Assembly (NCBI GenBank): GCA_963971305.1
Contig: OZ020303.1
Location: 17,915,184 to 17,979,183, forward strand
Direction of reading: 5' to 3'
DNA: 64,000 nt
Source: Arcuatula senhousia
Taxonomy: Eukaryota; Mollusca; Bivalvia; Mytilida; Mytilidae
Under the pieces are notes generated by a model. The model was not told the DNA's origin and did no database searches. It worked only from the letters and a program-made list of their open reading frames with translations. The translations under genes and the position numbers were made by a program. Below, in pieces: positions 1-64,000 of the stretch. Position 1 is the first letter of the stretch; the number at the start of each line of letters is the position of its first letter.

Positions 1-2172
1 AGTTGACAATCTTGCGCCCTGTCTGACGCCCATTTCTTGTGTAAAATGTGTTGATAAGTCTCCGTCCCACTTCACCTGGACTCTTACATCTCTGTACATA
101 TTGCGCAATAGAAGCCACAAGTTGCCTGTAATGCCATCATGGTAAATTTTGTTGAACAGTATCTCGTGGTTAACCTTATCAAACGCTTTCTGTGCATCTA
201 GGGTCACTAGTATTAATTCTCTTGAGTTCTCCCGGTAAAACTGTTCTGTTTCACTTATAATAAAGGCAGCATTCAAGGAGGATGAATTTTCTGTGAAGCC
301 TCTCTGGAGCTTATTCTGAGTAGCTAAGAGCATTGGACCAATCCTGTTCTTGATAACACCCTCAATTATAGCAGAGAAAATGCTGGTGACAGTGATGCCA
401 CGGTAGTTTTCTGGATGGCTTTTATCTTTGTCTTTCTTATGGACAGGCGTGATGATTCCCTCTTTAAAAGCCTGGGGTACTTTCTTATCTTTCAGAATTA
501 AATTTATTATGCTGGTGATGTAGGGAATGGCTTCTTCTGGGATATACTTCAGATGTTCTGCAGAGATTCCGTCAGGTCCTGCACTTTTACCTGTCTTTAG
601 TTTGCACAGAATTTGAGCTATCTCTTGGGTGGTTGTTGACACTATCTCTTCATTTCTGTTTGTTTCAAGCTGTTCAATTATTAAGTTTTGTGATCTTACT
701 AAGTCTAGCTTCACTGTGTTGAATTTCTGTTGGATTTCTGTGTAATCGCATTTGTAAAGTTCATAGAAATATTCTTTCCATCCATTTATAATATTTTCAT
801 GATCTGATTGTTCAATGTCATTAAATATCATAGAGTCAACAACTGTTCTCTGGCTAGATCTTTGTCTTCTTACCAATTTATGGAAGAGTTTAGTGTCACT
901 TTCAGAAGCATCCATAATTTTGACAGCTAGTGTGTTCCTGATTGATGCCTGTGCTCTTCGTTGTGCGCTTCGTAATAACTTTCTTGCTTTGGCCATTTTC
1001 TGTTTTTTAAAGTTGTTGTCCTTGTCATTTTTCCATTGGAAAAAGGCTTGCTTAGAGAGTTTTGAGGCTTCACTGATTTCTGTGTTCCACACTCCATTAC
1101 CTACTGGTTTTAACTTGATAGTTTTTCTATAGTTTGGAATAGATGCTCTACCAGAACTATGCAGTATGTCAGTTAGATTTTGTAATTCAGCAGTTGCATC
1201 TTCTATGTGCTGAGTGTCTTTGTTTTCTAGAGATTGTCGAATGGTTTCTTGGTAAGCTTCCTTGTCACATTTTGACCAATTTGGCTTTGCAAGTATTTTC
1301 TGGCAGGGTTCTCTATTTCCTGATTTCATCTTTTGGCCCACTACTGTTGCTGTGATAAGGGTATGGTCAGAGACATTCAGTGCATCTCGGTCTTTAATTT
1401 CCACAAAATAACTGAGGTCTGAGCACTTCTTGTGCAGGAAGTAGTCTATCTGTGAGGTATATATGCCGTTGTGGTGGTAGAACGTATCTTTCCTAGGGTA
1501 GTCTTTTGACATACATAAGCTGTTTTCTTGGATGAATTACTGGAATCGTCTGTGTCGTGGCTTGTCATCACGAAAGATGGATGCATTCATATCTCCACAT
1601 AATAGTATCTTGTTTTCATCAGTGTTATATTTATCTATTAATTCCCCTATTCTGGCAAGGGTGTCTGTATAACCTTCATCGCTGTTTTTATTATCAGAGG
1701 GCATGTATACACTAATTATGAATATAGGTCTGCTATGAGTGTTGATCCTGATGACTAAAATTCTCTCATTTCCTTCTGGTATGTATTTTATGGAGTTGTC
1801 TAATTCTTTTCTCCAGTAGACGGCTACTCCTCCATGTCCTCGTTTTTTGATAAAGATTTCTGTATCTATGTTGTCATCAACAGATTTAGCTTTACACAAG
1901 TGTGTGTCACTTAGATCATCCAGTTTATGCTTGTCAAAGGAGTAGATCCAGGTTTCTTGGAGAAATAGTATATCACATTCTTTCAAAGTTTTTGTTAAAT
2001 ATGCTTGGTTTGTTAATACATTCTGTATATTAAGTGAACCAATTACAATGTCTGTATGTCCCTTCTTGTTGAAGCTCGACCATACTCTAAAAAACACTTT
2101 TCCTGGTCTTGTTCTATTGTTTGATTGGTTTGTCTCTTCTGATTGTGAGTTTTGCCATTTGTTCGACTTTGT
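1..2172 (-). pseudogene. LINE ORF2: AP-like endonuclease plus reverse transcriptase, one premature stop
   Basis: The same minus-strand frame is open from about 2172 to the window edge except for a TAA at 1537-1539. The N-terminal part reads as an exonuclease-endonuclease-phosphatase domain: an SLNIQN start, LFLQETW, SVYMPSDN, LLCGDMNA, and after the stop DALNVSDHTLI, which holds the SDH-type end motif. The RT part shows GKSAGPDGIS, ENYRGIT, LQRGFTENSSS, the palm motif A LDAQKAFDKV and the motif B region GVRQGARLS. The motif C aspartates would lie left of position 1. The true N-terminus is unclear because a second frame (2285-2043) overlaps it and ORF1 ends at 2231; a further small frameshift is possible. 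Confidence 0.85.
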
Positions 2173-2230
2173 TCAAGTTGGACCTTGTACTGCCTGTCTG
2201 TCGATTCCACTTGTGTCTGTTGTTTTCTAG

Positions 2231-4409
2231 CTATAGTGGGATCATTGTTATTGCGCTGTTGGTTCTCTCTTCTCCCGTTGGGCATAACCTGTGCGTGATG
2301 TGGATCTTGTTGGTTTTGCTGTTGTAAACCTGCTCAGTTATTCGCAGTTGATCATCCTGTGCAGTTGCTTGCTGTTGGACATCCTGTATAGTTGTTTGCT
2401 GTATAACTTCCTGTTCAGATGCTAGCTGTTGAATATTGGGGATTTGTCGTTGTTCTTCAGTATGTAACACATTGTGTAACTGTTGTTTAGCTGCGGCTTG
2501 AGACTGCTGTTGCCTAGCACTTAAGTTGGACTGTTGTCCCGTTATGTATTGCTCTTGTGCTAAATGAATGTGTTTCATGGTATGAGGTTGATTAATAATC
2601 GCTGGTTGCTGTGCGATGGGCTGCTGGTGAAGCGTACTTGAAGGTTGAATTATCAGATGTTGTTGAGTACTTGGGTGTGGCTGGATTGTATGTGGCATCA
2701 TGTGCCTTACTATGGTTGGTTGTTGAGTCTGCTGTATAGGTATTTGTAGTGGAGGAACGTATACTGGAGGTCTAAAGATGTGCGTGTGTGGTACATACGC
2801 TGATTGAATGTGGGAATGTTGTGTCTGTTGTTGACTGTTGGTCCCTAAATTCTGTGGAGTCGTTTGTTGCGTATTTCGGTGTTCAGCTTCACACATCAGT
2901 TGGTTTCTTGTTTGATCTAATTTAAGTTTAAGCTCCATAACCTCAAGTTTGTGGTTAAAGTTTTGTTCTTGAAGTTCTAGTTTATGTTCTAGTTCTAATG
3001 TTTTCATCAGGAGCCTATTATTGAAAGCAGCTTCCAGTTGTTGAATCTTACTTGTGAAGTCACAATCTTGGTGTTTGTGGATATTTGTATAGATAGAAGC
3101 TGAGGTATTGTTGCTATCAAGTTTTCTTTGAAGTAGCTGTATTGTGTGTTCATAGTCTCGATTTGATTCTTCCAGCATGATGACTCTAGCTTTTAGTTTC
3201 GATATTTGCTGATCATGTTCCTCACAAGTCTCTTTTTTTCTGATCTTTTTGGGCCTAGTTTTCTGTGCTGTTGTTTGTGATTCCATTTCTATTATCTTTG
3301 CTTGGGTTGTCGACTCATCTGTGCTTGCTTCTTTCTCAGTTGCGACTTGTTCTATTATTATTGTTTTGGGGGTAGTTTCTTCTGCAATCTCTATTGAGAC
3401 TTCGTGTGGTTTCAAATTCATGGCCGTGTTGTTTGAGAGAATGTCTATTTCATCACTACTTTTATTGTGATCAATAATAGGTGTCAGGGATCCCTCTCTG
3501 TTATAATCTTGCTCAATGATGTCTAAAAGACTTGTACAACTGTGGTGTGTCTGCATGAGATTGAGAGGCGTATTAGTTTCCACGTTGTCTTCATCATCGC
3601 TTAGGTGACATTTGTAGTATAATGATTCATTATTGATGTGAGCTTCAAATTCACTGTCAGTTAGAATTGTGCATTGTTTATGTAGCCACATGCAACATGA
3701 CGAACATTCAATTGAGTTCTCATCTTGCACTATTTCTTCACATACTCTACATTTGTTGCTTTCTGGAGTTTGTGGTTGTGGTATCAATTTTAGTGGTTGC
3801 AAGACTGAGTCTACATTTGGTGTCTTGAGCTGCACTTGGTTTTCTTAAGTTTGATACAGCTTTTGAAGTTTCTTGCTTGTTGGTAGAGGTTATTTGTCTT
3901 AGACTTTTAGTATTGTCTTTCTGTGTGTGTACTTCATTAATCTTGTTGTTAGACATTTCTATCAGGGTGATATTGCAAAATTCCAATATTTTGTCATTGA
4001 CCGCTTCAGCCATGTCATTGTTTATAGAAGCCACTATGATTGGGAGATCTTTGCTAATAAAAGTATCATATAACCATCCGTTTACATCAATGCGACTTGT
4101 CGAGTTGAACAAGTTGATGCGGAAACTTTGTCGACGGTGGCCAATTATTTTCACTGATAGAGACTCTTCTACTACAGCTTTCTCAACCTTTCTTTTGTTA
4201 GTTCTACTTGTTTTTGTATGCCTTTGGTATGTTCTCGTTCTATTGTGGGTATAAAAAGCATAGATAGCTTCTTTATAAAGTTCATAAGTACCAGCATTGA
4301 AAGTCATAACCAGAGTACCAGATTTATTCTCTATTTCAACATCATTAGCTCTGTTTGCAGCCTCTTTTTTCTTTTCAATAGCTTTTGTTTCATTCAGGGA
4401 ATATGTCAT
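2231..4409 (-). pseudogene. LINE ORF1 with PHD-like zinc finger and glutamine-rich tail, frameshifted
   Basis: Two overlapping minus-strand frames (4409-3747 and 3835-2231) together form one ORF1 product, joined across a frameshift near 3840. The first part (about 190 residues) is charged and unrecognised. The second part opens with a Cys-rich block CRVCEEIV..CSSCCMWLHKQC that fits a PHD-type finger. A heptad-like coiled-coil region follows (around 2900-3250), then a long Gln/His-rich tail. ORF1 proteins of this type usually bind the element's RNA; a PHD-type finger is known in ORF1 of some CR1-like elements. The coiled coil is judged from sequence by eye. Confidence 0.75.
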
Positions 4410-4561
4410 CTCTTTTTCAGTCTTGCTTGGTGTGTATATCTCTCTAACCTTTATAGTTCTTGTTGGCCTTGATAATGCTATGGGCGCAGCCTGGTGTCAT
4501 TCGCAGCCTGTTTCCCAGTCCCACAACATGCATAATGCAATAAAAATGTAGTGGACTGACC

Positions 4562-5240
4562 CATGGACCCAAAGGTGGGGGGTACTCCTGCTCAGTCAAA
4601 TATTACCTTTATATAGGCTCGGCAGAGAAACCCTCCCAAAAAAAAACCAATTCTCCACATCATACCCATAAAAATACCTGGCTGTCAAATACCGTGACCC
4701 GAAAAATATGGGGTTTTTTTTATCATATCAAATTGTGAATTCGTGGGCGGGTTAACATTTCTTTATATTCATTATCTTCGGTTCATTTATTTTTAGAGGT
4801 TCATTTCATCGGTTTATTTCATTTCTGTTGTTTAGATCGATAGATAGTTTCCTTTCATTCATAATATGTGCAACGATTGCACGACGAAACGTGAAACTTT
4901 AATAAGAATGCATACATGTGATATAAGTTGTAAATGTTGTCATTAAAACATATCGCATTAATTAAGGAACCCAATTAGTATCGTATATTATTAGATAATA
5001 AAAGATATTATTTGCTATTTCAATCTTAGATTTCAATATACCATCCACAATTAAAAACACACAAAAAAGTTAATCAAGTTTTTAAACCCCATAAAAATAC
5101 GGCATGTTTTACAACCCCAAGCAAATATCTTGAAATAATCAACCCACCCAAAAAATATCAAATTCAAATATTTTGATCCCGAAAAATAGCTGTAGCCCAT
5201 GTACCGGAAAATTTATTGAGTAACACACACCCCTCCTTCG
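4562..5240. mobile_element. Degenerate element with imperfect inverted ends
   Basis: The left end (ACCCATGG..CCCAAAGGTGGGGGG..ACTCCTGCTCAGTCAAA) resembles the reverse complement of the right end near 5195-5240 (CCATGTACC..TTTATTGAGTAAC..CCCCTCCTTCGGGG). No open frame is visible inside. It lies between the LINE and the nested cluster. The match is imperfect and no target duplication was found, so this is tentative. Confidence 0.3.
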
Positions 5241-7283
5241 GGGACTTGCGAACATGCTAAAGAAAACTAGCTATAATTTGTGTTGGGATGCCAACACACA
5301 AATCGCCCAAAATCGCCTTGGATACTATTTCTTCCCCTTCAGTACAATAAAATATGCATAGAAATCAAATTTCATTGAAATCGGACAAAGTTTACATTTT
5401 AAAGGGGGCGGGTGTAGTAAAATGGCCGCCATTTTGAAATCGTAAGTTGGATTTCAAATCCGGTCACAGATTTGTACTCAGCATACCTGCTTTATCCAGA
5501 TGACCAATTTTCAAGACGATCCAATGAAAAAAAAATTTCCGCCCACTTTTTCCGATGGCCGCCGTTTCAAAGAAACGGCGGACATTTTGAAAAAAACAAA
5601 AACAAATCAAACAACTTTACATGATGGTCAATCATTGTACAAAGTTTCATTGATGTCACTCAAAAATCCTAGTACTAGTTCTTCGGACAAGTTCAAGGGT
5701 AAGAAAAAGAATAATAATTAAAATTTACGTTTCCCGAAACGTGGGATGTCCCCTCCCGTTCTCATTTAATGTCTGTTCTTTTCAACAGAATTCCAACATT
5801 TTGCCATGAGTCGCCATCACCAATATACCCTGTATGCCAAGATTCATTGAAATACGACAATGTATACATTTTCTAGATATTCCCTGGCCATCTTGAAAAT
5901 GGCGGTCATTATGGAAATTCCAACAATTCACTGTGAGTCGCCATAACCCATATGCCCTGTATACCAAGTTTCGTTGTAATCGGACAATGTTTACATTTTT
6001 CGCCATTTTTGGCGACCATCTTGAAAATGGCGACCAATACGGAAATTCCGACAATGCGCCGTGAGTCGCCATAACCCATATACCCTGTATACCAAGTTTC
6101 GTTGAAATCGGACAATGTTAACATTTTTCGCCATTTTCGGCGGCCATATTGAAAATGGCGACCAATACGGAAATTCCGACAATGCGCCGTGAGTTGCCAT
6201 CACCCATATACCCTGTATACCAAGTTTCGTTAAAATCGGACAATGTTTACACTTTTCGGTGTTTTTCGGCCATTTTTCAAAAGGCCGCCACTTGCGAATT
6301 TTTTTTGCCAAAATGTTTTCAATTATGTTCCTGAACATGGATATTAAGTTTCGTTGAATTCCATCGAGTGGTTTCCGAGAAAATGAAGGTAATAGTTTTT
6401 CGGTTTTCGGCGGCCATCTTGGAAATGGTGGCCATTTTGAAATTATAAACCGCCAAACACCGTAGGACCTTGGGACCTATCACCCCTCCAAGTTTCATAT
6501 CGATCGGTCAAACCATTTCCGAGGAGATAGCTGGACAAGTTCGTGCATCAGGTTGACGGAAGAAAAAGAAAAAAGTATAATAAGAAAAATTAAAATTTAC
6601 GTTTCCCGAAACGTGGGATGTCCCCTCCCGTTCTCATTTAATATGAGTCGCCATCACCCATATACCCTGTGTACCAAGTTTCGTTAAAATTGGACAATTT
6701 TTACATTTTTCGTGATTTTCGGCGGCCATCTTGAAAATGGCAGCCATTGCGGAAATTCCGACAATGCGATGTGAGTCGCCATCACCCATATATCCTGTAT
6801 ACCAAGTTTCGTTGAAATCGAACAATGTTTACATTTTTCGCGATTTTCGGCGGCCATCTTGAAAATGGCGGCCATTACAGAAATTCCGACAATGCGCCGT
6901 CAGTCGCCATCACCCTTATACCCTGTATACCAAGTTTCGTTGAAATCGGACAATGTTTACATTTTTCGCGATTTTCGGCGGCCATCTTGAAAATGGCGGC
7001 CATTACAGAAATTCCGACAATGCGCCATCAGTCGCCATCACCGTTATACCCTGTATACCAAATTTCGTTGAAATCGGACAATGTTTACATTTTTCGCCAT
7101 TTTTGGCGGCCATCTTGGAAATGGCGGCCATTTTGAAATTATAAACCGCAAGAAACACCGTAGGACCTTGGGACCTATCACCCCTCCAAGTTTCATATTG
7201 ATCGGTCCACCCATTTCCGAGGAGATAGCCGGACAAGTTCGTGCATCAGGTTGACGGAAGAAAAAGAAAAAAGTATAATAATA

Positions 7284-7849
7284 ACTAGTGCTGACTGTGT
7301 TGGGGATGCCCAACACAAAAATATCTCCCAAACGTACGCAAACTGTCACTATTGCATAAATTTTGACATCGCATCCTAACTCGCCATCGTTTAAAACCCC
7401 TAAATACCAAATTTTGTCAAAATCGTAGCATTTTTACAATTTTCCCATTTTTTGGCCCGAAAAATCACAATTTCGTGAATAACTCAAAAACCGTAAATAT
7501 CGCTTCAAAATTTTTTTTCGTATTATTAAAGAGCTCCTTTTGCTCTATTAACCTGCAAAATTTCAGAACCCTGCGCACCTAGGTAACCGAGATATCGCAA
7601 TGTCCTATATTATGACCTTATATTGTTTCCATGGAAACGGCAGCCATTTTGAAAATTCTGATTTTTGCATTCCCACCTTTGAGACCCCCTCTACCACCAT
7701 ACAAAGTTTCATGAAGATCCATTCAGTAGTTTTTGAGAACCGGTCCGGACACGTTCATGTCCGGAAGAAAAAAAAAGAATAATAATAATAATAATAAGAA
7801 ACAGAGTAAAAACAATATATCTCCCAAACATAGTGTTTGGGAGATATAA
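7284..7849 (+). mobile_element. N4: class C element, complete and uninterrupted
   Basis: Starts ACTAG at 7284; head hairpin TGTTGGGGATGCCCAACA (within 7297-7318); tag ATATCTCCCAAACG. The body lacks the long tandem core and ends with CCGGACACGTTCATG, an AAT run and the lead AAACAGAGTAAAAACAAT. The tail hairpin 7817-7847 has arms ATATCTCCCAAACA and TGTTTGGGAGATAT. It is a good reference copy, with head and tail about 0.5 kb apart and nothing inserted. Confidence 0.85.
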
Positions 7850-9399
7850 CTAGGTATGATTGTGTTTGGATGCAAACACGAATGTCTCCCAAACAAACTC
7901 CCATTGCCACTATTCTCTTCAGCAAGTCAAAAAACCCTTAAATATCAAATTTCATGTAAATTGGAGCACTTTGAAATTTTGGCGGCCATCTTGGATTCAA
8001 AATGGCCGCCATTGTCAAATTTTAATTTTAGTTATAGAATATTTCTCGCAACATCATAATCTATCAGTATACCAATTTTCATCATAATCAGACGACTTTG
8101 AAATTTTGGCGGCCATCTTGGATTCAAAATGGCCACCATCGTCAAATTTTAATTTTAGTTAAAGAATATTACTTGCAACATCATAATCTATCAGTATGTT
8201 AATTTTCATCATAATCAGACCATTTTGAAATTTTGGAGGCCATCTTGGATTCAAAATGGCCGCCATCGTCAAATTTTAATTTTAGTTATAGAATATTACT
8301 CGCAACATCATAATCTATCAGTATATCAATTTTCATCATAATCAGACCACGTTGAAATTTTGGCGGCCATCTTGGATTCAAAATGGCCGCCATCGTCAAA
8401 TTTTAATTTTAGTTCTAGAATATTACTCGCAACATCATAATCTATCAGTATACCAATTTTCATCATAATCAGACCACTTTGAATTTTCGGACCAAAAAAT
8501 CACATTTTCGAAAATAACGCGAAAACCGTAAATTTCGCGTCAAAATTTTCTTCATATATATTGAAGAGCTTCATTTGTTCTATTCACCTACAAAATCTCA
8601 GCCTTCTACTCGCCTGGGTTACCGAGATATTGCAATGTCCTATATAATGACCTTTTCCCATTTACATGAAAACGGCAGCCATTTTGAAAATTTTAAAAGT
8701 CGTTTGCAAAACTTCAGGTCACCCTTAATATATTCCCAAAGTTTCATATTGATTCTACATTGCATCTTTGAGAAAACGCGCGGACAATTTGGAGCGGTAA
8801 GAAGAAAAGGAAGAAGAAGAATAATAACTAGTGCTGATTGTGTTGGGATGCCAACACAGAAGTCGCCCAAAATCGCCTTGGATATTATTCCATTCAAATC
8901 AGTGCATCAAAATAAGTCTAGAAATTAAATTTCGTCAAAATCGGACAAAGTTGACGTTTTTGGGGGGCGGGTGTGGTAAAACGGCCGCCATTTTAAAATG
9001 GCGTTGTTCGCGTCAATTTTTTTTTCGCCATGTTGCTTGGGATGGATCACTCTACCAGTGAACCAATTTTCATTAAAATCCATCCAGCCATCTCTGAGAT
9101 TTGAGAGAGGCCCAAAAATCTTAAACGGCGGCCATTTTGAAAATGGCGGCCATCTTGAAAATTTCAAAAGTGGATTGCACACCTCTGAGTGACCCTCCAC
9201 CCACCTCAGCAGGTTTTATCTTGATTGGTCAAAGCATTTTCAAAAAATGTGGCGGACAAGTTCATGATTAAGGTAAGGAAAAGAATAATAAAAAAAATAA
9301 CTAGTTCTAATTGTGATCGCAAGCGAGTCACATACATGTCCCCTCACGTACCCCTCTTTGACAATATTTCTGGCTTTTGTGGGAACCCTGTTTAAGCAA

Positions 9400-9640
9400 T
9401 GACGCCCTTATCATTCCATTGAAGCACCCTTTTTACAAGCATTGGTAGCGTACTTGTAAACTATTGTAGTGACTAGCGAGCATAACTACCGCTCTCGTCC
9501 TCTACAATGGAGCCACTCTTCAATGAAATGCTAAAAACGTTACGGAGAAGCTTTTGGTTGACATCCATATGAGATATTATTCTCCCTTAATCTCATATAG
9601 TCGAGAAGAGTCACACAGTCGCAACCAAAAGCTGTTGCAT
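9400..9640 (+). other. Stem-rich module in long class E elements (copies also near 21178-21420 and 22411-22655)
   Basis: Present in N7, N19 and N20 only. It contains an outer stem AGCTTTTGGTTG (9549-9560) / CAACCAAAAGCT (9622-9633) enclosing an inner stem CATATGAGAT (9566-9575) / ATCTCATATAG (9590-9600). Upstream are further inverted pairs (CATTGAAG..CTTCAATG and ATTGTAG..CTACAAT). Short class E copies (N10, N11, N18) lack the module. Function unknown; it could be a captured structured sequence. Confidence 0.6.
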
Positions 9641-10784
9641 GAGACCAGAAACAAAATTTGATGCTAAAAATGAACTCCCCATACCACAATTACCCTGTAT
9701 ATTAATTTTCATTAAAATCGGAGCAAGTCTAATTTTGGCGGGAAACGGCGGCCATTTTGAAAATGGCCGACGATATAAAAATTTTGGTGTCAAAAATCAA
9801 CTCGCCTTACCATTATTACCTTATATACCAATTTTCATCAAAATCGGAGTAACTTTAATTTTGGCGGGAAACGGCGGCCATTTTGAAAATGGCTGACGAA
9901 AAAAAAATTTTGGTGTAAAAAATCAACACGCCATACCACTATTACCTTGAATACCAATTTTCTTCAAAATCTGAGTAACTTTAATTTTGGCGGGAAACGG
10001 CGGCCATTTTGGAAATGGCCGACGATGAAAAATTTTTAATGTAAAAAATCAAATCGCCATACCACTATAACCTTATATACCAATTTTCATCAAAATCGGA
10101 GTAATTTTAAATTTTGGCGGGAAACGGCAGCCATTTTCAAAATGGCCGACGATAAAAAATTTTTGATGTCAAAAATCAAATCGGCATACCACTATTACCT
10201 TATATACCAATTTTCATCAAAATCGGAGTAACTTTAAATTTTGGCGGGAAAATGGCAGCCATCTTAGCCGCCATTTTGAAAATGGCCGCCAAAAAAATTT
10301 TCGATACCAAATATAAACTCGGCATACCACTATTACCTTGTAAACCAATTTTCATTAAGAAATAACAGAGTTGATAATTTTTACATTACTATTACAAAAT
10401 ACAAAAAACAAAGAAAGATAACTCAATCTTACAAAAAAATTAATTTTCGTTTTTTTGCAAAATTTTGAAAACGGTAAGTCCGATTTTCAAAATTTTTTTT
10501 TAAAATAAAAGGTATTAAATAGCCGCACTTAACCTATAAAGGAATTATTCCTACCCCTGCCGGATCAGAAATGCCAGGTAAAAATTCAACTTCGGTTTCG
10601 AGGAGCCATTTTGAGGCCCTTTTTTTACCTATAAGGGGTCGTTCGATTTCAGCGAAAAATACAAAAAGCACAATTTCCCATTCCATACTCTTGATATATG
10701 AAGTTTCAGCTTCCTACCTTAAAAGATGTCGAAAAAATGAGGTGGACAAGTTCACGGTCCAGAATACCGAGAAAAATAATAATA

Positions 10785-11297
10785 ACTAGCTATAATTTGT
10801 GTTGGGATGCCAACACACAAGTCGCCCAAAATCGCCTTGGATACCTTTTCTTCCCATTTAGTACACTAAAATATGTATAGAAATCAAATTTCATTGAAAT
10901 CGGACAAAGTTCACATTTTAAAGGGGGCGGGTGTAGTAAAATGGCCGCCATTTTGAAACCGGAAGTCGGATTTCAAATCTGGTCACAGATTTGAATTCAG
11001 CATACCCGCTTTACCCAGATGACAAATTTTCAAGACGATCCGATGAAAAAAAATTTTCCGCCCACTTTTTCCGACGGCCGCCATTTTGAAACGGCGGCCA
11101 TCTTGAAAATTTCAAAACATGATTACACGCCTATGAGTGACCCACTTTCCAATCCAACAAGTGTTATTCAATTTCCTTGAACCGTTTTCTTGTATTAGGG
11201 AGGACAGCTTTACGATAAAGAATCAGAAGAATAATAATAATAATAAGAAACGGTGCAAAAACAATAAGTCTCCCAAACTTTGTTTTGGGCGACTTAA
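10785..11297 (+). mobile_element. N8: class A element, complete, inside N7
   Basis: ACTAG 10785, head hairpin 10799-10816, tag AAGTCGCCC. The body is closely similar to N1's own part (shared GGGGGCGGGTGTAGTAAAATGG block). Tail hairpin 11266-11295: left arm AAGTCTCCCAAA, right arm TTTTGGGCGACTT, so one arm position (T for G) is mismatched. Uninterrupted. Confidence 0.85.
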
Positions 11298-11302
11298 TAA
11301 TA

Positions 11303-11842
11303 ACAAGTACTGACTGTGTTGGGGATGCCCAACACAAAAATGTCTCCCAAACGAACGCATTTTTGATACTGTATTCTAATTCGTCATCCATTGAAACCCA
11401 TAGAAATGAAATTTCATTGAAATCGAAGCACATTGACAAATTTTGCATTTTTGGGCCCGAAAAATCACATTTTCGTGAATAACTCGAAAACCGTAAATAT
11501 CGCTCCGAAATTTTTTTTCGTATTATTAATGAGCTCCTTTTGCTTTATTAACCTACAAAATTTCAGAACCCTGCGCACCTAGGTTACCGAGATATTGAAA
11601 TGTCCTATTTTATGAACTTTCGCTAATAACGCGGAAACGGCGGCCATTTTGAAAATTTTTAAAAGGTTGTGCACTCCTCCAGTAACCCATCTACCATTAT
11701 GCAATGTTTCGTTCAAATCCTTCGAGGCATTTCCGAGAAAAGTGCCGGACACGTTCATGGCGGAGAAAGAAGAAAAAGAATAATAATAATAAGAAACGGA
11801 GAAAAAACAATATGTCTCCAAACTTTCGTTTGGGAGACATAA
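11303..11842 (+). mobile_element. N9: class C element, complete, inside N7
   Basis: Head hairpin within 11315-11336, tag ATGTCTCCCAAACG, body like N4 and a CCGGACACGTTCATGG block. Tail hairpin 11812-11840 (ATGTCTCCAAAC..GTTTGGGAGACAT). It starts ACAAG where most other elements start ACTAG. Confidence 0.85.
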
Positions 11843-13024
11843 TAATAACTAGTTCTAATTGTGATCGCAAGCGAGTCACAAAAATGTCCCCTCACGTACC
11901 CCTCTTTGTCAATGTCTCTTGGCATTTGAGATAACTTAATTTATCCAATTTTCATCAAAATAGGAGTAAGTTTAATTTTGGCGGGAAACGGCGGCCATTT
12001 TTAAAATGGCCGACAATAAAAATATTTCGATGTCAAAAATCAACTCGCCATACATTTATTACCTTATATACCAATTTTCGTTAGAATCTGAGTAAATTTA
12101 ATTTTGGCGGGAAACGGCGGCCATTTTTAAAATGGCCGACGATAAAAAAAATTTTGATGTCAAAAATCAACTTGCCATACCACTATTACCTTATATACCA
12201 ATTTTCATTAAAATCGGAGTAATTTTAATTTTGGCGGGAAATGGCGGCCATTTTGAAAATGGCGGCCCAAAAAAAATTTCGATTCCAAAATTGAACTCAG
12301 CATACCACTATTACCTTGTAAACCAATTTTCATCAAAATCAGAATAACTTTAATTTTGGCGGGAAACGGCGGCCATTTTGAAAATGGCCGACAATAAAAA
12401 AATTTTGATGTCAAAAATCAACTCGCCATACCACTATTACCTTATATACCAATTTTCATTAAAATCAGAGTAATTTTAATTTTGGCGGGAAATGGCGGCC
12501 ATTTTTAAAATGGCCGCCCCAAAAAAAATTTCGATTCCAAAATTGAACTCGGCATACCACTATTACCTTGTAAACCAATTTTCATTAAGAAATAACAAAG
12601 TTGAGAATTGTTTTCATTAATATCACAAAATATATGGCACAAAGAAAGATAACTCAATCTTACAAAAAAAATAATTTTCGATTTTTTGCAAAATTTTGAA
12701 AACGGTAAGTCCGATTTTCAATTTTTTTTTTAAATGAAAGGTATTGTATATCCGCACTTAACCTATAAGGGAATTTTTTCTACCCCTGCCGGATCAGAAA
12801 TGCCAGGAAAAATTCAACTTCGGTTTCGAGGAGCCATTTTGAGGCCCTTTTTTTACCTGTATGGGGTCGTTCGATTTCGGCGAAAAATACAAAAAGCACA
12901 ATCTCCCATTCCATACTCTTGATTTATGAATTTTCAGCTTCCTACCTTAAAAGATGTCGAAAAAATGAGGTGGACAAGTTCACGATCCAGAATACCGAGA
13001 AAAATAATAATAATAATAATAATA

Positions 13025-14608
13025 ACTAGTTCTAATTGTGATCGCAAGCGAGTCACAAAAATGTCCCCTCACGTACCCCTCTTTGTCAATGTCTCTTTGC
13101 ATTTGAGATAACTTAATTTATCCAATTTTCATCAAAATAGGAGTAAGTTTAATTTTGGTGGGAAACGGCGGCCATTTTTAAAATGGACGACAATAAAAAT
13201 ATTTCGATGTCAAAAATCAACTCACCATACATATATTACCTTATATACCAATTTTCGTTTAAATCTGAGTAAATTTAATTTTGGCGGGAAACGGCGGCCA
13301 TTTTGAAAATGGCCGACGATAAAAAAATTTTGATGTCAAAAATCAACTTTCCATACCACTATTACCTTATATACCAATTTTCATTAAAATCCGAGTAATT
13401 TTAATTTTGGCGGGAAATGGCGGCCATTTTGAAAATGGCGGCCCCCCAAAAAATTTCGATTCCCAAATTGAACTCGGCATACCACTATTACCTTGTAAAC
13501 CAATTTTCATCAAAATCAGAATAACTTTAATTTTAGCGGGAAACGGCGGCCATTTTGAAAATGGCCGAAGATAAAAAAATTTGATTTCTAGACTTATTTT
13601 GATACACAATAAAAAAATGTTGATGTCAAAAATCATCTCGCCATACCACTATTACCTTATATACCAGTTTTCATAAAAATCAGAGTATCTTTAATTTTGG
13701 CGGGAAACGGCGACCATTTTGAAAATGGCCGACGATGAAAAATTTTTAATGTAAAAAATCACCTCTCCATACCACTATTACCTTATATACCAATTTTCAT
13801 CAAAATCTGAGTAACTATAATTGTGGCGGGAAACTGCAGCCATTTTGAAAATGGCCGAAGATGAAAAATCTTTAATGTCAAAAATCAACTCGCCATACCA
13901 CTATTACCTTATATACCAATTTTCATCAAAATCTGAGTATTTTTAATTTTGGCGGGAAACGGCGGCCATTTTGAAAATGGCCGACGATAAAAAAAAGTTG
14001 TTGTCGAAAATCAACTCAGCATACCACTATTACCTTCTATACCAATTTTCATCAAAATCAGAGCAACTTGAATTTTTGGCGGGAAAATGGCGGCCATTTT
14101 AGCCGCCATTTTGAAAATGGCCGCCAAAGATTTTTTAAATACCAAAAATGAACTCGGCATACCACTATTATCTAGTACATCAATTTTCATTAAGATATTA
14201 CAAAGTTGAGATTTTTTACATTATTATCACAAAATATGCTGAACAAAGAAAGATAACTCAATTTGACAAAAAAATTAAATTTCGTTTTTTTGCAAAATTT
14301 TGAAAACCGTAAGTCCGATTTTCAAAATTTTTTTTTTAAATGAAAGGTATTGAAAGTCTACACCTACCCTATAAAGGAATTTTTCCTACCCCTGCCGGAT
14401 CAGAAATGCCAGGTAAAATTCAACTTCGGTTTCGAGGAGCCATTTTGAGGCCCTTTTTTGACCTATAAGGGGTCGTTCGATTTCGACGAAAAATACAAAA
14501 AGCACAATCTCCCATTCCATACTCTTGATTTATGAAGTTTCAGCTTCCTACCTTAAAAGATGTCGAAAAAATGAGGTGGACAAGTTCACGGTCCAGAATA
14601 CCGAGAAA

Positions 14609-14670
<62 letters not shown>

Positions 14671-14721
14671 GAAACCGAGCAAAAACAATATGTCCCCGAC
14701 ACTTCGTGTTCGGGGACATAA
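13025..14721 (+). mobile_element. N11: class E (short form) element, complete, inside N10
   Basis: Head hairpin 13038-13058. The longest uninterrupted class E core in the cluster, with roughly nine ~125 bp units. The AAT microsatellite (about 14610-14670) is the longest in this half and is free of insertions. Tail lead AAACCGAGCAAAAACAAT and hairpin 14690-14719. Confidence 0.85.
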
Positions 14722-14733
14722 TAATAATAATAA

Positions 14734-15338
14734 TTAAAAATAACTGTGTTGGGATGCCAACACAAAAGTCGCCCAAAATCGCCTTTAGATAGTATTCCAT
14801 TCAATTCTGTGCATCAAAATATGCCTAGAAATCAAATTTCATTGAAATCCGACCACTTTGAAAATTTGCCGATTTTTGGCCGCCATTTTGAAACGGCAGC
14901 CATTTTGAAAATTTCCAAACTTCTTGCACAACTTCAGATGGTGCTTAATCACTCTGCAAAGTTTCATTAATCTCATTCAAAGTATGTCAGACTATACCCT
15001 CGGACAAAATTGATGATTTTTCATGGGGGGCGGGTGTTGTTACATGGCCGCCATTTTGGAACGAAAGCTCGGACAAAAATTCTAATTCCAGATTTGAGAT
15101 AAGGACACCCCATTTACCCTTAGAAATCATTTTGAAGACGATCCGATAAATATTTCTCGATGTTACTATTTTTAGAACGGCAGCCATTTTGAAATGGCGG
15201 CCATTTTGACACATTTGTCCGACCACTGCAACCCCGCTATAGATGATCTATATGTGTGCCAAATATCAAGCCCCTGTCTCGATCACTGTTACGGCAATTC
15301 TCCGGAAAAGTAACTGTTAAGAAGAATAATAATAATAA
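14734..15338 (+). mobile_element. N12: class A head and body without its own tail (tandem copy of N13)
   Basis: Head hairpin 14746-14763 and tag AAGTCGCCC. About 600 bp nearly identical to the following N13 body, joined through an AAT run. No tail hairpin follows before the N13 head. It is the only unmatched head in the cluster, best explained by head-to-tail duplication between AAT runs. Confidence 0.75.
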
Positions 15339-15928
15339 TTAAAATTAATCGTGTTGGGATGCCAACACACAAGTCGCCCAAAATCGCCTTTTGATAGTAT
15401 TCCATTCAATTCTGTGCATCAAAATATGCCTAGAAATCAAATTTCGTTGAAATCCGACCACTTTGAAAATTTGCTGATTTTTGGCCGCCATTTTGAAACG
15501 GCGGCCATTTTGAAAATTTCCAAACCACTTGCACAACTTCAGATGGTGCTTAATCACTCTGCAAAGTTTCATTAATCTCATTTAAAGCATGTCAGACTAT
15601 ACCTTCGGACAAAATTGATGATTTTTCATGGGGGGCGGGTGTTGTTACATGGCCGCCATTTTGAAACGAAAGCTCGGACAAAAATTTTGATTCCAGATTT
15701 GAGATTAGGACATCCCATTTACCCTTAGATATCATTTTAAAGACGATCCGATAAATATTTCTTGATGTTACTATTTTTAGAACGGCAGCCATTTTGAAAT
15801 GGCGGCCATTTTGACACATTTGTCCGACCACTGCAACCCCGCTTTAGATGATCTATATGTGTGCCAAATATCAAGCCCCTATCTCAATCACTGCTACGGC
15901 AATCCTCCGGAAAAGTAACTGTTAAGAA

Positions 15929-15967
<39 letters not shown>

Positions 15968-16018
15968 GAAACGGGGTAAAAACAATAAGTCGCCAAAACT
16001 TAGTTTTGGGCGACTTAA
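15339..16018 (+). mobile_element. N13: class A element, complete, inside N10
   Basis: Head hairpin 15351-15368, tag AAGTCGCCC, body with GGGGGGCGGGTGTTGTTACATG, tail lead AAACGGGGTAAAAACAAT and hairpin 15987-16016 (AAGTCGCCAAAA / TTTTGGGCGACTT). Its head is preceded by TTAAAATTAATC where most class A copies have ACTAG. Confidence 0.8.
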
Positions 16019-16083
16019 TAATAATAATAATAATAAGAAACCGAGCAAAAACAATATGTCCCCGACACTTCGTGTTCGGGGAC

Positions 16084-16135
<52 letters not shown>

Positions 16136-16296
16136 GAAACCGAGCAAAAACAATATGTCCCCGACACTTCGTGTTCGGGGACATAATAATAAGAAACGGT
16201 GCAAAAACAATAAGTCTCCCAAACTTTGTTTTGGGCGACTTAATAAGAAACCGTACAAAAGCAATATGTCTCCCAAAACTTTGTTTGGGAGACATA
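15959..16296 (+). repeat. Five consecutive tail hairpins closing N13, N10, N7, N6 and N5
   Basis: Hairpins at 15987-16016 (A), 16056-16085 (E), 16155-16184 (E), 16212-16241 (A) and 16266-16295 (D-type ATGTCTCCC), separated only by AAT runs and leads. With the N12 duplicate set aside, the class order is the reverse of the still-open heads, as nested insertion predicts. Long asparagine- or isoleucine-rich frames here are translations of AAT repeats, not genes. Confidence 0.85.
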
Positions 16297-17045
16297 ACTA
16301 GGTATAATTGTGTTGGGATGCCAACACAGAAGTCGCCCAAAATCGCCATGGATTGTTTTTCTTTCCATTCAGTTCAATAAAATATGCATAGAAATCCAAT
16401 TTCATTGAAATCGGACAAAGTTTCAATTTAAACCGGACGGGAATGTAGTAAAAATGGCCGCCATTTTAAAACCGGAAGTCAGATCAAAAGTTCAATTGCA
16501 CCATTGAACTCAGCATACCTGATTTTCCCAGATAAACTATTTTCATGACAATCAGACAAATTTTAATTTTTTTTGTCTATTTTTAGTAACAGGCCCCCAT
16601 TTTGAAACGGCGGCCATTTTGAACATTCTGAAAACTTCCTGCAAAACTTCATATAAAGATTAATCACTGTGCAAAGTTTCATTATCTTTGGTCAAAGCAT
16701 CTCAAACTAGTTATCCGGACAAAATTACCAGGGGGCGGGGGTATAAAAATGGCCGCCATTTGAGAACGGTAAGTCCAATCTGAAATCTGATTTTATATTT
16801 ATAACCCAGGATACCCCATTTACCCTAACAACCCATTTTCAAAATGTTCTGATAAGTATTAGTCGTTGTTGCTATTTTTAGAACAGCCGCCATTTTGAAA
16901 CGGCGGCCATTTTGAATTTTTAAATATTACGTTGCATAACTCCTTTTGGTGTTCTATCATCCTGCAAAGTTTCATAGAACTCCTACAAAGCACTAACGAG
17001 CAATCCTTTCGGAAAAGTTCATGGATAAGGAAAATAATAATAATA

Positions 17046-18136
17046 ACTAGAATTGCCATTGCCAGCAATAGCAGATGTCGACCGTTGCCTTATCTTTTAC
17101 GACATATTTGACACTGTCGGCAGCCACTTTAATGATTTTTTTAATATTTGACTCCATATTCCCACTCGCCATCCTTCAAACACCTAAAATATCAAGTTTC
17201 GTTAAAATCTGAGAATTTTCAATACTTACGGAAGTGGCGGCCATTTTGATTTGTTTGGAATTTTTGAACTCGCCATCAATTGAAACTCCTAAATATAAAG
17301 TTTCGTTAAAATCTGAGAATGTTCACTTTTAACGGAAAATGGCGGCCATTTTGAATTTTTCGACATTTCTGACCTCGCGTATCAACTCGTCAACCTTCAT
17401 ATTCCTTAAATATAAAGTTTCTTTAAAATTGGAGAATGTTCCATTTTCACGGGAAATGGCGGCCATTTTGAATTTTTTGAAATTTTTGAATCGGTCATCC
17501 TTCAAAACTCTAAAAAATAAAATTTCATTAAAATTTTGAAAAAAAAAATTTTTTTGGAAGTGGCGGCCATTTTGAATTTTTTGAACTTTTTGAACTCGCC
17601 ATCCTATGAAACACCTAAATATAAATTTTCGTGGAAATCGGAAAATTTTTCATTTTTACAGGAAGTGGCGGCCATTTTGAATTTTTCGACATTTCTTACT
17701 CCACGTATGAACTCGCCATACTTCATATACCTTAAATATAAAGTTTCGTTAAAATCGGAGAATGTACAATTTTTACGGGAAATGGCGGCCATTTTGAATT
17801 TTTCGACATTTTTTTCGTCACGCCTCAACACGCCATACTGTAATATGGCTTTAAATAAATTTTTGTTCAAATCAGAAAACGCGACTTTTTTTACGTAAAA
17901 TGGCGGCCATCTTGAAAATGGCAGCCATCTTGGTTCCGAAAAGTTCTACTGCAACAGATATCATGATCACGTATCATCATACCAAGTTTGGAACCGCAAT
18001 ATAAAACGGTTCTTTAGTTATGACGCGGACAAAAATTGGCGACAATAAGAATAAGAATAAGAATAATAATAATGAAAAAAAATAAACGCGACAATAACAA
18101 TATGTCTACCGAATAACTGCGTTTCGGTCGACATAA
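17046..18136 (+). mobile_element. N15: class F element, complete, only copy in the window
   Basis: ACTAG 17046, head region with ATTGCCATTGCCAGCAAT and tag ATGTCGACCG. Core of about six ~120 bp units (AAGTTTCGTTAAAATC..GGCGGCCATTTTGAATTTTT). Tail lead AAACGCGACAATAACAAT and hairpin 18102-18134 with arms ATGTCTACCGAA / TTCGGTCGACAT. Only class F head and only class F tail, adjacent as expected. Confidence 0.85.
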
Positions 18137-21082
18137 TAATTAAAATTTACGTTTCCCGAAACGTGGGATGTCCCCTCCCGTTCTCATATAATGTCTGTCC
18201 TCTTCAACCGATTTCCAACAATGCGCCGTGAGTCGCCATCACCCATATACCCTGTGTACCAAGTTTCGTTAAAACTGGACAATGTTTACATTTTTCACAG
18301 TTTTCGGCGGCCATCTTGAAAATGGCAGCCATTACGGAAATTCCGACAATGCGCTGTGAGTCGCCATCACCCATATATCCTGTATACCAAGTTTCGTTGA
18401 AATCGGACAATATTTACATTTTTCGCGATTTACGGCGGCCATCTTGAAAATGGCGGCCATTATAGAAATTTCAACAATGTGCCGTCAGTCGCCATCACCC
18501 ATATACCCTGTATACCAAGTTTCATTGAAATCGGACAATGTTAACATTTTTCGCCATTTTCGGCGGCCATCTTGAAAATGGCGACCAATACAGAAATTCC
18601 GACAATGCACTGTGAATCGCCATCACCCATATACCCTCTATACCAAGTTTCGTTGAAATCGGACAATGTTTACATTTTTCGCTCTTTTTCGGCCATTTTT
18701 CAAAATGGCCGCCACTCGCGAAATTTTTTTTTGCCCAAAAAGTTTCCAATTATGTTTCTGAACATGTATACCAAGTTTCGTTGAATTTCATCATGTGGTT
18801 TCCAAGAAAAATAAGGTAATAGTTTTTCGGTTTTTGGCGGCCATCTTGGAAATGGCGGCCATTTTGAAATTATAAATCGCAAAAAACACTGAAGGACCTT
18901 GGGACCTATCACCCCTCCAAGTTTCAAATCGATCGGTCCACCTATGTCCGAGGAGATAGTCGGACAAGTTCGTGCATCAGGTTGACGGAAGAAAAAGAAA
19001 AAAGTATAATAATAATAATTAAAATTTACGTTTTCCGAAACGTGGGATGTCCCCTCCCGTTCTCATATAATGTCTGTCCTCTTCAACAGATTTCCGACAA
19101 TGCGCCGTGAGTCGCCATCACCCATATACCCTGTATACCGAGTTTCGTTAAAATTGGACAATGTTAACATTTTTCGCCAATTTCAGCGGCCATCTTGAAT
19201 ATGGCAGCCATTACGGAAATTCCGACAATGCGCTGTGAGTCGCCATCACCCATATATCCTGTATACCAAGTTTCGTTGAAATCGGACAATGTTTACATTT
19301 TTCGCGACTTTCGGCGGCCATCTTGAAAATGGCGGCCATTACAGAAATTCCGACAATGCGCCGTCAGTCGCCATCACCCTTATACCCTGTATACCAAGTT
19401 TCGTTGAAATCGGACAATGTTTACATTTTTCGCGATTTTCGGCGGCCATCTTGAAAATGGCGACCAATACGGAAATTCCGACAATGTGCCGTGAATCGCT
19501 ATCACCCATATACCCTCTATACCAAGTTTCGTTGAAATCGGACAATGTTTACATTTTTCGCTCTTTTTCGGCCATTTTTCAAAATGGCCGCCACTCGCGA
19601 AATTTTTTTTTGCCCAAAAAGTTTCCAATTATGTTTCTGAACATGTATACCAAGTTTCGTTGAATTTCATCATGTGGTTTCCAAGAAAAATAAGGTAATA
19701 GTTTTTCGGTTTTAGGCGGCCATCTTGGAAATGGCGGCCATTTTGAAATTATAAATCGCAAAAAACACTGTAGGACCTTGGTACCTATCACCCCTCCAAG
19801 TTTCAAATCGATCGGTCCACCTATGTCCGAGGAGATAGTCGGACAAGTTCGTGCATCAGGTTGACGGAAGAAAAAGAAAAAAGTATAATAATAATAATAA
19901 TAAAAATAATAATAACTAGTTCTAATTGTGATCGCAAGCGAGTCACAAAAATGTCCCCTCACGTACCCCTCTTTGTCAATGTCTCTTGGCATTTGAGATA
20001 ACTTAATTTATCCAATTTTCATCAACAAAGGAGTAAGTTTAATTTTGGCGGGAAGCGGCGGCCATTTTTAAAATGGCCGACAATAAAAATATTTCGATGT
20101 CAAAAATCAACTCACCATACATATATTACCTTATATACCAATTTTCGTTAAAATCTGAGTAAATTTAATTTTGGCGGGAAACGGCGGCCATTTTGAAAAT
20201 GGCCGACGATAAAAAAAATTTTGATGTCAAAAATCAACTTGCCATACCACTATTACCTCATATACCAATTTTCATTAAAATCGGGGTAATTTTAATTTTG
20301 GCGGGAAATGGCGGCCATTTTGAAAATGACGGCCCCCCAAAAAATTTCGATTCCAAATTTGAATTCGGCATACCACTATTACATTGTAAACCAATTTTCA
20401 TCAAATTCAGAATAACTTTAATTTTGGCGGGAAACGGCGGCCATTTTGAAAATGGCCGACGATACAAAAATTTTGATGTCAAAAATCAACTCGCCATACC
20501 ACAATTACCTTATATACCAATTTTCACTAAAATCGGAGTAATTTTAATTTTGGCGGGAAATGGCGGCCATTTTTAAAATGGCCGCCCAAAAAAAAATTTC
20601 GATTCCAAAATTGAACTCGGCATACCACTATTACCTTGTAAACCAATTTTCATTAAGAAATAACAAAGTTGAGAATTTTTTTCATTAATATCACAAAATA
20701 TATGGTACAAAGAAAGATAACTCAATCTTACAAAAAAAATAATTTTCGATTTTTTGCAAAATTTTGAAAACGGTAAGTCCGATTTTGAAAATTTTTTTTT
20801 TAAATGAAAGGTATTGTATATCCGCACTTAACCTATAAGGGAATTTTTCCTACCCCTGCCGGATCAGAAATGCCAGGAAAAATTCAACTTCGGTTTCGAG
20901 GAGCCATTTTGAGGCCCTTTTTTTACCTATAAGGGGTCGTTCGATTTCGGCGAAAAATACAAAAAGCACAATCTCCCATTCCATACTCTTGATTTATGAA
21001 TTTTCAGCTTCCTACCTTAAAAGATGTCGAAAAAATGAGGTGGACAAGTTCACGATCCAGAATACCGAGAAAAATAATAATA

Positions 21083-23534
21083 ACTAGTTCTAATTGTGAT
21101 CGCAAGCGAGTCACATACATGTCCCCTCACGTACCCCTCTTTGACAATATTTCTGGCTTTTGTGGGAACCCTGTTTAAGCAATGACGCCCTTATCAAACC
21201 ATTGAAGCACCCTTTTTACAAGCATTGGTAGCGTACTTGTAAACTATTGTAGTGACTAGCGAGCATAACTACCGCTCTCGTCCTCTACAATGGAGCCACT
21301 CTTCAATGAAATGCTAAAAACGTTACGGAGAAGCTTTTGGTTGACATCCATATGAGATATTATTCTCCCTTAATCTCATATAGTCGAGAAGAGTCACACA
21401 GTCGCATCCAAAAGCTGTTGCATCGGACCATAAACAAAATTTGATGCTAAAAATGAACTCCCCATACCACAATTACCCTGTATATTAATTTTCATTAAAA
21501 TCGGAGCAAGTTTAATTTTGGCGGGAAACGGCGGCCATTTTGAAAATGGTCGACGATAAATAAATTTCAATGTCAAAAATCAAATCCCCATACCACTATT
21601 ACCTTATATACCATTTTTCATCAAAATTGGTGTAATTTTAATTTTGGCGGGAAACTGCGGCCATTTTGAAAATGGCCGACGATCAAAAAAATTCGATGTC
21701 AAAAATCAACTCGCCATACCACTATTACCTTATATACCAATTTTCATCAAAATCGGAGCAAGTTTAAGTTTTGGCGGGAAAATGGCAGCCATTTTAGCCG
21801 CCATTTTGAAAATGGCCGTCAAAAAAATTTTTCGACTCCAAAAATGAACTCGGCATACCACTATTACCTTGTAAACCAATTTTCATTAAGAAATAACAAA
21901 GTTGAGATTTTTTTTCATTACTATTACAAAATATATTGAACAAAGAAAGATAACTCAATCTTACAAAAAAAATAATTTTCGATTTTTTGCAAAATTTTGA
22001 AAACGGTAAGTCCGATTTTCAAATTTTTTTTTTTAAATGAAAGGTATTGAAAGTCTACACTTACCATATAAAGGAATTTGTCCTACCCCTGCCGGATCAG
22101 AAATGCCAGGAAAAATTCAACTTCGGTTTCGAGGAGCCATTTTGAGGCCCTTTTTTGACCTATAAGGGGTTGTTCGATTTCGACGAAAAATACAAAAAGC
22201 ATAATCTCCCATTCCATACTCTTGATATATGAAGATTCAGCTTCCTACCTTAAAAGATGTCAAAAAAATGAGGTGGACAAGTTCACGGTCCAGAATACCG
22301 AGAAAAATAATAATAACTAGTTCTAATTGTGATCGCAAGCGAGTCACATACATGTCCCCTCACGTACCCATCTTTGACAATATTTCTGGCTTTTGTTGGA
22401 ACCCTGTTTAAGCAATGACACCCTTATCATTCCATTGAAGCACCCTTTTTACAAGCATTGGTAGCGTACTTGTAAACTATTGTGGTGACTAGCGAGCATA
22501 ACTACCGCTCTCGTCCTCCACAATGGAGCCACTCTTCAATGAAATGCTAAGAACGTTACGGAGAAGCTTTTGGTTGACATCCATATAAGATATTATTCTC
22601 CCTTAATCTCATATGGTCGAGAAGAGTCACACAGTCACATCCAAAAGCTGTTGCATCAGACCAGAAACAAAATTTGATGCTAAAAATGAAATCCCCATAC
22701 CACAATTACCCTGTATATTAATTTTCATTAAAATCGGAGCAAGTCTAATTTTGGCGGGAAATGGCAGCCTTTTTGAAAATGGCCGACAATAAAAAAATTT
22801 CGATGTCAAAAATCAATTCGCCATACTTTCATTACCTTATATACCAATTTTCATCAAATTCTGAGTAACTTTAATTTTGGCGGGAAACAGCGGCCATTTT
22901 GAAAATGGCCGACGATGAAAAATTTTTAATGTCAAAAATCAATTCGCCATACTTGCATTACATTATATACCAATTTTCATCAAATTCTGAGTAACTTTAA
23001 TTTTGGCGGGAAATTGGCGGCCATTTAGCCGCCATTTTGAAAATGGCCGCCAAAAAAATTTTTTAATTCCAAAAATGAACTCGGCATACCACTATTACCT
23101 TGTAACCCAATTTTTATGAAGAAATAACAAAGTTGACAATTTTAACATTACTATTACAATATACAAGATACAAAGAAAGATAACTCAATCTTATAAAAAA
23201 ATAATTTTCGATTTTTTGCAAAATTTTGAAAACGGTAAGTCCGATTTTCAAATTTTTTTTTTTAAATGAAAGGTATTAAATATCCGCACTTAACTTATAA
23301 AGGAATTTTTCCTACCCCTGCCGGATCAGAAATGCCAGGAAAAATTCAACTTCGGTTTCGAGGAGCCATTTTGAGGCCCTATTTTGACCTATAAGGGGTC
23401 ATTCGATTTCGACGAAAAATACAAAAAGCACAATTTCCCATTCCATACTCTTGATTTATGAAGTTTCAGCTTCCTACCTTAAAAGATGTCGAAAAAATGA
23501 GGTGGACAAGTTCACGATCCAGAATACCGAGAAA

Positions 23535-23581
<47 letters not shown>

Positions 23582-23628
23582 GAAACCGAGCAAAAACAAT
23601 ATGTCCCCGACACTTCGTGTTCGGGGAC

Positions 23629-23662
<34 letters not shown>

Positions 23663-23713
23663 GAAACCGAGCAAAAACAATATGTCCCCGACACTTCGTG
23701 TTCGGGGACATAA
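21083..23713 (+). mobile_element. N19: class E (long form) element, inside N18
   Basis: Head hairpin beginning about 21094, own body 21083-22315 with the stem-rich module (21178-21420). One side of the outer stem is changed (CATCCAAAAGCT), weakening that pair. Assigned tail hairpin 23682-23711. Confidence 0.8.
22316..23632 (+). mobile_element. N20: class E (long form) element, complete, deepest bracket (level 9)
   Basis: Head hairpin beginning about 22328, stem-rich module 22411-22655, short core, AAT microsatellite (about 23535-23580) and tail hairpin 23601-23630. Under the nesting model it is the youngest of its chain. Confidence 0.85.
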
Positions 23714-23968
23714 TAATAATAAGAAACCGAGCAAAAACAATATGTCCCCGACACTTCGTGTTCGGGGACATAATAATAATAAGAAAAATAAGAAACGGAG
23801 TAAAAACAATATGTCCCCGACGACACTTCGTGGTCGGGGACATAATAAGAAAAATAAGAAACGGAGTAAAAACAATATGTCCCCGACGACACTTCGTGGT
23901 CGGGGACATAATAAGAAGAAACGGGGTAAAAACAATAAGTCGCCCAAACTTTGTTTTGGGCGACTTAA
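23580..23968 (+). repeat. Six consecutive tail hairpins: E, E, E, B, B, A
   Basis: Hairpins at 23601-23630, 23682-23711, 23742-23771 (E), 23811-23843, 23877-23909 (B) and 23937-23966 (A). The still-open heads to the left are, from the inside outward, N20 E, N19 E, N18 E, N17 B, N16 B, N14 A, an exact match in class and number. Confidence 0.88.
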
Positions 23969-23974
23969 TAATAA

Positions 23975-25726
23975 TTAAAATTTACGTTTCCCGAAACGTG
24001 GGATGTCCCCTCCCGTTCTCATTTAATGTCTGTCCTCTTCAACAGAATTCCGACAATGTGCCGTGAGTCGCAATCACCCATATACCCTGTATACCAAGTG
24101 TCGTTGAAATTGGACAATGTTTATATTTTTTGCCATTTTCGGCCGCCATCTTGAAAATGACGGCCATTACGGAAATTCTGACAATGCGCCGTGAGTTGCC
24201 ATCACCCATATACCCTGTATACCAAGTTTCGTTGAAATCATACAATGTTTACATTTTTTGCCATTTTCGGCGGCCATCTTGAAAATGGCGGCCATTACGG
24301 AAATTCTGACAATGCGCTGTGAGTCGCCATCACCCATATACCCTGTATACCAAGTTTCGTTGAAATCCGACAATGTTGAGATTTTTATGGATTTTCGGCG
24401 GCCATCTTGAAAATGGCGGCCATTACAGAAATTCCGACAATGCGCCGTGAGTCGCCATCACCCATATATCCTATATACCAAGTTTCGTTAAAATCAGACA
24501 ATGTTTACATTTTTCGCTCTTTTTCGGCCATTTTTCAAAATGGCCGCCACTTGCGAAATTTTGTTTTGCCAAACAAGTTTCCAATTATAATCCTGAACAT
24601 GTATACCAAGTTTCGTTGAATTTCATCCAGTGGTTTCTGAGAAATAAAAGGTAAAAGTTTTTCGGTTTTTGGCAGCCATCTTGGAAATGGCGGCCATCTT
24701 GAAATATAAAACCCAAAAAAACACCGTAGGACCTTGGGACCTATCATCCCTCCAAGTTTCAGATCGATCGATCCACCCATTTCCGAGGAGTAGGCCGGAC
24801 AAGTTCGTGCATCAGGTTGACGGAAGAAAAAGAAAAAATAAAGAATAACTAGGTATAATTGTGTTGGGATGCCAACACAGAAGTCGCCCAAAATCGCCAT
24901 GGATTGTTTTTCTTTCCATTCAGTTCAATAAAATATGCATAGAAATCAAATTTCATTGAAATCGGACAAAGTTTCAATTTAAACCGGACGGGAATGTAGT
25001 AAAAATGGCCGCCATTTTAAAACCGGAAGTCAGATCAAAAGTTCAATTGCACCATTGAACTCAGCATACCTGATTTTCCCAGATAAACTATTTTCATGAC
25101 AATCAGACAAATTTTAATTTTTTTTGTCTATTTTTAGTAACAGGCCCCCATTTTGAAACGGCGGCCATTTTGAACATTCTGAAAACTTCCTGCAAAACTT
25201 CATATAAAGATTAATCACTGTGCAAAGTTTCATTATCTTTGGTCAAAGCATCTCAAACTAGTTATCCGGACAAAATTACCAGGGGGCGGGGGTATAAAAA
25301 TGGCCGCCATTTGAGAACGGTAAGTCCAATCTGAAATCTGATTTTATATTTATAACCCAGGATACCCCATTTACCCTAACAACCCATTTTCAAAATGTTC
25401 TGATAAGTATTAGTCGTTGTTGCTATTTTTAGAACAGCCGCCATTTTGAAACGGCGGCCATTTTGAATTTTTAAATATTACGTTGCATAACTCCTTTTGG
25501 TGTTCTATCATCCTGCAAAGTTTCATAGAACTCCTACAAAGCACTAACGAGCAATCCTTTCGGAAAAGTTCATGGATAAGGAAAATAATAATAATAATAA
25601 TTAGAAGAAACGGGGTAAAAACAATAAGTCGCCCAAACTTTGTTTTGGGCGACTTAATAATAAGAAAAATAAGAAACGGAGTAAAAACAATATGTCCCCG
25701 ACGACACTTCGTGGTCGGGGACATAA
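23975..25726 (+). mobile_element. N21: class B element, inside N3
   Basis: Head hairpin 23984-23999, own body 23975-24847 with the ~128 bp core, assigned tail hairpin 25692-25724 (class B). Contains N22. Confidence 0.8.
24848..25657 (+). mobile_element. N22: class A element, complete, inside N21
   Basis: ACTAG 24848, head hairpin starting about 24860, tail lead AAACGGGGTAAAAACAAT and hairpin 25626-25655. Its body differs from N14 at very few positions over about 740 bp (for example AAATCAAATTTC against AAATCCAATTTC). Confidence 0.85.
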
Positions 25727-25930
25727 TAAGAAACGGAGTAAAAACAATATGTCCCCGACGACACTTCGTGGTCGGGGACATAATAATAATAATAATAAGA
25801 AGAAAAATAAGAAACGGAGTAAAAACAATATGTCCCCGACGACACTTCGTGGTCGGGGACATAATAAGAAGAATAATAAGAAACGGGGTAAAAACAATAA
25901 GTCGCCAAAACTTTGTTTTGGGCGACTTAA
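25600..25930 (+). repeat. Closing tails A, B, B, B, A of the cluster
   Basis: Hairpins 25626-25655 (A, closes N22), 25692-25724 (B, N21), 25749-25781 (B, N3), 25830-25862 (B, N2) and 25899-25928 (A, N1). Unrelated DNA (TTATACCGCAC) begins directly afterwards. Confidence 0.85.
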
Positions 25931-26614
25931 TTATACCGCACTTTTGGGGATTAAACATACATGTGAAACTCAAATCGGGAGTCCAAATCGCCTGACCTTT
26001 TCCTCATCTCCCGTTCTCCCGACTTTTTGTAAAATATCCCGCTTTTAGAAAAAAAATTCCTCAGCGTTTGAGGATTTGTCAATAAGATAGATGTTATTTT
26101 CACAGGAAAAGTGTTAATTGAAGGTTTATTGCGGGCGAAATTGAACTGATGATTCCATAGACAGTTAGAAATATAATATTGAAGCTGTGTATATTTGGCA
26201 CACGCTAATGCCTTCAATTCACATTGGTTGCAAATTGAAAGAGGTTAAAAATCTCCCGCTTTTTTGTCAAATCTCCAGCTAAAATTTCAAAATCTCCAGC
26301 TTTGTTGTGACAGATCCGTCACACGTATAAAGGTTATTTTGGCTCCGGAGGACTGTTTTTGATTTTTTTTTTTGCTCTATATGTTTACATTACCACAACA
26401 AATAGGATGTGATATTCCCTTAACAATTAATTTGTTGTATTTATAACCTTATTTTAGTATTTTTTCTCTGTAATACATCAAAATCAGAAATACCAAGTGC
26501 TGCAAATTCGAGCCTGTCTGACTAAGTGTAACATGTAAACTCCATAAGACGGAGGTAATGGTATATACCGCATTTAATTAAGAAGAAAATATGGGGCTGT
26601 TAAGAGCAAGAACT
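25931..26614. other. Intergenic, no gene seen
   Basis: AT-rich. Contains several spaced TCTCCCG or TCTCCAGCTTTT-like phrases (25985-26300), which look like a decayed short repeat. The 6 bp AAGAAC at 26609-26614 is the left target copy of the next element. Confidence 0.5.
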
Positions 26615-27818
26615 ATGGCAAGCCGTTTTTACATTTATTCCTCTTTATAGATATCTCATAAACTTTATAAGATATCTCATATACTTTATAAGATATCTCA
26701 TAAAGTTTATAAGATATCTTATAAACTTTATAAGATATCTTATAAACTTTATGAGATATCTTATAAAAAATAATTTATAAGATATCTTAAATACTTTATA
26801 AGATATCTTATAAACTTTATGAGATATCTTATAAATTTTATAAGATATCTTATTTACTATATAAGATATCTTTAAAAGAAAATGAGATATCTACTAAAAA
26901 CAATGTTTATAAGATATCTGATAAAGTTTATAAGATATCTCATAATGTTTATATGATATCTTATAAAGTATATGAGATATCTTATAAATTATTTTTTATA
27001 AGATATCTTATAAAGTTTATAAGATATCTTATAAAGTTTATCAGATATCTTATAAACTTTATGAGATATCTTATAAAGTATATGAGATATCTTATAAATT
27101 TTATGAGATATCTTTAAAGAGGCCTTATAAAAAATATAAGATATCTCATATACTTTATAAGATATCTTATTAAATATATAAGATATCTCATATAAATGGA
27201 AGTTTATAAGATATCTTATAAAACATATGAGATATCTTATGAAACATATCAGATATCTTATAAAACATATACGATATCTCATAAAGTTTATCAGATATTT
27301 TATAAAAATAATGAGATATCTTATATAAAATAATTTATAAGATATCTTATAAAAGTTATAAGATATCTTATAAAGTTTATAAGATATCTCGTAAACTTTA
27401 TGAGATATCTTATAAAAAATAACTTATAAGATATCTCATAAAATATATAAGATATCTAATAGACTTTATGAGACATCTTATAAACTTTATAAGATATCTT
27501 ATTAGTTTTATAAGATATCTAATAAGTTTTATAAGATATCTTATAAATTATTTTTATGAGATATCTAATAATCTTTATAAGATATCTTATAAACTTTATG
27601 AGATATCTTATATGTTTTATAAGATATCTTGTTTGTTTTATAAGATATCTTATATGTTTTATAAGATATCTCATATGTTTTATAAGATATCTTATAAACT
27701 ACCATTTATATGAGATATCTTATATATTTAATAAGATATCTTATAAAGTATACGAGATATCTTATATATTTTATGAGATATCTTTAAAGAGGAATAAATA
27801 TAAATATGGCGTGCCATA
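26615..27818. mobile_element. Inverted-end element filled with a GATATC palindrome satellite
   Basis: Left end TATGGCAAGCCGT..TTTATTCCTCTTTA and the reverse complement of the right end (TATGGCACGCCAT..TTTATTCCTCTTTA) match over about 45 bp. Flanks are identical AAGAAC at 26609-26614 and 27819-27824, a likely 6 bp target duplication. The interior (about 26650-27785) is a ~21 bp tandem repeat of palindromes such as TATAAGATATCTTATA. No coding capacity; non-autonomous. Superfamily not identified. Confidence 0.75.
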
Positions 27819-27899
27819 AAGAACGTCTTCTTCTTGTGGCACCAAGTTATTCATCTTGTACTTACTGCTGCTCATGCGTGGTTAAAATTGTGATTAAAT

Positions 27900-28330
27900 A
27901 AAAATTTTAAAAATTAACACAATAACTTAAATTCAGTAGTGCTATAGCAAAGGGAATGGCTAGTATATTTGGTGGTTATAGGTTCCAGTAAATAAAGGTA
28001 TGAAAGAATGTATAAGGGTGAGATTGTCTGGTTCTTGGGTCCAATAGTATAAGTCAAGAACTGTTGATGGTACTGCAACGAGTTGGCGATAAAAAACATT
28101 GTAGACCATTATGATTTTTATTGTAGGGTAGACCATGAGAGGTTGTTTAGCATGTCTGTTACATTGGGGGTTTTATGATAGCGGTTGCAGACCTACCTAG
28201 CTATCCGTCTTTGAACACTCTCAATCTTATTGCGTTGTTTCTTTAGTGTGGGGGTGGTCCCATGCGGAGCATTTGTATTCTAGTTTTGGACGGACAACGG
28301 GTAGACATGTTTGCGATTTAGTATTTGTGT
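27900..28330 (-). pseudogene. LINE reverse-transcriptase C-terminal fossil
   Basis: The minus strand reads VVRPKLEYKCSAWDHPHTKE, then frameshifted NKIESVQRR, then VAVPSTVLDLYYW..HSFIPLF, the usual order after the RT core in Jockey/CR1-type LINEs. Several stops and frameshifts. It is unrelated in position to the LINE at the left edge. Confidence 0.6.
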
Positions 28331-28800
28331 TTGAGGGTTTTAGATTTTTTTTTAGAAAACCAAGACTTATTTGCATTTGAGAAGATATTGTGTGAGTGAG
28401 AGTGTGTCTGTGTGTACGTGTGTGTAGATTATGTTACACCGAGATGTTTGACTGATCGAGATGACAGATTCTTAGTATATCGTTAAAAGCTTCATTTAGG
28501 TGGTGCTTGTGTGGTAGATCAGCTATAGCAGGAGCACAATTGGTTCCCATGGAAAAAATACCAATGACTTAGGCGAAAATTAATTTTACAAAATGCATGT
28601 AAATATAATTATTGCGGTAATCATTTCTGCATTAGTTGCACAATTTAGGTGTAAAACTTATATAGCATGCATTTTGTGTCCAGAAAGAAGGACACAAAGT
28701 CAACGATTGAATGATTCTGTGTGGTTTTTTTTTTACATATCGTATGACCGTGTAGGAATGATATGATTATCGACATATTATAATTCAGATTTTTATATAT
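28331..28800. other. Intergenic, no gene seen
   Basis: AT-rich unique-looking sequence with a short TGTGTG tract near 28400-28430. No open frame, repeat or RNA gene recognised. Confidence 0.4.
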
Positions 28801-30012
28801 TGTCTCGCCTGCGAAGCAGAGCGGGGCATAGATGTAACTTCATCGGCGGCGGCGGTGTTAACTTTTATGTTAAGGAGCACCTCCATATTTTAAGAACTCT
28901 AAAGTCCTGGATTGATGAAATGGTATGCATATGTCCCAGTAGTAGCTTAGCACAGTTCCATCCCCATCTTTTGACCTTAACCTTTATTTTCCGGTTGAGA
29001 GACTTCGACAATTTTCAATACATATAATAGCAATGCAACGGTTTTGCGAACACCTCCATATCTCAAGAACAATAAGTTCTAGGTTAATGAAACTCTGTAT
29101 ACATGTGCCCCAGTAGTAGTTAAGCCCATTTGTATCCCCATCTTTTGACCTTGACCTTGATTTTCTGGTTGAGTGACTTTGACAATTTACAATAATTTAC
29201 ATATATAATAGCAGTGTTCAGGTTTATGAGCACCTTCATATCTCAAGAACTATTTAAGTCCTGGATTGATGAAACGGTATGCATATGCCCCAGTAGTAGC
29301 TTAGCACAGTTGCATCCCCATCTTTTGACATTAGCCTTTATTTTCTGGTTGAGAGACTTCGACAATTTTCAATACATATAATAGCAATGCAACGGTTTTG
29401 CGAACACCTCCATATCTCAAGAACAATAAGTTCTAGGTTGATGAAACTCGGTATACATGTGCCCCAGTAGTAGTTAAGCCCATTTGTATCCCCATCTTTT
29501 GACCTTGACCTTGATTTTCTGGTTGAGTGACTTTGACAATTTACAATAATTTACATATATAATAACAGTGTTAAGGTTTTATGAGCACCTCCATATCTCA
29601 AGAACTATATAAGTCCTGGATTGATGAAACGGTATGCATATGCCCCAGTAGTAGCTTAGCACAGTTGCATCCCCATCTTTTGACATTAGCCTTTATTTTC
29701 TGGATGAGTGACTGTCAATTTTTAATACATATGATAGCAGTGTTAAGGTTTTATGAGCACCTCCGTATCGCAAACACTATAGGTTCTAGGTTGATGAAAC
29801 TTGGTATGCATTTGCCCTTGTTATAGCTTAGCATATAGTTGCATCCCATCTTTTGACCTTGACCTTGATTTTCTGGATAAGTGACTTTGATAATTTTTAT
29901 TGCATATATTATCAATGTTTAAGTTCTGTAAACACCTTTCGATCTCAGAAACTGAAAGTCCTAAAAAATTTATCGGAAAATATAGTGGAAAAAAGAAAGA
30001 ATGACGAGACAT
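28801..30012 (-). mobile_element. Tandem-core element with TGTCTCG ends (family G), minus strand
   Basis: On the minus strand the head is at 30012 (ATGTCTCGTC) and the tail hairpin at 28830-28801 (ATGCCCCGC..GCAGGCGAGACA), preceded by a GCC run. The core is a ~177 bp unit, about six copies, alternating in dimers (compare 29046 with 29402 and 29228 with 29584). Same family ends as the element at 56387-57852. No coding capacity. Confidence 0.65.
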
Positions 30013-31587
30013 ACTTTAGTGTTAACTCTTGTTGAGCTTTTTGTTGTTATCCTAGACCTGTATCAGTATATTGTTATATTCGTATCCGCGTGTGGTCCGG
30101 GGACACAAAATGCATGGCCTATAAATTTTGCACCGAAATAAGGACACATCTACAAATATTCAAATTTCTTTTTGCACATGGGATTTATGAAAGTTACGTA
30201 ACTTCCAGGGTATAGTAATTAATTAACTGTTTCGATCTCTCATCCCAGGCCGTGCTACCTCATTCGTTGGATTACTTCAAGAAGAACTGTATTTAATTTA
30301 AAGTAAACAAACATGCATTCTAAACTGCTTTCATTGCAATGGGAAAAACAACTAGATAGAATGTATGTCATTAATATTGAGCGATCAGTTGAAATGTTCG
30401 ATATTTTCGATTATTTTCACGGAACAACTTTTTCGAGTAGAAATTGATATATATTTCTTATGTTGCATACCAAAGGGGGACATTTGAAAACTGAAAATCT
30501 AACGACCGAAAACAGGAATTCATTATCGGTAGAATCCGATTTGGTGTTTTTGGTTTAAATAAAGCAGAGATTCTTTTGTTTTTATTCTTTCCAATTCTTA
30601 TTTTTTGTATAGACAATTTTACTCATTCCTCCATGTTCAATCAATGTGGGTTTATTTTTTGTGTAACTTCCAATTACTCAGTACCAACAGTACTTTTATT
30701 AATAAATACGAATATAAGGTAGGTTTATTGAGTAAAAAGAGGAAAATCGTGACTATCAACGGTTTGGAAAGTATTTTCAAATGCACGAAGTTTGTCTTAA
30801 ACGAGAAATTCATTACAATCCCAACATTATTATTGTCATTATTTTAAAAGACCCTTTCACAGTAATGGATGATAAGACCTTCATAGTACTTAAACCAAGC
30901 TTGAGAAAGAACTTGAGAAATATTGGTTAGCGAAAACTTACTTGAAGCAGAAATAAAACGAGATGTATGTTCGGTTTTGTTGACTTGAATGTGCATGGTG
31001 GTTTGGTTCAGGTTTTTGGACTATGAGATTCGCATGTCAATTTGTTAATGTTATAGCCAACAAAACAATTCAAACACAATGGTTTTGAGCAGAACGGTGG
31101 GGATTTTAGCAGCAGTGTCAAGATTATGGAAAATCTATACAAAAATAGTTATTAAGCGAAGTTAAAAAAAACCTAGATACATGTATTTTTACAGACGGAT
31201 GTTATGCATATAATCCCTACCAATATTTTCATAATCGATGCAAGCGAATCCTTGTTGATATTTAACCTTTGTTAGTTTGTCATATAATGTTAGTTAGATA
31301 AATTACAGCGAGCGACAATTTAATGTTACGTTGATGAAAAATTTACGGTAAGCCTCATACTAACTTTTGTCATGCTTGCGTTCATTATTTACCGTGAAGC
31401 GACTTACTTGTATCTTGTCATAGACATGTATATTAATATGTATACAGGTCTATGATCTTGTCAATATTTTGAATAGAAAAGAGTAGGTACAGAATTTCAA
31501 AACCATATTTAATGCCAATCAAATAAAGAAATAAAATCTTTGTTATTCTTTTTCTTTCTTATTCTTAGATTATATTTGTAAGAAAAC
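30013..31587. other. Upstream region of the XK-related gene
   Basis: AT-rich. No recognisable promoter element or conserved frame; the short frame at 30605-30847 has no family features. A transcription start must lie here or in an upstream untranslated exon, but I cannot place it. Confidence 0.4.
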
Positions 31588-34500
31588 ATGGAATCGAGCG
31601 ACGAAGACCGAACTTTATTAAGCAAAGATGAGAATAGAGGCAGCAAGCAGAATACGGGAATTCCATTTTTACCCATAACATTTCCGGCTTTTCCTTGGCG
31701 GCCTGAGAGCTCGTACAATAAACAGAAGTACCCAGCCATTTTTACAAAGCTAAACTTGTTCTATGTTGTTATTTACATATTGTTTTTCTACAATGATATT
31801 GCTGCAGACTTGTTCATAGTCAAAGAATATTATCGTTTGAATCGACTAGCTGCATTCGGATTTTCAGCATTTTTCGTCGCATTTCCATTGTTGGTGATTA
31901 TGATTATGAATTTAAGCTGGTATCGAAGGGACTATGCCAAGCAGAGAGAATTAGGACAAGCTGAGAGCAAACTCCTTTGGATATTTAGAATTTTCTTCAC
32001 ATTCCCGTTAATGTCCGGACAGGTAGTAAGGTACTTAAGCTTTAGTATTCATTCCAAAAATTATACAAAAACATACCGTTAATTCAAAGGAGTAATGAAA
32101 AGTTTCGCAATTATTCTATGAAATAATTCGTTTTCATAACTTTGTTTTAACAGTAGAAAATATATAGAGTTTTAACTTAAAGTTTTGGCAGCAATGGGTG
32201 TTTTGTTGGTACCCATCTTCAGGGGGTCCAATGTAATTGGTAAGTGCGTAGCATAATTTGGTAAGTGACTATAAAGATGGCGGAAAAACCTCGCTTCGAT
32301 CGACAACGGTCAGTTTTCTCTTCGTGTTTACAAAAGTTATACACATTTTATGAATAAAAACATGTTGCCTTTCGGCAATTATGAGTTATAAGAAATAGTA
32401 CATAACAAAAATTTAATGCTCGATTTGCTTATCAAAAAGGTATTGAAGAAAAACCGGCCACTTGACAGCATTTTTTTTGTCATGCCGAAAAAAACAGGCT
32501 TTGTTTCAGGTACTCTGATCACAAACGTAAGGTTTTATGGTGTTTTGTGGTTCGTCAACAAGCATGGATATTACCAAATATTTGTTTCTGTAAAAGAAAC
32601 ATGTATTTGTTGACATATTTACAATTATTTTATTTTTTGGTAAGTGCAAGTTAGTGTAAAAACAATTTAAAACTTATCTCAACTAACACAAAGATGTAAA
32701 TATAAATAATAAAAAACTAGTATTTATCATAAGGAAAAAATACTATTTTTTTCAAGGTTTTGACTTATATGAATTTTACTTACCATGATTATTGATTTAT
32801 TATGTCTTGAGCCAAGAAAATCTCACGATTTGACAGCAATGCGTCGCTTGTGAGGACCACTTGAAGAATATGACAAAATCTACCGCCAGTCGATTATATA
32901 GGCCTTTAAACTCGTGTTTAGTCGTGTTTCCCATCACCATAGCGGCAAGGGGCAACAGATACAACTCAGTTGCAGAATTAATCATACATTTATCGTAAAA
33001 ATCATTTGAAGGGGTGACAATTTTGCATTGAATATAAATGGATTTGACCTATGCCAGCTGATAAAAATTAAGCATAGCATAATTTAAACTTTGTTAATAA
33101 GACAAATTAAATGATTTTGAATGTGGTACGATTGATATTGGACGAAGAATGCTAAGTTAGGGATATTTTTGTTACAAAGTTAGTCTAGCGGTAAAACGGT
33201 CACATGGAAGTAAAGATTTTTAAAGTAGCCGTCTCTGTAAGAATCATGCAAAACGCAAAAATAGTGGCAGATGCATATTTTTGAAAACTGTTTCTTTTTA
33301 TCGGAATTTGATCTTTATGATGAGAAATGAATGAAAATTAGATTTTAGCCCAATCGGTTCATTAGTTCTAGTTTAATACACAATACAAATTTGGTTACAT
33401 TGTGTATGAAAATAAGTACGGGAAAAAGTCCCGCCAATTTTTTTTCTTAACAAACCAACCAAAAATATCACTTTAAGTATCCGACTGGTATTTTTGTTGA
33501 AATTCAACTAGAATGGCCTACTTTTTCAGAAAATATCAACATTTTTTACAGACCCTTCCGGACTTTTGAGTTTAGAGGCCAAGACAATTGGTTTGGGTTG
33601 TGTAGAAGAAGAAGAAGAATATTTTATTGTCCATAAGAATGGGCCCACATGGAGGCATATTACAGTGCATATAAAATGTGTATAACAATAAATAATAAAT
33701 ATTACAGTGTATATATGATATTTAATGTGTTAATATATATAGACCCAGGTACAGCCGGGGCGAGAGGAATATGTCTTTCTATAAATGATTTGTCACTATA
33801 TGATAATCGGTACTAGTGGTACTTTTGTTAAATTGTTCCATCGTGGAATAGGCTGCAAGACACGGGCAATGCCATCCTTGTACCAAAAGCGGACAGACTA
33901 GATATTGATAATGTAATCTGTCAGCAGAGGGTACCAAGGGACGGTGCTTTATGGCATTCCCCGGTCTTTGCCTATGAAAAAAGTTCGGGAAATTTTCCCG
34001 CCAAAATTTTTAATGTCAATTTGCAGATAGTCTAATGGACCAATTTCACTTAAGTTGATATTTTTCGCTAAAATGGTCCAAGATGAATAACTAGCCAAAA
34101 AATTGTTAAAACCAAAGATAATAAGTAAATCACCTTTTGCATGATTTTTACTGAGACAGGCTCTTAAGTCCATTGATAAATAACTTTAGAGGGCATCCAT
34201 TGTTTTCCGGTTACCAATCGATCGGGTTCGCGTTAATTAAAGTTATAAGATATACAACAAATGTGACTTCAATAATTTTCAAAACGGCGAAAAGGAATAA
34301 TTTTCTTTAAGCACCTTAAATGCCAGTATTCTTTTCTGGTATAATGTTACCAACGTCTATAATTATTTACCAAGGTGGAACATAAGGACACGAAGGTTTT
34401 AAAATAATTTGCTAGAGTCGATTTATGTTTGTTTTTTTGGGGTTTTTTTTTTGGCAATTAAGTCGAGCACTCGAGATATTTCAATCGCCCAAATTGTTCA

Positions 34501-36126
34501 AGATATAATAAGTCCGGAAAGTGTGAAAAGATTATACTTTTTAACGTAAACAGGGCTATAACTTCCGGGGTCGAGGTTATTGGGAGTTTGGAAAGAAGAT
34601 TGCTGGTATCTGTACTACTGGTCAAAAACCATATTTTGAACACATATTTTTGTTTACAAAAACACTGTCGTAGTTCTAGTGAAGGAAAAGATTTTAGAAA
34701 GCTCAATAAATCTGTACATTTTTCTGTGGTCAATATTGTAACATGGGACAGATGACATTGGGAAACTAAAATTTTGTCTCCGCTCATTCACTGTAGTTGT
34801 AATATGCAGAGGCATATTCGGAAATTTTGCTGAGAGGGTCTCCAGTGTGGGAACAAAGAGCTAGGGAACTCAACGTCGTCATACTGTAGTGATTTATGGA
34901 CCCCCTGATCTTGGTATTTTGTAGTTTGATTAAACACTTTTTATCCTGCAAAGATATTTTCTTCAGGAAAATAGAATACGCCTATCACGGCTGGAAGAGC
35001 CGATCTCTATCTACCAGTAGAAAACACATAAGTTACCACTACCATCAGATGTTGTCTGAAGATGCTGATGTTGACATGCTGTCCATGTTTGAGGCTTTCC
35101 TTGAAGCTGCCCCTCAACTAGTGCTGCAGTTATATTTTATACTAACAGAATCGACAATAGACGGGAAGCTAATGTGTATGTGTATGTCTTATCACCAGAC
35201 TTATTTCTATTAAGTTATTAAATTAGAATTGCATCAAAAAAAGGCCAACAAACTAAAAAAGTTGTCATAACATAGGTGTAATGAAAAATTAAATATGTTG
35301 TCAACAATCTTAAATGATTCGATATCTATAAAAATAGACTATGATAAAATGTAGCTTAAAAGTACTTGACACAGCATCAATAATTACGAAGATTTTCAAA
35401 TAGCAATAAAACAACATGTAACCGCCAGTCCAAAACATTTTATGACTCTTTACACAATTTGGGGAAATCAAACCACAGTCCTATCTTAACACTGTATGTC
35501 TTTGGAAATACCTTATTTTTCTTTACTTTTTAGATTTCGCCAGAGCCCTTTCTCTGTTTTACAATTGCATTAACTTAGGCAGAGCAGTAGTTAATTACCA
35601 GAATTCTGCCAGACTTAAGCGTTCTGAACAATTACAATCAACAACTGCCTTCTGTCTGAATTTTCTCTGGAGAACTTTTGAGATAGGACCGAGGATACTT
35701 ATATTTGCCGTTTTTGCTGCTGAATTTGGATATAAAATGTTGTTGGTGGTCTTGGTTCCTAGATGGGTATGCCTGACTCTATGGGTAGCATACAATGAAG
35801 ACAGGAATGTACACCGGACATACTCCCAGAAACTTGTCTTTGATTCGGCTTTGGCATACATGTTAATGTTCTGTCTACAAAATGTCCAGGAGAGTAACCA
35901 GCGAATTAAGGCTTTCGTCTATTACAGCATAACATTCACGGAGAACATAGCAATGTTGTTGGCTTGTGTTTATTTTGGTACCGACAATCTTTACTATATT
36001 CCTATATACTTCGCCATTCCTGTAAGTATGCTGTTACATCTGACCCTACAGAGATTATACTACCAAAACTATTCTTCAGTTCATGATCATGTCATTTCGT
36101 TTCTTAATCATAGAAAGAGTTTGTAA
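31588..36126 (+). CDS. XK-related protein (XKR family), multipass membrane protein, 3 coding exons
   Basis: Exons 31588-32030, 34967-35175 and 35534-36126 give 1245 nt, 414 aa plus stop, with consistent phases (donors GTACTT and GTATGT; acceptors TTCTTCAG and CTTTTTAG). Exon 1 has an acidic N-terminus with a dileucine-type EDRTLL, then hydrophobic segments (FYVVIYILFF and FPLLVIMIMNLSW). Exon 2 carries the family hallmark MFEAFLEAAPQLVLQLY. Exon 3 has LNFLWRTFEIGPRILIF and more membrane segments, ending at HRKSL. XKR proteins include caspase-activated phospholipid scramblases (XKR8 and others) and the XK transport partner. The length is close to the shorter members (XKR8/9 type); the exact orthologue is not decided, and no caspase site is obvious in the short C-terminus. 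It ends 1.7 kb from the convergent TDH gene. Confidence 0.9.
32031..34966 (+). other. Intron 1 of the XK-related gene
   Basis: 2.9 kb, AT-rich. It holds a probable LINE 3' end (33604-33950) between two stretches that share GTCCCGCCAA- and TTCCCGCCAA-like phrases (33430 and 33990). Other short frames have no family features. Confidence 0.6.
33604..33950 (-). mobile_element. Probable non-LTR retrotransposon 3' end
   Basis: The minus strand ends in GGACAATAAAATATTCTTC followed by a TTC run, like a polyadenylation signal plus simple tail. No coding part is recognisable. It sits in the first intron of the XK-related gene in opposite orientation. Confidence 0.4.
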
Positions 36127-36181
36127 CAAAATATTTATGCATTTGTATAAATGAATAATTAAAAAAAAAAACCATTCAGGT

Positions 36182-36187
36182 AATAAA
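36182..36187 (+). terminator. Candidate polyadenylation signal of the XK-related gene
   Basis: AATAAA 56 bp after the stop codon. The region is AT-rich, so chance occurrence is possible. Confidence 0.35.
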
Positions 36188-36204
36188 ATAATCTACCTAT
36201 ATTT

Positions 36205-36830
36205 AATACATCTATTTATCTGTTCCATTTATTTTGCATCTCGTAATGTACTATGTTATATTTCATATTCTAGTTTTTACATAAGAGAACCACTCAAAAG
36301 GTGTTTTAAGTTGATGCTTTACACATGTTATTGTCCACTTCCAATGCTTGTTCACTGATCAGTGATTTAAGAATATGTACGAAGGGACTTGATGCTTAAC
36401 ATTTTGTAACTGATAGAAATATGTTGTGGCGTTATTGGTCTATAATATGTTTTTTAAAGATGCCTATCATTCCAAAGAAACATTGTGAGTTTTCTTGTTT
36501 TCTTGGCTGTTTTCAATGACACAGTTCAATTTTATCAATATGTTATCTATTTATCTCGCATCTCATTATCTACTAAGTTATATTTACTAGTTTTTGAATA
36601 AAGAACGTTAAAAAAGATTTTTTCAGTTAATGTTTTGCACATTGCTATTGTCCACTCCACAGACTTGTTCACTATATTGGATTAAATAATTAAGTCTGAG
36701 TAAGAATATTAAGGGACCTGATTTTTTAAAACATATTGTAACTGACATAAATATGTTCTTGCGTAATTTGTCTATATCTTTCCAAGCCGAAAATATTGTG
36801 AATTTTCTGGACTGTTTTCTATGGACGCCA
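36205..36830. repeat. Imperfect ~320 bp tandem duplication
   Basis: Two diverged copies, about 36205-36520 and 36540-36830, share the order TATTTATCT, CATCTC..AT, TTGTCCACTYC, CTTGTTCACT, GGGAC.TGAT, TTGTAACTGA.A, AAATATGTT and TTTTCTTGTTTTCTT-like stretches. Non-coding, between the two convergent genes. Confidence 0.55.
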
Positions 36831-36837
36831 TATAATA

Positions 36838-37010
36838 AGTGGCGCGCGCTAGATAATTTAGTGGCGGCCGCCAAACATATTCAGTGGTGGCCGCATGATA
36901 AATTATGTGGCGGCCGCCATATAATAAGTGGTGACTGCCATATAATAAGTGGCGGTCGCCATATAATCAATTGGCGGCCGCTATTTATTAAGTGGCGGTC
37001 TCCTATCAAA
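36838..37010. repeat. GC-rich ~21 bp tandem repeat with GGCGGCCGCC units
   Basis: About eight diverged copies of CATATAATAAGTGGCGGCCG, including GCGGCCGC (NotI) sites, in otherwise AT-rich intergenic DNA. Confidence 0.7.
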
Positions 37011-37819
37011 TAAAAATATCATAGTCTATCTTGGCACTAATGGTCTCCCATAGTTTTCAATAAACACAGTTCAAATATAATAATTTTATTGTATCTAATA
37101 TTCAAAAGAAACAACAAAAATAATTTACATGCTTCAAACTACTGCAACAACTTTATCACAGTCTTTGCTCTTAACAACATAACATGTAACTGAGGACTTC
37201 TTTACGAAAATAACATCATGAAAATGTAAAAGGTCAAGATTTTAATTGGAATACAATATGTTAAATTATTCATAATAAAAAAAGAAAATGTCAAAAGGAT
37301 GTGATTCCCCACCTTGCAACGTGTCTGAACCATGATGTGGGGATGATTTTTTCACTCACGTCTCAATAAATAAACATACAAAGTTTCATTATGATATCAT
37401 ACGTCTGTCATCGAAAGGTAACTTAAACCTGATTTGGGACAGAGGGACGGACGAACGGATTCGAACACATATGCCCATCTACTTTTCTTTCAATTGAAGA
37501 AGGTAAGATGAGAACATTTCTGTTTTACTTTGCTCAAGATAAGGACAAATGTTTAAAAATTGCAATATGAATAATAATTTGAAGCTAAGGATACTTATCT
37601 TCAAACTTTAATTGGAAATCCGTCCGACATACCGACGGACAAACAGTTGGACAGATGGATATGAGTAAAACTTAATGCCCGACTTTTCTTAAATCATTTA
37701 CGTATATATATATAAACAAAACATCTTCACCGATCTTGATCTATTAAAAATGAAGAAATGGCACATCAGTGCTTGTAGAATTAATCAATTTATAGTTAGT
37801 AAAATAATAGGTGAAAGGA
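37011..37819. other. Intergenic / probable TDH 3' flank
   Basis: AT-rich. Contains two stretches with GACGGACGAACGG and GACGGACAAACAG (about 37445 and 37630), a kind of phrase often seen at the ends of dispersed invertebrate repeats, and one AAAGTTTCATTATGAT phrase. No gene seen. Confidence 0.45.
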
Positions 37820-47406
<9,587 letters not shown>

Positions 47407-50400
47407 ACTCTAGATCTCTAACTGCTAAAAGTTCAATTATTTTATTATTATTTTTAACTATTTTTTAGACCTCCAACAACCGATGATTATTTTAAAAATA
47501 AATCTTATACATATACTTAAATGACTGTGATTTGTAACGAATATCTCAACCTTAGTTTTTTTATATATTTTTTTTTATTTAAAAGGTACTTTTATTGCCA
47601 ATACAGTTTAGATCTGGTGAAACATTCTTGATTTATGGTGTAATTTAGGAGTGACGTGTGTTGAACATACTTTTGAAAGACTTTTCCCTACAATGTTTTC
47701 TAAGAATATGTTCTAAATATTCTCATGTTTAAATCTGACCAAACTGTAAATGTTTACTACAATGAATCTGTCATTTTCTGACAAGTTTGTTATAAAAACC
47801 GTCAACTGTCTTTTTTACAGAGACGATCTAGAATTCACATCTTTCTTGACTTCTACTTGTATAATGGTATTTTTCAAACTTTTTTCCTGGATGTTGGAAA
47901 TTGGCAATCAGCTTGTCTTAAAAATATATCAAACTTGTTAGTAATTATTGTGAACTGAAATCGTTTCATTTTGAATTTATTTTCAAATTCTAGTACCCTT
48001 TTTATATCAGAAATCATGTTACTATACTAACAACTATGCTGCGAAACTCTTTTTGAAGTGAATTTACATGTATGGGTATACATTTTAATTCCATTATTAC
48101 AGTCCAATTTAACTTTCAAAATATTAGGATTTTTTAACAACTGTTATGTAAAGAATATCAATCTTTAAGATCTACAAGCATGTAGCACATTTATCATGAT
48201 ATAATTAAGTAATTCAAGTACTTTAAAGTCATTGACAATTGACATACAATTCATGCTCTAAAAGCAAACATAAAAATAGTGTTCATTATAAGGTACCCAA
48301 TACTTAGGCAAAAAATAAAATTTTGTAGTTTAATTTTCTCCATAATTTGTTAAAATATGAAGTTTAAGTAAAGATATCTAACTGCTAAATTTTATAGGTT
48401 TCCTGGGAAAAATCTTTATTGAACTATCGGAGTTCCAACAATTAATATTTTGATCACTGAGAAGCCTGAATTCTTTGACTAAAACGTTCAATTGACATTT
48501 CAGAGTTTATCTCTTATTAGTAATTTCTTCCGATTTCCCCTTAAAGGAATGACTGGATTTTCGTTTTAAGGCACAACTAAACCATTAAGGTGATTTGTGT
48601 CGGTATAATAAACAAAATATTGTCGATTGTTTTAAATCGGTCTATAAGTGCTTCTAAGTAAGGTGTCGTTAACAGAGAGTGTGTAATAAAGAATTCTATT
48701 CAGCGTCTCGTTTATTCTGGTTGTCTTCATGTCTTGTGTTATTTGTCTGGTTAAATTGAAATTTTATGGATTTCGTTTTTACTGTGTGTTGGTTTTTTTG
48801 TGTTTTTGTTTTTGCTTGTTTGATTTTGTTGTTGTTTTTGTTGACAATTTTGGGTTATAGTTTTGATTCATATGCATTATATCTTTAATCTGGAACCAAC
48901 TAGCAACAACTGGCCACATGGAAGACTGTTAGCTGTCTTTAGTTAGCTGTCGCTTATTCATTGTTACGAGAGCACCTATTCAAAACCATAATTATCATTT
49001 ATTGTCGATGCACCCATTTATTGTTGATCCGGTGAAAATGAATGGAAATGATACGCATATGTATGTACATCAAGTAAAACATGATGATTTGACAACATTT
49101 GAATTTACATATACAAAAACGGAACACAAGGTCGGTTAATTATTCAAATTTTGCCAGCTCGCCGAGTAACATGTTGAACATATTGTATGTTCTTATAACG
49201 CTTCATAGGACTTATTTTGAATAAAGTTAATAAGAATCTTCTGACTTATTATAGAAAGTGTATTTTGATAATCCTATTCATATATATATATATTGGTTCT
49301 TAGATGTTTATAAAATGGTTGGGGGCACGCCAGGGAAAAATGTAAAGACCTGTAAAATGATTGTCGAACCGGATCTTGTCAAGCCTTTTAATCTGTTTAC
49401 TGGCCCAAACAAGTCAAATTCAAAATTGTGTCTGAAAATGACATGGTCCAGAAATCCTTAAACTACTTTATATACTTTACATACTTTATCTACATAAAAA
49501 AGTGTAAAGATCAAATAATCGTCTAAAGTCTTATATTTCCCACGTTATATCCGTGTTTCCAATTCAATACAAGAATCTCTTTTTAAAACACTTTGATAAG
49601 TCGACCGAGGAAATAATTCCATAATGTTTGAAACAAACACCAATTTTCCATGGACATGAAGTCCTTATATAGATAAATCAGTGTATTGTGCATGATCAAC
49701 TATCATCAACAAGGAACCGACCATTTAACTTTAAGGGAAATCTCTTTTTTTTGTTTAGGTCAAAATATTTTTTGCGAGAACAAACTTTTTTTTTTCTTAA
49801 GACAGCATATTTTTTCGTATTAGCATTATTTTATATTGCAGAGATCCTTCTTCATGATATTTTTTTCTAAACCTCTGCTGCCAAAATATTTTTTCATCAA
49901 CAATCCTATATCATTTTTTTTTCTAGGAAAAAAAAACAAGCCGCCCAGCCCATTCAAGTTAAATGGTCGCTCCCCAAGAAAACAATTAATATGAAAAAGT
50001 GTCAGAAAACTAAAGAGTATTCTTTGTGATATGAAAAACTGAATCTTGATGTCGCATGCTGGACTTAGGTTTTAAATTTTCTGTATTTTTCAAAGACTTG
50101 TATGCGACTATTTCTTTTATTTCCATGCCCAAACTTAGAAGAAACTCAAATTAGATGTTCTTTTTTTACTATATAAAGAAAAAGGTATATATAAACGATA
50201 TTTTGGAAAACTCCTTAGACCTATAGGTGTAAATGTGTGACGTTTTACTATTTTTTATAACGCAAAATATGTAAAAATAAATACAAACAAAAAATTACCT
50301 CAATGTGCAAAAAATCAATCCAAAATATAGTACAAGTTCAGATCCAGACCGATTACTTCAATAAAGAAATTAAGAAGGTAATCCAACAGATATTAATTTA

Positions 50401-51039
50401 GAAAAAAAAAACTAAATCTGGATTAAAGATCTTAATTATATGGTATTCAAATTGCTCTCCCAATTCTATTATATATACTTTGTAAATTTTACCATGTGCG
50501 ACTTTGGGGGCTTGTCTGTTTAACCAATGAAATTACTTTTAGAATGGTGTGTGTCATTTTCAGAATTTTTAACTGGTCGCTATTTATTATTAACATATAT
50601 TTTATAAACTTGTAGGTAATTTGGTACACATTTGTCAAGAGAAAGTTGTTGGACTGAAACCGTTATATATACGTTTGCAATAGAACAAATGTGACACGTA
50701 GAAAGGAACGACCGACTAAAACATATATATGGCTGAACGAGTTTTTTAATAAGTTTAAATGAAAAAGTTGATTTTAATTTGATTCTAATCACGCGTGCAT
50801 TTTAACTTGAATGTAAAGTTTTGAAATATACTTTTATCTCAATAAACTTTTATATACATAATGAAAGAAGTCAAAACATAATATAATTTCTAACTAGATC
50901 TTTGAAAAAAAAAAGAATGTACCGTTATGTTTTTTTTTATCTCACATTAATATTTATTACATTTAATAAAACAGAGGGCGCAAAAAAATCGAAATGTTTT
51001 CTTTAGTTTTTTTTTTAGTTTTAAGTATCAGTCCTTCAA
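47407..51039. other. TDH upstream region, no gene seen
   Basis: AT-rich with T-runs and simple tracts (for example 48780-48850 and 49260-49290). Short frames here lack any family features. The TDH promoter presumably lies just right of 47406, but no clear element can be assigned. Confidence 0.4.
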
Positions 51040-54000
51040 TGGCGAGACTCCTTTTTAACTCTAGCTTCAATGTGTGGACATATATTTATGTCGCCCCCTT
51101 TATATGTAGCCGCACGCTTCAGTGTGCGGATAAACAGCAATCATGCTTTCTATGCAGCGCCCCCTTTTAAGTGCGATCGCTTCAATGTGCGGACATATAG
51201 TAAACAGAACAATGTCGCTCCCCCTTTTTAGTGTGGCCGCTCGATTCAGTGTGCGGGGACATACAGCAAACAGAACAATGTCGCTCCCCCTTTTTAGTGT
51301 GACCGCTCGATTCAATGTGCGGACATACAGCAAGCAGAACAATGTCGTTCCCCCTTTTTAGTGTGGCCGCTCGTTTCAATGTGCGAGCATACAGTAAACA
51401 GAACAATGTCGCTCCCCTTTTAGTGTGGCCGCTCGATTCAATGTTCGGAAATACAGCAAATAGAACAATGTCGCTCCCCTTTTAGTGTGGCCGATCCTTT
51501 CATTGTGCGGACAAACAGCAAGAAGAACAATGTCGCTCCCCCTTTTTAGTGTGGCCGCTCGTTTCAATGTGCGGACATACAGCAAACAGAACAATGTCGC
51601 TCCCCCTTTAAGTGTGGCCGCTCGATTCAATGTGTGGACAGACAGCAAACAGAACAATGTGGCTCCCCCTTTTTAGTGTGGCCGCTCGTTTCAATGTGCG
51701 GGCATACAGTAAACAGAACAATGTCGCTCCCTTTTTAGTGTGGCCACTCGATTCAATGTGCGGACATACAGCAAACAGAACAATGTCGTTCCCCCTTTTT
51801 AGTGTTGCCGCTCGCTTCAATGTGCAGCATATGTGCAAACAGAACAATGTTGTTCCCCCTTTTTAGTGTGGCCGCTCGATTCAATGTGTGGACAAACAGC
51901 AAACAGAACAATGTCGTTCCCCCTTTTTAGTGTGGCCACTCGTTTCAATGTGCGGGCATACAGTAAACAGAACAATGTCGCTCCCCTTTTAGTGTGGCCG
52001 CTCGATTCAATGTGTGGAAATACAGCAAACAGAACAATGTCGCTCCCCTTTTAGTGTGGCCGATCCTTTCAATGTGCGGACAAACAGCAAGAAGAACAAT
52101 GTCGCTCCCCCTTTTTAGTGTGGCCGCTCGTTTCAATGTGCGGGCATACAGTAAACAGAACAATTTCGCTCCCCTTTTAGTGTGGCCGATCCTTTCAATC
52201 TGCGGACATGCAGCAAGCAGAACAATGTCGCGCTCCCCCTTTTTAGTGTGGCCGCTCGATTCAATGTGCGGACATACAGCAAACAGAACAATGTCGCGCT
52301 CCCCCTTTTTAGTGTGGCCGCTCGATTCAATGTGCGGGCATACAGTAAACAGAACAATGTCGCTCCCCTTTTAGTGTGGCCGCTCGATTCAATGTGCGGA
52401 CATACAGCAAACAGAACAATGTTGTTCCCCCTTTTTAGTGTGGCCGCTCGATTCAATGTGTGGACAAACAGCAAACAGAACAATGTCGTTCCCCCTTTTT
52501 AGTGTGGCCGCTCGTTTCAATGTGCGGGCATACAGTAAACAGAACAATGTCGCTCCCCTTTTAGTGTGGCCGCTCGATTCAATGTGCGGAAATACAGCAA
52601 ACAGAACAATGTCGCTCCCCTTTTAGTGTGGCCGATCCTTTCAATGTGCGGACAAACAGCAAGAAGAACAATGTCGCTCCCCCTTTTTAGTGTGGCCGCT
52701 CGTTTCAATGTGCGGGCATACAGTAAACAGAACAATTTCGCTCCCCTTTTAGTGTGGCCGATCCTTTCAATCTGCGGACATACAGCAAACAGAACAATGT
52801 CGGCCCCCCTTTTTAGTGTTGCCGCTCGCTTCAATGTGCAGCATATGTGCAAACAGAACAATGTCGTTCCCCCTTTTTAGTGTGGCCGCTCGCTTCAATG
52901 CGCGGACATACAGCAAACAGAACAATGTCGTTCCCCCTTTTAAGTGTGGCCGCTCGTTTCAATGTGCGGGCATATAGTAAACAGAACAATGTCGCTACCC
53001 TTTTAGTGTGGCCGCTCGCTTCAATGTGCGGGCATACAGTAAACAGAACAATGTCGCTCCCCTTTTAGTGTGGCCGCTCGATTCAATGTGCGGACATACA
53101 GCAAACAGAACAATGTCGGCCCCCCTTTTTAGTGTTGCCGCTCGCTTCAATGTGCAGCATATGTGCAAACAGAACAATGTCGTTCCCCCTTTTTAGTGTG
53201 GCCGCTCGATTCAATGTGCGGGCATACAGTAAACAGAACAATGTCGCTCCCCTTTTAGTGTGGCCGCTCGATTCAATGTGCGGACATACAGCAAACAGAA
53301 CAATGTTGTTCCCTCTTTTTAGTGTGGCCACTCGATTCAATTTGCGGACATACAGCAAACAGAACAATGTCGCTCCCCTTTTAGTGTGGCCGATCTTTTC
53401 AATGTGCCGACATACAGCAAGAAGAACAATGTCGCTCCCCTTTCAATGTGGCCGCTCGATTCAATGTGCGGACATACAGCAAACAGAACAATTCTGTTCC
53501 CCCTTTTTAGTGTGGCCGCTCGATTCAATGTGTGGACAAACAGCAAACAGAACAATGTCGTTCCCCCTTTTTAGTGTGGCCGCTCGTTTCAATGTGCGGG
53601 CATACAGTAAACAGAACAATGTCGCTCCCCTTTTAGTGTGGCCGCTCGATTCAATGTGCGGAAATACAGCAAACAGAACAATGTCGCTCCCCTTTTAGTG
53701 TGGCCGATCCTTTCAATGTGCGGACAAACAGCAAGAAGAACAATGTCGCTCCCCCTTTTTAGTGTGGCCGCTCGTTTCAATGTGCGGGCATACAGTAAAC
53801 AGAACAATTTCGCTCCCCTTTTAGTGTGGCCGATCCTTTCAATCTGCGGACATACAGCAAACAGAACAATGTCGGCCCCCCTTTTTAGTGTTGCCGCTCG
53901 CTTCAATGTGCAGCATATGTGCAAACAGAACAATGTCGTTCCCCCTTTTTAGTGTGGCCGCTCGCTTCAATGCGCGGACATACAGCAAACAGAACAATGT

Positions 54001-54860
54001 CGTTCCCCCTTTTAAGTGTGGCCGCTCGTTTCAATGTGCGGCATATAGTAAACAGAACAATGTCGCTACCCTTTTAGTGTGGCCGCTCGCTTCAATGTGC
54101 GGGCATACAGTAAACAGAACAATGTCGCTCCCCTTTTAGTGTGGCCGCTCGATTCAATGTGCGGACATACAGCAAACAGAACAATGTCGCTCCCCTTTTA
54201 GTGTGGCCGCTCGATTCAATGTGCGGACATACAGCAAACAGAACAATGTCGGCCCCCCTTTTTAGTGTTGCCGCTCGCTTCAATGTGCAGCATATGTGCA
54301 AACAGAACAATGTCGTTCCCCCTTTTTAGTGTGGCCGCTCGATTCAATGTGCGGACATACAGCAAACAGAACAATGTCGGCCCCCCTTTTTAGTGTTGCC
54401 GCTCGCTTCAATGTGCAGCATATGTGCAAACAGAACAATGTCGTTCCCCCTTTTTAGTGTGGCCGCTCGATTCAATGTGCAGACATACAGCAAACAGAAC
54501 AATGTCGTTCCCCCTTTTTAGTGCGGCCGCTCGCTTCAATGTGCAGACATATGTGCAAACAGAACAATTTCGTTCACCCTTTTTAGTGTGGCCGCTCGAT
54601 TCAATGTGCAGACATACAGCAAACATAACAATGTCGTTCCCCCTTTTTAGTGTGGCCGCTCGCTTCAATGTGAGGACATACAGCAAACAGAACTATTCTG
54701 TTCTCCTTTTTAGCGTAGCCGCTCGCTTCCATGTGCGGAAATAAAGCAAATAGAACTATTTAGCTCCCCCTTTTTAGTGTGGCCGCTCGTTTCAATGTGC
54801 GGACACACAATAAAAACACATTTTTTGTCGCTCCTTCTATTTTAGTGCGACCCTAACTTC
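51040..54860. repeat. Satellite array, ~63 bp unit, about 60 copies, with higher-order structure
   Basis: Unit of the type GTGTGGCCGCTCGATTCAAT, GTGCGGACATACAGCAAACA, GAACAATGTCGCTCCCC plus a C/T run of variable length. Variant units with CAGCATATGTGCAAACAG recur at about 51830, 52847, 53155, 53915, 54290 and 54415. Blocks at 52517-52861 and 53589-53933 encode identical frames 1072 bp apart, about 17 units, a higher-order period. Units diverge towards both edges (51040-51180 and 54690-54860). Frames on both strands are by-products of the period. Confidence 0.92.
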
Positions 54861-56386
54861 AATTCGCCTTTATACAGCAAACATAACTTTAATGACAATC
54901 CCCATTTTTCCATATATCAAGTCTACATAGCAAACTTGAACGTCTGACTTCAATACGACTGTTGATCTTCAATGAACACAAGCATCTGCAAAACTGCAAA
55001 AAGTAGTTACTGTTATATATGCACTTTATCAGTTTTAGTACATATTTGTTAGATGCAAATAAATGTTGTTCAAAACCTGCATAAGTATAAAACAGTATAC
55101 GCGCTCATATGTGAAAGAGGTTGACAATCCTTAAATTCGGTCATTTTTAATGCTGAACTAGAAAATGTGTATATGAGCCACAGATGGTCCCCCGTTCTTG
55201 AAATATTATTGACCCGAAAAATGTATTTCCTTGGATATGGACCTTTACAAAGAAATTGATCAAAGTTGTTCATGCGTAAAATGTAGATTGCAGTGACATA
55301 ATTTCTGATGGGTAAAGACACGTCCAGTGAGGAAATACTATCCCCCCAATATTTTAATCGTTGTATCTGAGATATGGACCATACCCTAGGACTTAGCGAA
55401 AGTCGTGCTTGCGTGAAATATAAATTGCAGTGACCTATTTCCTAGTGGATGGTGTCATGTTTGTGTGTTAGGGTTAAACGCCATTTTCGAGGAACCTGGA
55501 TCATAGAGGGCGGTGAGTTTTAATGGTAAAGGAAACTGGGGTACCAAGAGAAACCACCGACCTTTGACACGTAACTGACAACCCTGATCACATACAGGTG
55601 TGGAAGTGGATGGTGTCCCGTAACTCAAGACACATTTTCTTAATGACCAATATGTAGTATCTGAGATATAGACATTAACCTTGAAGAACTAAACCAAAGC
55701 CATATAGGTCACAGTGACCTAATTTCTAGTGGGTGGTGTTGTTCTACCCAAGACACATCTTGTGGTGAAATCTCATTGAAAAAATTGCTGACCCTATTTC
55801 CAAGCTTTATCAAAAAGAATTATTTTTTTATTTTTTCTGTGAGAACGTAATGTCCCACAACATCAGTTTATACGTTTCATAAGGGAAAAATGTAATTGGC
55901 TTTTGAATGGGCTTAACCCTTAACAGAAAACCAGGTAGAATATAATTTGCTCCGCGTAGATTTTTTTCCAGTGAATACTTTCTAAAAAAGAACAAACGAA
56001 CATATTTTTGACGGATACCCCCTCCCATACTATTCGTGCTCCAATGAGCCTCATTCCCCAATGTACCCATGTCGAGCTGCTCTTATGGGCTATGAATCCG
56101 TCAACAGGTTTTAATTTTTTATGGATTTCCTGCATTAAGTTTAGGCTATTAGACAATAAAAAGCTACGGTATTCAATGGATATTTTAGACGTTCAATTGG
56201 CTGTGATACTGGATAATTTTTACATTCTTAGGAAAATAACTCCTAAAAGAAGTGGTCTTGGATCCTGTTACAATTATCTTATTGTTATATAGTACATCTT
56301 GAAGTGCAAAAAAAATCAGCTTTCTTGAAAATTTTCCTTATAAAGTGCAAAATTTAAAAAAAAAATCAAGTGTGGCCACTAAAAGT
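54861..56386. repeat. Intergenic with diverged tandem phrases
   Basis: Between about 55240 and 55780 a phrase of the type GTGACCTAATTTCTAGTGGG, GTATCTGAGATATGGAC recurs three to four times. It is interrupted at about 55458-55600 by a segment with GGTACCAAGAGAAACCACCG and TAACTGACAACCCTGATCAC that looks like a separate short repeat. No gene recognised. Confidence 0.45.
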
Positions 56387-57852
56387 ATGTCTCGCCTGCC
56401 GGCACCATCACTAAAATCAACTACCTAAGCTTCCATTTCTTGATATAAACACAAAAAGTGTCTGTATACCTAAAAACAGATGCCTAGTTATTATACTATT
56501 CAAGCAATCCATTGTCCACACAAGTATTACAAAAAGTTTTCTGTCTGAAAAAAAGACCTAAGTTCACAGAGTCACTGGAGCATAAAAATGAGGTCATGGT
56601 CACATGGCATGGTGACAATTGCGTTGTCCATAACCGCAACTGTCTGTTAACCAAATATCAGATGCCTAGCTATTATAACTTTCCAGCAATTCATCGTCCA
56701 TAAAAGTCTTACAAAAAGGTTTTTGGCCTGAAAAAAGACCTAAGTTCATAGTCACTAAAGCGTGAAAATGGGGCCATGGTCACATGGCATGGTAACAGTT
56801 GCGTAGACCATAACCTAAACTGTCTGTATACCTAATATCAGATGCCTAGCTAATATACTTTTTCAAAAAGTTTACGGCCTGAAAAATGACCTAAGTTCAC
56901 AGAGTCACTGGAGCGTGAAAATGGGGTCAGGGTCACATGGCATGGTGACAGTTGCGTAGACCATAACCTGAACTGTCTGTATACCAAATATCAGATGCCT
57001 AGCTAATATACTTTTCCATCAATTCATCGTCCACAAAAGTCTTACAAAAATGTTTATGGCCTGAAAAAGACCTAAGTTCACAGAGTCACTGGAGCGTGAA
57101 AATGGGGTCAGGGTTACAAAACATGGTGACAGTTGTGTAGACCATAACCTGAACTGTCTGTATACCAAATATCAGATGCCTAGCTAATATACTTTTCCAG
57201 CAATTCATCGTCCACAAAAGTCTTACAAAAAAGTTTAAGGCCTGAAAAAAGACCTAAGTTCACAGAGTCACTGGAGCGTGAAAATGGGGTCAGGGTCACA
57301 TGGCATGGTGACAGTTGCGTAGACCATAACCTGAACTGTCTGTATACCAAATATCAGATGCCTAGCTATTATACTTTTCAAGCAATTGATCGTCCACAAA
57401 AGTCTTACAAAAATGTTTATGGCCTGAAAAAAAACCTAAGTTCACAGAATCACTGGAGCGTGAAAATGGGGTCAGGGTCAAACGGCATGGCGACAGTTGC
57501 GTAGACCATACCCTCAACTGTCTGTATACCAAATATCAGATGCCTAGCTATTATACTTTTCAAGCAATTGATCGTCCACAAAAGTCTTACAAAAATGTTT
57601 ATGGCCTGAAAAAAAACCTAAGTTCACAGAATCACTGGAGCGTGAAAATGGGGTCAGGGTCAAACGGCATGGCGACAGTTGCGTAGACCATACCCTCAAC
57701 TGTCTGTATACCAAATATCAGATGCCTAGCTATTATACTTTTCAAGCAATTCATCGTCCATAAAAGTCTTACAAAAAAGTTTACGCCGCCGCCGTCGCCG
57801 GAAAGTAATACCTATGTCTCGCCTTCCGCGACTATTCGTCGCAGGCGAGACA
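56387..57852 (+). mobile_element. Family G element: TGTCTCGCC head, ~182 bp tandem core, hairpin tail
   Basis: Head ATGTCTCGCCTGCCGGC at 56387. The core has about seven copies of a ~182 bp unit (TTCACAGAGTCACTGGAGCG, CAGATGCCTAGCTA); the last two copies, about 57366-57547 and 57548-57729, are practically identical. A GCCGCCGCCGTCGCCGG run precedes the tail hairpin 57814-57852, whose arms TGTCTCGCCT / AGGCGAGACA repeat the head tag. Same plan as N1-N22 but a different core. No coding capacity. Confidence 0.8.
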
Positions 57853-58028
57853 AAAAATCAAGAAAAAAGTCAAAGATTCCTACATAGAATGTTGGATCTA
57901 CTTCAAAATTTCAGGGCCGGTAGATAATGATGTGCTGATAAGTTTTTCATAACTGAGACCCATTTCGAAAACTCAAAACAAATAATTATTTTTAGCAACA
58001 ACAGCCATCTATTTTAACAAATAAACAA

Positions 58029-58800
58029 GAGGCTCCCAGGAGCATGAGTCGCTCACCTGACCTCAATGACTGATGGAATGAAAAGATTTGTGGACGTCTC
58101 AATAAGAATCATCATACACCTTCCACCTTGAAAGTTAGGGGCCATAACATTTAAAAGGGGTCATATGACAGCTTCAGCCTAATTGATATTTTTTCAACCA
58201 AATGTAGACTTTTGTAGAGCTTAATGAGCTGAAGGTTTTAGCACGCAATATCTTTTCTCTTTCTGAAATAGTTTTCATTCTATAGGCCAAAAACACGAAA
58301 AAATCACTATTTTTCACCTTTGAGGGACCAAAACCCCTCTACGGGGTCATCTGACAACATTGACCCAATGGGGACTTATGTCGAGTTCAATGAGCTGAAG
58401 GTTTAAGCAAGCAACAGCTTTTCAATAGTTTTCAATCTGTCGGCCAAAAACACGAAAAATCACTATTTTTCACCTTTAAAGGGTCATAATCCCTAAACAT
58501 CTGACAACTTCGACCCAATGGAGATTTTGTAAAGCTTTTGATTCTGAAGAGCCTAGATTTTTTCTATCTGTACTAGTGTGATTTTACCCCATGTTTTACT
58601 TTTTATAAGCACAAAGCCGAACACAATTTTTAAACATCATGCCCTGATAAATACTTTGACCAAGTTTTGAAAAATTCCCTTCAGTAGTTTCAGAGAAGAA
58701 GATTTTTGAAAAAGTAACGGATGGACGATAGATGACAGACGGGCGACGGACGCAAGGCGATGACAAAAGCTCTATTGACCCTTCGAATCATGTGAGCTAA
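58029..58800 (+). mobile_element. Family H element: head hairpin GGCTCCCAGGAGC, tag GCTCACCTGACC
   Basis: Head hairpin near 58031-58043, tag GTCGCTCACCTGACC 58048-58062. The diverged core has repeated GACAACTTCGACCCAATGG-like and CGAAAAATCACTATTTTTCA phrases. Tail hairpin 58768-58798 (AGCTC..TTGACC / TCATGTGAGCT) follows a GACGGACGCAAGGCG stretch. The arms are partly decayed. Confidence 0.6.
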
Positions 58801-59412
58801 AAATCCAACGTACACAATTGTAACCATGCAAATGAACATTTATACCAAGTTTGGTGTCAATTAAACTTATTGTATCATTCTCAATATGATTAGGAAAAGG
58901 ACAATTTTGACATTCTAAGGGAAGTAATTCCTAAATGCTAAAAAAAACACTGCATATTGTTAAGCACAGCAAAATTTACAAAAGTATATATCAAAAAAGT
59001 TATAATATCTTATATAGTTTGAAAGATATTGAGCTTAATAAGTGAAAATTTGGAATCAAGAAAAAGGGCAATGGTAACTCCTACATGGGTTGTTGGATCT
59101 TCAAAATTTCAGGGACAGTAGATCGTGAGGTGCTGATCACTGTTCCTCTTCATTGGAATTTTGGTATCTGTGACTGTTTTTGAGTTAATGCAAAAGAAAA
59201 ATTCATCCCTTTGTTTTATTCTTAGCAATAACAGCCATGTTTTAAAAAAATCTTCATGATAATTTTGTACCACCCATGCTAATAAACAATTGTACACAGT
59301 TTGATTGCAATTGAACTTGTGGTGTCAGATGAGCTAACATGTGAAAAAGTTTACAGAGGACAAATGCTATATGATGGCAATAGCTCGCATGATGCTTTTG
59401 GTCAGGTGAGCT
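58801..59412 (+). mobile_element. Headless family H remnant ending in a tail hairpin
   Basis: Ends with hairpin 59382-59412 (AGCTCGCATGA / GGTCAGGTGAGCT), a good match to the family H tag. No second head is visible, so this is either an older broken copy or the true tail of the head at 58029 with an insertion between. A TATACCAAGTTTGGTGTCAA phrase is present near 58841. Confidence 0.45.
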
Positions 59413-62400
59413 TAAACATTATTATTTACCTTTGGAGGACCATAATCCTTATAAGGGATCACCTGAACACTTGACCTATTGTAGAATTTAGCAGCACTTT
59501 TTATTCTGAAGAGCCTTTTCCTATATGATATAGCTTTCAATGTTATAAGCCATTTTCAGTGAATTACTTCTGTGTTCTAGTTGGAGTAACAGTTTAAGTT
59601 TTTTATTGAATCACTTCAACAATTCTAAATTTTGTTTGGAATACTGGATTTTTTTAAAAAACCATTGCTTCCTTCCATATTTCTGCTAAAGAGCTTTGAT
59701 AATAAAATAAATTGCATTCAGATATTTAGTTACTGTCTATTATGTTAAGTTTGTTGTCTCTTTTCATTACATTTCTTTTTATTTTCTGTTTCCATCTCTC
59801 TTCTTAAAAATACAGGAAAACGACGCTGTTTTGATACATGTTTTGTCCCTGTTTCCATGTATTGCTATTTTGAAATAAGTGAAAATATCAGTACGAAATA
59901 TGATGAATTATTTCCCGTAAACATCAAAGACAATGATTTGAAGCACATCTTTAATATAAGCAACAAATTATAACAAAGTACTATATGGTATAAACAAATA
60001 TTTCTTTTCAATGGAATGTTTGTATTTTTTGTCTTTCTTGATATGTTATATAATTATCCATATACTAAAAATAAATGTCTATTTAAATTAATTACATATA
60101 ATTTGCACCATATACATAGTCATACAAATACCTAGTCATTCTGTATATTATATACAGTATTCCTCACAGGTTTTCCTCATTTTTAAGTGTTTTTTTAATG
60201 AATAAAATATGAAACATGAAAGAAAATACACTTGGCAGCCCTGGTTCTTAGTTTTTTTATTTCACCCCATGTCTTATAGAATACATTTTTCATTTAAAAC
60301 TACATTATAAAAATAACATGAGATATCTAATTTTTTTCAGAGAAACACGACACAACTACATTAATAGTTACATGTACAACAAAAAATGAAGACTTTCTAA
60401 GTACAAACCATTTGAAGTTTATAAATTTACAACAGAAACAGGTACTTATCTAGATTTTTGTTTTTTTAGAAAGATAAAAAAATATTTTCATAGCACTAAC
60501 TGGCATTGGTTCTTTTTCAACATAACTTAATAATAAAGGCACACTTTAAAGTTCAATATATCAAGAACAAAAAATCCCGGCAAAAAATATAATTTCTAGG
60601 CAATGTTTTTGAAAACATTAAACTAACAGGTTCACAAGAAACAAAAATAATTGATGGTAGTGTCTGTCACCCCCCAAAAATGTAAAAATATCACATAGAA
60701 TCTAACACCAAAAATAACCCTACTTTCACTGCAATTATCATTGCACTTGTAAAATAAAGGTTTGGCAACAATTCTGGCAATAAAAACTATATTAAATTCA
60801 AATCAGTGTCACTGTGATATATTTGTTTTTTCAATAGTTTAATAAATAAATACAAAAACAACTTTTATCTCTTTGAACTTCACATAAGCAGTTAACACAA
60901 CGATCTTAAATAGAATCAATATAAAAAATTCATAAAAAATAAAATTCTATAAAAAAAAATGAATAAAAATAATTTTAAAATAATGTGGAAATATCAGATA
61001 TAAATTAAAGTCCAATATATACAGGACCCTATATCACTAAATATAAAAGGATGACTATTGAAATTTTAATCGAGTTTCTTTACTTAATAATAGTAGACCA
61101 TCACAAAAAAATATTCTTTATTTAGCTAATACATTAAAGAAAACAATGCAAGATCCTTAATTAGCAAACTTTTGTCACCAATTATTTGCGTAAATAATGG
61201 ACAAATAAGTCTTTTTTTAAGATATTAAATAAAAAATATTTTTATGAGACCAGTAAATGGTTGGTCTTCCAAATGAGGTAATTTTGTTCACCAATGTGTT
61301 GATGAAAGAGAAATATGACCTTTGAAAAGGGGTGGTCTGACAAATGAGTGGTCTGTCGTGAGGGGGGATACTGTTCAAGGGGAATAGTATAAAATATGTC
61401 TATAAATGACCAAATTACAATAAACTACTTTTTTATCGACATTATTAACAATTTATATTACAATAACAACATTGACTTTTTTGTCTTGACTGATATTCTT
61501 AAAGAAACAAAAAGTCTTATAAACAAATTGTTTAAAACTGTGGAAAGTATAAAAGTTTTTAACATGCAAGTGAGCAAACAAATGACAGTAAAGAGCTCCA
61601 ATTATGAAAATGGAAAATCTGTCAAAGTAAAAAATGACCGGATTTCGTTAAACAGGAAGTATGTGACAGACTTGAAATCCAATCCCACCCTGATGCTGTA
61701 TACCAAATTTCAAGAAGCTAAAATTTGTAGGTGCTGAGAAAACCATTACATAAATTTCTTCCCCACTGGCCCACTCACCATCTTAAAATCCTGATTTTTC
61801 ACACCCTGAAATCCGGCCAAAAATCAAAAATGTAACACAGATGCTTTTTGGTGAGACCCTGAAGTCTTAAAAGTCTGAAAATCTCTCTGGACATTAACAT
61901 TATCATATCAAACTAACTTGTCATATTTAAATCATTCTCATGTATATACATGATTTCTGAAAAAAGCTAAACAGTAATTCAGACTAAGACAGACAGACAG
62001 ATGAAAAAGCATGATTAAATTATTAAGGCAGTACTCCACAATCAGGACTTTTTTACAGTATTGTTTTCGTAGGTGGCCCATGCGAACTTTTTTTGTAAAA
62101 TGAAAATAAAATAAGAACAATAAAAAATCTGGACCCATTTAATAAAAACTATGATCCACAGTTTATTGTTTAAAAGAAAAAATCTATCCAAATGCTCATG
62201 AAGCGTCACTTCCCACTGGGCATGGTAACCAATGGATTGGCTAAAATTTTAATGTGCTATTTTTTATTTTTCATTCTGAACAACTTTTGGGGAAAGAAGA
62301 GTCGAAATCGGATACCGGGTAGGTTTATTTTGCCTTAAAAGAAAGGACTGTTTTCAAGCTTTCATTTCATACATGTTACATTTCACCTGAGCCGAAAGTT

Positions 62401-63117
62401 GGATTACTGGCATCGTCAAAAGAAGGACAAAACCCTGATTTTTGCATTTTTTTTGTCCCAAAATTTTTGCCATATGTTTAGAGTTACTAGGGGCAAAAAA
62501 ATCTCAAATCAGATCTTTATATCACAAAACAAACAGAAGGGGAAGCCTTTTTCTACATCACATAAGCATAAATTAATACTTCACAATAATAATTCATTTG
62601 CATTCTTCTGTTATCTTCTATACTGTTGTATATCTAATATTACCTGAGTCATCAATACTTATCTGTAGAAAAAAATCAAAACATTACAATGAATACTGCG
62701 AGCCAGCTGACATAAGGATACCCCTGATTCATATTGAACTCTATATTGCGAAAAAAAAAACTTCAGTCCAATTTAATATTTCTACTTAGATATCCAAGAG
62801 AAACAAAATTTCTTCATGCAAAATGAAAAATCTTTATGTCTTTTCTTCCTTCAAGTAAAGTTTCATTAAAATCCATCAAGCAGTTTAGAAGGTGTTCTTG
62901 TTACAAGATATGTAGACAGACAGATGGGCAACCAGTCCATTACACATTATGATTCTTTACTTTTGAAGGGCATAAAACAAGAATAGTGGCCTAATTTAAA
63001 AAAAAAGATTTTGCTGGAAATAAACAAAGGTAATCTATCGATAACAAAGCTCACCTCGCTGCACATTATTGTCACAAGTGGGAATTGACTTTAACTTTTC
63101 AAAATTTTAAGTGCTCA
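59413..63117. other. AT-rich region, no gene recognised
   Basis: Very AT-rich (many poly-A and poly-T runs, ATAAAA tracts around 60900-61250). It may be intron or 3' flank of the kinase gene on the minus strand. The frame at 61396-61737 is low-complexity and has no family features. Near 62862 a TTTCATTAAAATCCATCAAG phrase followed by GACAGACAGATGG marks a dispersed-repeat end. Confidence 0.45.
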
Positions 63118-63553
63118 ATCCATGCAAAAAGAGGTCACAGCCAGCATCTGAAGCATGCATCTTGCTAACCATCTCTAGGTGAACCTTATCACACTTCTTT
63201 AGATGATGTGGTATTTGTCGGTAAGGGGGTATAGACTTTAACCATTCTTCTGTAAGTGGTCATCCATGCAAAAAATATAGGTCACAGCCAGCATCAGAAG
63301 TATGCACTGTGCTTAGCACCACTAAGTGCACCTACCATACCAATATCATTGATGTGGCATTTGTCAGTTAGCTGGAATGGACTTTGAACATTCTTCTGTA
63401 AATGGTCATCCATGAGGAAAATATAGGTCACAGCCAGCATCGGAAGCATGCATTGTGCCTAGCGTCACTAGGCGCACCTACTATACCAATATGATTGATG
63501 TGGCATTTGTCAGTAAGCGTGTATGGATCTTAACCATTCTTCTGTAAGTGGGT
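63118..63553. repeat. ~147 bp tandem repeat, three copies
   Basis: Copies begin near 63118, 63263 and 63412 and share CCATG..AAAATATAGGTCACAGCC, AGCATGCAT and CCATTCTTCTGTAAGTGG. The second and third copies are closer to each other than to the first. They lie left of the kinase exon. Confidence 0.75.
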
Positions 63554-63787
63554 GAAGACACCAATGCTGACAGTATCACATAAGCCCCCCCCCCCTCACT
63601 ATTGTAAGGTAAGCTGAAAATTGACCTTCATTTTGTTGTACTTGAGCAAACTTTTATTAAAATCCTTAAAAATCATTTCCATCTGAGAATGGAAGAACAG
63701 AAAGGCTGACAGATGAAACAGAGGGTATTGTATAATACTTAGTATTTCTTGTAGCAGGGTATAAGTAAGCAAATGTCTTGAAATTAC

Positions 63788-63899
63788 CTGATCAATATCC
63801 TGAAGGCTTCCAGAACAATCTGCTATGTTCTCATACAGATATTTTAAGGTGGGTCTCTGGAGAGGATTATTGCTCCAACATCTCAACATCAACTTATAT
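63788..63899 (-). CDS. Protein kinase exon, C-terminal lobe (probably tyrosine kinase), partial gene
   Basis: A 112 nt exon with acceptor (TTTAAATTTAG) at its right and donor (GTAATT) at its left. It encodes YKLMLRCWSNNPLQRPTLKY, then LYENIADC..LQDIDQ. The CW..NP..RPT pattern is kinase subdomain XI with the conserved Arg, in the style of receptor tyrosine kinases or tyrosine-kinase-like enzymes. The catalytic loop and ATP site would be in upstream exons beyond 64000. The downstream exon was not found in the AT-rich sequence to the left. The subfamily cannot be decided from one exon. Confidence 0.7.
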
Positions 63900-64000
63900 C
63901 TAAATTTAAAACCAGAACAAATGTAATTAACCCAGTTCAATTTGATGGAGCACACAACAAAAATGTAAAGAATTAAATTCTTTTACAGTGGAACATTTTC

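Follow-up and report, generated by a model that had tools for sequence, protein, structure and literature searches.

Helentron-type transposons stacked like matched brackets, probably by insertion into their own AAT repeat

How a 20.7 kb block of repeated, hairpin-ended elements could come to be ordered like a set of matched brackets is the question raised by a region of the Arcuatula senhousia genome (OZ020303.1, GCA_963971305.1, positions 17,915,184–17,979,183 of the forward strand). This stretch of 64,000 nt is called the window here, and its own numbering is used for all features within it. The block is very probably a nest of young Helentron-type rolling-circle transposons on the minus strand that grew by insertion into their own AAT tracts. 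Transposons of several families would in this way pile up like matched brackets, each insertion using the AAT repeat that the elements themselves carry near one end.

The ends of the elements were called with an annotator made specifically for them. Between positions 5267 and 25928, and all on a single strand, it placed 22 heads (A 7, E 6, B 5, C 2, D 1, G 1) alongside 21 tails (A 6, E 6, B 5, C/D 3, G 1), which confirmed the number of heads and tails and the six head classes given in a preliminary description of this DNA. Elsewhere in the window the annotator found no classified head or tail. Three tail-like matches, weak and unclassified, lie outside the array at 26863 and, on the minus strand and numbered from its far end, at 19724 and 31372; an earlier, looser pattern gave one extra tail-like match at 38308. 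A BLAST comparison of the array with the remaining window gave no hits joining the two, an Rfam scan and a tRNA scan found nothing, and a tail pattern had 0 matches in viral contigs.

When each tail was made to close the most recent open head irrespective of type, and head 14734 was left out, the classes matched for all 21 tails. In 100,000 permutations of the tails, again without this head, the mean was 5.09 and the maximum 14 matches, and a first-in-first-out order matched 7 of the 21. With head 14734 kept, type-blind closing matched 16 of 21 tails and type-aware closing all 21, in one case by passing over 14734, which remains open. Nesting depth peaks at nine at position 22317 with or without this head. 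The closing rule and the nine levels of the preliminary description were thus borne out, and the order passed the shuffling test that it had suggested.

In canonical 5'–3' orientation all elements lie on the minus strand, with the head at the 3' terminus and the tail as 5' hairpin. The outermost, element 1 (class A, depth 1, 5267–25928), has its 3' terminus CTAG at 5267, its tail hairpin at 25899–25928 and one changed base in the head motif (AAATCGCCC instead of AAGTCGCCC). Inside it follow the class B elements 2 (depth 2, 5718–25862; tail hairpin 25830–25862) and 3 (depth 3, 6590–25781; tail hairpin 25749–25781). At depth 4 lie element 4, an un-nested class C copy of the ATATC subtype (7285–7847; hairpin 7817–7847), element 5 of class D (7850–16295; hairpin 16266–16295), element 14 of class A (16298–23966; hairpin 23937–23966) and element 21 of class B (23975–25724; hairpin 25692–25724), with the un-nested class A element 22 at depth 5 (24849–25655; hairpin 25626–25655).

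Within element 5, element 6 of class A (depth 5, 8828–16241; hairpin 16212–16241) surrounds element 7 of class E (depth 6, 9301–16184; hairpin 16155–16184). Three elements follow at depth 7, namely the un-nested class A element 8 (10786–11295; hairpin 11266–11295), the un-nested class C element 9 of the ATGTC subtype (11304–11840; hairpin 11812–11840) and the class E element 10 (11849–16085; hairpin 16056–16085). The last of these spans the un-nested class E element 11 (depth 8, 13026–14719; hairpin 14690–14719), element 12, which consists of a class A head and body (14734–15338) and as the sole exception has no tail of its own, and the un-nested class A element 13 with a TTAA terminus (15339–16016; hairpin 15987–16016).

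Element 14 contains six more elements: the un-nested class G element 15 (depth 5, 17047–18134; hairpin 18102–18134), the class B elements 16 (depth 5, 18140–23909; hairpin 23877–23909) and 17 (depth 6, 19019–23843; hairpin 23811–23843), and the class E elements 18 (depth 7, 19916–23771; hairpin 23742–23771), 19 (depth 8, 21084–23711; hairpin 23682–23711) and 20 (innermost, depth 9, 22317–23630; hairpin 23601–23630). The run of heads A, B, B, E, E, E followed by tails E, E, E, B, B, A that had been singled out earlier is present, and omits the closed G element inside the same A. Two AAT tracts are unoccupied. One, (AAT)20.7 at 14609–14670, lies between body and tail of element 11 and is a site of the kind that nested copies fill; the other, (AAT)15.7 at 23535–23581, belongs to element 20.

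Element 12 had been taken for a tandem duplicate of element 13. An alignment of the copies at 14734 and 15339 over 605 bases has 26 differences (4.3%), which makes a recent tandem duplication unlikely, and an independent insertion whose tail was lost afterwards would fit better.

The anatomy of the elements was followed in a sample of the genome, in which 167 of 168 heads had a recognisable terminus. These 167 heads all follow an A, and 165 of them follow AA, which is compatible with an A^TT or T^T target, Helentrons being known to insert at TT with no duplication of the target. By a reading of the list, all but about eight of the 167 are situated in an AAT/AAG repeat or directly behind another tail, and CTAG follows the 3' hairpin in 96. 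The 5' end is a strong hairpin that reads TTA(A/T)GTC; hairpin z values were -5.5 to -7.2 for tails and -3.1, -1.7 and -1.7 for heads, the last two being weak. Body lengths are fixed (836–860 bases in 33 of 44 B copies, 425–455 in 34 of 44 A copies), tail repeats are 54–57 bases long, and classes B, D and E have central repeats in units of 126–128 bases. Joined flanks were searched for an empty site, and 0 of 42 matches crossed the joint.

Heads and tails are also tied to each other by sequence. Over 81 matched pairs, head motif and right arm of the tail were identical at class means of 9.9 to 12 of 12 bases, with 12/12 in the pairs of C (11), D (2) and H (2), a class seen outside the window only, and in the C subtypes both ends change together. 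The arms of different classes are alike (A and C differ at 2 of 12 bases, B and E at 1), so that motif identity by itself separates classes weakly. Un-nested copies elsewhere, with 13 pairs of B head and B tail and two of D head and C/D-type tail, confirm pairings that the window merely implies.

The same grammar recurs in the 1.04 Gb genome. A further 37 loci were chosen because they resemble copies of A, B or E, or Rep/helicase, and are thus not a random sample. In these, 80 of 87 closings matched, and 31 of 35 among closings that span other elements, compared with permutation means of 20.2 and 8.2 and maxima of 36 and 18, respectively; the 167 heads of this count include two false opposite-strand heads. 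The bracket grammar recurs in these loci with differing orders of classes. Another head sits where the own tail is expected for 93 of 146 heads with a following feature. Seven of the 87 closings were unmatched. At locus C2, fetched for its consecutive E hits, 11 of 13 tails closed, an E head and an A tail staying open, with head 9702 kept as scored (A), though the preceding terminus and the following tail are of D type. Some of these unmatched ends may be undetected or deleted ends. Exact B tails occur at 489 places, 245 forward and 244 reverse, and among the first 100 of these, neighbours within 5 kb share the strand in 31 of 31 pairs. Runs of several tails were seen in the window (23580–23966) and at locus L008 (four A tails), and a truncated C tail on C4.

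Two larger elements have ends of these classes. On contig C14, class G ends enclose an element of 19.8 kb that encodes Rep, PIF1 helicase and endonuclease domains, a combination characteristic of Helentrons, and that itself lies inside an A element; an outer B head on this contig has no tail within the stretch fetched. A 1747-residue open frame joins Rep (PF14214, E 7.4e-35) and PIF1-type helicase (PF05970, E 2.3e-21) in one protein, and an endonuclease (PF03372, E 6.2e-9) is fused C-terminally to the helicase at residues 1535–1725. RPA and OTU protease are extra frames reported in some Helentrons; a scan for them covered a second frame of 707 residues, whose sole match was LED_rpt, below the cut-off. 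The tail of element 15 is that of the C14 Helentron (54/54 bases), and the 3'-terminal parts are 86.5% identical over 178 columns, so that for class G both ends are common to the short copy and a Helentron of the same genome. In class A, the two ends enclose another Rep/helicase element, some 14 kb long, in whose frame no endonuclease was seen, the C-terminal part lying outside the fetched sequence. For class E, only the head was found with a Rep/helicase element. As class G and A ends enclose Rep/helicase elements, the short copies of the block are non-autonomous and HINE-like, and subterminal inverted repeats, a microsatellite (the AAT tracts), central repeats and a 3' palindrome are all present, as in HINEs. 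The earlier assignment to one non-autonomous family group is too narrow, as the nests also take in a Helentron bounded by G ends and a Rep/helicase element bounded by A ends.

Other families were considered. The asymmetric inverted repeat that Helitron2 has within its 5' hairpin and ahead of its 3' hairpin was found, but the class G element has an endonuclease, which Helitron2 proper lacks, and is thus filed with the Helentrons. A canonical Helitron (Helitron1) begins with 5' TC, has no 5' hairpin and ends in CTRR after the 3' hairpin; the CTAG of 96 of the 167 heads agrees with the last of these features, but the 5' hairpin here is strong and reads TTA(A/T)GTC instead of TC. Read on the plus strand, the elements fit no family known to us; on the minus strand they fit the Helitron2/Helentron group.

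That the elements went in one after another, each at the same place in an older copy, was proposed originally and is strongly supported, the site being the (AAT)n between body and tail and typed nesting being repeated in the 37 loci. Each copy bears an AAT-rich tract some 20 bases inside the 5' hairpin, which on the transposon strand reads (ATT)n and offers an A^TT or T^T target. New copies would land in this tract, and their single orientation is probably set by the TT that the target has behind the 3' end. An insertion would split the older copy into body and 3' end on one side and a bare 5' hairpin on the other, and would bring a fresh tract for the next copy, so that nests would grow inward and repeated rounds would yield typed, balanced order. 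The class-specific pairing of head and tail very probably reflects the asymmetric terminal inverted repeat at both element ends. We infer the order of the insertions in time, and that the AAT tract is a favoured target and not merely a tolerated one.

Inner copies had been predicted to be younger than outer ones, a prediction that the data did not show. By terminal branch lengths of bodies, which in this sparse sample measure the distance to the nearest sampled copy, the inner copy was younger in 29 of 58 pairs (Wilcoxon p 0.34) and in 16 of 31 same-class pairs (p 0.24). Tail mutations were few and showed no trend with nesting. Tails are nearly identical genome-wide (28 of 34 B tails are identical), and the copies thus look too young for an age test; we read the outcome as not contrary to serial insertion. 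A genome-wide check of one inner element, element 18 at 19916, gave closest other copies with 99% identity.

Copying of whole nests would also explain why inner copies are not measurably younger. The rolling circle of an outer element would run from its 5' hairpin through the nested contents to the matching 3' end, and balanced blocks would spread as units, so that fewer insertions would be needed. This is unlikely: 21 of the 22 window elements keep head and tail of their own class, as such copying would have it, yet elements 14 and 22 differ at 1 base in 737 while 14 holds six elements and 22 none, and an informal look at the loci read revealed no repeated block of outer and inner element. 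Composites that combine several 5' ends with a single 3' end, as in Fusarium Helitrons, might have given the tail runs described above, and self-insertion followed by mobilisation from the outer 5' end has been proposed in the relevant part of PMC5148889, with a related path in maize in that of PMC3288121. Composites leave tails without heads, however, whereas all 21 window tails have heads and 80 of 87 closings match in the other loci, which makes this origin highly improbable.

The array is very unlikely to have been built, without serial transposition, by tandem duplications that arose when AAT tracts underwent unequal exchange or replication slippage. AAT tracts and tail repeats are recombinable in principle, and the tail-less element 12 and the truncated tail on C4 resemble recombination products. 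Duplication alone, however, gives no typed balanced order when the bodies of the classes differ; it is disfavoured by the strand-specific junctions and the typed balance, and likewise by the nearest sampled relatives of 15 of 15 measured window bodies, found at another locus, the near-identical elements 14 and 22 at different junctions, the divergence of elements 12 and 13, and one grammar with different class orders in 37 loci. An artefact of assembly, in which wrongly joined repeats mimic a nest, is extremely improbable: the region is very rich in repeats and its AAT tracts are long, but mis-joins would tend to break typed nesting and not create it at 37 further loci, and the junctions retain the same termini and target bases.

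Under serial insertion, the (AAT)n beside the 5' end might, as a tentative reading, be a landing pad that the element carries itself. Since every insertion would bring a new pad and leave the ends paired, nests would grow by themselves, concentrate insertions in transposon DNA and perhaps travel as complete typed packages, and a short element could carry an autonomous Helentron inside it. If nests arose serially, containment alone would give the order of transposition with no dating needed. A family carrying its own target would insert into other copies and not into genes, a testable route to self-limited spread, and nests would be natural tests of how a Helentron picks its own ends among nested competitors.

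The comparison with known systems draws on parts of the cited papers. Helentrons and HINEs, including DINE-1, resemble the present elements in a Rep/helicase protein with C-terminal endonuclease, inverted repeats near both ends, a palindrome near the 3' end and a T-rich target, and their non-autonomous copies in central tandem repeats and a microsatellite (PMC4067079). Nests are not described in the sections of that paper used here, whereas 93 of 146 copies hold another at the microsatellite in A. senhousia; the CTAG after the 3' hairpin is a further difference from these sections. Cg_HINE of the Pacific oyster has the same module order (5'-end repeat, microsatellite, central satellite-like array, subterminal repeat, 3' palindrome) and the same T-rich preference, but its microsatellites are described as mostly four-base and eroded (PMC7492417). 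The word 'nested' occurs 0 times in the main text consulted, and whole Helitrons are reported in tandem with truncated inner copies, unlike the balanced nesting found here.

Helitron2 shares hairpins at both ends and an asymmetric inverted repeat, one arm of which sits inside the 5' hairpin and the other immediately before the 3' hairpin, and related families differ by compensatory changes (PMC3627910); recursive nesting is not described in the part of this source drawn upon, and the missing endonuclease of Helitron2 is taken from the portion of PMC4067079 used here. Helitrons inside Helitrons are known from Fusarium and Metarhizium (PMC5148889) and maize (PMC3288121). In Metarhizium, one case may consist of two insertions into a 5' end, and the same source (PMC5148889) cites multiple tandem insertions of Helitrons for bat, Drosophila, rice and maize. 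As far as the sections used of PMC5148889 and PMC3288121 go, these cases have one or few levels and are often unbalanced composites with extra ends, whereas in A. senhousia as many as nine balanced levels are stacked at one site and the grammar is repeated in 37 further loci.

The nest lies at 5267-25928 of the 64 kb window (C1:17915184-17979183, in a genome of 1.04 Gb). Each tail, the 5' end of an element, consists of a 21-base lead common to the tails (AAGAAACSGNGNAAAAACAAT or a variant) and a class-specific hairpin. Each head, the 3' end, has its hairpin between a terminus, which may be CTAG, CAAG or TTAAAA, and a motif specific to its class. Annotation of the window placed 22 heads and 21 tails on a single strand and found no classified heads or tails outside 5-26 kb; the heads comprise seven of class A, six of E, five of B, two of C and one each of D and G. 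The preliminary description had reported the same counts, 22 heads of six classes and 21 tails, and had claimed that every tail closes the most recent open head of its class, with one exception. This order was reproduced: with head 14734 omitted (element 12, a class A head and body without its own tail), 21/21 tails were class-matched, against a mean of 5.09 and a maximum of 14 in 100,000 permutations. With 14734 retained, type-blind closing matched 16/21 tails, and type-aware closing matched 21/21 and left 14734 unclosed. The nine levels claimed earlier were likewise recovered, with the maximum depth at 22317 irrespective of 14734. Window heads were preceded by a head 14 times and by a tail seven times, and siblings are therefore present besides deeper levels.

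Several other features share the window. On the minus strand, open frames at 1540-4496 have an endonuclease/exonuclease/phosphatase domain; a PHD finger match there is weak and below cut-off, and the frames are perhaps a LINE adjoining the nest. Shortly beyond the nest lies an array of about 1.1 kb built of a palindromic AT-rich 21-base unit (26643-27789), and downstream lie two exons of a gene for an XK-related protein (PF09815; 31582-36126). Such a gene points to an animal genome, and the resemblance of the elements to oyster HINEs may suggest a mollusc. Further tandem arrays consist of 25.7 copies of a 52-base unit (43293-44627, 96% matches) and 57 copies of a 64-base unit, GC-richer than its surroundings (51177-54809). 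Central repeats in the bodies of several classes are rich in GGCGGCCATTTTGAAAATGGC-like sequence (e.g., 5540-5600), which we take to resemble a binding site of the regulator YY1.

The same nesting was found at other loci. One copy each of classes A and B served as queries (40/1979 and 40/648 candidates scored) and gave 38 loci, and stretches from contigs C8, C9, C14, C1666, C3 and C4 were added. After removal of loci within the window (L001, L009, L033 and L034) or within longer stretches (L012, L019 and L031) and of separate Rep/helicase cores, 37 loci remained. They contain 136 tails and 167 heads, of which two are false opposite-strand calls. Among 87 tails closing an open head, 80 were class-matched and seven mismatched, and closings spanning other elements were class-matched in 31/35 cases; 10,000 permutations gave means of 20.2 (all) and 8.2 (spanning) and maxima of 36 and 18. 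Opposite-strand calls were confined to two of the 37 loci and three heads, with two mismatches per head; two of these heads had a common sequence and were located in a Rep/helicase frame. At locus L061 (4190-4260), a C tail broken off within its hairpin is fused to C body sequence, likely a recombination product inside a nest.

A locus on contig C2, outside the 37-locus set, was chosen for its consecutive E matches. Its first part is (A)A(E(E(E(E(E(E)E(E)E)E)E)E, its middle a D-type head scored as A with a C/D tail, and its last part )E(A(A(A(A)A)A)A)A)A. As scored, 11/13 tails were matched; a single E head and a single A tail were left open besides the D-type pair. The exact 40-base B tail has 489 genomic occurrences, 245 on the forward and 244 on the reverse strand, and its reversed control had none. 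Among the first 100 of these places, the strand was shared by 31/31 pairs of neighbours less than 5 kb apart and by 8/9 pairs at distances of 5-40 kb.

As to insertion sites, a terminus motif was present in 167/168 heads, preceded by A in 167/167 and by AA in 165/167, and the third base after the tail hairpin was T in 131/142 tails, mostly as AAT. As read from the list of 168 heads, all except about eight are situated within AAT/AAG repeats or immediately behind another tail, and the exceptions look like array edges. Another head preceded the own tail in 93/146 heads with a following feature. A need for TT after the 3' end would account for the shared orientation of copies in an (ATT)n strand. 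In these copies, the first T could be part of the element, as for Helentrons (T^T), or of the target, as for Helitrons (A^T). No empty site was seen: a search with the flanks joined gave 42 matches, none of them across the joint.

Ends of some classes flank Rep/helicase elements. PF14214 was found at at least 150 places (150/345 candidates scored), all but two of those listed being free of internal stops, and had no match in any of 14 control genomes. The genome has over 100 long open frames for Rep/helicase, the longest of 3181 residues, and the Helentron population is apparently rich and recent. Contig C14 reads (B (E)E (A (G [Rep/helicase] )G )A, with no tail found for the outer B head in the stretch read. 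Its G ends, a head near 4402 and a tail end at 24200, lie 19.8 kb apart around a frame of 1747 residues with Helitron_like_N, PIF1 and Exo_endo_phos domains. The G tail is identical in 54/54 bases to that of window element 15 (17047-18134), which is therefore a short relative that shares these ends. Contig C1666 likewise has a G head ahead of the point where a frame of this kind ends; this stretch (L058) holds only class G heads and tails and ends in the Rep/helicase element with that head. Another frame, on C4, is enclosed by class A ends, head and tail, about 14 kb apart (all but 2.4 kb of the interval read), and on C3 an E-type head is the last one seen before a frame, about 2 kb in between and the tail being unread. 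On this evidence, class G belongs to the Helentron/HINE group, membership of class A is supported and that of class E is suggested.

Inner copies had been expected to be younger than the elements containing them, and neither bodies nor tails bore this out. Bodies pointed in the expected direction in 29/58 pairs (16/31 of the same class), and mean tail edits were 0.52 with nothing inside (n = 50), 0.13 with one element (n = 15) and 0.25 with two or more (n = 16). Tail edits per base amounted to 0.2% in B and 0.5% in A and, subtypes included, to 1.6% in E and 5.2% in C. Since A and B tails are near-identical everywhere, we infer that the copies are young and that bodies differ mainly by source. 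Elements 14 (16298-23966) and 22 (24849-25655), with separate junctions, differ in 1 base of 737, and 14 contains six elements, which would have arrived very recently unless gene conversion made 14 and 22 alike. For element 18 (19916-23771), which is among these six, copies of 99% identity are present at other places in the genome (40/1642 candidates scored).

A lepidopteran Helitron-like family was reportedly described in 2010 as disrupting (GAAA)n. In the open-licence literature, as far as it was consulted, no paper was seen to describe nesting that is both deep and typed and occurs at a microsatellite carried by the element itself. According to the parts of the sources consulted, nested or self-inserted Helitrons are known from Fusarium (PMC5148889) and maize (PMC3288121), tandem insertions from several species, and microsatellite-bearing HINEs from oyster (PMC7492417) and flies (PMC4067079).

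Minus-strand elements start with the tail hairpin and end with the head hairpin and terminus. Folding z-scores were -7.2 (A), -6.3 (E) and -5.5 (B) for tail hairpins and -3.1, -1.7 and -1.7 for head hairpins, and plus-strand termini were CTAG in 96/167, TTAA in 48/167 and CAAG in 23/167. The motif of a head, directly inward of the 3' hairpin, corresponds to the reverse complement of the right arm of the tail; over 81 pairs, the mean number of identical bases out of 12 was 12 for C, D and H, 11.96 for A, about 9.9 for B and E and 10 for G (one pair). Class H, found outside the window only, followed this rule in two pairs, and both ends agreed in 11/11 pairs for the class C subtypes ATATC and ATGTC. 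This identity is only supporting evidence, because arms of different classes resemble each other (A and C differ in 2/12 bases, B and E in 1/12). The layout is that of Helitron2, whose asymmetric terminal inverted repeat was suggested, in the part of the source consulted, to set the end point of copying (PMC3627910).
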